DNA from: Membranipora membranacea
Taxonomy: Eukaryota > Bryozoa > Gymnolaemata > Cheilostomatida > Membraniporidae
DNA: 64,000 bases
Reading direction: 5' to 3'
Assembly: GCA_914767715.1 (NCBI GenBank)
Contig: OU612066.1
Location: forward strand, 2,545,001 to 2,609,000
The notes under the pieces were generated by a model. It ran no database searches and had not been told where the DNA came from. It was given only the letters and a program-made list of their open reading frames with translations. This document shows, piece after piece, positions 1-64,000 of this stretch (its first letter is position 1; each line of letters begins with the position of its first letter). Made by a program: the position numbers and the translations under genes.

Positions 1-3000
1 GAACTAACCATCATCCTGCTCTCCTGTCTGTCGCAGTATATTCTCTTTAATATCAGCATAGCCTAGGATCACATGTGTGCACAGAGAAGCATCGATCAGT
101 TTGGGGCTGAACCAGGCCACCCCTGATCGATCAGCAGCTACATTAGTCACATAGCAAACTCTCTTCCATGGCTCTATAATACAATGAAGAAGTTGTCATT
201 CCTCGTATGATGAGAAAAACCAGATTCTAGCGTTGCTCTCACAGCACTAGTGAATACACCACATACAGAACATATAACATTTGATATCAACAAGTCAAAT
301 TGAAACAAATAATGGCACACTATGAGACAATACAGAGGTTGTCTCAGATCACCCAAAAGCATCGTGGCATTTTTTATCTTTTCTAAAATAAACTAGTTTT
401 ATTTTCTATCCAGTGTGATTATATTTAAAAATTGTGGCATATTTGGTATTTTGTTGTATTTTGGTATAATATTCTTATTGAAAGCAAATGAAAAGCGTCC
501 AGCAATAGGGATATTGAGAATCTCCATCCAGCCTTGATATTTATGCAATTGTGATGTTATTCAGGGCTAGATATAGCTGAATATACTCCATCAAAGTGAA
601 TCTATAGTGGTATGCGACATGGAGAAACTGAAATGTCCAATATTGTCAGAGCCACTTATGTCAAATACAAAAATACTGACCATTCACTTCATCAGGCAGT
701 ACTGTAGGTGTAGTTGGGGCTTGTGTTGTTGTAGTCTGAATCTCTGGTTCTACATAGATTACAGTCTGCGGCTGGCCGGGCTCTGCAGTCGTAACTCCTG
801 CCTGAGTTGTTCCGCCGTCAGGCTACATGTATAAATAGAAAAGATAGCAAAATATGAAAGAGGGCTTATCTGATATAAAAAATTGTTTTCCTTATTGACA
901 CTAGAAAAATAAATATATAAAATCTGTTTTGGAGAGAGAAGAGACAGAGAACAGCACTTACCGTGGCACAGACAACGTTAATATCTTCCGCCCAGTCCCA
1001 GTTACATACACCTTGAGCATTATAAACAGTACCTGCTGCACATGGCACCGCCACAGGGTTAGCTCCCTGATTATTACATTGAAAAAACCTTCTACAGTCA
1101 CAAACATCCTCAAAATTACCAGCGTCAGGACACTCAAACACATACGCTACAAACATAGATAGATAAACGTTCATCAGTTGAGCAGGTATTAGTAATCTTA
1201 GAATGTTTGACAGTTCTGAATAATTCAGCTAGGTGATAACTTAGTACAGTAGTGGGAGGTAGCTCAGTTGGTAGTAACACCTGCCCATCCAGTAATCTGC
1301 TGACTACTTGGTTTCGTTGAAGGCCCAGGTGTGCTCTGATCTCCTGCAAACTGCGGGAAAATGACAGCTGTGCCATGATACACAGAGCATACGATTTTAA
1401 CCAACATAAGTTTGAGCTTTTCAATAATATTGCAAAAACACATTGATACTTTAGTGAACTTACTATTACAGTTGATGCTATCAGTGGGCGGCTGAGTGAT
1501 GCCCTGTATACCACAAGGAGGAGGAACATTATACAGCCAGTTACACGAGGTGATAGTCGGGTCCCATACTGTGCCAGCAGCGCACTGTCCGAGTAAAGCT
1601 CGGCCGTATGAGCACTGATAAAACTTAGTGCAGTCACACGGGTCAGGCTGGAACGCAAAGGACCCTGCAGTGCACACCACCGCGTCCCCACAGTTCCCCA
1701 CGGCGGGTGTGATCGGTGCTTCAGTAGTGGCGGTGGTTATACTCGGGTCTGGAGTTGTAGTAGCAGGTGGTTCTGATGCTGTTATAGGAGCTCGAGTCTC
1801 CCCGTCTAAAATGTAAACATAAAACATATGTGTGCTTATAACTATATTCATACATATACATACATATAATCAAATGTGAGCTGAGAATATAGTAACATCC
1901 AAGTAATCAAGGGAATTACCGAGGGATAGAGTCATAGCACAAGTCAGCAAGTCATAAGTGGTGAGAAAACACTTAAGGTTGGACATACAAACGGACAGAT
2001 AGACAAGGATTGTAGGTGAAAATAAGAGTGACTAAATACAACAGGTGCCATTAAGCTTGACATATAGTAGACTCACTGAGTAGACAATCCTTGAGAGTGT
2101 TGATAAGGGGATAAGTGCCATCGTCACACACTGTGCCCAGATAATCATCTAGTGTCAGCTCCCAGAACATACCTCCAGCTAAGTTATTATCTCGTATGTA
2201 CTCACACTGTGTAGATAAGAAAAGCTTAAAATTCTGTACTTTTTGTGTTAACAGGGTATAAACAGTTGAATTAAGCAGGATATACACAGTTGAATTAAAC
2301 AGGGTATACACAGTCAAATTAAGCAGAGTGTACACAGTCAATCGGCAATGTTTTTTTTCTCAGAGATTGGGAAGGTTTTTATTCTTAGATATTGGGAAGG
2401 CTTTTATTCATACACAGTGGTAGCTTAGTCCAAGGTTTGTCATATCTGTATCAACATACCTTGATTAGTACACTTTGCTTGTTGTCATACCCGACCCAAA
2501 CATCATCGCTCCACGAATAAGAGGCCCACTGCTCAGTGTCCCAAACTTCATTAGTGAAGAAGTTAGGATCCTCACATAACTGGAATAAAACAAACCACAC
2601 ATTGTGTATACAAGTCAGAGTAGCACCTTTGCTTGCTGTACATGAAAGTGCTAACTGAATTCCTAACAGTTTCATGCATAGCTCTATTTTTTAAAGTGCA
2701 ATTGTTACTGAGTAGGGATAAAAATGGAAATAACTGGAAACTGAACCAAAGCCATCATACACATGAATTACGATAATATATTAATTAGACTTTGGATAAG
2801 AAATGAACACAAGAATCTACAAACCTCTATATAGCCCATAGTCCCAGCTTGATCTACAATAGGTCCTGCGGGGGCAGCGCCTGTGGCCGGCGATCTCACA
2901 TCCTTACTTCCTGAGAACGACCAGGCTTTACCATACAGAGGGATTCCCAGGTTGATCTTAGTAGATGGGAATCCCCCACTGATCCAGTACTGTACTGAAT

Positions 3001-6000
3001 AATCCTGTCAATTATGAAGTACTTACCACTTACTGAGAGGTAGATTAAGGCACACAGAATATATAATACAACATATAATAAATTAGAAATTCAGTGGCAA
3101 TAAGTAAGCCGTTATCATATATTTATAATGTTATAACATTATAAATGGTAACATGTAGAATCTGTTCATGGTATACTAATGAGTAGATATTGGAATAGCT
3201 GTAATACAAGAGACATATGTTTAAATTTGTTAAGCTTATATAAAATATAATATAAAAATAGGACACTACTATCTATGTGAGTACCTATATACTGACCACA
3301 TTGAGAGTTCTCTGAGATACTGGTTCACTTTGTGATGAGTACATCGCAGCCTGGTGTCCAAGCTCAGATTCCCACGTACCATGGAAATCGTATGTCATCA
3401 AGTTCAACAGGTCTAAATGACTATAAAATGCAAACCATATCAAAATCCTATCACCGCCGGTTGGGAATAAAATATGTCTCATAGTTCAGAGACAGCTGAC
3501 AAATGGTATGAAGATGTAATATGCTGCGAATTTTAAGATATTTTGAGCCGTGTCTCTAGCTAGCGCGCAAATATCTACATAATCTGTTTTTACATTTCTT
3601 TTATTAAACCAAACTCATCTGGGACCCAGGCTAACCTGACTGACCTTCAGAGGCTTTCAGCCAATCAGATTACAGATTAGAGTGCAACTAGACAAGTGGC
3701 CATTGATTGACAGAGGTGCATGGTGAACAAAATCCAATCTAAATCATACAAGTATTCAGTGAGATGTTTTAGAATTCATTCCATCGATCGGACTGTGCGC
3801 AAACTCAGCTAAAATGGAATTACATAGAAAAGTGCCGGTGTTCTTTTATCTCACTAAATAATAATTTAATTTAGATACAATATACACTCTGCTTATTGGT
3901 CAGCATTGCAAAACAAACAGGTGAAAGAGAGAGAAGTCTTCTCTCTATTATAGTCCAACATGACAGGACTTACTCTCCCAGCTTGTCTCTCTCATAGCTC
4001 GTATCTATAGATGATTTCCCAGCAGCGACAGCAGCAGTCAGAAGAAGTCTGTCATTTCCTGTATCAGCTGCCTCCTGATCAAACGCAGCCCTCAACTCCT
4101 GACAAAATAGAGTGAATCTCTCCTTATCTGCAGGCACCCCGCCCCGCTGTGCTGGGTACTCCCAGTCTAAATCTAATCCATCCACACCCAGATCTCTGCA
4201 ATAAGGTTAAACAAAGTATAATGTATGACGAGTGACAGTGTAGGCACTCAAAACTGAATTCAATCTCCAGACAAGTAATAACCTAAAATAACTCCATACT
4301 AAGTTTTGTGAACGCAAAAGATGTTCAGATAATTATATTGAAATAAAAATACAGATGCTGTCCCACTGCCCCAAATGTGAGTCACCTACCAAACGTATTC
4401 AAGATAATTTTAGAAAGACTGGACTATGTTGACATAAAACTTTGTGTCAAGTTCAAGGTAGACTAATGTGAGTCTCCCTGATAGATTCTAAACTTCATAT
4501 ACAGCCGGTGTTCTGGCTGCCAGTGTTGCCACACGAGATACTCTAGCACCTCAGAAATGTGACAGGATAGTACACTCACCTCAGGAGTGTGACTGAATAG
4601 TGCACTCACCTCAGCAATGTGACAGCGTGAGTGATAAATGTAGCTCTAGAGGAGGCAGAGGAGACAACTTGTGTGAACTCATCACTCGCCTGATTCCAGC
4701 CTCCCACAGCCACCAGCACCTTCAGATCAGAGTTTGCCTGCTTTAGAGCCACAAGTTCTTCTATCAGTGCTGAAATCATTTATTACCATAAGTTTGTGTA
4801 TCATAGCAAAACATAGGCTAACAAAGATGAGTGGCTAAAATGGCAAAATTTTGCAATGCGGAGATTTGCTGCTTGAAATTATTACGAATACCTGCGTCGG
4901 ATTGGCATGATGCCTTACTATAGCTATAGGGATAGAGCTGACCATATGGAGAGCAGTCTACTTACTGTCATCATTACTCTCATAAAACGCCAGTACTCCG
5001 TTAGTTATCTGTATGAAAGAGTGTATCACATGGGTACACAGGCTAGCATCTATATGAGCTGTAGTGAAGGTGTAAGGGGCGCTCCGATACTGTCCCCAGT
5101 TTGTTGTGTAACATACAACTGTATAACCTAAAATAATGTATGACATGCAGGCTAAACACAGTGCTTTCCAATAAACATATTACTTATAATCAAAAATGAT
5201 AAAGACTATAATGGTAGGAGGACACCTATGCTCACAGAGGACTTAACACAGGTAAGGGTGCAGGTCTATCACAATGAAGCTTAATCTATATACTCTCATA
5301 ATTCTGGCAGGTATGTAACTAAACACTAACATTTCGAAAATACATGATATTTGTTTAAGATTAAATTTATAAACCCATCTTTTTGGTGTATGGTCACACA
5401 GATAGACTGCAGTATAATTTGATGGGTTATTATGTGCTGATGATATTTCAGGTGTGACAGCCTGCCTGTGCTGTGACAGCGGTTGGGTCGAAGGTCCTTC
5501 TAATACCTGCTATAAGTTTGTCACCAATCAGAAGGTGACATGGTTTCAGGCTATAGGTTTTTGTCTGGATATGAGGGGTCATCTTGCCACCCTGGACTCT
5601 GAGATGGAGATAGTATGGATGAAAGGCTACCGAAGTCATCACCCGGCACTGAGACATGAAGAGATGTGGTTGGGTGGGTACCTCCAGCATGGGAACTGGA
5701 TGTGGAAAGGGGGCGTGGCAGACTCCCCGATGCTTGTACGTGATTGGGCACAGAACGAGCCTAACAACTATAACAACGAACAGGGATGCCTACAGCTCTA
5801 TGCTGATCACGACCTTCTGAACCCATCGACTCAGTGGTTCTGATTTGATGATGTCTCCTGCGCTGATATACAAGGTTATATCTGTGAATCTAGCGTGTGA
5901 ATATTTTGTTGTTTGTAGTATGTCACAACTATACAAATACAAAATCACAAAAATGAAGAGAATTTTGCTCTCAATTTCTCCTTATCTAATTTGATATATA

Positions 6001-9000
6001 GGTGGGGACTTGAAGAGGGGGGGGGGGGGAGATAACATCACAAGGAGAAACCATGAGTGGAAGTCAGCAAGGAGAACTGAGGTACTGAACCTTGTCATCA
6101 ATTTGCAATAAAATCTGCAGCGATCTTTTCCAATCATCAGACGGAAAGTGAACACTCCTTGGTTCATTCTTTACAACATTTTCTTGCAATTCCTGAAACC
6201 TTTTGTTCCGCAATAATATAAATATAAAGTAGCAACATGTCCTCCTTCTGAAATATGACCAAGGGAATAGTACTCTGAGATATACAATATCTGAGATATG
6301 ACCAAGGGAATAGTACTCTGAGATATACAATATCTGAGATATGACCAAGGGAATAGTACTCTGAGATATACAATATCTGAGATATGACCAAGGGAATAGT
6401 ACTCTGAGATATACAATATCTGAGATATGACCAAGGGAATAGTACTCTGAGATATACAATATCTGAGATATGACCAAGGGAATAGTACTCTGAGATATAC
6501 AATATCTGAGATATGACCAAGGGAATAGTACTCTGAGATATACAATATCTGAGATATGACCAAGGGAATAGTCCTCTGAGATATACAATATCTGAGATAT
6601 GACCAAGGGAATAGTACTCTGAGATATACAATATCTGAGATATGACCAAGGGAATAGTACTCTGAGATATACAATATCTGAGATATGACCAAGGGAATAG
6701 TACTCTGAGATATACAATATCTGAGATATGACCAAGGGAATAGTACTCTGAGATATACAATATCTGAGATATGACCAAGGGAATAGTACTCTGAGATATA
6801 CAATATCTGAGATATGACCAAGGGAATAGTACTCTGAGATATACAATATCTGAGATATGACCAAGGGAATAGTACTCTGAGATATACAATATCTGAGATA
6901 TGACCAAGGGAATAGTCCTCTGAGATATACAATATCTGAGATATGACAAAGGGAATAGTACTCTGAGATATACAATATCTGAGATATGACCAAGGGAATA
7001 GTACTCTGAGATATACAATATCTGAGATATGACCAAGGGAATAGTCCTCTGAGATATACAATATCTGAGATATGACCAAGGGAATAGTACTCTGAGATAT
7101 ACAATATCTGAGATATGACCAAGGGAATAGTACTCTGAGATATACAATATCTGAGATATGACCAAGGGAATAGTACTCTGAGATATACAATATCTGAGAT
7201 ATGACCAAGGGAATAGTACTCTGAGATATACAATATCTGAGATATGACCAAGGGAATAGTACTCTGAGATATACAATATCTGAGATATGACCAAGGGAAT
7301 AGTACTCTGAGATATACAATATCTGAGATATGACCAAGGGAATAGTACTCTGAGATATACAATATCTGAGATATGACCAAGGGAATAGTCCTCTGAGATA
7401 TACAATATCTGAGATATGACAAAGGGAATAGTACTCTGAGATATACAATATCTGAGATATGACCAAGGGAATAGTACTCTGAGATATACAATATCTGAGA
7501 TATGACAAAGGGAATAGTACTCTGAGATATACAATATCTGAGATATGACCAAGGGAATAGTACTCTGAGATATACAATATCTGAGATATGACCAAGGGAA
7601 TAGTACTCTGAGATATACAATATCTGAGATATGACCAAGGGAATAGTACTCTGAGATATACAATATCTGAGATATGACCAAGGGAATAGTACTCTGAGAT
7701 ATACAATATCCAAAAACTTGAATGCTGTAAGTCTCACCTAATAATTTACCGAATATTAACCGAAAAGCCAAATTGAATTGCTCATTTAATTTTTTTCTCT
7801 ACTTACAAAGCAGATACCAAAGTCAGATTATTCTAAAACTGTAGCGTAGAGGGTTGAATGGTTTAACAAGTTACATACTGGTTACAATCTTGAACAGGTC
7901 AATAAAACAGGGTGTGCTGTGCAGCATTACGTTACACTACATGGTACCAGTCATGGGAACTGACAGATTGTCTGCTTGGTGTGTTTCACCTACTGCAACG
8001 CAAAACATAGTCAGAAGAAGTGACACGATGCATGTACTACTTTTTTCAGCAGTGATCCTCTTTGCAGGTAAATACGCTGCTGTATCTATAATAATTTGGT
8101 CTGTGTTTGTGTTGCGCGGTGCCATTGAAAGAAAAAAAAGGTGATTAAGGTCATAACATAACAGCATGTGTTATAAAGCATAGTTAAGTAGGGTATTATA
8201 GTACCATCTATGGAATCAAATTCAATGCCAATTAGTTTTACATAATTATCGAAATGTCGATTTCTGAAACAACTTTATAGGAAGGTCCATGTCAACTTTT
8301 TTTCATTTCAAATGCTGCCCTAGAAATTAACTATGTTTATTTATGCTATAAATAATGATACTCAATCATTAATAACCGTTATTGGAACAGTTTGTAACCT
8401 GGTGTAGTTTATTTAATGGTATGAGATATTTTCTCTTAATTCTACCTACCACTACAGGGATAGCTGACTAGTCTTCTACCTGACATGACGATGCTGCTAT
8501 ACAGAGTAGTGATATGTCTGATAATGACAGTTGGGAATCTTTTAGGTTATATTTTTAATTTAACCTTTGTGTATAGATAGAGCCCATCATAAGTACATAG
8601 TAAGCTGAGCGTTGATTTCCTTCACAGGATCAGATGCTGCGGAGAGTTGTACGAGCACAGGATGGATAATGGGACCGTTTGAAAGTTGTTACAAATTTGT
8701 AACCAGCACTAAAGCTACATGGAAACAGGCCAATGCCTTCTGTATGGATATGGATAGCACACTAGCCACCCTTGGATCTTATGATGAGATTTTCTGGATG
8801 AAGGGGTACCGCAGTCACCACCCACAGCTAAGACAAAGTGATATGTGGATTGGAGGCTACAAGAAAGCAGGTGTATGGGTATGGAAGGGGGAGGTGGTTG
8901 ACGCCCCGATACTCATTGCAGACTGGGCATCAGGACAACCAGATAACCACGGAGGTAGTCAGGGCTGCGTAAGACTGGTGGGAGATTACTCAGGGTACCC

Positions 9001-12000
9001 ATCAGCTACCTGGTGGTTCAGGTTCGATGACAGCTCCTGCGCTATTACACGAGGATTTATCTGTGAAAGAATGCTACATAAAACATAACATTAATAAATG
9101 TATAGGATTTATCTCGATTGATTTCTGTCGACAGTTTATCTGGGTTCTAGTCAATCATATGTTTACGGCATGTCTGGACTGTAAATGATAATTCAGTCAC
9201 ACACTTAATATTTGTTTGGAGTTTAGACAATAAAATTTAAATGCAGCAAACTGGCCTTTAATCCCTAGATCAACAGTTGGCATGTTTCTCACAATGATTA
9301 AAATCCGAGATAGATCATAAGAGTGCTCATTAAACTCATACAGTTAGAATATCACCATGTATCATTCACGCTTCTTCAAGCTCCTGCTTCTACTCTGTGT
9401 ATATCAGAATAAAGGTTTGTACATATTCACATACCTCACAGTTTTGTCAATTCAACTTGTCGTCTACGCCATATATATTTATGACCTAGTGAAACCAAGC
9501 ATTTCTTGATCTAATATCTCAGCGAACCCTTTGGCTTTGTTTGACAGGAAACACCCAACCATCCTAACTTAAAATATTAATCTGGCTCACACCAGTTATG
9601 ATTCTGACATGGTGTTGAGATTAGCGTAGAATGACAGATAATTTACTGATATTACAGGGCTGGTAGAGTCAATAGGATGTCCGAGTGGTTGGATAGAGAG
9701 ACCCGAATCAGGATCTTGTTATCACTTTGTTAACACACAGAAGAAAACCTGGTCACAAGCAGAGGGACTCTGTAGAGATATGAATGGTCACCTGGCAATA
9801 CTGGAATCTGAGGATGAGATTGTGTGGATGAAGGGGTATCGCATACACCGCCCTACACTCAGAACAGAGAGCTACTGGATTGGAGGCTATCAGAAGGATG
9901 GAAAGTGGTTATGGGTAGGGAAGATAGTAGATTACCCGATGCTGGTATTTGACTGGTCAGATAGGAACCCAGACAATGCCGGAAATCCTGAAGGATCTCC
10001 TGGATCACAGGATTGTGTCTCACAATACGCAGCACATGTTCACTTCGCATGGGATGATAACTCCTGCGACACCATACTGCCATTTATTTGTGAGAGAGAT
10101 ATGCAATAAACCTGTTGATGATAAAGTCTACCAACCACTAACAAATTATCTCATGTTGAATCTGCTAATTTCGTTTTCATTGGTGAGCTTATTCCTAAGA
10201 GCTTATTCCTCATACTGTTGTCAGTGAAAACTGACCAGAGGTTAATTTGCTGTGGAAAGTATTGTCCTGCTCAGAATCTAATCGAAGTTTTAACACGCAG
10301 ACCATAAGTAGAATAGCGCGCCTGTTATTCATAACATTAAAACACACATTTACCTGAGAAAGCATTAGAGGGTCGGGTGACTGGAGAGGGAGTGGATACA
10401 GCAGGGGATTCTGATGTAGTCACAGGCTCAGGGGGTGTAGTTGTTGAGGGAACTGGTAATGGTATGCCGCCTACAAGAATAAAGAGAGTAATTGAATAAA
10501 AGCTGTAAAAATTGTCAAAAACCAGAAAGCTGGCACAATGCAGGAGTTTTTTTATATAGTACATGAGTGATTGTGTACGTGTAGAAGTTGTCTAGACACA
10601 AAACGTCTGCACACAATTATATGAATCTCAAACATATGACCAATACGAGCTATGGGCAATACTAAGACTAGGGACTGGAAGAGGGATTGAAACGGATCGG
10701 GATTTGTTCATGAATACAGTTGAAGGTCAATTTATTGGTATTGCCGCATTGCACTCTTCAGTTGAAATAGCCTTGCATGTCAAGCGTTGGCTATCACATG
10801 GTGACTGAACAGGTGTTGAAACAAAATTTGAATCATTAACAGCCTAAAATAGGTGACATCAGGTTTCCTGCTTACCTGTGTAAGTACCAAGGCAATCCTT
10901 GAGCTGATTCATGAGGGGATAAGCACCCTGCCCGCAGAATGTCCCTCTAAAGTCATCAAGATCTAAGGCCCAGAACATACCTCCCATCAGTCCATGGTCT
11001 TTGATGTAATGACACTGGAAGTTTAACAAAATGAGGACGATGAGGATGTGAAGATCAAGTCAATAAACATGAAGTCAACAAACATGAGAGCTAAAGCGAG
11101 CTCACACCATCACAACGTAATGTCAATGATCTGAGGCATAGCCTGAGAGGCTGCCAATGTGTGACAAGATGACAGTAGACTAAGTACCTTAAGAATAATC
11201 GACTCAGAGTCATCGTATCCCACCCACTGATCGCCCCGGTATGTGTAGGGAGCCTGGTGGTCTGCGTTCCACTGCCTGTTACTCATGTAGTTACTGTTTG
11301 AACATATCTCATAATATGCCAAAAAACCTGAGACAAACAATAACAAGTTATAAAGATACTGATTATTACCATATTGTCCTCGCTTTGATTAAATATCTGA
11401 CTAGAGGTTGTCTTATATTGCAAGGCATTACTTACAGGATCATAGCACGGAGACTGTCCGCTTTTTACACAGTGAACTTCAACATGTGGTTTTCTCTTTA
11501 TAAAAAGACATGACGAAAAAAACTAAATATTTCGCCGTCTGATTATACGGCAAACGTACAGACAGCTACATAGCAATGTAGTATAATCTAGTTATTCCGC
11601 TTAGTAAGTTTGTACCTGCGGCAGCTGTGTATGGACCTTGCTGTCCTGCTCCCCTAGAAGAATCCCCAAGATCGTTATCTGATTGGCTACTGAGAGCAAA
11701 ACCTCTACCATAAGTGGGAATTCCCATCACAATCTTCTCACGGGGAAAACCCCCAGCGATCCAGTAATTGATTGAGTAGTCCTGGTTAAAAAAGGCAAAT
11801 TGTTAGCAAATTGCATCGCACTAAGGATTATCAACTTTTGCCTGTCATTCACATACAGTGACTGTGAATTAAGCTGGCTCATGACCGCCGTTGATGTTGC
11901 ATATCTGGTTTGTTTGTTGTGGAAATTTGCAAGAAAGTACAGATGTAAAAAGCTATGCAATACGCAAGAGTTGTCATAACATGATCAAAGAGGAGAAAAC

Positions 12001-15000
12001 TCTAAGTAATGTTGTAGGTGACCATGGCTAATTAGACAGAGCATGGCTAATTTGACAGAGCATGGCATATACTGAGACTGACCACATTGAGTTTTTTACT
12101 CTCTGTACTCTCCTCAGGCCGATCGTAGAGTGGAGCGTGGTGTCCTGTTATCGGATCCCATGAGCCATGTAAATCATAAGCCATCAAGTTTAACATGTCC
12201 AGATATCTGAATCACAAAGGAGTTGATTAAACACACAGGACGCATATAAAATCTTTATTAAACACAATAAGCGATAGGTAACTCGGAGTCTAGGAACACA
12301 AATATTCACAAATAGACTATTCATGAGAATTGCTGTCACAAGATACCTTGGGCTAATTCAAAAGAGTTAAACAGCAACATTGAACAGTTTTTTTCAAATA
12401 CAACATATTGACTGCATTTTCAAACATATCATTTTGTGGTGATAAATGGGGTGATAAAAGTTTGTTTTCAGTCATTAAGAGAGTGAGAGTTTGGAGGGCG
12501 TGTTACACCAAACCAGGTCAAAAACAGGGTCGCAATCTCCATCTACTGTATAAGATTATCGACAAAACATTCTTCTCCAACCATACGATTTTGATTGTTA
12601 TCTCAGGCCCGGATGTGAGGTTGGAAGCAAAGGCTCCCCATTGCCAGGCTTTGAAGATGTAAATATTCGGTCTGAGTATACCTATATCTAGGTCAAACAG
12701 TTTGGGTTGAGAGACTCACAGTCCAAGTTGATCTCTCTCGTAACCATTAGCAATAGTCGATTCTCCAGCAGCTACGGCGGCTGTGAGAAGTAGGCGTGGT
12801 CTACCAGAGCTCCACCCTTCTGCTTCAAATGCCTCCACTAACTCCTTACATAGAGTGGTGAATCTCTGTTTATCACCAGGTGGACTGCCTCGAGCACCCG
12901 GATACTCCCAATCAAGGTCTAATCCGTCATAACCTGTAGAGGGAGCCCATGCATTTAAAAAATTGCTTTTTGATTAATAAATAGAGTGATATGATTCCAA
13001 AAGTTTACACTAAAAGACCCAAAGATAATCATGTAAAATCTTGGAAGACTCGAAGAATATGAGCTGATTCATTCACTTTATTTACCTTTATATTGAAGTG
13101 TAAATCAATAAAGGACTCTGTCTAACAGTACAATATCTCTGACACAACTTAGGAATCTAACAGTACAATATCCCTGACACAACTTAGCAATCTAACAGTA
13201 CAATATCTCTGACACAACAGTTGTGTTCACATAACCCACAAAATGAGGCGATTGTCACAGAGGTATTCTTTACTCAAATTATGGGCAGAGAGCATTTTGC
13301 ATTGCCTTATCACAGAAGATGAGTGCCGGGGAGAGGAAGCAGTTTATCATAACCTGCAGTGCAGGGCAAGTAGAATGCACATTCTTATCTGTGTACGGCC
13401 GTACACAGATAAGAATGTGCCTACAAGGTACCTCTATCCCTGAGGAATGTGATAGCGTCGTCGATGAATGTAGCTCTTTTAGCTGCTGTAGACACCATAT
13501 CAGTGAATGGTGCAGATCCATGAGTCCAGCCTCCGACAGCCAATAAGATCTTCAGCTCAGGATTAGTGTCCTTCCATCTCACTAACTGAGCTACCATAGC
13601 TGTTATAGAAAAGCGCAACGCTACATGTTAGTCAGTGATATGTGACGCTTACTGCTGAGGTACAAATAATCCTAAGGGATAAATCAGTCTAACCATCAGA
13701 AACTCCAGCTGATCCATTGATGGATCTCTAACACATCTGGACTATATAACAACGAATGGTTGACCCATAATCTCCTGAGGGCCAGACAGACAGACAGACA
13801 CATACCGTCATCATTCCACTCATAGTTAGCGAGGATGCCGTTCTGTATCTTAGCGAAGCTGTATATTATATGTGTACACAGATGAGGGTCTATATCAGTA
13901 GGTGTGTACTTCCCATCTCCATTTCTATACTGAGCCCAGTTGGTGTAATAACACACCCTCACATAGTTATCTGTAAGGAGACGCAAGCATGAGTGATACT
14001 CAACTTTACTATGATACTGATGACAGATAATGCGGAAACATATCGTGGGGAACAGAAGATACAACATTGGCCTCTGAGAATCTTTGACATTACACTTACA
14101 CCAGTTGAGGGAATGGAGTAAGTGATTAACAAGCACACAAGTATGTAAGAAGATTGGAGTCCCCAGGAGCCAGTTTGTTTACTCTTTTACTGCTATGTAA
14201 TCGTTTGTGGAATTTACAGAACATCAAAAGCAACAAGATATGATGTTGCAAGAGTCACTAGACCAGGTGGTAAGGGATTGCGCTCTGGATAAATTGGTCT
14301 GTCACAGAGACTGTCAGTGACGCCGAATCATGACTGGAGTTTAGTGAGATTGTGGGTGCTGTGACAACTGGGCGTCATGGTATCGGCTGGGAAGCACACC
14401 GGTGGTTTTCGAAAGAAAGCCCATAAGTTATGTTCAAATGTGTACCACAAACATTAATACTTATATAGTAACAATACACCTGGGCTGTGAAAAGATCGAT
14501 GAGAAAAGGATGTATGATAAATATACTAACTGGGATCTGGTCCCCCAGGTACACCAGCCCTGGGTGTTGTGGGTGGTTCTGTGGTCGCTCCTGGTACTGG
14601 GGTGGTGGTGGGATTAGACTGAGTGGTAGTTGTCACTCCTCCACCTCCTCCACTGCGAGGGTTGATCGCCACATCGGCGCAGGCATAAAACTCCTCCTGA
14701 TTACCACATCCAACACAGCAGCCATTATCATCACATGCCCAGCTGTTAGCTGTGAAGAGAGACAGGAAAAATTATCAACGTGTAAAAAACAAAGACTTAC
14801 ATATATAATATCAGGATAGGCAGACCAACGGACCGCACTGAGTTAATTTAGAATCAGGAAAATCCGGAGACTTTCATTGTAGTTATTTTCTTAAAATTGC
14901 TTGTTCGAATTATATATTCCCAGACCCTTGTGTTTGTTATACCTCATTTTTGCTGATATGTACACATTTTTCAGTTTATAAATGAAAAACAATATATAAG

Positions 15001-18000
15001 CACCATGATCATTTAATATTGAATTTGTTTTCCATATTGCGGAATACACTTCACAACATGTTTTCTCAACAGCTGTTTTAATATCCCACAAAATTAATGG
15101 AATAAGGTTTAATTTTACGGATAAAATATTTTGCTTACGACAAAATAAATAAAGTGCAGAGTATTCAGTAAACTATGATCCATAAATGGTTTAGCTTGCT
15201 GATCTGAGCTTAGTTGTTGTGATTCATGTGTGTACGGAATTAATTAAATGTGTTATGAAGAATGTGACTGGTGGGGTTGAACAATAAAAGTTTCATGAGC
15301 ATTAGTTCCTGGCAGTTCTTGGCAGTTCCTGGTAGACTTAATAATTTTTCCACTTAATACAGGGTAGACGTTAAAGTAGAAGTGAAGTGGACTGTATGTT
15401 CAACAACGCCTTTATAAAAACTGGCGCAAAAAAACAGGCGAGTTATTTGTCAAATCGCATCTTGCCAACATGAAATTCAGAATTATGTCAAAGATCCCCC
15501 TACCAATCCAATAAACAGAAGTAGGCCATTATGTTCCGTATTAGGGATGCGGTCGAGGTTACTGATAGGATAGGATATCAGCAGTGACTTTGTGCAGATC
15601 CAAAACTGTCTGAACTCTGAAGCCATTTAAAACTGAACTTAGTTGATTGTATAAGGGGCCTGGTTTAGTTCGATCTTAGCTGTGTTAAGTAGGGAATCAG
15701 ATATACAGTATAATCTTACCAGTATGATATCTCCATTGTATAACACATTGAGTACAGGATAAGCCTACAGGCAGCTTCAATATTATCTCATATACTCCTG
15801 GGTTAGTCCCCGGCAGCATGTATCTATAATATAACAATAGGATTAATAATCACCAGCATACATGTATATTATGTGTATTACATGTCTATTGTGTATATAA
15901 GGTGTATTACGTGTACTAGTGTATAACGTGTATAACGTGTACTATGTGTATTACCATGTATTATGTGCTATGTGTGCTGCACAGCCACGAAAGTTAGCAT
16001 CAGCTGGACAACTGATGGGTCTCAAATAAATATTTAAATGTTGTAACTGTTGTAACTGTGTTATTGCGCTGCTGTCAATCTTTAAGAGTCGTGCTAAATA
16101 ACAATAAAATAATGTTAAATAATTAAACAAAGTTTACAGTCAAGCAGAGAACACCTTGTGTAAGCCGTGTGAGGGGAGCTTGTGTAAGCCGTGTGAGGGG
16201 AGCTTGTGTAAGCCGTGTGAGGGGAGCTTGTGTAAGCCGTGTGAGGGGAGCTTGTTTGATTATATATACCTACATACTTGTTTGGTCTATATATATATAT
16301 AGACCTATATAATTATATATATATACCTATTTAGTATTTATATACATACCAGGCTCATATTTACACAGACTCACAGACATATAACTTACTTTGTTCCCGT
16401 GCCCAGAGGTGAAAGCTCCAGCACATTAGCATCTAAACAGTCCTGAGTAACAGCCTTGCTAATGTCATTATTAGCACATATTTTAAACTCAAACCATCCC
16501 TTATGATGTGCTGTCACCTTCAAAAATACAACTTCAATTATACAATATAGGCAATAACATACAACAAATATATTCCATTGTGCTACGACTGGTAAATTTA
16601 TTGAACACTGCAAAACTGGGTGTTTATTTCAGCAGTGTGGAGTGAAAGCTAAACTTATTGACCAAGTCCACAGTAAGACAGAGCAAAATAACCTACTACA
16701 GACACTGTATGAATATTGTCAAAACAGAATTACAGCATCAATGTTAAAAGTTCTACAGTATTGCTTTCTAACAGACGAAGATAAAAAATACCAAGTTTCA
16801 ATGTTCAGTTTCAACTTTCAAATTTTTAAATTTGATGACAGCTCACCAGCAAAACCTTAGTCATCATATAAAATAAGGTGAAACAGTCACTTAAATAACA
16901 TAAAGGACTCTGATATTTCTTAATCAAGGAGCCCATCATTAAACATCATGACAAAAGCTTTTCTATGCACGAAGTATTGACAGACAATCACACTTAACAG
17001 TTTCTACCTAAAATAAGAGACAATACTAGGACATCACATCATTATATCATGAATATGAGGCCGGTACCAACTGAGAGTAACTTTTTTTATTAACTTTGAT
17101 AGGAGTGTCACATCTAAGTATTTATAATCTTTGATAGTTGTTGATGATGATGATGATATGACTTTATTGAAAACCGTTCGAAACATCCACTGTGGAGACA
17201 ATACACATCATATAAGAACGTGTCAGACAAAAATGGAAGACAAATTAAAAATACCATCAGTTCTAAAAGGAAGTATTGATATGCATAATCATACACGCTG
17301 TTATTAGCAGTTCCACTTACGTTTTGTGTATAAGAGTGCGTATATACATACCTGTACTTTAGCGGTAAGTTCATCACCTTCAGTATAAGTAGCAACTATA
17401 ACTCCGAGAGCGTATACGTTATCAGGTCCGGGCTGATTCTGTATGGGCCCATGATATGGGTCACCGCACACTCCACATCGCCCGCCATTCTGATTGTATT
17501 GTACCTATAAGTATACGTGTAAAAATAATGATCCTTCTGTAGGTAAATTAGTACATTGAAACCAAAGATATTCATTTAGACATCAAAATTAAAATCATAG
17601 TTTTTGTAACTTTTATTTTCAAACAGAAGTGCCCAATCAGTTTTGTACCAAATGATGCTCGTGGAGGAATCAATGGAACAAACACATACCCATTATCTAA
17701 GTTGTGTGCTTCATCAGATTGACTAAGAGGATTAACCTGATTTGGATAAATGGTCCAGTCCAATTTCTAGGTTTTTATTGCTTTGAGCAAAGTGTAAACA
17801 TTAAGGTTCAATTATAAGTCCCTAATTTCAGTTTGTTTAGTTACACCCAGATCATCAATGAGAAAAGGAAATTCGTTATTAAACATTTGACTTTCAGCAT
17901 ACTTAGAAAACTTCAAACTATGGGATATATTTCAAGGACTTCACTGATCAATAATCCCATATATGCAGAGTATTGAAAATTTGTACCATGATTATAAATT

Positions 18001-18789
18001 CCCAATAAATATCAGGATGGATATCTTATTAGAGATAGAGTGAAGAAACTGTTTGATGGCGCACTGTATGTAAGTAAAATCATTTTGCAAGCTATCACTG
18101 CACTCTAGGAACTCTTTACCTAATCTAAAACTAGCACAACAAAACATTATTTTCTGCTGATTCCACGCTAGGAAGGCAGCCCAAGACAGATTTTCCAATC
18201 TTGGATGATTTTAGATGATGCGGTCAGACCAGGATGAAATGAATGCAGTGTGTGATAAGCCAGGAGTTAACCTTGGTGAAGGGTAACATTCCAGTCTGGT
18301 GGTACTTACTGGAACACCTCCACAGAAGAGCTGATTATCGCCATAGTTAGCAGGAGTCCCGAAACCATATCTGAATGCTGTAGATCTGCCGGCAGGCTCA
18401 ATCAAACGTGCATGTCCCTTAAAATATGTATAACATCAATCATAGTTATTATAATATACAAGTTTCATAAAATGTTTTATAAACTTTTTAATGGAAAGAT
18501 CGCATACATTTATCGTAGTTTCAGGTTAAGTTACATTTTCTTTATAACTGGAGTCTTTGGATAGAGGCTTGAATTGCTTCACACATATATAGCATTACTC
18601 AGCGATCAAACAAACATGTCATCATCTTACTTCTGTAATCCCCCAGCTTGAGACACGATATGGGCGAAATGGGCGGGAGTTTACATAAGAGTCACGAGGG
18701 ATTAATCTCACCTGAACTTTTAGACAGTGATGAGATAGCAAACACAGAAGAACTGAAAGTTCTAATAGTCTGTAATTCCCCGATAACAT
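1..18789 (-). CDS. Modular secreted chitinolytic enzyme: AA15 LPMO-GH18-GH18-CBM14-CBM14-GH18 (3' part outside window)
   Basis: Predicted multi-exon gene, 26 exons visible, about 1,339 codons before the left edge. Exons (high to low): 18712-18789, 18310-18417, 17352-17504, 16390-16517, 15720-15823, 14531-14749, 13806-13970, 13432-13599, 12720-12933, 12083-12206, 11616-11781, 11188-11327, 10876-11014, 10354-10470, 4966-5127, 4610-4769, 3974-4195, 3297-3420, 2825-3004, 2460-2579, 2077-2206, 1464-1805, 1281-1343, 962-1146, 681-822, 9-173. Every join is GT-AG and keeps one frame; all junctions between modules are phase 1. A signal peptide opens the protein and neither internal GH18 has a visible start exon of its own, which argues for one gene. 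GH18 hydrolyses chitin beta-1,4 bonds, AA15 cleaves crystalline chitin oxidatively and CBM14 binds chitin. The alternative is two or three adjacent genes; the weak point is the AA15 linker exon, where an in-frame TAG follows the proposed donor at once. Confidence 0.72.
9..173 (-). CDS. Start of GH18 chitinase module 3 (exon 26, continues off window)
   Basis: A 165-bp exon, the same length as the first exon of GH18 module 1 and with the same phase 1-1 boundaries. It encodes [13 protein letters not shown] then [16 protein letters not shown], the GH18 first strands. The remainder, including the catalytic motif, lies left of the window. Module 3 departs from the usual Y-x-T-N-W (Trp replaced by Val), so it may differ in substrate binding. 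Confidence 0.82.
681..822 (-). CDS. Thr/Pro-rich linker exon (exon 25)
   Basis: A 142-bp exon entering in phase 0 after CBM14 number 2 and leaving in phase 1. It encodes a Gly/Gln/Thr/Pro-rich spacer (for example [12 protein letters not shown]) that ends Asp-Glu-Val-Asn and is split before the third GH18 module. Acceptor TGTAG, donor GTCAGT. Low complexity, assigned by composition and phase. Confidence 0.72.
962..1805 (-). CDS. Linker and two CBM14 (peritrophin-A) chitin-binding domains (exons 22-24)
   Basis: Exon 22 (1464-1805) starts with a Thr/Pro/Ser linker. It then encodes a CBM14 domain with six cysteines and the signature [14 protein letters not shown] followed by [16 protein letters not shown]. 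Exon 23 (1281-1343) is a 21-residue Ser/Thr/Pro linker, phase 1-1. Exon 24 (962-1146) encodes a second CBM14 with [42 protein letters not shown]14 is the peritrophin-type chitin-binding fold that tethers animal chitinases to the polymer. The domains sit between GH18 modules 2 and 3 of the predicted fusion, as in multi-catalytic chitinases of other animals. Confidence 0.93.
2077..5127 (-). CDS. GH18 chitinase module 2 (exons 15-21)
   Basis: Residues about 675-1040. It opens with [13 protein letters not shown] and has KVLVAVGGW (exon 16), [10 protein letters not shown] (exon 17; DxxDxDWE with catalytic Glu at about residue 794), [12 protein letters not shown] (exon 18), GIPLYGKAW (exon 19), WVGYDN (exon 20) and [12 protein letters not shown] (exon 21). 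Exons: 4966-5127, 4610-4769, 3974-4195, 3297-3420, 2825-3004, 2460-2579, 2077-2206. Exon layout parallels module 1 (162 versus 165, then identical 124-bp exons), which indicates module duplication with introns retained, although the second and third intron positions have shifted slightly. The catalytic site is intact. No separate signal-peptide exon was found upstream, supporting its place inside the larger protein. Confidence 0.92.
2252..2340. repeat. 24-bp tandem repeat, 3.7 copies
   Basis: Units close to CAGGGTATACACAGTTGAAT followed by TAAA, at 2252, 2276, 2300 and a partial at 2324. In chitinase intron 20, between the last two exons of GH18 module 2. Confidence 0.85.
4547..4636. repeat. 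30-bp tandem triplication of the exon 16 donor junction
   Basis: Three 30-bp units start at 4547, 4577 and 4607. The third spans the end of chitinase exon 16 and its GT donor (minus strand GCTGAG/GTGAGTG). The middle copy keeps a good donor (CTGAG/GTGAG), the outer one has GTGCT. Using the middle donor would add 30 nt but meets TGA in frame at once, so the exon-proximal donor is the functional one. Confidence 0.85.
5274..5900 (+). CDS. C-type lectin 1 (CTLD) with in-frame premature stop
   Basis: Exon 1 5274-5310 (signal peptide [12 protein letters not shown], phase 1), intron 5311-5451, exon 2 from 5452. One CTLD follows: [51 protein letters not shown] and an EPN-type stretch (QNEPNN), which in vertebrate CTLDs goes with mannose-type binding. 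A TGA at 5841-5843 follows QWF where lectin 2 has Arg. Past it the same frame continues [15 protein letters not shown] to a second TGA at 5898-5900. Truncation (142 residues) removes the last two conserved cysteines and the WND-equivalent calcium site; read-through would give 161. Nested antisense in the chitinase intron. It may be a young pseudogene, an edited or read-through transcript, or a sequencing error. Confidence 0.8.
6252..7710. repeat. 43-bp satellite, about 34 copies
   Basis: Near-identical head-to-tail units containing GATATGACCAAGGGAATAG and ACTCTGAGATATACAATATC. Variants are limited to a few positions (TACTCT or TCCTCT, CCAAGG or CAAAGG). The array lies between lectins 1 and 2, inside the large chitinase intron. 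The minus strand is stop-free in all three frames, producing long spurious open frames of over 500 codons; because 43 is not a multiple of 3, each is the same cyclic peptide. No spacers, so not a CRISPR. Confidence 0.97.
8028..9088 (+). CDS. C-type lectin 2 (secreted single CTLD)
   Basis: Exon 1 8028-8067 encodes the hydrophobic leader [13 protein letters not shown]; exon 2 8628-9088 the CTLD. The protein is 166 aa. Motifs: [46 protein letters not shown], a QPD motif (SGQPDN, galactose-type in vertebrate CTLDs), then [10 protein letters not shown] in the WND position and GFICE with the last cysteine. All four core CTLD cysteines are present plus the extra N-terminal pair. AATAAA occurs at 9093-9098, only five bases after the stop, and again at 9229-9234. 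The middle member of a tandem trio on the strand opposite the enclosing chitinase gene. It probably acts as a secreted sugar-recognition protein (inference). Confidence 0.9.
9357..10109 (+). CDS. C-type lectin 3 (secreted single CTLD)
   Basis: Exon 1 9357-9414 encodes [19 protein letters not shown] (signal peptide); exon 2 9658-10109 the CTLD. The protein is 169 aa. Motifs: [55 protein letters not shown], an NPD stretch (DRNPDN) in place of EPN or QPD, and FAWDDNSC with a WDD version of the WND calcium motif, ending FICERDMQ. The TAA stop (10107-10109) lies inside an AATAAA hexamer at 10105-10110. Same gene structure as lectins 1 and 2 (phase-1 intron after the leader), so all three come from local duplication. 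Confidence 0.9.
10354..10470 (-). CDS. Ser/Thr/Pro linker exon between GH18 modules 1 and 2 (exon 14)
   Basis: A 117-bp symmetric phase 1-1 exon encoding 39 residues rich in Pro, Thr and Ser (for example [10 protein letters not shown]), a typical O-glycosylated spacer between secreted CAZyme modules. Acceptor TGTAG at 10471 side and donor GTAAAT after 10354. It joins GH18 module 1 (Gly-Thr-Tyr-Thr-Gly) to GH18 module 2 (Phe-Ser-Gly-Tyr-Thr-Val) in frame across a 5.2-kb intron. This linker continuing into an intron with no nearby stop or polyadenylation signal is a main argument for fusion of the two catalytic modules. Confidence 0.8.
10876..13970 (-). CDS. GH18 chitinase module 1 (exons 7-13)
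   Basis: Residues about 264-635 of the predicted fusion. It opens with [11 protein letters not shown], a typical GH18 first strand. It then shows the KILLAVGGW motif (exon 8) and [11 protein letters not shown] (exon 9), which is the DxxDxDWE active site with the catalytic Glu at about residue 384. Exon 10 has [12 protein letters not shown], exon 11 GIPTYGRGF, and exon 13 [12 protein letters not shown]. Exons 13806-13970, 13432-13599, 12720-12933, 12083-12206, 11616-11781, 11188-11327, 10876-11014 join in phases 1,1,2,0,1,0,1. All expected strand motifs and catalytic residues are present, so it should be active. Intron 8 starts next to a 44-bp perfect palindrome, and intron 8 also holds a 35-bp x 3 repeat. 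Confidence 0.92.
13121..13218. repeat. 35-bp tandem repeat, about 2.8 copies
   Basis: Units begin TCTAACAGTACAATATCTCT at 13121, 13156 and 13191 with a few substitutions. Inside chitinase intron 8. Confidence 0.85.
13377..13420. repeat. 44-bp perfect palindrome beside a splice donor
   Basis: Arms of 22 bp with no loop, centred on GGCC at 13397-13400 (core GTGTACGGCCGTACAC). It lies 11 bases inside chitinase intron 8, whose donor is at 13431-13430, so the transcript could fold a hairpin right beside the 5' splice site. Confidence 0.95.
14531..18789 (-). CDS. AA15 lytic polysaccharide monooxygenase module (exons 1-6)
   Basis: Exon 1 (18712-18789) encodes a 26-residue hydrophobic leader. Exon 2 begins Gly-His-Ala-Arg-Leu-Ile-Glu-Pro, so cleavage after Gly would expose the N-terminal His that forms the LPMO copper histidine brace. 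Later AA15 hallmarks: FRYGF and [11 protein letters not shown] (exon 2), [12 protein letters not shown] (exon 3), the second-His motif [12 protein letters not shown] (exon 4), [11 protein letters not shown] and [10 protein letters not shown] (exon 5), [15 protein letters not shown] (exon 6). Catalytic residues look intact and the paired cysteines are present. Exon 6 ends in a Gly run and a Thr/Pro-rich linker. Role (family knowledge): copper-dependent oxidative cleavage of chitin in the extracellular space. Exon 6 either splices at 14531 (phase 1, fits the next exon) or reads three bases further into TAG at 14528-14526, giving a stand-alone LPMO. Confidence 0.9.
16155..16250. repeat. 24-bp tandem repeat, 4 copies
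   Basis: Four identical units of 24 bp (CTTGTGTAAGCCGTGTGAGG plus GGAG) at 16155, 16179, 16203 and 16227 inside LPMO intron 4, followed by an AT-rich stretch at 16258-16330. Confidence 0.95.
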
Positions 18790-20497
18790 TTCGGCAGCGG
18801 TAGAATTAATCCTATTGCTGCCAGCAGCACTTCTCTTAGGCAGCGCGGAATGACAATGCGTTTATAAGTATGTATGAATCAGTATAACATCAGCAATCAG
18901 GGTCACTATCACAAACTACAACACGAAACAGGTACCTGTAATTACATGTCACTTGGTCAGCTGTCATTGTTGTTGTTGACTAGCATGTATACATACTGCA
19001 CAAATCTTATGATACTATTGAGGCAAGTAAATTATTCTACATTGTCAGCTCAGCTCCCATGAGTCCTGTGTAATCATCTTTCACTATCTACTGATCCATA
19101 ATAATAAATAATAGAATAATATTTAATTACAAAGGTGAGCATGCTATGCCATGTTGAGTGTTGTATCCTTACCTCACTTAGATTGAATGGTGCTGTTGAT
19201 AGCCTTTTATCAATGAGAAGGACTTACTGCCTCAGTGTCGAATACTATAAATACTTGTAATTATTACTTGTAATACTTGTATTATAAATAGTCACTGTCT
19301 CCCAGGTGTCACACAGCCTACTACATGTGTACATGTGTGCTACATGTATCAGGTGAGTGGTAAGCTCTGTTTGCTTTGTTAACAATACAGAATATTTGGA
19401 CTAGAGTATTCAGTTTCTCGTCATAAGCATCAGACTTGATTTAATCTGATGCATTCAAACCTTGAAATAATTGTGATTGAGGAACAACAGCATATTTGCT
19501 TTTAAAACTAATCCTCATCGAAATATAAGCCAGCATTCAGTATAACAAATAATCTTTGGTATAACCACAAGGAGAAACTGAATAACTGTGTACACTGTAT
19601 GAGCAAAAGTTAGAATAATAGAATTGCAAAATAGTCAATGGATTCCAAACTGTTGTTTTTATCAAAACAAATACACAATAAATCAGTAGTCAATTTTACA
19701 TTCAGTGTAAGTTATTTTAGTATAGAGTCTGCTATAATGACATCATGCTTTACCTTGAAATTTGGTACCATTGTCTCCACTCAGTCGCCAAGGTAGTCTG
19801 GTAATATCTGAACCTTTGTTTAAACTAATTCATACAGAAACTTTTGATTTATCCGGCACACTTTAAAACCTTAAAACTTGCATGATGGCTATTTGGCTAT
19901 GATAAGACCAAGGAGTAACAGGGATAAGACACACGTCCAAGTGTAATTCCTCACCACCTAGTCTGAGCCCCCCAGACTTTTGCCCCGCCAGACGGCCCCC
20001 AATCATTGCAATGAGAGGTCCTCGTATCACCAAACAGCTAGCATTGTTTGATATTTATAATACAGAGAAGGCAAAATCTAAAAATGAGATCACAGATACG
20101 CGGAAGAGAAATAAAAAAGGTGACACATAGCACACACTCTATTCTGGTAAAGAAAAACGAGTGAACATTTACTATAGATCATACACATAAGAGCAGTCCT
20201 GTGATGACCAGACCCTTCCTGATAAGCCTTAGAATAGAAAACAAGCGTCATGAAGCCAGTTGAACACAAACTCGAAAAATATAAATATGCAGAATCTCAG
20301 AAGTTATCCTATTTATGTCAAAGAGCAGACAAATCTGAAATCTTACCCTAATCAGTCAGATACAGCTCTTCGAAACGTATATATCTGGTAACTGTTAATG
20401 GTTGTGGGTCCCTCTATGAGTGTTAGACTGGTCTCATTCAGACATCAGATCGGTTCTCTGTCACTCACCTGCACATAGCCAGGTACTGACTCATACC
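18790..20497. other. Intergenic stretch with no gene seen
   Basis: Between the 5' end of the chitinolytic gene and the 3' end of TMEM260, both on the minus strand. I see no exon with splice sites and protein similarity, no RNA gene and no long repeat. The chitinase promoter should lie at its left end, but no clear TATA box was found. Confidence 0.5.
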
Positions 20498-23400
20498 TCA
20501 CAGCTGATTCCTCAGTGAGTCGATAGCATTTCTAATCACTGACATCTGTGGATCGTCTGATCCTGATTCTACATACAGCTGGAAGTGTTTGACAGCTTCT
20601 CTAAGATATAACCCTGATTCATGTGGAGATAAGTCTGAGTTACGAGCCATCTTCTCACAGGCTAAAGCATAATTCTTATGATAGTAGTCGGGGACGGGTG
20701 AGTGGGTGTCCATCACTTTCTTATAAGCCTGTCAGGATGAAAGGTGAGAGAATAAATTCCGTAGTATTATACAGCTATGAACACAAACACGCATGACAGG
20801 CATGGAGTTTTCCGCAAACTGCAGATAAAAAAACTTTGACATCATGTGATATGATTGTGTTTATATGAGCTCAATAAAGATTTTGTTGCGTTATTTTATT
20901 CAGCTCACTTTGGCATATCAGCTATTTTTGCGTAACTGCCAACTGGTTATTTTTGTCAGATCTCATCAACCTATATTATCACATCTGTTATGTCATCAGG
21001 AAAGACACTGTCGAAAATCGCATAAATGTACACAATGTGTTCAAAATATGATGTCACATCTCCAAATGTAGGATACTACTATATTGGATGTCTCACTTTA
21101 ACATATTGTCAGTAATATTCTTTTGAAGATCAAACAGGATCTTACTTTGTATGATTGAGAGAAAAGAAGATATTTGGCTGATTCTTCTGTCTGTTTCACT
21201 GCAGCATTATACAGAAATAAAGCTTTGTATATTCTGCAATAAATATGAGATATCATCAAATAGCATTTGTGAAGAGGATATCAGATTACACACTATCAAG
21301 TGTTATAATATCCAGTTGTGTGTAGAATTGGCAGCTCAAACATTTATTACCAAATTTTCCAAAACCATTTTCTTTAAAAATATTATTACGTGGAATAAAT
21401 GCTGCCTTGTGCAGTCGACTCTCCACTATGTATTGTCATTTTATATTTGGGATTCTCACGCATCAAGAGAAGATGCCTATTTTCTAAAACTTTCAAAAGA
21501 CACTATAGACAGTTTTCTGAGCTCTAATTTGAGGAGCTGTCCTCTCTTCAGTTTGGTACTTTTAACCCACGCCGCATAAGAAAAACGTGCTGAAAAACGG
21601 TTATCTTGAAATCGCTTATGTTACGATGAAATGATTCTTGATTCAGAATCTGCACCATGGAAAACCCTGTGAGACAGGGTTTCCAAATCATTGGGGGCTT
21701 GAAAGTTGATAATTCTCAATTTTAGTGACAAAATTCATGAAAAAATTTTCATGAAATTTGTCCGCAAAACTGGCAGGAATTGTTACAATCGACTATCCGA
21801 ATACCAAAATTATTTCCTAAACTACATTCCTATCAGTTTTCAATGGTGCAGTTTCTGAATCAAAAATCATTTTTATCCTCACATAAGCGGTTTTCAAGAT
21901 AACCCTCTTTTCAGCACGTTTTTCCTAAGCGGCGTGGGTTAAAAAAGTACCAAGCTGGAGAGAGGAAAACTCCGAATTGAGGCCCAAAACAGAGCTCAGA
22001 AAACTGTTTTTTATGGGTTTGGTCTTGGTGGCGTTGCATAGTCTTATATGATAATATAATACATACTTTGCGCTCCACATTTCTTCATCTGCGACACCTT
22101 CCCATGATCCATTTCTCTTTCTGTATAATACAACATGGCCGACATCACCAATGAGTAACACATCACAGATAACCTTCCACCTATCCACACTGACATCGAG
22201 ATTACACTATTAACATATGTACCTCTGATCGTTAGAGTCAATTTAAGTCAGTAACTCACATGTACCCACCCCTAATTATAAGTCGTCACACCAAATTCCT
22301 TGTCACGATGTGATGATGAATTAGTTTACTCTCTATCGATCAGAGATATACATGCAATAGAATATCACGTTATCAGTGTGCCACCTACCCTCATAGTTAG
22401 CTGTCCTTCTCTCTAACAGGATAACATAAAAGGTTAAACATCACATGTTTCTTATAAGTACCTCTCAGAGCCCAGCTTAGTTCAGGGTTACACTCACTGT
22501 TTATAGCTAGATGACCAGGTATCTATGTATGGATGGTTATATTCTATCCAGTCCTCAGCCCGACTTATCACCTGATGACAGGCTCCGTATGGCATCAGAG
22601 TAAACTCAGACAACCAGGAGTTCTCCTTATCCTGTATCCCGATACACACAAATATCCTCCTACAATATACTATTGCTATACATACAAATATCCTCCTACA
22701 ATATACTATTACTATACATACAAATATCCTCCTACAATATACTATTACTATACATACAAATATCCTCCTACAATATACTATTACTATACACACAAATATC
22801 CTCCTACAATATACTATTACTATACACACAAATATCCTCCTACAATATACTATTACTATACACACAAATATCCTCCTACAATATACTATTACTATACATA
22901 CAAATATCCTCCTACAATATACTATTACTATACATACAAATATCCTCCTACAATATACTATTACTATACATACAAATATCCTCCTACAATATACTATTAC
23001 TATACACACAAATATCCTCCTACAATATACTATTACTATACACACAAATATCCTCCTACAATATACTATTACTATACACACAAATATCCTCCTACAATAT
23101 ACTATTACTATACACACAAATATCCTCCTACAATATACTATTACTATACACACAAATATCCTCCTACAATATACTATTACTATACACACACATATCCTCC
23201 TACAATATACTATTACTATACACACAAATATCCTCCTACAATATACTATTACTATACACACAAATATCCTCCTACAATATACTATTACTATACACACAAA
23301 TATCCTCCTACAATATACTATTACTATACACACAAATATCCTCCTACAATATACTATTACTATACATACAAATATCCTCCTACAATATACTATTACTATA

Positions 23401-26400
23401 CACACAAATATCCTCCTACAATATACTATTACTATACATACAAATATCCTCCTACAATATACTATTACTATACATACAAATATCCTCCTACAATATACTA
23501 TTACTATACACACAAATATCCTCCTACAATATACTATTACTATACATACAAATATCCTCCTACAATATACTATTACTATACACACAAATATCCTCCTACA
23601 ATATACTATTACTATACATACAAATATCCTCCTACAATATACTATTACTATACACACAAATATCCTCCTACAATATACTATTACTATACATACAAATATC
23701 CTCCTACAATATACTATTACTATACATACAAATATCCTCCTACAATATACTATTACTATACATACAAATATCCTCCTACAATATACTATTACTATACATA
23801 CACATATCCTCCTACAATATACTATTGCTATACATACAAATATCCTCCTACAATATACTATTACTATACATACACATATCCTCCTACAATATACTATTAC
23901 TATACACACAAATATCCTCCTACAATATACTATTGCTATACATACAAATATCCTCCTACAATATACTATTACTATACACACAAATATCCTCCTACAATAT
24001 ACTATTACTATACACACAAATATCCTCCTACAATATACTATTACTATACATACAAATATCCTCCTACAATATACTATTACTATACATACAAATATCCTCC
24101 TACAACATACTATTACTATACACACAAATATCCTCCTACAATATACTATTACTATACATACAAATATCCTCCTACAATATACTATTACTATACACACAAA
24201 TATCCTCCTACAATATACTATTACTATACACACAAATATCCTCCTACAATATACTATTACTATACACACAAATATCCTCCTACAATATACTATTACTATA
24301 CATACAAATATCCTCCTACAACATACTATTACTATACACACAAATATCCTCCTACAATATACTATTACTATACATACAAATATCCTCCTACAATATACTA
24401 TTACTATACACACAAATATCCTCCTACAATATACTATTACTATACACACAAATATCCTCCTACAATATACTATTACTATACACACAAATATCCTCCTACA
24501 ATATACTATTACTATACATACAAATATCCTCCTACAACATACTATTACTATACACACAAATATCCTCCTACAATATACTATTACTATACATACAAATATC
24601 CTCCTACAATATACTATTACTATACATACACATATCCTCCTACAATATACTATTGCTATACATACAAATATCCTCCTACAATATACTATTACTATACATA
24701 CACATATCCTCCTACAATATACTATTACTATACACACAAATATCCTCCTACAATATACTATTGCTATACATACAAATATCCTCCTACAATATACTATTAC
24801 TATACACACAAATATCCTCCTACAATATACTATTACTATACACACAAATATCCTCCTACAATATACTATTACTATACACACAAATATCCTCCTACAATAT
24901 ACTATTACTATACATACAAATATCCTCCTACAATATACTATTACTATACACACACATATCCTCCTACAATATACTATTACTATACACACAAATATCCTCC
25001 TACAATATACTATTACTATACACACAAATATCCTCCTACAATATACTATTACTATACATACAAATATCCTCCTACAATATACTATTACTATACATACACA
25101 TATCCTCCTACAATATACTATTGCTATACATACAAATATCCTCCTACAATATACTATTACTATACATACACATATCCTCCTACAATATACTATTACTATA
25201 CACACAAATATCCTCCTACAATATACTATTGCTATACATACAAATATCCTCCTACAATATACTATTACTATACATACACATATCCTCCTACAATATACTA
25301 TTACTATACACACAAATATCCTCCTACAATATACTATTACTATACACACAAATATCCTCCTACAATATACTATTACTATACATACACATATCCTCCTACA
25401 ATATACTATTACTATACATACACATATCCTCCTACAATATACTATTACTATACACACAAATATCCTCCTACAATATACTATTACTATACATACACATATC
25501 CTCCTACAATATACTATTACTATACACACAAATATCCTCCTACAATATACTATTACTATACATACACATATCCTCCTACAATATACTATTACTATACACA
25601 CAAATATCCTCCTACAATATACTATTGCTATACATACAAATATCCTCCTACAATATACTATTACTATACACACAAATATCCTCCTACAATATACTATTAC
25701 TATACACACAAATATCCTCCTACAATATACTATTACTATACACACAAATATCCTCCTACAATATACTATTACTATACATACAAATATCCTCCTACAATAT
25801 ACTATTACTATACACACAAATATCCTCCTACAATATACTATTACTATACATACACATATCCTCCTACAATATACTATTACTATACACACAAATATCCTCC
25901 TACAATATACTATTACTATACACACAAATATCCTCCTACAATATACTATTACTATACACACAAATATCCTCCTACAATATACTATTACTATACACACAAA
26001 TATCCTCCTACAATATACTATTACTATACACACAAATATCCTCCTACAATATACTATTACTATACACACAAATATCCTCCTACAATATACTATTACTATA
26101 CACACAAATATCCTCCTACAATATACTATTACTATACACACAAATATCCTCCTACAATATACTATTACTATACACACAAATATCCTCCTACAATATACTA
26201 TTACTATACACACAAATATCCTCCTACAATATACTATTACTATACATACAAATATCCTCCTACAATATACTATTACTATACACACAAATATCCTCCTACA
26301 ATAAACTATTACTATACACACAAATATCCTCCTACAATATACTATTACTATACACACAAATATCCTCCTACAATATACTATTACTATACACACAAATATC

Positions 26401-29400
26401 CTCCTACAATATACTATTACTATACACACAAATATCCTCCTACAATATACTATTACTATACATACACATATCCTCCTACAATATACTATTACTATACACA
26501 CAAATATCCTCCTACAATATACTATTACTATACACACAAATATCCTCCTACAATATACTATTACTATACACACAAATATCCTCCTACAATATACTATTAC
26601 TATACACACAAATATCCTCCTACAATATACTATTACTATACACACAAATATCCTCCTACAATATACTATTACTATACACACAAATATCCTCCTACAATAT
26701 ACTATTACTATACACACAAATATCCTCCTACAATATACTATTACTATACACACAAATATCCTCCTACAATATACTATTACTATACACACAAATATCCTCC
26801 TACAATATACTATTACTATACACACAAATATCCTCCTACAATATACTATTACTATACACACAAATATCCTCCTACAATATACTATTACTATACACACAAA
26901 TATCCTCCTACAATATACTATTACTATACACACAAATATCCTCCTACAATATACTATTACTATACATACAAATATCCTCCTACAATATACTATTACTATA
27001 CACACAAATATCCTCCTACAATATACTATTACTATACATACAAATATCCTCCTACAATATACTATTACTATACACACAAATATCCTCCTACAATATACTA
27101 TTACTATACATACAAATATCCTCCTACAATATACTATTACTATACATACAAATATCCTCCTACAATATACTATTACTATACACACAAATATCCTCCTACA
27201 ATATACTATTACTATACATACAAATATCCTCCTACAATATACTATTACTATACACACAAATATCCTCCTACAATATACTATTACTATACATACAAATATC
27301 CTCCTACAATATACTATTACTATACATACACATATCCTCCTACAATATACTATTACTATACACACAAATATCCTCCTACAATATACTATTACTATACATA
27401 CAAATATCCTCCTACAATATACTATTACTATACATACACATATCCTCCTACAATATACTATTACTATACACACAAATATCCTCCTACAATATACTATTAC
27501 TATACACACAAATATCCTCCTACAATATACTATTACTATACATACAAATATCCTCCTACAATATACTATTACTATACACACAAATATCCTCCTACAATAT
27601 ACTATTACTATACATACAAATATCCTCCTACAATATACTATTACTATACATACAAATATCCTCCTACAATATACTATTACTATACACACACATATCCTCC
27701 TACAATATACTATTACTATACACACAAATATCCTCCTACAATATACTATTACTATACACACAAATATCCTCCTACAATATACTATTACTATACACACAAA
27801 TATCCTCCTACAATATACTATTACTATACATACAAATATCCTCCTACAATATACTATTACTATACACACAAATATCCTCCTACAATATACTATTACTATA
27901 CATACAAATATCCTCCTACAATATACTATTACTATACATACAAATATCCTCCTACAATATACTATTACTATACACACAAATATCCTCCTACAATATACTA
28001 TTACTATACATACAAATATCCTCCTACAATATACTATTACTATACACACAAATATCCTCCTACAATATACTATTACTATACACACAAATATCCTCCTACA
28101 ATATACTATTACTATACACACAAATATCCTCCTACAATATACTATTACTATACATACAAATATCCTCCTACAATATACTATTACTATACACACAAATATC
28201 CTCCTACAATATACTATTACTATACACACAAATATCCTCCTACAATATACTATTACTATACACACAAATATCCTCCTACAATATACTATTACTATACATA
28301 CAAATATCCTCCTACAATATACTATTACTATACACACAAATATCCTCCTACAATATACTATTACTATACATACACATATCCTCCTACAATATACTATTAC
28401 TATACATACAAATATCCTCCTACAATATACTATTACTATACACACAAATATCCTCCTACAATATACTATTACTATACACACAAATATCCTCCTACAATAT
28501 ACTATTACTATACACACAAATATCCTCCTACAATATACTATTACTATACACACAAATATCCTCCTACAATATACTATTACTATACATACAAATATCCTCC
28601 TACAATATACTATTACTATACATACACATATCCTCCTACAATATACTATTACTATACATACAAATATTCTCCTACAATAAATCACCCGGTTATACAAAAG
28701 CTATACCAATACCTTCATGCTATCCATCATATATACATCTGATCTGATTTAATATAACCATGCATGTTACTGTAATACAACACTATATATATATACACGC
28801 TGTTCGCATAAAAACTCCGTGCCAAAATACCGAGATCACATATCTGCACAGTGGACAACTTAGGCAATAATTCCTTTACTTTCTGTAACTGTGATTGGGG
28901 TATGAGTTGCATTTACAGTGAGCCATCTTATCATTTAATTGATTGATATACCATTAGCGAAACCTGATGAATTCATCAAATAAGAAATTAGATTAGACTA
29001 GCACTCTAATAAGCCGACAAACAGCCCACACAGTGTCTCACCTCTTATCTATATTAGCCCTGAGAAAGTCGAGCATAGTGAATGTCCTGATACCTTCCTT
29101 AGTTTGACCTGCTCTGTTGTACCACCTGTCACCAGGGAATGTGACATGAGGGAACAGGTGTCTGAGTTTAGGAATAAACCACTCATAAGACATCAACTCC
29201 TGCTCAATAAGCGTTATATCAGGCCTCAACCCTTCACAATATTGCTTATACCTAAAACATATAAATTTGTATAAAATTTAACCAGTCTAAAGACAGTTTC
29301 AAGATTCCAAAAAGCTGTCAGTGCTTATTTTTACAACAACATAGCTGGTATTAGACATAAGTTTTATAGATTATAGCTGTGTTGACTTTTTCATTGATTC

Positions 29401-32400
29401 CATACACAATGGTTTCTAACAAGAATAATATTGGAATAAGATAAGATTGCAGTTTCTCCCCCTCCAATAGGGGGGGGGGGGCAACTCCGAATGCAGGCAA
29501 ATAGATCAAACATGATCTAGCATCACTCAGACCAATGTACGAAGCTATGATCTGACCACTGAGCCGAGCAGCTTGGCGTCTTTTCGGTGGTCTCTGATCT
29601 TATCAGTTCTAGTAATATTACCTGAGAGTGGCAGATGGGAGATCACCTTTAGTTAATATAAGTGAGTTATTGGGTAATGATGAGATCATTGAGTGTGCGA
29701 AATCTCCTACTATTGTATCATGATGATGATTTACATGTGACCAACTTCTACCCTGAATAACACAATAACAACTAAAGACCACGACTATCAGAGAGAATAT
29801 CACATAACCAACTAAGCAAACATTGGTGAGGCAAAAAATTCAAACTACATCAAAGTAATGTAATGATACATTTAGGATTTACAAATTTCAATTTGTTTTC
29901 CAATAAGCCTCATTCAAGTCAGAAATGGTTAGGGGTGGAACAACCTCTTGAGGTTGGAGTTGAATTTCGGATATTTGACCTCAGATTCAACCACAAACCT
30001 CGGATATGTGTTATGTCTGATCCGAGATGATACGTTTTTAATCAACACTTACTTAGCATCATTTATCTCACTAAAAATGACAAGGAAAGAAGTATGATAG
30101 TCATTAATTCGTGGTTCAGATAAGATAATGGAGTTTGGCTGAAAGCACTCAGTGGTGATCAGTAGGCAATCAATACCTATCTTATTTTCATAGCTAATTA
30201 TATTGTTGCTGATTAAATTTGATGGATGTGTTTTTCTGCTGAAATTGAGGGAAGCATCTTTACTCAGATTGTTGCGAATAAGGACATAAATTTGTCCAAT
30301 GATGTTCCCTGTAACAAACTATCTATTTTAATGTACAAGGTTATCCTCTTCTTCAAAGTAGGAGGACAATTCCTATCCTAATCACAGCAGAGAGTTTGGG
30401 AAATATGAGCAGGGAGTTTGTTCAAACTCAGTGATTACAAACATCGGGGTTTGAGTGATCCTGGCAAATTGAGTCAAGAGATCTTTATACTCATTAAATG
30501 ATGCTTTCAAATAAACTGTTTGTGTGATCCTTGCACCGTGGCTGTTTGAGTGATAAGTTGGTCCTTGTAAAGTATTATATCCAAGCAGATACATGTGCAT
30601 TTAAATTAGGGTAAAGGTTCAGGGAAAAGATTGTTGACGCTGTTTATCCATGTATTCAATGACCTTAACTGTATATTATGGTGCAAAAGTACAGCTGCTT
30701 GGACTTAGCGTTTGTACGCGTTATCCGGATCCGAGGTTGAATTTATTGACCGATCCGATATCCGATCCGAGGTTGCCTAACCCTGATCCGTTCTACCCCT
30801 AGAAATGGTAGCAGTCTAATCTTTGAGGTGAAACAATCAGAGTTATCGCCTTAATATCAATGAGGGAATAACTCCTAAAATGAATCATAGTTGCTATCAC
30901 AGGAAAAAATACAAAAATCGTTGAACACAATGATTATTGTAAAGGTGTATAAGTTATGAAGATACTGACCACAGAGAGAGCTGCAGTTAGAGCCACAAGA
31001 GATGAGACTGATACAGGATTCATCAATCTCTTCATCTGAAGCCTGCAAAAAGTAAGAGTAAGAGAAACAACATATAGAGAAAGTAAACTGTCACACAACC
31101 ACTAGTCTCTCATAAAACGTAGGGCATGTAGCTTGATATACTGGACTGGACTACCCTTCAAACAAAGCTGTTCACTGCAAATTATGCGACACCTTGGTGA
31201 AAGAATTTTCCATACCCTAAAACTTCTGCACCGATAAAAAAAACTTGAAAATCTTGACCCCTTTTGAAATGAAGCTGCATTAATTTTAAATTAAATTGCT
31301 TTGTTGTTTTTTACCCCTACCTGAGATATATCAGTTTATAGCCCATGGCCACAAGAAGAGACCATATAATGTTGGGTTGTATCCAGAATCTCTCCACTAC
31401 TTCCCTCATAAGAGCTGAGGCTATATCCAGATTAGCTCGCCAACAGAAGAATGATACATAGCTGATGAGCATTACTATACCCGTCTGTAATACACGTCTT
31501 ATAGGCTCCTCACTAAAATACAAACAACAACTATACCCGTCTGTAATACACGTCTTATAGGCTCCTCACTAAAATACAAACAACAACTATACCCGTCTGT
31601 AGTACACGTCTTATAGGCTCCTCACTAAAATGCAAACAACAACTATACCCGTCTGTAATACACGTCTTATAGGCTCCTCTCTACAATACAAACAACAACT
31701 ATACCCGTCTGTAATACACGTCTTATAGGCTCCTTACTAAAATACAAACAACAACTATACCCGTCTGTAATACACGTCTTATAGGCTCCTTACTAAAATA
31801 CAAACAACAACTATACCCGTCTGTAATACACGTCTTATAGGCTCCTTACTAAAATACAAACAACAACTATACCCGTCTGTAATACACGTCTTATAGGCTC
31901 CTCTCTACAATACAAACAACAACTATACCCGTCTGTAATACACGTCTTATAGGCTCCTTACTAAAATACAAACAACAACTATACCCGTCTGTAATACACG
32001 CCTTATAGGCTCCTCACTAAAATACAAACAACAACTATACCCGTCTGTAGTACACGTCTTATAGGCTCCTCACTAAAATACAAACAACAACTATACCCGT
32101 CTGTAATACACGTCTTATAGGCTCCTCTCTACAATACAAACAACAACTATACCCGTCTGTAATACATGTCTTATAGGCTCCTCACTAAAATACAAACAAC
32201 AACTATACCCGTCTGTAATACACGTCTTATAGGCTCCTCTCTACAATACAAACAACAACTATACCCGTCTGTAGTACACGTCTTATAGGCTCCTCACTAA
32301 AATACAAACAACAACTATACCCGTCTGTAATACACGTCTTATAGGCTCCTCACTACAATACAAACAACAACTATACCCGTCTGTAATACACGTCTTATAG

Positions 32401-35400
32401 GCTCCTTACTAAAATACAAACAACAACTATACCCGTCTGTAGTACACGTCTTATAGGCTCCTCACTAAAATACAAACAACAACTATACCCGTCTGTAATA
32501 CACGTCTTATAGGCTCCTCACTAAAATACAAACAACAGCTATACCCGTCTGTAATACACGTCTTATAGGCTCCTCACTAAAATACAAACAACAACTATAC
32601 CCGTCTGTAATACACGTCTTATAGGCTCCTCACTAAAATACAAACAACAGCTATACCCGTCTGTAATACACGTCTTATAGGCTCCTCTCTACAATACAAA
32701 CAACAACTATACCCGTCTGTAATACACGTCTTATAGGCTCCTCTCTACAATACAAACAACAACTATACCCGTCTGTAATACACGTCTTATAGGCTCCTTA
32801 CTAAAATACAAACAACAACTATACCCGTCTGTAGTACACGTCTTATAGGCTCCTCACTAAAATACAAACAACAACTATACCCGTCTGTAATACACGTCTT
32901 ATAGGCTCCTCTCTACAATACAAACAACAAATATACCCGTCTGTAATACACGTCTTATAGGCTCCTCTCTACAATACAAACAACAACTATACCCGTCTGT
33001 AATACACGTCTTATAGGCTCCTTACTAAAATACAAACAACAACTATACCCGTCTGTAGTACACGTCTTATAGGCTCCTCACTAAAATACAAACAACAACT
33101 ATACCCGTCTGTAATACACGTCTTATAGGCTCCTCTCTACAATACAAACAACAACTATACCCGTCTGTAATACACGTCTTATAGGCTCCTCACTAAAATA
33201 CAAACAACAACTATACCCGTCTGTAATACACGTCTTATAGGCTCCTCACTAAAATACAAACAACAACTATACCCGTCTGTAGTACACGTCTTATAGGCTC
33301 CTCACTAAAATGCAAACAACAACTATACCCGTCTGTAATACACGTCTTATAGGCTCCTCTCTACAATACAAACAACAACTATACCCGTCTGTAATACACG
33401 TCTTATAGGCTCCTTACTAAAATACAAACAACAACTATACCCGTCTGTAATACACGTCTTATAGGCTCCTCTCTACAATACAAACAACAACTATACCCGT
33501 CTGTAATACACGTCTTATAGGCTCCTTACTAAAATACAAACAACAACTATACCCGTCTGTAGTACACGTCTTATAGGCTCCTCACTAAAATACAAACAAC
33601 AACTATACCCGTCTGTAATACACGTCTTATAGGCTCCTCTCTACAATACAAACAACAACTATACCCGTCTGTAATACACGTCTTATAGGCTCCTTACTAA
33701 AATACAAACAACAACTATACCCGTCTGTAATACACGTCTTATAGGCTCCTCACTAAAATACAAACAACAACTATACCCGTCTGTAATACACGTCTTATAG
33801 GCTCCTCACTAAAATACAAACAACAACTATACCCGTCTGTAGTACACGTCTTATAGGCTCCTCACTAAAATACAAACAACAACTATACCCGTCTGTAATA
33901 CATGTCTTATAGGCTCCTCTCTACAATACAAACAACAACTATACCCGTCTGTAATACACGTCTTATAGGCTCCTCTCTACAATACAAACAACAACTATAC
34001 CCGTCTGTAATACATGTCTTATAGGCTCCTCACTAAAATACAAACAACAACTATACCCGTCTGTAGTACACGTCTTATAGGCTCCTCACTAAAATACAAA
34101 CAACAACTATACCCGTCTGTAATACATGTCTTATAGGCTCCTCTCTACAATACAAACAACAACTATACCCGTCTGTAGTACACGTCTTATAGGCTCCTCT
34201 CTACAATACAAACAACAACTATACCCGTCTGTAATACATGTCTTATAGGCTCCTCTCTACAATACAAACAACAACTATACCCGTCTGTAATACACGTCTT
34301 ATAGGCTCCTCTCTACAATACAAACAACAACTATACCCGTCTGTAATACATGTCTTATAGGCTCCTCACTAAAATACAAACAACAACTATACCCGTCTGT
34401 AGTACACGTCTTATAGGCTCCTCACTAAAATACAAACAACAACTATACCCGTCTGTAATACATGTCTTATAGGCTCCTCTCTACAATACAAACAACAACT
34501 ATACCCGTCTGTAATACACGTCTTATAGGCTCCTCACTAAAATACAAACAACAACTATACCCGTCTGTAATACACGTCTTATAGGCTCCTCTCTACAATA
34601 CAAACAACAACTATACCCGTCTGTAATACATGTCTTATAGGCTCCTCTCTACAATACAAACAACAACTATATCCGTCTGTAATACACGTCTTATAGGCTC
34701 CTCACTAAAATACAAACAACAACTATACCCGTCTGTAATACATGTCTTATAGGCTCCTCACTAAAATACAAACAACAACTATACCCGTCTGTAATACACG
34801 TCTTATAGGCTCCTCTCTACAATACAAACAACAACTATACCCGTCTGTAATACATGTCTTATAGGCTCCTCTCTACAATACAAACAACAACTATATCCGT
34901 CTGTAATACACGTCTTATAGGCTCCTCTCTACAATACAAACAACAACTATACCCGTCTGTAATACACGTCTTATAGGCTCCTCACTCAAATACAAACAAC
35001 AACTATACCCGTTTGTAATACACATCTTATAGGCTCCTCACTAAAATACAAACAACAACTATACCCGTTTGTAATACACATCATATAGGCTCCTCACTAA
35101 AATACAAACAACAACTATACCCGTCTGTAATACACGTCTTAAAGGCTCCTCATTAAAATACAAATAACAACTATACCCGTCTGTAATACATGTCTTATAG
35201 GCTCCTCTCTACAATACAAACAACAACTATACCCGTCTGTAATACACGCCTTATAGGCTCCTCACTAAAATACAAACAACAACTATACCCGTCTGTAGTA
35301 CACGTCTTATAGGCTCCTCACTAAAATGCAAACAACAACTATACCCGTCTGTAATACACATCATATAGGCTCCTCACTACAATACAAACAACAACTATAC

Positions 35401-38400
35401 CCGTCTGTAATACACGTCTTATAGGCTCCTCACTAAAATACAAACAACAACTATACCCGTCTGTAATACACGTCTTATAGGCTCCTCACTATACTATAAT
35501 ATAAAGTTAACAGTATTTACTCTGATATCCCTATCTTATTGGCTACTTATTTCTGAAAACATGATAAACACCCATATCCTGTATGGCCATGTAGGGTTCT
35601 GCATGTTTATAACAGATGATGATACTCTTTGTTGACTATCCAGATGGGATATCTACCTAAATTAGCCTATCCAGACATCAACGTAACTTCTACAACTAGG
35701 ATCCTGCTGTGTTATTTTTTGAATATGAACATTTTAATTTATTAAAATAAACATATAATACTTTCCTGTGTTTATGTAGGGTTACTGGTATGTATGTTAC
35801 TGTGACATACGCTTTAAGGGCAGAGTATTATAGATACACCTACCTATCTATGAAAGTTTGTACTATACCGACACAGGCTAACCCATATACAGGCAGAGTA
35901 AACTCTCGTAGTAATGTATGTTTATATTCTACCAGATTGGCTATAAATCCTGGATGTACGCCATCTTGAATATTCTGTAATGAGCATAGAAAAGGACAGT
36001 ATTGATGTCTATGGTAATGAAACATGATGAGCAATTAATGACAAGGCCATCATGACAATCAATCTGCGAGCGATTGGATCTGACAATCGTTAAATTTCAG
36101 GCATGCATATAGCTATAGACAGTTTTCTGAGCTTATTATTTATTATTGATTTATTTTTTATTCAGAATCTGCAGCATTGAAAACTCATATGGACATAGTT
36201 TGGGAAATAGATTTAGTATTTGGATAGTCAATTATGACATTTTCTGCCTGTTTTGCGGACAGTTTGGCAGAATTTTTCATGAGTTTCGTCACAAAAATTA
36301 AGATTTGTCAACATTCAAGCCTCCAATGATTTGGAAACTCTGTCTCACAGGGTTTTCAATGGTGCAGACTCTGGATCAAAACTCACTTTTATCCTAGCAT
36401 AAGCGGTTTTCAAGATAACCCTCTTTCAGCAGGTTTTTCCTATGCGGCGTGGGTTAAAGTACCAAACTGGAGAGAGGACAACTCCGAATTGAGGCATAAA
36501 TACGAGCTCAGAAAACTGTCTGTTTGCAATGGAAGAAGCCATCATTTATCCATGTACGGGCCATGTATTCAATGATCTGATTAAGGAGGATGCTTAATAC
36601 ACTGAGCACGGAATCTAACATCATGTAGTATATGTGTGCTTCGAAAAAATAGTAGCTGGCAACGCCGGCAAGGGTATAGGGTCACTACCCAACACAAACC
36701 AGGCTATTTAAAAGGTTGCCATGGTGCTCTTTATTGCTCTTTATTGGACTGGACTGGGACCTCCCATATGATACCAACTATAGCTTTTAAGGGGGCCCGT
36801 TAAATAGGACGGACAAATTACGACCTAGTGTAAAGAAAAGGAAAAGAAAAAGTTTGAGGTGGCTCAGCTCACCCACCCCGAGATTGAAGCTGCCATATTC
36901 TACTCTAAGTAAGTGAGTGAGGAATCCTTGTAGAGTTGTCTGATCTCCCCAGCTCCACCGGGCAGTGTTTATATGAGATGATATAACAATATACCAGTAA
37001 GGTATCAATCCTGCTAATCCACATGATAGGATACTCAGTATTACATACACTGATAACTCCTACAAACAATCACATCAAACCTCTCATGATAATATCAAGG
37101 CTTTTCAGTAAGGTGCAGTTCTCTCATAGCTGTGTAGTAATATTTCTGCTTTCTCCAAAATACATTGAGCATTTTACTGTTAACAGTCTCTATGCTCCCT
37201 AGCTGGTTTGATATGATAATGTTCACTCAAACTGTTGTTTTTAAATCTGCTACTAAGTATCCAATCACAACCTCGCTGACTCATCTATCACACACTCTCA
37301 GACATTTTTACACAGTTCATACCTTGTGTTTGTAGAGTTTGTATAGGACCCGTATACCCACAGCAGGCAAGAATAGTAATATAGTATGCTGATTGGTCGC
37401 TGCTAGCCCGCATATAAAAGCTCCTTTCCTCACAACCTGTAAGTGGTAGTATCAAGAGTTATTCAACCTTACCTCATGACATCAGTCATCACTCAGTGAT
37501 TTGAGATCAAAATGTGCAGCAGTATATCATTGACAGCTCTTTTCTGGGCTTTTTTGAACATTTTTAGTGTATGTCTTCCCATGGGGGCGGTATTGAACAT
37601 CACACAAGCAAATATTCTTTTATCATATTGGACATTTTCACAGTGTCAAAGTAAAAAAACCATTTTCTTTACCCTATTACGTGTAAGTGTTGACTCAGCG
37701 GACTCAAACTCAAGCTGAGTGTATATGATGAGTACAGTGAATAGATTATTGAGAGCGAATACTTCTCCCGTTATAGACCAGGTCCATGTTATCGGTGATA
37801 GACTGAAGACTAGTGTAGATATCAGACTACCTGTTATACTGCCGCTAAGTCTACAACAATATCAATATATATGACGGGAAACCAATTAAAAAGGTGTGTA
37901 ATAAAAAAAAAAATGTTTGAATAGCAGAAGTCGCTACAAGTACAGTAGTTGAAAACAAAAAACAATGGGACAACAACTCATAAATAAAACAGGCTACATG
38001 CTGGGAGGGTCGCTGCATGATAACACAACAACACATTTAACTCCTCGACAGAGTTATTATTCTGTTGGACGTATAATCACTTAGCAGCGATTCGTGTTGG
38101 TGGGGGGGGGCACAAATCTGTCATGTTAGTTATCTATGAGAGAAGCTCACCTGTGACAGGTAGTCTGTAACAGAGCACCTGTGCAGGCAGCTAACAGACA
38201 AGTCAGCAGATTAACCGAGTAAGCAGCTGACAGGGGAGATAATCTTATAACTGCAGCTGATATCAGAGTCCAGAGAGGGTAACCTGGAGGATGGGCAACT
38301 CCAAACTCACACGCAGCAGATACCAACTCTCCTGTGAAATATATTGTCTATATACATTATATAGAATATCCACACACTCCGATGATACAACAAGCTTAGT

Positions 38401-38998
38401 CATCTCAAACATATGGGTAGGTCTCAGAGTAGGGATGTCAGAGATGGATAATCTAACACATGAGATTTCAGTACTAAATTTCATATCTGCACCCATTGTG
38501 AAAAAGATGTCTGATAACGAAAGTGTTTACTGAGAATCGCAGGGAAGTGCTTACCCGAATCTCCTCCAGGTATAGATCTGTATGTAGTATACGAGTAAAG
38601 ACAAAGAAGTACCAGAAATACTGCAGCGCTGATACTCTGTGAGCTGATATCCCAGTCTGTAACTACTGTACCATCTCTTGTGTCACTGTGATATAAATGT
38701 AATACCAATCTAACTGCCTTACTGGATCAACCACAGTCGTAAAACCAACATGTTGGTACCTGATACATTCCGATGGAGATCAGTTAGAATTCAGATGAGA
38801 AGGAGAGATATCAGGGGTAGATAGGAAACTGGAAAGAAGATATTTTCTATCCAGTATCTAATGGACACACTGTTCTGTTGTAACATGTAGGATTCTTATT
38901 GATAATTCCTCATATCATACACACAATATTCTTACCTCTTGATGCCAACCTTTTGCTTTCTTAGAATTCTTTGTTTCGCCATCACTGGTTGCTGTCAT
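20498..38998 (-). CDS. TMEM260: TMEM260 orthologue (protein O-mannosyltransferase family), 15 exons
   Basis: Exons: 38936-38998, 38555-38636, 38151-38331, 37673-37826, 37323-37436, 36877-37059, 35844-35974, 31321-31512, 30970-31042, 29622-29752, 29042-29251, 22498-22659, 22067-22120, 21146-21233, 20498-20728. They sum to 2,049 nt, 682 aa plus stop (human protein about 700). Diagnostic family stretches: PGGDSGELVSA then GVAHPPGYPLWTL, WTWSITGEVFALNNLF, NQHTILLL, ARWSWGDQTTLQGFL, VVERFWIQPN, LTKGDLPSATLR, GLRPDITLIEQELMSYEW, VTFPGDRW, PYGACHQV, YYHKNYALACEKM. Many hydrophobic segments come first, then a soluble C-terminal part. Family knowledge: an ER membrane O-mannosyltransferase acting on IPT domains of plexins and MET-type receptors. 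Two introns are expanded by satellites made of their own acceptor junctions; four transposon insertions lie in or next to the gene. All joins are in frame, so it looks functional. Confidence 0.93.
21507..22006. mobile_element. Palindromic MITE copy 1
   Basis: Long inverted arms: AGACAGTTTTCTGAGCTC at the left and its complement GAGCTCAGAAAACTG at the right. The arms continue for more than 100 bp with shared inner stretches around CCCACGCCGC and TTTTCAAGATAACC-like sequence. No coding capacity. Inside TMEM260 intron 13. A clear target-site duplication was not found. Confidence 0.8.
22643..28679. repeat. 36-bp satellite (about 167 copies) made of TMEM260's exon-12 acceptor junction
   Basis: Plus-strand unit: AATATCCTCCTACAATATAC followed by TATTACTATACACACA or the variant with CATACA. 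On the gene strand each unit reads TATTGTAG followed by GAGGATATTTGTGTGTAT, the real intron 11 acceptor plus the first 18 bases of exon 12 (22498-22659). The gene-strand unit has no stop in the exon 12 frame and 36 is divisible by 3. The whole array is therefore one 2,000-codon open frame running into exon 12. Single-base variants (ATTGCTA, ACAACATA, CACACATA) recur in blocks. Confidence 0.97.
29930..30801. mobile_element. Non-autonomous hAT-type DNA transposon
   Basis: Terminal inverted repeats TAGGGGTGGAAC (left) and GTTCTACCCCTA (right), one mismatch in 12. It is flanked by a perfect 8-bp target duplication GAAATGGT at 29922-29929 and 30802-30809. An 8-bp duplication with TAGGGG-type ends is characteristic of hAT elements. 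It is 872 bp long, has no transposase frame and contains internal CGGATCCGAGGTTG-like repeats. In TMEM260 intron 9. Confidence 0.9.
31513..35490. repeat. 56-bp satellite (about 71 copies) made of TMEM260's exon-8 acceptor junction
   Basis: Plus-strand units run AACAACTATACCCGTCTGTA, ATACACGTCTTATAGGCTCC, TCACTAAAATACAAAC. On the gene strand each unit holds TTGTATTTTAG followed by TGAGGAGCCTATAAGACGTG and further exon bases, which equals the intron 7 acceptor plus about 38 bases of exon 8 (31321-31512). The copy at the exon side is the real junction. A recurrent variant has TGTAG/AGAGGAGCC. 56 is not a multiple of 3, so use of an upstream copy brings in a stop (TAA) soon after. Confidence 0.97.
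36117..36521. mobile_element. Palindromic MITE copy 2
   Basis: Same family as the element at 21507: left end AGACAGTTTTCTGAGCTT, right end GAGCTCAGAAAACTGTCT, with the shared inner right arm GCGGTTTTCAAGATAACCCT and GGCGTGGGTTAAAGTACCAA. The left arm is partly lost. No coding frame. In TMEM260 intron 6. Confidence 0.8.
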
Positions 38999-39364
38999 AA
39001 GAAAACGCATTCAATTGAAAGGACATAGGAGGGAAGGTAGGATAGTTCAACTGTACACAACAAGACGTGCCTAAGAAATGAAATGATTGGAGTCAACCTG
39101 CTTTGACGGGACTGACCACAAAGCTGAAACATAGTCAACTCATAGCTCGCATATTTTTAGTGCAACATATACCACTTCCGGGCAGCTAGCATTTGATATG
39201 AAAAAAAAGTAAAAAAGAGTAGATCGTCAGGACCACACACTTGATTTCAAGAGCATTTATTGAACTCTTGAATTCCATGAACACTATAAGGGATAATGTT
39301 AAGTCGACCTTACAGGTACATATCCAATACATGTAAAGCCTGTTGTCGAATCTCTGAGTGCTCT

Positions 39365-39954
39365 TGTGATACGTGGTTGGAAGCAATCGCAAGGTGGTTC
39401 AACTTAGCCCAGCTAAGATTTATATCAGTATGCAAGAAGGTTTAGATGTAAATAATAATTACCAGAGAGATAGATGTCGAGTGAGTCTGTCAGTATGTCC
39501 AGGTGAAAGTATGAATGGAATGGATTGGCTACCAATGGTGTATGATAAGTGTGTAACCTTGTTAGGTCAGATAAGTGAGCTAGTTAGTTGTAATGGCCAG
39601 TTGACCATCTGTATGTATGCTCGATATATGTAGTGGAATACCACCAGTCATGGGTTTTCCCGGCTAAGCCGATGGCATCCCAGAATGCCAGTCAGGGTTT
39701 TCTGACTATGTGTCAGCGACAGCCCAGAACGCGCCCGTTCCCAGAGCTATGCCAATGTTTTGACCCCACCTTTTCCAAGTTACAACTTAAATAGCGTGCT
39801 ATTGTGCTTGCTGGAGGAGATAATGACTGGAATAAATACAGTTGAGAATAGCATACAGTAATTATGATGATGACTCAGTAGCTATCAATGCAGAAAGCCT
39901 TAGTTGAGTGTGATAATATTTTAATTACTACAGGTTGTGTGTGAAAGTATCTCA
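39365..39954 (-). repeat. LTR (3' LTR of the element), 590 bp
   Basis: Left copy of the LTR pair. It has a 20-bp segment (about 39794-39813) absent from the right copy, and a C versus A difference in GATTGG(C/A)TACC. As the 3' LTR it faces the start of TMEM260, 367 bp away. Confidence 0.93.
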
Positions 39955-40084
39955 GTTGCCTCAACATAAAAAATAGTGGGTTTTAAACTTCAATTTTTAT
40001 GTTTAAGCCCAGTGTTAAAGAGTTCCAAGTTCGAAATCAAATAAATCCTAGGAGGCTATGCCTCTGCCCAGTGTAAGATGCTGC

Positions 40085-41095
40085 CTAGCATCTTAACATA
40101 GAATAGCCTGAATAGCCACCACCTTCAGCTGTTGTATGAGAAAACCGCAATGGTTTTGATGAAAGATCTGAGTAGAACCATAACCACTTGTAGTGCCAGG
40201 GCAGGTATGAACAATAGTGTTTGCAGAGAATGTGTGTGAAACAATGTATGTCACATAAGTTACGCAACATAAGTAGTGGCTGGTTGCATGTCCAGGGATA
40301 CAGCGCAGCACACGAGGCGATAGTGGTACCACATAGTCGGATGTCAATAGTTCCCGAACAGTTTATTGTGTATGCAGCAGCATGGTTCACATTCAACATT
40401 GGTGTCAGATTGGCAGCAGTCACATAATGATTTGTATCAGCAGAACAAAACATATCTGGGTGTAAAGTTAAAGTTTGTACAACAGCAGTTGTCAACACAG
40501 GTGTCATAGCAATGACAGACATAGCCACAGCAGTAGCACAGGTAGTAACAGGTCTCGTAGCAACGAGCAGTGTTTCAGATTCGATAACCTTAGCAAAGGT
40601 CTCGGATTCCTCAACAGTTTCAAAGTGAACAGTTTCTTGACTTGACGTACAGATATGGACAGGGTTTACTGATACAGTTTGAAATATCTCAACGCCATGA
40701 TGAACCATAACCGGCAATGGAGTATGATAACTGACTGGTACATAAGAAAAGGAGAATCTATCTTCAAAGCGTTGAAGATAAAATTTACATCCTCGTACAT
40801 GAGCTTCACTCTGAGCATAGAGATGCAGTCCTAGCTGATGGTCATTATCAAACATATTTATAGCCTTCTGTAATGTAAGAGTATTGCACTGATACTCACC
40901 AAATATCCTAGACATAATTAGTAACTCTGCGTGGTAATCCCACAGTTGATGTTTTTCACAGAAGTTCAGTGCTTGGTCAAGTCCGATCCGTATATTCGGC
41001 TCAGCAGGTAGCAGCTGCCTCTGCCCAGTGAAGAGGTTATCCATAAGTTTGCTGAAAGTTTCACCTGGATAATGTTCTTCGTAGGGTAAATCCAT
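40085..41095 (-). CDS. 336-aa ORF inside the LTR element, unknown function
   Basis: Begins MDLPYEEHYPGETF, 82 bases inside the 5' LTR edge, where gag would sit. The N-terminal third is helical and acidic (DQALNFCEKHQLWDYHAELL), the middle is Thr/Val-rich, and the C-terminal third has many cysteines and histidines (CNQPLLMLRNLCDIHC, CKHYC). I do not recognise the family. No CCHC knuckle, protease or polymerase signature is visible. It could be a divergent gag-like protein or a captured host fragment. The open length across a young element suggests selection or recency. Confidence 0.6.
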   Translation of the reverse strand: MDLPYEEHYPGETFSKLMDNLFTGQRQLLPAEPNIRIGLDQALNFCEKHQLWDYHAELLIMSRIFGEYQCNTLTLQKAINMFDNDHQLGLHLYAQSEAHVRGCKFYLQRFEDRFSFSYVPVSYHTPLPVMVHHGVEIFQTVSVNPVHICTSSQETVHFETVEESETFAKVIESETLLVATRPVTTCATAVAMSVIAMTPVLTTAVVQTLTLHPDMFCSADTNHYVTAANLTPMLNVNHAAAYTINCSGTIDIRLCGTTIASCAALYPWTCNQPLLMLRNLCDIHCFTHILCKHYCSYLPWHYKWLWFYSDLSSKPLRFSHTTAEGGGYSGYSMLRC

Positions 41096-41176
41096 TTTAG
41101 CTTAATTTAAGAGTGTAACTGAGTGTACTGGAGGCTGTAAATCGAAAGATTTTTAGCCCACCCGAGGACGCCAAAC

Positions 41177-41746
41177 TGTGATACGTGGTTGGAAGCAATC
41201 GCAAGGTGGTTCAACTTAGCCCAGCTAAGATTTATATCAGTATGCAAGAAGGTTTAGATGTAAATAATAATTACCAGAGAGATAGATGTCGAGTGAGTCT
41301 GTCAGTATGTCCAGGTGAAAGTATGAATGGAATGGATTGGATACCAATGGTGTATGATAAGTGTGTAACCTTGTTAGGTCAGATAAGTGAGCTAGTTAGT
41401 TGTAATGGCCAGTTGACCATCTGTATGTATGCTCGATATATGTAGTGGAATACCACCAGTCATGGGTTTTCCCGGCTAAGCCGATGGCATCCCAGAATGC
41501 CAGTCAGGGTTTTCTGACTATGTGTCAGCGACAGCCCAGAACGCGCCCGTTCCCAGAGCTATGCCAATGTTTTGACCCCACCTTTTCCAAGTTACAACTT
41601 AAATAGAGGAGATAATGACTGGAATAAATACAGTTGAGAATAGCATACAGTAATTATGATGATGACTCAGTAGCTATCAATGCAGAAAGCCTTAGTTGAG
41701 TGTGATAATATTTTAATTACTACAGGTTGTGTGTGAAAGTATCTCA
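41177..41746 (-). repeat. LTR (5' LTR of the element), 570 bp
   Basis: Right copy of the LTR pair, next to the primer-binding-like site and the ORF start. Same TG...CA ends as the left copy. Confidence 0.93.
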
Positions 41747-41867
41747 GCTCTGCCATTACTATGCCCTCGATGTTGCCTGGCAGCCCTCGTCAGTAGTTTG
41801 ACTGTTTCTGGGTGGATCTGGATTTTTGGGGCGTGCGGTCCTTCTTAGCCGTTATCGGCTTGAGTTG

Positions 41868-42130
41868 GGGGCCGGCTGCTTCCTGTCAGTCCTGCTAGTG
41901 GTCTGACTGTCTGGCTTGGGGGCTGGCTGCTTCCTGTCAGTCCTGATAGCGGTCTGACTGTCTCGCTTGGGGGTCGGCTGCTTCCTGTCAGTCCTGATAG
42001 TGGTCTGACTGTCTCGCTTGGGGGCCGGGTACTTCCTGTCAGTCCTGATAGTGGTCTGATTGTCTCGCTTGGGGGCCGGGTACTTCCTGTCAGTCCTGAT
42101 AGTGGTCTGACTGTCTCGCTTGGGGGCCGG
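41868..42130. repeat. 51-bp tandem repeat, about 5 copies
   Basis: Units contain TTCCTGTCAGTCCTGATAG, TGGTCTGACTGTCTCGCTTG and GGGGCCGG, differing at scattered sites. 51 is a multiple of 3, and the minus strand is open with a 17-residue basic unit (APKRDSQTTIRTDRK plus two). No splice or start context supports a gene. Confidence 0.85.
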
Positions 42131-44851
42131 CTGGATCACCTGCTGTAGCGCTCAACGCAGCCAAATACACGCTAGTATTTATTTTCACTTTACCACTCTA
42201 ACCATCTAATTGCTGCTTATAGGTAAGGGGCCAGATATTCCTCACATGGACTTGAAGGGGCACCAAGGAGTATCTAACTCCTTATTAGCACTGTATCATC
42301 AAGGGTCATCAAGGAATTTTTTACATCATCATAGTAAATAAATAAAGGAATGTCAATCAATGTATTATCATTTATGTGTATTAATTGTATCAGGGAGAAT
42401 TCTTTCCTGATTCTATTAATAATGTCACGTAATTTTTGTATGCTGAGTATGACCTAGACCAAACAAAGCTTGGCTGTCAGAACTGAGTAGCAGTAAAATG
42501 CCTGCCGAAAGGACTAATATGAGCAGTGAGTAACAGATATATGCATCTGATCTGATTTTTCTTGACACAAAAAGAAAGCAACAACAATAATAATCAAATA
42601 ATTTTTTTCTTGTTTCGATTATCAGCCTTGGCCCTCCCTCCATCTAAACTATTACCATGGAATTGACAGTATGTTTTTTAGAAAATTGTGCTCAAGGTGT
42701 TAGAGTTTGCTAACTCATTGGACTGGTATGACAGTTTCTAAGCTTGAAGAGAGCAACTTGCAAAGTTTTCTTGAACATAAGTTTATTCTTACCCCTTAGT
42801 AAAGAGAGCAACTTATCATTGCTCTAATTGGACAATATTGGAAAAGGGGAGCAATGATTGGTCAGTCCTATAAACACAATAAGCCAAGTAAACCACTTTG
42901 TTACAACTTCCTGTCGCTTAGAGAAATACTCTTCCCTAGTTCCAGATTTTATTCTATGATCTTTGTTGTCATGTATGATGGCACCAGGGAGAATGGCACA
43001 AACTACCCAATTAAAGGAAATTAATAATATGGGAGCTCAGGCTTGTGTACATGTGTGTCTTTCAACACAATAAACAGAGTATGGGAAATATGAAAGACTA
43101 GTAAATAAATACTTATTCCATTATTTGAACCACCACCAAGGAGTTACTCCCCCTGTTTGAACCAGGTAGAATGTTTGAACATCCAAGATAATAAATATTT
43201 CAGTCATGCTTTTAATGCCTGCATATATTTGATGGTCCCAAATGAACTTTCCTGTAATGAGACCCAATCCTGATGATACGTGGGCATACATCGGCTGCCA
43301 CTCGCTCAACCAGCGATTATCGACAGTGGTCAAAGGTTCAACAACTGGTTGTTGCTACATAAGCATCCGACTGCATCAGCAGTAAACTCCAGTTATTAAT
43401 TCTATAGAGGGGGATGGGATATATAAAATGGTTGCGGAGACAGCAAATGTTACCCCATCGGGCTAATATGAATGTTGCTGCGAAAAGAACGTATCTGAAA
43501 GTGATATAAGCAGCCGCTGGTTGTGTGATGCAGGCATTTGCTGGATGACTTTGATGTAGACATCCGGTTGCGAAATGGGTTGTATGAAATTTTGCCTATT
43601 TCACAAGCAATTGCGTAAAACACATCCACACTAAAACGTCGTCAGCCTGATAACCTGACCGACAAAAAGGAGACTAGGACGGGGTGTCTGATGTTTAGCT
43701 GCTGATTTCCACTGCATAGAAGGTGAAATACGACACGACAACACATCTTTCTGCTGCTATTTAAAATCATTTTACAGTTAGAGTTGAGATGTGCAATGAT
43801 TCAGGCAAGGAGTCTTTTACTCCTTGATTCAGGTAGGTGTTTATATTGAACTCAATGTCGTCGACCTATTCTTTTTCCATCACTCATTCCTATTGGTACC
43901 AGATAAAGAGTTTGGTTATTAAAATATGCCTCAAAGATTACCTATACCGATAAAGTTTCAGTTATTGTTGCTACACTGAAAATTTGGCCAATATTTCTCA
44001 CCAAAAACAAGATTCTCATCCACCATGATGCTTTTATGTAGGTGTTTACACCAATATATAACTAGACACTCTAATAACAGTACCACCTCACTAAATATCC
44101 AAACAATGCAGCAGCAGGCATCATGTTGTGACAATATTAGTGTCCTGCCTCCAGCACTACCAGATAATACTAAGTGTGTCAATGCGAGTGGATATTGCAC
44201 TGATTTGGCTGGTCGGAACCATTGCATGTGCAGTCACAGTCTTATGCGATGCTAATAATTTTGTATATCTATAAAAGTATTGCTGCGCAATGTGTTTTCT
44301 GTCAATCTCTCTTCCTGGCCAAAAAAACATATACCATTGATGGCTATGCAAAGTATGAGGTGGGATCATTTTTCACTTGAGGACATGACTGTAATGTGAG
44401 CATGTCACCCACTGACCTCAGGCTGTCATAGATTGACACCATGTCATCATAACCTGTCAAAAGTTAAATCTCTCTACATTTTATCTGCATGCTGCTCAGA
44501 ACATGCTGCAAAACATAACTCGGCTGCAGACAGTTATGGAAATTTTAATATAGAAGCTGAATGAAAAATCTTCATTGTTTAAAGAGTAGAAATTTATAAT
44601 ACTATTTTATCTTATGCATCTGTATGGTATTTTGACATTTTTGAGACTCTCAAATGAGATTGATTCATCTAAATTAGTTGTTTTGCCAAAAAAAAAATAT
44701 AAGGCACTGTACTGCGCTTGAAGATGTGCAGTGGTATTTTTTACATATTCAGTGTTTTGTATTAGTTACATATTCAGTATTTTGTATTAGTTACATACTT
44801 AATATCTTGTATTATTTATCATGTAGGTGAGCTCAGCTGCACCTGGCTAAG
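42131..44851. other. Intergenic stretch, no gene recognised
   Basis: About 2.7 kb between the 51-bp repeat and the dioxygenase gene. Only short open frames without similarity or splice context. The promoter of the downstream gene should lie at the right end; no strong TATA box noted. Confidence 0.5.
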
Positions 44852-47800
44852 ATGAGTGACACTATATCAGAGTACAGACCGAACAATGTTGGGGACTTTT
44901 CTGTGACACAACAAGTTGTCGATGATTTCAAACATAACGGGTACATCATTGTGAGGTTGGTTCTCAGACAAATAATGCATATGCGCTCGTCTCTATATCA
45001 GACTTGCTCGATCACCATAATATGTTCCTTGTGTATAATGATGTTTTTGCCGAATCTCTACATGACAGTTATTCAACATTTGGTTTATATTACAACAAAA
45101 AAAATGTTGATCAATGTTTTGTGTAATTAGGTAGTTTTAGTGGTAAGCGGTTGTTTTTTTTTTGTTGGTTGATGTTGAGTTTTGTCAAGCTGTGGAGTGT
45201 TGTCGATATCAAACTTGAGATGTCTGATATCAAGGATAAGATATTTTGAAATGATGTGCAGAACAAATCGAATGCTTTTATGAAAAATTAGACAAATCAA
45301 GCTTGTGTATTTTGCGGTAAACGCTTGAATATTATGTGATGTACATTTTACAATAGGGAAATCTTCTTTGAAGAGTCTAATATATCATCTCTGAAATGCT
45401 CCTTATGATAACCTAACATTCAGTGGCCTACAGCACACTGGTCTCAATATGAGAAGATTTATTGCAGATCTTTATATTTTTGATATGAGGGTAACATAAC
45501 AAGATTGTTTAACTGTGTAATTGTAGAGGATTGTTAGACGATAAAGAGACATCAATGTTGAAGGCTGCAGTAGAATCTGACTCTGGATTACAATCGAGTA
45601 GCTATGGTAGAGACGATGGTATGTAGGTCTAGTGAGAAACTTGTTTATTTGTCAGGTTAATCAACTATACTACTTAACTACTCTCCACAAATCTGTGCTA
45701 CCCCTTGGGTTCCTCATTTTCTCATCATATACACATCAATCATCTGAAGATCAGCTGGTGTTACCCATGTAGTCATGCAAACCACTCTCCACTCTGAACT
45801 CTGAGGTAGTTAACATCGATAGAAATACTGAGGCTGCTGTAGGTATGAATATTCATGGTGATGACGCTGTGTTAACCTCTGAGTTTGCAGCAGCTCTGTA
45901 TAGAATCTGAGATTTTATTATAATGGCTTATTTGCCTGCTCATCACCATCACATGTATTGTGGCGGGTGGTTGTCAATATTCTAATTCTGAAGCACTTAA
46001 ATTAGAAATGGTCATGACAGCCATTTTTTATGTTTCAGGTGATGGCCGTAGAACCCGCCTAGCATTATGGGATGATCCGGCTGATGACATCACAGGAGTA
46101 ATAGCTAGAAGTGAGAAGATAGCCGGTACATTTGAGAAGGTGAGATCTGCCTGCTTTATCTGAGTGCTCTCGTATCATTACTGCATACTGATCTCCTGAT
46201 GGATGATTCAGTTAGAGAGTCTCATACTTGACTTCATCAAGACCATACAGAAACCTGTTATTCTAAACAATTCCTTGCTGAAAACTTACATCTACGAACC
46301 TTGCTTCTCATATTCTATGTCGGGAAGACAGCTTCAAACATAGTACTAATCCCCTCCCCCCAAACAAACTAGCTGAGTTATACCTGGTTATACATATGCA
46401 GCCAATTTGTATTTGTCGCCGTATATGATGTATATGTAGATACTTTACTACCTGTTTAGCTACTAGGAGATGAGGTTTATCACTACCACGCCAAACTCAT
46501 CATGAAGGATGCTAAAACAGGCGGAGCGCACATCTGGCATCAGGATTATGGGTCAGTTATTTTAATTATTTCTAATCGCATTAGTGCTTGTTTGGTTTAT
46601 TTCTATTCTCCCATTTTTGCAGATTTGATGTGTCCACAGATGGTAACTGACCTGCTGTGGAATTTCGCAAAATAAGAGATTTTAGATTTTTATTTTTACA
46701 ACAGAGCGCTCAACTAACAAATTATTTTATCACCAATGATACAATACAATATACATACATACATACAATATATTCTAATACAAGAGCAATAGAAGCTGTA
46801 TGCTGGTTTTATTGGTAATCTAACTTATATTGCTGTCCTATCATTCTCCTACATCCAGCGCCTGAAGTGCAATACGTGTACACATCACTGTGTACATCAC
46901 TGTGCACATCTTGGTGTACATCTTGGTGTGCTATAATATGTACAGATGCGCGATGAGGTGACACGCTTCATTCTCACTGTTTTGATGTTTACTTGTTGAT
47001 CTTAGTGACTGTTATTTACAGATATTGGTATAAGAATGGCTGCTTGTTTCCTGATATGGGTACAGTATTTATACCTATCGATGATACGGACAAGGAAAAT
47101 GGATGCCTGAAGGTTTGTTAATCAATCAGTGGCTGCTATCATCAGGGCCATAGCAGAAAACATGTTAAATATAAGGACTACAATTATTTGGTACATTGTA
47201 CCGAGGGTAGATAACCATTCATCATGAAAGCTATATACAAACGATATTGTAGAATGCTGCAGGCTTACTTTTGTAGCTACACCAGCTTGTCTATGATCTG
47301 GTTTACTTCTTACTGCTGTCAATCAAGCTCATCCTTTTAAATGCTGTTATTATGTAAAGGCATAAATATTTCCATTCTCTGGACACTGTTTAGATACATT
47401 GCACATTCCTAAACAGATATGTCATATCATAAGCTTGAACTACAGTCAAGTCCTCTTTGCTATTATGAGTGATGTACACTTTTAGCATCAATCAGCAGCT
47501 TATGATCATCTATCAGTTGACAACTCTCATCAGTTTTGTCACGTTGTCGAATCAGTAAATAAACATCAGCAAGCTTTTTTTTAATCCTGGTGTGTGAATT
47601 TTTATGGCTGTAACTTTGGCAAGATTTCCAACAAGTTAGTTTGATCCAATTTGCCTGCATTTGGAATTGTTCCCCCACTACTTATAATGCACAGGTAATA
47701 TTGATTGAGATGTATCAATGATTTGACTCTTTGTCATTGTCAGCTTTTAATGTTTGCAGATTATCCCACGATCACACCTGGCGGGGCGTATCGAGCATGT

Positions 47801-49633
47801 GAGAATAGGAGACCAGGCAGGGGCGGACATAGAGAGGGTGTCATACCTACAAGAAAATCTAGGTCTCCTTCATGTAGAGATGAAAGCTGGAGATGCGTTA
47901 TTCTTCCATTCCAACATGCTGCACAGGTGGGTTATAATTATAAATTATACTGATCAGGACCACTTAATAAATCAGTTCCTAAATAAATGCCCATCAGGAC
48001 GTTACCAGACCATGAAGTACAGAGGTGCTTGGGGCCGAGACTGCTTTTTACTACATCTGTTTCTCACACTAAACAATATACTTTTTTTAACTTTTACCAC
48101 AGAGAACTGATTTTTCTATTTTTTGTCTTTTACCAGTGCCAGTGTCCACACGGAATTTCACGGCTTGTTTGTCAGTGATGGCAATCCATCCATCCATACT
48201 GATTCAAAGATTCAATTTTTATGCGATTACTAACAACGCTTAATCACAACATCTACACAACCACTATCAATGAAGCTTTAAAGTCATTAGTCCACATGTT
48301 GTAAGATTGGCTCACCTCCATCAGCAGCATGGGAAGTGACAGGATTTTAATTTGCCTGTATTCATGTACAGTACACTATCCTTTGGTATATTACATATCT
48401 TATAATGAATTGAAGAATCAATGTTCTGCCAAGTTTTTACATTGATTGAAAAGAGTTGTCTTTCCACGAACAGACCTGACATGCGGCTGGCAGCTTGTCC
48501 TCTTTGTTCTAATATGGTGTCAGTCATGGATTCATGATGACCATATTTTTTATGAATCCTCAGTCACATGTATGCCTTTGTTCAACTGTATAATAATTTA
48601 ATGATGTAATGTGAACGTATTTATATAATAATTATTACAGAAGTGAACAGAACCACAGCGGTAGAAGAAGATGGGCTTATCTAATAGCCTATAATACTAA
48701 AGGTAATAATCCTGTGATAGAACACCATCATCCCAGATACACACCTCTCTATAAGGTAATACTATATTATATTATATTATTTTATATTATATTATATTAT
48801 AGTGCTTTATTTCGCATAAAAATATGGAGATGGCACTGGCTTAAGATCATTGAATACGTTTTGTATCATCAAAGAAGAGTGCAACTAACGGAATTTAATT
48901 CTTTTCACGATAATACCAGGGAGGGAGGGAGGGGGAGGGTATATTCCACCCTCCCTGATAATACAAAAAAAGCAGCTTCCCCACCAATGGAGTTATGATG
49001 CCCTGAATTCCCAAATGTAAATTCCATGTTATCTATCTGTCACTTCACATCTAAACTTTACCAGGGAGCCAGATCAACATCAACATCTCATAAAATCTTC
49101 CAATTTTTGACAGCACTGATAAAATTGAATTCCTATAGATGATATCTGTAAACAAAGCTGACAATGTCCCAACTTGTTATCTAAACGATGCTTCAGGTCA
49201 GCTGTCAATTATTCTGTAGGATTTCTGTGAGTTTTAGTCTCCAGTGTTTTATGTATGATCGATGTCTGGAAATCTATTAGTACAATCCGGGAGAGGTTTA
49301 GTCCTAATCTATCTCATAATCATGCCATAATCAACATTCATATTTCTGTAGTTACTCTGTAATGTTTAATCACTGAAGTACATTCATCAGTGGTTATATT
49401 ATATTATTCCGTTATATTAGCATTATGCTAAAATAATTGAATAATATAATATATGATATAACCACTCATGAGCGTTCCTGTTGATATTGTTATTGTTATT
49501 GTTGATATTGTAGGTTGAAAATTCAGCCATTAAAGAATGTGTCTCACCCATCGATGCAAAGGAGGTTCAGAGAAATAGAAACTTCTTTGCCGGTCCTCAG
49601 GTGGATGGCAGTCTACCGGAAGTCAGGGGTTAA
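44852..49633 (+). CDS. PhyH-family Fe(II)/2-oxoglutarate dioxygenase, 8 exons, intact
   Basis: Exons: 44852-44955, 45527-45618, 46039-46139, 46460-46551, 47022-47112, 47760-47926, 48641-48755, 49514-49633; 882 nt, 293 aa, all GT-AG and in frame. The first iron-binding pair is H126-x-D128 in [15 protein letters not shown]. The distal His is in HSNMLHRSEQN (H215), followed by the basic GRRRWAYL segment that would bind 2-oxoglutarate. Other family features: [34 protein letters not shown]. Length matches PHYHD1-like and bacterial ectoine or proline hydroxylase-like PhyH proteins. The family hydroxylates small molecules or acyl chains using Fe(II), O2 and 2-oxoglutarate; the substrate cannot be told. 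No targeting signal is evident, so probably cytosolic. Start chosen as the first ATG in frame, with [11 protein letters not shown] leading directly into the domain. Confidence 0.92.
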
Positions 49634-49892
49634 TCCGGCCGGGTCAGGTGCTTAAAACTGAGATTGCTATTCCTAAAATTATTTTTCATACTCATGGTTA
49701 TGGGTTTTATTGGTATTCTTTTAAAGGTTATCTAGTATTTTGATATTTTCCTTTTATCATGTGTATTTTATATGGTTGGCTTTGACTTATTCTCCTGAGA
49801 GAATGAGGAAACAACCAATCTACAAAACTTTATTATTTAGCTCTTCCTGTAGATTCAGTATATTCAACTGGCTAGACAGTGCTTTGAAGAGA

Positions 49893-49927
<35 letters not shown>

Positions 49928-50108
49928 GTACATACTACTCACTTTGTGAACAGTTGGGTAGCAGCTAACTTGGGCAGTTATCCCCCCTACTATGCTCCTG
50001 ACAGCCTGGTAGGCTAGGTAGAGGCAGTAATTGGATTATAGCACTGAATTAGATTCTTCTATGGAATTCAATGAATTATAGTGATTGCATCTGATAAGTA
50101 CTCAAACC

Positions 50109-50192
50109 TAGTCTAAGTGCTCAGACTCCAAGGCGCAGGGAGTTACTTGCGCAAGTAACTCCCTGCGCCTTGGAGTCTGAGCACTTAGACTA
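50109..50192. repeat. 84-bp perfect palindrome
   Basis: Arms of 42 bp with no loop and no mismatch, centred between 50150 and 50151 (central CTTGCGCAAG). Outer ends TAGTCTAAGTGC and GCACTTAGACTA. Not part of any transposon ends I can recognise. Confidence 0.97.
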
Positions 50193-51534
50193 ACTCAAAC
50201 CAACCAGTGGTGATTGCATCATTATACAATCTTGTCGTTTGCAATGAATCATCAGCTTTCCTCAGGATTAATGATAATAAAACGTGATGTGAAGTGAAGA
50301 AGTCATGTCACATGTACCCTCCGTGTCATTTCTTACAGCTGTGATCCTTATAAGGAAGTCGAAAGCTTGAAACATTAAAATGATGCAACATATTTTAATT
50401 TTGATAAACTACCTCATTGGTGATTGATATAAGAACACCTAGCAACTTCATAAGGCACCGTACATCCAGACAAAAATTTATCTGTGTCAAATAAAATTGT
50501 TATCCCTCTATAATAACACTGGACAATCCCTAAACACCCACCCCTGTCAACCAAATACATGAAATCGATCAGTAGATAGCTATATCACGATCGATCGGCA
50601 AGGCTACGAAATTTATTCTGTAAAAACCACGGTAGCCATGTAGATGATTGTTTATGTTTCCTGTATCATATCAATACAAAACTTGGGCAAATCTTTGGGG
50701 GCGTTGGCATGGGTGGAGGAAAAGTTGGGGGAGGGGGGGGGGGCTCAATTTATACCAACTCACGTATTAATCCAGCTTAGAAAATTAACGGGATAAAGTG
50801 ACCTTTCACTCTAGTGTCATTACAGAATAATGATGTTATTACAATCAGCCCTGGCAACATCTGCTAAAGACGAAGAGAAGCTAGAATGCTATTTTACTCT
50901 ACTTGTATGATTATGAACAGCCCTAAGTCTGCATGAACAATCTGTATGCTAAGTCTAAGATATGTCATCAAACTCTATGGAACTTGCGATCATAATGACT
51001 CTACACATCATGTCCCAGAAGCCAGGACCACCAACAAATCAATATGAACGGATGCCTAGCTCGCCCTGTTCGTAGAACCTCATCATGTCAGGTCAGGATA
51101 GCTTCTACTGATCAATACATTTCGTTGAAATTTCTTCTATCATTTTTCATGTGGTCTCCATTTGCATTGAAATGCAGTGTCTTCTTGATTTACTTTTGTA
51201 ATAGAATTAATAATAAATTAAATGAACAAAGAAAAGTAGTTCATGATCCCTCTCAAACAATTCAAAACAATAACCTAGAGCTGTGGTTTCCTCAATTATG
51301 GTCACTCCAATAACAGCATTAACCTTCCCCCCTCACCGTAGAAGTAATGGCTACTTTTATAAAACTACAACAGAACAGACAAAGGACAACAAGTAGGTCT
51401 AAGTAGCGTAATTCCTTAGCCCCGGGGCATAAAGGAATAATAACAGGTCCTTCATATCATGATGCAATATAAGCTTTTGTAAATATGCCAACGCACTGAG
51501 GTTATTCATATCAATGTGCCAACGTGATAAAGGG

Positions 51535-51542
51535 TATAAAAG
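51535..51542 (+). promoter_or_regulatory. TATA box of P450 gene 1
   Basis: TATAAAAG, 163 bases before the ATG at 51705. It lies in a block conserved upstream of both P450 paralogues (shared ATCATGATGCAATATAAGC at 51458 and 59386), which supports a real core promoter. Confidence 0.7.
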
Positions 51543-51704
51543 CGCAGCACTTTGCACAATATGTGCACATTAGCTGTGATCAGGGACCTGTGACTGGTGA
51601 TAAATCATCAATCATCTGATAAGTATAAGTTTGACAGTATAACCAGTACTCTTGCATCTTACTTTCTACTTTCTGTATATTGTTCGCAAGTACAGAGGTG
51701 TTTT

Positions 51705-54700
51705 ATGATGCTTCTCGGAGGGATTGAGGCGCCGACCTGGGTCATTCTAACTCTAGTCATTGCTGTTCTAACCTACTGGTAAGTTTGTGTACAAGGCAGT
51801 ATAACCAGCTTATCAGGTCAACTCATACCTGCAAGTTTTGCAGATCAAGTTGAGAATTTTCAGGCCAGATATTGTATCTTGCCGGGAAACTAGGATGTTG
51901 CACTTATGCATTCTTCCACCATGAGTGGTGTGCAGTAGATGGGTTCACAGCCAGAGAAAGGATGTTTCCTGATATAAAGCTTGGTGAGTTGGGCTAAGAG
52001 ATGGATTGGCAGACCTCAGAGAAATATTGCCAAAGACCGCAAAAAGCAAGCGTTTCAAAGCAATTTCTCTAAAATTAGGCTGCTCTGTCATGTTTATCTA
52101 TACGCAGGTGGTTTCATATTATCCGAGTGTCCTAATGTCGACCCGAACCATGAATGATATAGTGTGAGCAGTGTTTTATGGACCTTGATGATTTTGCCTC
52201 TCTGGGTATAATATACTGTACTATTCTATTCTCACAGGTATACGACAAAGAATCATGGTATCTTTAAGAATCAAGGGATACCAGGACCGAGAGCTTATCC
52301 TGTGATTGGTACACTGGCTGAACTCTACGGACAGGTAAGAGCTTCTCATCCACTCTGTACAAAGTTATATAGGAGATTTTTTCTGCTCTGGTTTACTCAA
52401 CAGAGTGATGCAACAAACTAACTAACTCCTTGAACAAACTAAGGGACGCTAAGGGTTACGGGATGCATTCACTGAATGCAAGTTTGTTGCTGGTCTGCTG
52501 TATCCAGTATAATGTTGTTAAATTTTACCTCTAACCACCTGCTGACACGTTACCCTATAGTGTGTGAGGTGTGGGTGAGGGCTATCAATGCAAGATAGGG
52601 AGGGCTCAAACAGCTGCAAGATTGTGTGGTATTCCATTATCCGCCTCAGAGTCTCAGGGAAGCGTGTTTGGTATTGGGTAGCTCCAACATCTCGCTAGCA
52701 GTGCGGGCGTTTGAGCCTTATTGATATGTTTATACCAAGAGCTGAATTTGTTATTTGATTTACGCTACTGTGACTGATAAGAATGGAACACACTTAACTT
52801 TAAATGATGGTCTTGCATAGCCTGTCTTGACAAAGCTTGTCAAGTCTAGACAGGCTAGGTCATGCAGTAAACAACACAAGCCTTGACCTAATGCAGGGAA
52901 CGCATCTATCTAACAGTTCAACATGATGAAATAAACAGATTGATTATACAGATTGATGAGAACCTGAATTTTAATGCCCACACTGATGAAATTATAAAAA
53001 AATGTAGATCTAGACTATTTTTGATGAAGAAACTCAATACAATAGGCCTTAATGTTGAGGGATTGAAAATTTTTTATACCAGTAATGTCAGATCTGTGAT
53101 TACCTATGGCGCTCCAGCTTGGTTCTGTTTTTTATCTGATACTAACAAACAGAGACTAGAGAATATGCAGAAATCATGCATCAATGTTATATTACCCGAG
53201 TTCAATTATGATGAGGCCCTAATAGCTCTCGATTTACCAAAGCTAAAAAAGTTTTTATTTGATATCTCTGAATGCCATTTTGGTAAGATTTTGAATAATG
53301 TACACCATCCTCTGTATGACCGAATAATTTTTAACCACGATAGATTGTCCTCTACTTTTTCAGACCTGCCAGATGCCGCACAGTGAAAAGGCAACATAGT
53401 TTTTTTCAATTTCTTTATGATGTTTAGGAAGAACAGTTTTATTTATTTACAATAATATTTAAATGCCAAACAGCTCTTGAAGCATCCAGTTTTGTCGCAT
53501 AATTGTGATAGAGGATGTAAAATAAACCTAATACCTAATATCTAACATGAGAGAATAAACCATCAATAATTCTACAGGTTATCTTCTTATGTAGGCCGTC
53601 ATGGAAACTGATCAGAGTTTTAAGGATAAATACGGGAAACTTGTTGGGTAAGCTATCATGTTAATTATAAAGCAGTAGGATCCCTGGTAAATTTTCAGAC
53701 CGATTACTCCTTTCCACAACTGCTACTGGATCATGTTTTTATTCTAATTGTCTGCGTTTGGGGTTGCTCCCCCAGACTGATGAGCTAGTATGCTCCCTGA
53801 TATTGTTGATCGTTTTTTATCAAGAGTGATGGAAGTTGTTAAGTATTTCATTTTAAAAAATCAGTAGAGAATGTGATATATCCAAAAGATATGGGTAAGA
53901 TATCGCTTTAGGTCATTAATCTCTAGAAACTTTTGTAATTTTCTGTAGCACGTTTGAGGGGACAGTTCCCACATTGTTGGTGTTCGATCCTGATTTTCTG
54001 AGGGAGGCGTATATTAAGAACTTTCAGAGTTTTACGAATCGTCGGATATTTGCTATGGGAGGACCTTCTGACTCTGGTATCCTCAATCTGAAAGGTGAAC
54101 ACTGGAAGTATGTAAGGAGTTCTTTAACCCCAACCTTCACACAGGGTAAACTTAAACAGGTGATACCTCCTACATAAAATCAACCATCGTATGTTGACAG
54201 CAGATCCTCAAAGTCTAGATTTTAACCTTCCTAAGACTTAAACAAGTTTAACACATAGTATGTGGACGGAGAAATAGTCAACAATTATCTTAGCGAATTA
54301 CCTATACATGTATATGCGAAGCAATAGGAATTGTCTCGACATTATTTATATTATCTCCTCCGATGAAATAACACTGAGATAGTCACATGCGATGGCCCTC
54401 GACCAGTGTCTAGTCTGAGTTTTCTCCCCTGCTAACTATCTTAAGTACCTTACATTTATACTAATGTTTTCCCCCATTTTTGTTTCTCCTAGCTATATTG
54501 GTGTATTTTAGATGCTGCCGCATGTACAGAAGTGTGCTGACATTTTTGTGAAGGTTCTGAGAGATGAGGGAGAGAAGCCGGTAGAAATAAGACCGTGAGT
54601 TAATATCCAGCAACAGTTACCATGACGGTGGGGGACATATAGGATTGCTGTTTGCTTGAAATTTAAAAGTTAGCAGTCAAAAATCTAATTAGGAAAAAAC

Positions 54701-57700
54701 CTAGTGAGAGTTCATTTTGCAACTTAGAGTCTTAGATATTTGTGAACGTTTCGCATCACTTACAGCCAACTCCTCTCATGGAATAATATATGCATGCGTA
54801 TAGCACCTAAATGATGTTTATATATTTCAGGAAGGTATACTGTTTAACTTCTGACGTGATCGCCACCACTGCATTCGGTATTGAGGCTGATGCTCAAACC
54901 AACCCTGACAATGACTTTAGGAAATATGGACACACTGCTGTCAATGTATTCGAGTCTGCAGACACTCTGATCGAGAAAATTGTGCTTGGTTCCAAGTTTG
55001 CTCTCTTTAGTAAGTATGTGGCGTTTTTATATCGCCATGAATGCTGCTAGAATTTTAATGTCATCATGATTTGGAGCCGAGCGGGTTTGGTATTTTATAT
55101 TCTCATATTCCCAGAATGCAACTTTGGCCTTTGACCCTTAGACCTTTCGCTATTGAGAAACTTATCAACATTACCATTATCATTACACGTACTTGTTGTC
55201 AGCTCCATATTGATCTGATACACCCTGCCACTGTGTGATAAAAATATCTGTAATTAAGTGTGTCAGCTTTTTTTTATCGATCGATCCAGTGTTCCATTCT
55301 TTTTCTCGGAAAACGGTAGAATATAATTAGAGATAAAACTTGTGGTATTGAGTTAGGCTGTTACCTTATGGGAAAGCTCTTCCAATATTATACCAGCCAA
55401 TCTAGTTTGATGTCATGTCTGTTGCTTTTATGTTGCAGTGTACTCCACTCCTTGGATAGCTAATATACTGTTTGAGTATTTTGGTATATCTGCATTCAAC
55501 TACGAGACCCAGAAGTACTTTGAGAGTATCACCAGACAGGCCATTAATTCTCGCCTGAGCGGCTCCGAGTCAGGACACGACTTTGTACAGACAATGGCTA
55601 ACTCACTGAGAGAGGCTCCTTCAGGAGATCCTGATACTCTCACTGATGACCACGGTCTCCGCTGGTCCAGAAAAGGTATGTATCTATCTATGTATGTATC
55701 TATCTACCCAGCTCAATTGTGCTAATTGTTTTCATTTCTGTTCTAATGCTGTCCTTGATATGGCCAAACTCATATCCCATTTTTAAATGGTGAGATGTAT
55801 GCATCCTTCCCTCTGATTTTGAAGATAGAATAAAACTTTTGAATTTAATTCATTGCACAAATTCCAGTTACACTCTCCTATGGAGCTTGTCAAAAAAATT
55901 ATCGGATATATAAATTTGTATTCTGCCAAAGCAACAAATAATCTATCAATATTCAGCTGAGAGGAAGGTTGAGCTCCACAGCTTACTGAGTTATATATAC
56001 TGTGAGAATGACATATTATTATGATTATTTCAAGAGAAAAAACTCAGCGTGTTCTGTTGCGCCTCACTCTTAACATGTAAAAACAGCACAACGCACTGAA
56101 CTTTCACTTTATTATGTCATGCAGGTCTGACGATGAATGAGATTATTGGTAATGCTTTCCTATTCTTACTGGCTGGATTTCAGACGACAGCAGACACAAT
56201 GCTATATATATTCTATGAGCTGGCCATGCACCCTGAGATTCAGCTACGGGTGAGATGAAGCAATAAAACAATTGTGCCAATTGAGCTCGGTATGATGTGT
56301 AATGAAACGCAACGATGTGTATTACTCAAGGTGTCCTCTATGACCTAGACCAAGTTTGGTCCATTTGCCTGCATTCCAGTCGCTCCCGATCCAGTGGAAG
56401 GGAGCAACAGGAATGCAGGCAATTGGATTAAACTTGTTCTATCTACGACCTGACAAAATTATGCTCCTATTCAAACCTCCATACTCAATCCTGTGATTAT
56501 TTTGTCGTGAATCCGACATGTTTGTGGTGGATTATTTTTCTTTTTTTCCTATGCCTTATCACTAAATTGGAATGCCCAGACTTATAGATGATGCTGGAAT
56601 CTTAGCAGTGATGTAAGCTGATGAAGTCTTCAATACACATGTATATGTACAAAACATACATATGATGAGTTTGTATGTGCAATATTATGTGTAATTTTTT
56701 TTCTCTGTGAAATATGTATTATGTAATTTTTTGTTGTTGTTAGCTTTATGAGGAGATAGAAAGTGTTGAACTTACAGAACAAGTCACTGTGGAGCAGATT
56801 AATAAACTGAAGTATCTGGAATGCTGCGTGAATGAGACTATGAGACTATATCCCCAGGCTATAAGGTTTGTATACTCAGACTAGGACTATCTGGTCCTCA
56901 TACACCATCTTTAAAAACCTCACACTTTAAGTATCAACTTCTCAAACTATAACTTCTAAAAACCAGAGAGTACACGGCGGGATAATGGTTGTGCAGAATA
57001 TTTTACCAAAATGTGTAACGGTTCTTTTGTATACAACAAGCATATACTAATTAAGACTATACTAACAAGGTTTACTAAAGGACACTGATTTTTACTCCTA
57101 TATGGAAGTCTAATGAGTCTATATAGTTTGCTTACAATCAGATGAGAAACGAAACAACATCTTATGGCACACTGAGGAACATAATATAAACCAAATATTT
57201 TTGATAGGCTATATTTATAGTACATTGAGTTAACCTTCCAATGATCCAATTTTTCAGAATTGACAGGCAGGCCACAGAAGATGTCGTAGTTAATGGGGTG
57301 ACAATACCTAAAGGTACATGTGTTACCACTGATGCCTGGGTCATTCAAAGAGATCCTGAATTATGGCAGGATCCTGAGACATTTAACCCTGAGAGGTATG
57401 TACTTTTGTTTACACTAGTTTTATCACAAGAAGGAAGAACACGTTTCACTCTGATTAGACATGTAAAATCTTATTTCAAGCTTTGTAAGCATAAAGTACT
57501 ATTTCCCACAGCTACCTAGCTGTCTTTATATCAGAAATAAAATACACCTTGTGTCCCCTGACTGTTGACTGGCCTGACCTGACCATCTGACTGGATACCT
57601 TATCAACCAGTCAGTCAGATAGTGTGCACAAGACACATTAATGATAGATATCTGCCGGAAAACATTTATTTTGTTGGTTAGGGAGCGGAGCTTCTTATTC

Positions 57701-58640
57701 TCCTGGCTGTGAATCGTTTACGTTATTGTTTTAGGTTTACGGTAAAATAACACGTGGAAAGTACGTTTCTTTTCTGGCTCCAAAACAATTAGTAAATTAG
57801 ACCACTTGGCTGCAGTAACTCTTTGATTGGACAAAGAAAATTTTTAATGTCAATCAACATGATGTATTAGACAATTGCAGATTTAATGCTCAGAAATCCT
57901 GGAGCTCGCTAGACACAATAACTGGTATACCATTATCTTATTTCAGATTTACCCCTGAGAACAGTGTTGGGAGACATCCTTGTTCGTTCTTCCCGTTTGG
58001 TATCGGTAACAGGTCATGTATTGGTAATCGTCTCGCCATGTTAGAAATGAAAGTCGCCGTAGTACAGTGTTTGAGAGCCTTTAAACTGGAGCCCAGCGCT
58101 GAAACACCGGTAGGTGTACACTTCCTGTTACTTTCAATAATTCTTCCGCTTTCTATATTTGAGTGATAGAGTCATGGGTAACTGGAATGAGTGGATGCAA
58201 AGCAGCGACGATGTAATGCGTGTAATATTAAAGTGACAGTCCTACCAGGCCATGTTTGGTACGGTTTGAGAGATCTCAGGCTGAAAAGTCATTAGGGCAT
58301 ATGAAATAAAACAGCCTGTGAACCATATTGCAGTAAGACTGCTACAAAGTCTGGAAATTGGGATCATAGTGGATCATAGTGATAAGTTGCCTCCCCCTGA
58401 CCACTATGATCCACTATGATCCTTGCTAACAAATTTCAACAAAAACTAAATTGCTTTTTTCCACATTTTTTTATTTTTTTATTTTTAATTGCCTTATTAA
58501 CTCACAATATTTGAATTTCTGGGGATATATCCATTTTTCTAATATTTTGCTTGCAGACAAGACCACTGAAGTTCCAGGCCTCGGCCACTATAGCACCAGA
58601 GAAACCGATCGTGCTGAAGTTTGTACCCAGGAGTGAATAG
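51705..58640 (+). CDS. Cytochrome P450, clan 3 (CYP3-like), 12 exons, intact
   Basis: Exons: 51705-51778, 52238-52334, 53595-53647, 53949-54159, 54512-54594, 54831-55009, 55439-55675, 56125-56249, 56744-56865, 57258-57395, 57947-58109, 58557-58640; 1,566 nt, 521 aa. It has an N-terminal membrane anchor (VILTLVIAVLTYW), the proline hinge GIPGPRAYPVIG, helix C WKYVRSSLTPTF, helix I AGFQTTA (328-334), the ExxR motif ETMR (384-387), FNPERF, and the heme loop FPFGIGNRSCIG with the thiolate Cys at 464. Sequence and hinge resemble CYP3-type drug and steroid oxidases. It would act at the ER membrane with NADPH-P450 reductase. Intron 2 carries a LINE fragment. Every key residue is present. AATAAA at 58899-58904. 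Confidence 0.95.
52930..53548 (+). mobile_element. 5'-truncated non-LTR retrotransposon (LINE) fragment
   Basis: An open frame at 52940-53386 matches the C-terminal end of LINE reverse transcriptases: LNFNAHTDEIIKKCRSRLF, then SNVRSVITYGAPAWF and ENMQKSCINVILP. The catalytic palm and endonuclease are missing. It ends near TAATACCTAATATCTAA (53530-53548), resembling short 3' tail repeats of CR1/Jockey-type elements. In P450 gene 1 intron 2; absent from the paralogue, so inserted after the duplication or lost there. Confidence 0.82.
56346..56441. mobile_element. Short hAT-like palindromic MITE, copy A
   Basis: Inverted arms TAGACCAAGTTTGGTCCATT and TTGCCTGCATTCC on the left, complementary sequence on the right (GGAATGCAGGCAATTGGATT, AAACTTGTTCTA). 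Possible 8-bp duplication CTATGACC/CTACGACC. In P450 gene 1 intron 8. Confidence 0.7.
58361..58422. repeat. Inverted repeat, 21-bp arms, 20-bp loop
   Basis: GGATCATAGTGGATCATAGT plus G, and its exact complement at 58402-58422; the arm is itself an 11-bp tandem repeat. In P450 gene 1 intron 11, about 130 bases before exon 12. Confidence 0.9.
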
Positions 58641-58898
58641 ATGGGAATCTACAACAGAACTATCCCATCCTAATCCTAACCATAAACCAACCCGACTCGT
58701 AGATGAATTCTTTCCTAATATTTCATTTTATACTGTCTATCATATGATCTGCACAGTGACCTGTATGGCATGTAGATGAGTGTTTTCAAATGATTTTTAT
58801 CTTCTTTCTATAATCACCGGTGTTTTCAATATATTTTTGTCGCTCAGACTCTTTTCATATGTTATTTGCCTTGCTTGTCCACACTGGAACTTCATGAG

Positions 58899-58904
58899 AA
58901 TAAA
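58899..58904 (+). promoter_or_regulatory. Polyadenylation signal of P450 gene 1
   Basis: AATAAA 259 bases after the stop codon, the first canonical hexamer seen downstream of the gene. Confidence 0.55.
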
Positions 58905-59425
58905 CACCAGCTACTGCTTATTTTATTTGTTACTAGCTATTTACATTTGGCTGATCGATTTTCTGATGAAGAAGTATCTTCCTCTGTAAAACATACATGT
59001 GAGGACTTAACATAAACCAATGAACTCCCTCTCCCACCCATTGCATAAACCAAGCAAAAATTTACGGACTTTATAGCTATTTTGGAGGTGAATTTTAGGG
59101 CTCTGCAACAGCATTTTATTCTCCATAGTTGATCTGCCATATGAATCATACCCATGCAAAAGGCTGATATGATCAATTGGTACTTTTATCCAGAACATTC
59201 TACATTTAGGATTCCCTGATACTACACGATAACAAATAACATTGTTTTTGTATAGAACCTTCCAATTCTATGCAGCAGAGAAGGCCAGAGGAATATTTGG
59301 TGCCAAAAAGTGGGACAAAAAGTATGCCTACTTAGCACAGTTTCAGTTCCTTGTGTCAATACTATAATAATAAGTTAATTTGATATCATGATGCAATATA
59401 AGCCTTTGTAAATATGCAGGCGTAG

Positions 59426-59433
59426 TATAAAAA
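59426..59433 (+). promoter_or_regulatory. TATA box of P450 gene 2
   Basis: TATAAAAA, 171 bases before the ATG at 59604, in the upstream block shared with gene 1. Confidence 0.65.
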
Positions 59434-59603
59434 GCATTGTACAATAGTATGCAATTTATTCAGTGAATAACTGTGACAGTCGATAAACCTTCATTCATCT
59501 ACAAGACTGTTAGTCTGACAGCATAATCAGTACTTGTGCATAACACTTTGCATGTAACATTACTCATATATTGTGCATAGCATCGCAAGTTTCGAGGTAT
59601 TTT

Positions 59604-62600
59604 ATGATGCTACTCGGAGGGATTGAGGTGCCGACCTGGGTCATTCTAACTTTAGTCGTCGCTGTTCTAACCTACTGGTGAGTTAGTGTACAAGGCAGCA
59701 TAACCAGCTTATCAGGTCAACTCATACCTGCAAGTCTGCAGAGGAAGTAAAGAGGATACTCAGACTAGCTATTGTATTATTGGCTGCTGACGTATGGTAT
59801 GACAAGACCAAGTGTGGTCCATTTGTCTGCATTCCAAGTTACTCTCCCTCCACTGGTTACGCAGCAGGCAAATGGCCTGTTGAGCGACCAGTTATGGGGG
59901 AGCCACTGGAATGCAGGCAAACTATAGATCTAACTTGATCTACGTTATGACAGGATGTTGTACATTGATATCACAACACAAGCAGGGTGCTGTAGATATC
60001 ACAACACGAGCAGGGTACTGTAGATTTGACTGCATAGTCAGAGTATACTTATCTGAAGCCTATGGTGTCTCTGTCATAAGGAATACACTGTCAGTAGTCA
60101 CCGCTGCATATTCTCTCTCCACGTCTATTGAGCTGACGTAGCATGCATCGTGTTTCCCACAAAAATCTGCAGCTGCTACCATCCTGAGACGACCGGAGGT
60201 GACTTGTTCTCTGAGAATCCAAATGTTGGTCTACTAAATCGATAAACTGCAGGATGTATTATGGAGTTTGATGCGTTTGCCTCTCTGGGTATAGTATTCT
60301 GTACTATTCTACTCTTACAGGTATACAACAAAGAATCATGGTATCTTTAAGAATCAAGGGATACCAGGTCCAAGAGCTTATCCGGTTATTGGTACACTCG
60401 CCGAACTCTATGGACAGGTAAGAGCTTATCATACACTCAGTACAAAATAGACAAGGATGCTGCTCCTCTCTCCTGATGAAATATCTCACTCAATGGTGCA
60501 GCAAACAATCGCACACCGTTGACAAGGATGCACATCTCAACTGCATGATTTTGAATGGTCTGCTGAATTGCGTATTACACGTTAAATACCAGCATCTTGC
60601 ACCGTTTGAGCACTTAAACTAGGTCTCACTTGTTGTTAAATTAATCCTGTTCTCTGATGGAATATGATCTGATTGATAATAAATGGTCCTGGAGTAAACA
60701 CAACATTAATGATCTACAATAATGCCAGCAGCAAATACAGTCAAAGCGTCCCATTCAGAAATCACTATCACACTTCATACAAAATTCTCATAAGATAACA
60801 ATATATATATCAATATTACTATACGATATAATAAATGTTTAATTAATCTGGTTGTTATTCTTTTAGTCGATAATGGACACGGATCTGCGACTCAAGGAAA
60901 AGTATGGGAAACTTGTCGGGTAAGTCATTGGACATTTAAATATGATAACATTCTTCAACAAGCTTTCAGGTCGGCTATTCCTCACCATAATTTCTGCTAG
61001 AATAAGTTTGATGTAGTTTGCCTGCATTTGGAGTTGCTCCCCACTACTGATAAACTGGTAGGCCGAATTAAACCTGACTGTCATCCACAGGCGGCCAATA
61101 AAGTGTATTGAGATTGTAAGCCTTTGTAGTCAGCTCATACGGAGGTAATCCCTATTTAGTGGGTGGGAGGAACAGCAGTTTTTCCGACATTTTGAATAAG
61201 TTCATGATTTTTATAATAAATTGCAACCAGTTGATGCAGAAAATTACTGATTGTAAATTCCTGTTTGAGCTTAGATCTGTTATTTTCTGTAGCCTGTTTG
61301 AGGGGACAGTTCCCACATTGTTGGTTTTTGATCCTGATTTCCTGAGGGAGGCGTATATTAAGAACTTTCAGAGTTTTACAAATCGTCGGATATTTGCTAT
61401 GGGAGGACCTTCTGACTCTGGCATCCTCAATCTGAAAGGTGAACACTGGAAGTATGTAAGGAGCTCTTTAAGCCCAACCTTCACACAGGGTAAACTTAAA
61501 CAGGTAATACCTCCTACATAAAATCAGTTCTACAGTTTAGTTAATGGCCATTATTCAATAGGCAATGTACAAAATCCCTATGATGTTGAGATTTCAATTA
61601 CCATGCCTAGATATTGTGAACTTACAACTCCCTCCCCTACAGCACAACGGTTTTTTAGGTGATTGAGCAGGAGTTGGTTCCTCTTGCTCACATGTTATAC
61701 TAATCTTTACCGCTCTTTATTCTCCTCCTTTTATTACTCTATTAATGTATTTTAGATGCTGCCGCATGTACAGAAGTGTGCTGATGTTTTTGTGAAAGTT
61801 CTGAGAGACGAGGGAGATAATCCTGTAGAAATGAGACAGTAAGTAAATATCCAGCTGCTGTCACTCTGTTACCCTGTCACTCTGTTGCTCTGTTGCCCTG
61901 TTGCTCTGTCGCTCTGTCACCCTTTCACCCTGTCGCTCTGTAAATCTGTCGCTCTGTCACTCTGTCACTCTGTCACTCTGTCGCTCTGTCACCCTGTCAC
62001 TCTGTCGCCATGTCACTCTGTCGCCCTGTCACTCTGTCGCCCTGTTGCTCTGTCACTCTGTCACTCTGTCGCTCTGTCGCCCTGTCGCTCTGTCACTCTG
62101 TCGCTCTGTCACTCTGTCGCTCTGTATCCGTGTCACTCTGTCACCCTGTCACTCTGTCGCTCTGTCACTCTGTCACCCTGTCGCTCTCTCACTCTGTCGC
62201 TCTGTATCCCTGTCACTCTGTCGCTCTGTCACCCTTTCACCCTGTCTCTCTGTCACTCTGTTGCTCTGTCACTCTGTCGCTCTGTCACCCTGTCACTCTG
62301 TCGCCATGTCACTCTGTCGCCCTGTCACTCTGTCGCCCTGTCGCTCTGTCACTCTGTCACTCTGTCGCCCTGGCGCTCTGTCACTCTGTCGCTCTATATC
62401 CGTGTCACTCTGTCACCCTGTCACTCTGTCGCTCTGTCACTCTGTCACTCTGTCACCCTGTCGCTCTCTCACTCTGTCGCTCTCTCACTCTGTCGCTCTG
62501 TATCTCTGTCACTCTGTCGCTCTGTCGCTCTGTCACTCTGTCGCTCTGTCACTCTGTCACCCTGTCGCTCTGTCACTCTGTCTCTCTCTCTCATGCTGTC

Positions 62601-64000
62601 GCTCTGTATCCCTGTCACTCTGTCGCTCTGTCACTCTGTCGCCCTGTCACTCTGTCGCTCTGCCGCCCTGTCACTCTGTCGCCCTGTCGCTCTGTCACTC
62701 TGTCGCTCTGTCTCTCTGTCACACTGTCACCCTGTCACTCTGTCACCCTGTCGCTCTGTCACTCTGTCTCTCTCTCATGCTGTCGCTCTGTCACCCTGTC
62801 ACTCTGTCACTCTGTCACCCTGTCGCTCTCTCACTCTGTCGCTCTCTCACTCTGTCGCTCTGTATCCCTGTCACTCTGTCGCTCTGTCGCTCTGTCGCTC
62901 TGTCACTCTGTCACTCTGTCACCCTGTCGCTCTCTCACTCTGTCGCTCTCTCACTCTGTCGCTCTGTATCCCTGTCACTCTGTCGCTCTGTCGCTCTGTC
63001 GCTCTGTCACTCTGTCACCCTGTCGCTCTGTCACTCTGTCTCTCTCTCTCATGCTGTCGCTCTGTATCCCTGTCACTCTGTCACTCTGTCACTCTGTCGC
63101 CCTGTCACTCTGTCGCTCTGCCGCCCTGTCACTCTGTCGCCCTGTCGCTTTGTCACTCTGTCGCTCTGTCTCTCTGTCACACTGTCACCCTGTCGCTCTG
63201 CCGCTCTATCACTATATCAATATGGTTCATATGAGGGTGTATCTTAATGTAATAGTCATCAAAATGAAAAGTCATTCAAGAAAAGCTTTCACTTCAATTT
63301 ATAGTCAGCAAATAATATAGTCATCAACTGTCTTGTGTCAGAGAGACTGTTAGGTGCACATTGTTGAGTCAATAAAATTGGGCAGCAGTAATTTAAGTAA
63401 TAATCATATTATTCAGAAAAAAATATGTTTACAATAGATGATGCAACTCATTTAAGTATCTATCAGGGCATTCAATAATGTGCTCGACTGGGTTTCAAAA
63501 TGTCAAACTCTGACAAGTTAACAAATTGAGAAATTCAGTCCAACATTGCATTGTGGTAAAGTTGCCACCACTCCATATCAGTGATTCTTGACTTGCAGGC
63601 ACATTGTTAGCTAGATGAGACCTGTGAAAAAGTGCAATCGAACTCAGCAATTTTAGAAACTAGTTATCATTATGTGCCACATAGTCCTCTCATCATTTGA
63701 TATAGGAGTCATCCACTAGCACAGGATTCGTTAAGCGAGGGGGGAGGGGCAAGAGTCTGGGTGCTCAGACTCTCTTTCCATATTCTTTTGGTAGCTCAAA
63801 AAAGATAACTCTCAATAAGGCAACTCAAATTAATTTGACTCTGAGGAGTGCAGTCTGTGAATCTTAGCTACCATAACTGATACTTATTATATTTCAGGAA
63901 GGTATACTGTTTGACTTCTGACGTGATCGCTACCACTGCTTTCGGTATTGAGGCAGATGCTCAGACCAACCCAGACAATGACTTTAGGAAATATGGACAC
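59604..64000 (+). CDS. Cytochrome P450, clan 3, tandem paralogue (3' part outside window)
   Basis: Exons: 59604-59677, 60321-60417, 60867-60919, 61293-61503, 61756-61838, and exon 6 from 63898 running past the edge. The first five exon lengths and phases are identical to gene 1 (74, 97, 53, 211, 83). The protein is nearly the same, with changes concentrated in exon 3 (IMDTDLRLKEK versus VMETDQSFKDK). It has the anchor, proline hinge, and helix C WKYVRSSLSPTF. The catalytic half lies beyond the window. Intron 5 is 2.06 kb and holds a 1.35-kb CTGTC-type array. Confidence 0.93.
59796..59945. mobile_element. Short hAT-like palindromic MITE, copy B
   Basis: Same family as 56346-56441: left AGACCAAGTGTGGTCCATTT and GTCTGCATTCC, right GGAATGCAGGC to TAACTTGATCTACG. 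Flanking (G/T)TATGACA on both sides resembles an 8-bp target duplication. Intron 1 of P450 gene 2. Confidence 0.68.
61859..63215. repeat. CTGTC-type 8-bp minisatellite, about 1.35 kb
   Basis: Imperfect 8-bp units CACTCTGT, CGCTCTGT, CACCCTGT, CGCCCTGT with a few TCTCTCTC and TATCC variants, strongly strand-asymmetric (C and T on plus). It starts 20 bases after the exon 5 donor of P450 gene 2. It contains no stop in three plus frames, which yields meaningless long open frames. Larger blocks recur, for example those with CTCTCATGCTGTCGC. Confidence 0.95.

Follow-up and report, generated by a model that had tools for sequence, protein, structure and literature searches.

In the window, the 64,000-nucleotide stretch of Membranipora membranacea DNA analysed here, a minus-strand gene is best read as encoding one secreted enzyme that would unite the oxidative and the hydrolytic cleavage of chitin. 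The case for a single enzyme is strong for an AA15 LPMO and the chitinase module that follows it (GH18-1), and fair for the remaining modules. Judged from sequence, the AA15 module is very likely joined to GH18-1 in one polypeptide, and the whole chain of 25 exons probably gives one mRNA and one polypeptide. A slightly less secure expectation, though still a favoured one, is that this animal makes a single polypeptide of far more than 1300 residues with one AA15, at least three active GH18 modules and two CBM14 domains, whose gene has three lectin genes nested in an intron. Fusion of AA15 to GH18 is a rare yet known design in animals. AA15-GH18 pairs have been described before, but the searches made turned up no example of the longer array.

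Gene model

The gene model runs on the minus strand from position 18789 to position 9. Its 24 introns all have GT-AG borders, and no N occurs anywhere in the window. When spliced, the 25 exons give 3955 nucleotides in frame and free of stops, or 1318 residues. An initial annotation of this DNA had described module exons lying in order on one strand with about 4 kb of coding sequence in frame, and the model agrees with it on both points. The modules follow one another as listed.

18712..18789, minus strand: exon 1, signal peptide (cleavage site judged by eye)
14531..18417, minus strand: exons 2-6, AA15 LPMO (residues 28-217) and a Thr/Pro/Gly linker (residues 219-265, the last two completed by exon 7); Pfam, alignment to PDB 5msz
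10876..13970, minus strand: exons 7-13, GH18-1; Pfam, chitotriosidase match, motifs
10354..10470, minus strand: exon 14, Ser/Thr/Pro linker from GH18-1 to GH18-2
5128..10353, minus strand: intron 14, 5226 bp, with three plus-strand C-type lectin genes, a minisatellite and a signal-peptide-like exon
2077..5127, minus strand: exons 15-21, GH18-2; Pfam, chitotriosidase match, motifs
962..1805, minus strand: exons 22-23, a linker followed by a pair of CBM14 (peritrophin-A) domains; Pfam
681..822, minus strand: exon 24, linker
9..173, minus strand: exon 25, first 55 or so residues of GH18-3; the gene continues past the window end

All three GH18 modules of the model are preceded by a Ser/Thr/Pro-rich linker. 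The phase 1 joins reported earlier between modules are found again at exon joins 6/7, 13/14, 14/15, 21/22, 22/23 and 24/25, while join 23/24, which enters the last linker, is in phase 0. Splice sites were scored by leaving each one out in turn, which gives a range within the gene of 2.4-11.8 for donors and 0.5-11.3 for acceptors.

The AA15 module

Pfam LPMO_10 matches residues 28-217 with 62.4 bits (cut-off 23), and the module aligns with chain residues 1-192 of 201 in the solved AA15 structure 5msz (TdAA15A; E 1.9e-47). Exon 2 supplies the residues G|H after the signal peptide, which would make His28 the first residue of the mature protein. In the alignment His28 and His118 stand opposite His1 and His91 of 5msz, and the axial Phe211 opposite Tyr184 (5msz chain numbers counted by hand). 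We take His28, His118 and the axial Phe211 to be the copper-site residues of the module. The alignment to a solved AA15, together with the presence of the N-terminal His, the second His and the axial Phe, points to membership of the AA15 LPMO family.

The axial Phe is encoded in exon 6 (14531-14749, minus strand). By a regular expression rather than an alignment, the axial residue was counted as Phe in 54 of 62 sequences (window included) and as Tyr in 2, with 6 unmatched. A second-His pattern from the same script was dropped, having matched the wrong place in P0047, the Lingula sequence described below.

The GH18 and CBM14 modules

Pfam Glyco_hydro_18 covers two stretches of the protein (644 bits). 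GH18-1 has the motifs DGLDLDWE at residue 377, MAYD at 454 and GGMFW at 600; GH18-2 has DGLDLDWE at 787, MTYD at 864 and GGMFW at 1008. With DxxDxDxE, M-x-Y-D and Trp motifs in place, both are complete GH18 domains. The closest solved chain for each is chitotriosidase (E 2e-131 for GH18-1, 2e-105 for GH18-2). The two modules are 52% identical (190 of 366 aligned residues), and four of seven intron positions fall in the same column and phase (columns 54, 181, 223 and 325; phases 1, 2, 0 and 0), as after a duplication.

Of the three GH18 modules in the initial annotation, two are therefore whole; the third is a stub that scores 19.3 bits over 41 residues, under the Pfam cut-off of 29.6; the window ends inside this module. 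Both CBM14 domains named there are retained. CBM_14 scores 50.1 bits in a scan of the whole protein, and the two domains score 42.6 and 27.9 bits when scanned singly (cut-off 22.1), the second passing only when alone.

Relatives of the gene

An annotated homologue of the fusion is LOC106158689 of Lingula anatina (P0047), which like the window gene has an AA15, a Thr-rich linker and a GH18, with Pfam matches to LPMO_10 and GH18. A single BLASTP alignment of 409 columns (44% identity, E 4e-102) extends from the AA15 across the linker into GH18-1. The AA15 parts are 48% identical, and the GH18 part of P0047 is closer to GH18-1 (49% over 143 residues) than to GH18-2 (40% over 141). The annotated gene model has 413 residues and ends inside the GH18; it carries neither CBM14 nor a further GH18.

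P0047 is the only sequence with a GH18 label among the 61 AA15 relatives listed (37 of 59 candidates and 24 of 261); five of the 61 carry a CBM14 label, and the sequences of 30 were inspected. The most similar full-length AA15 listed, P0001 (56%, 300 residues), has another C-terminal tail and no GH18. Among the matches listed, the nearest named AA15 are those of molluscs, of the annelid Ridgeia and of Lingula, whereas that of the tunicate Clavelina reaches 30%; by themselves these matches make a lophotrochozoan source likely. A search for AA15 in longer proteins (1147 candidates of 725-2306 residues) gave none at E 0.001, a weak negative, for it missed the in-range P0054 (774 residues), which reached E 6.7e-45 to the window AA15 in a separate search.

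A tree of the AA15 has 55 rows. Seven of the 61 relatives were left out: P0028, P0030 and P0031 (short), P0034, P0036 and P0037 (fragments) and P0043 (a garbled model). No starred set of the tree includes the window gene, and its bootstrap is not settled. Constraining the window gene to group with the two Lingula rows makes the tree 7.1 log units worse, and this is not rejected (p-AU 0.26), so the fusions may, but need not, share a common origin.

Joins between the modules

The LPMO and GH18-1 meet at join 6/7 (14531/13970), where the donor scores 7.4 and the acceptor 9.2, inside the range of the gene. Two database fragments, P0036 and P0037, retain the end of the exon 6 linker, GVPGG[A/S]DPS, and diverge a few residues later, with no stop there. 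This is as expected if the donor at 14531 is conserved. P0036 continues as KYVTV, which BLASTP pairs with NYVRV of exon 7 and which probably represents a translated GTAAGTATG-like donor; both fragments are probably unspliced genomic pieces. With a collinear homologue in Lingula and the linker end kept in two fragments, the join of AA15 to GH18-1 is well supported.

It is very unlikely that a separate LPMO gene ends at the TAG next to 14531 and that GH18-1 belongs to another gene, beginning at 14067 or in an unseen exon. Reading through exon 6 does reach a TAG after one residue (...GGPDPS*), so a free LPMO is conceivable; an ATG at 14067 opens a frame with a weakly hydrophobic start that runs unspliced into exon 7, and 60 of the 61 AA15 relatives listed have no GH18 label. 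Set against this are the collinear AA15 and GH18 of P0047 and the two stop-free fragments. A scan for hydrophobicity and donors also found no phase 1 signal-peptide exon in intron 6, though shuffles of that intron average 0.2 hits, so this result rules out hardly more than a clear signal exon. Neither AATAAA nor ATTAAA is present in intron 6, which is weak evidence because 12 of the 24 introns of the gene model have no poly(A) hexamer. Less probable still, to the point of being negligible, is an assembly artefact in which an LPMO gene and chitinase fragments were wrongly adjoined. Large minisatellites nearby can mislead assemblies, and one of the lectin genes has an in-frame TGA, but the window is free of N, introns, phases and linkers are consistent across the joins, and Lingula has AA15 followed by GH18 in the same order.

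GH18-1 and GH18-2 meet at join 14/15 (10354/5127), a clean phase 1 splice whose donor (7.5) and acceptor (6.4) are again inside the range of the gene. This join is the weaker of the two because intron 14 is 5.2 kb long and holds a strong signal-peptide-like exon and three lectin genes on the opposite strand. The other 23 introns measure 139-970 bp, and the length of intron 14 together with its lectin genes means that it could be intergenic. It contains the following.

5274-5843, plus strand: single-domain secreted C-type lectin gene, 142 residues to its stop; signal-peptide exon 5274-5310
6247-7710: minisatellite, 34 copies of 43 bp
8028-9088, plus strand: single-domain secreted C-type lectin gene, 166 residues; signal-peptide exon 8028-8067
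9357-10109, plus strand: single-domain secreted C-type lectin gene, 169 residues; signal-peptide exon 9357-9414
10236-10332, minus strand: signal-peptide-like exon

The lectin genes lie head to tail. In the first, an in-frame TGA (5841-5843) comes ahead of the last conserved segment, and this gene may be a pseudogene, or the TGA a polymorphism or a sequence error. The signal-peptide exons of the three come from the scan, a home-made scoring of hydrophobicity and donors that recovered exon 1 and all three lectin starts. It gave further hits beside exon 1 (one), in intron 14 on the plus strand (one) and in intron 24 (one, a weak candidate at 362-260 with a donor score of 4.0); the counts in three control scans of other places were 0, 1 and 0. 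The earlier statement that the only signal peptide stands before the LPMO thus holds for the spliced model, while the scan adds 10332-10236, 362-260 and the three plus-strand lectin exons.

The exon at 10332-10236 matters for the main alternative, which is unlikely, yet far from negligible: two tandem genes, or two transcripts of one locus, of which one ends with AA15 and GH18-1 after exon 14 and the other begins at 10332-10236 and carries GH18-2, both CBM14 and GH18-3. The candidate has a strong hydrophobic core and a phase 1 donor (score 10.1) that could splice to 5127; its strength was equalled in 0 of 500 shuffles at thresholds set after the candidate was seen, and in 13 of 500 at milder ones. 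Read-through of exon 14 meets a stop after GKCVF, an AATAAA lies at 10088 within the intron, and the Lingula model has AA15 and GH18 alone, though it is cut short. However, one hit in intron 14 is what chance would give (shuffles, with the minisatellite removed, average 1.05). Signal-peptide cleavage follows the -3/-1 rule, and the candidate has, by eye, no small residues at these positions past its hydrophobic core, and so lacks a good cleavage site. Its ATG sits 22 nucleotides beyond exon 14, which would place its promoter inside the first gene. That gene would moreover finish in a bare Ser/Thr/Pro linker with no binding domain, and the splice from exon 14 to exon 15 is clean. The single secreted enzyme of the initial annotation is thus well supported for AA15 and GH18-1, on the Lingula homologue and the linker end; across 10354/5127 it is less secure, given the long lectin-bearing intron and the candidate alternative first exon.

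Predicted mode of action

On the preferred reading of a single enzyme, cleavage of the signal peptide would expose His28 and allow a copper histidine brace to form. The LPMO could then break chains oxidatively on crystalline chitin, and the tethered GH18 modules would hydrolyse from the new chain ends. The CBM14 domains and flexible linkers may keep the protein on chitin throughout. The enzyme would extend past the start of GH18-3, beyond the window. Its activities and their synergy are predictions from the modules it contains.

Fusions of an LPMO to a chitinase test the benefit of tethering oxidative and hydrolytic activity on crystalline chitin. If the reading is true, an animal fusion that carries multiple GH18 and CBM14 modules, together with its Lingula homologue, would offer a testable enzyme for the remodelling or digestion of chitin in invertebrates.

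Other features of the window

Three further minisatellites lie outside the gene. The largest has 168 copies of a 36-bp unit (22642-28679) and is open in several frames over long stretches because its unit is a multiple of three; it is likely to raise false gene calls. Another has 72 copies of 56 bp (31474-35491). The third (61858-63213) can be described as 84 copies of 16 bp or 56 copies of 24 bp.

Cytochrome P450 exons are found on the plus strand at 57819-58166 and 61120-61521. The C-terminal piece lies upstream of the N-terminal piece, and this order on one strand points to two genes or gene copies. An exon resembling phytanoyl-CoA dioxygenase lies at 47751-48110 on the plus strand (PhyH, 34.2 bits).

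Comparison with known systems

The closest solved relatives of the GH18 modules are chitotriosidase and acidic mammalian chitinase, presumably of human and mammalian origin. Unlike the window gene, these have one GH18 and no LPMO. TdAA15A of Thermobia domestica (5msz) is of the same LPMO family as the window AA15 and matches it over the full domain. It is a single domain with an axial Tyr184, whereas the window gene is multi-modular with an axial Phe.

Sabbadin et al. (2018; PMC5823890) describe AA15-GH18 fusions from tunicates, Chlorophyta and Bacillariophyceae, and other AA15 that are joined to CBM14. The former have the AA15-GH18 pair in common with the window gene, as compared by description only. 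Together with the Lingula annotation, the tunicate cases described there indicate that the novelty implied earlier for an animal AA15 joined to GH18 was overstated. Oomycete AA15 have other C-terminal domains, according to part of another paper (PMC8393829).

The literature matches listed, judged by titles and abstract starts, included no AA15 of an animal joined to multiple GH18, a weak indication that none is in print. A search for LPMO literature on brachiopods found no match, and the matches listed for Lingula chitinase or GH18 and for brachiopod genomes, chitinase and phoronids contained no such fusion in their titles or abstract starts. In an excerpt of the Lingula genome paper, a shell-matrix chitinase is said possibly to remodel the chitin scaffold (PMC4595640).

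Finally, a functional parallel comes from bacteria. The relevant part of a 2023 review (PMC10154629) names bacterial Jd1381 (JdLPMO10A) as the sole characterised LPMO that carries a further catalytic CAZyme domain. Its arrangement is AA10-CBM5-GH18, and according to the review the full-length protein outperformed the separated domains. As described there, Jd1381 resembles the predicted product of the window gene in combining an LPMO with a chitinase in one bicatalytic protein, and differs from it in being bacterial, in having an AA10 instead of an AA15 and in carrying one GH18.
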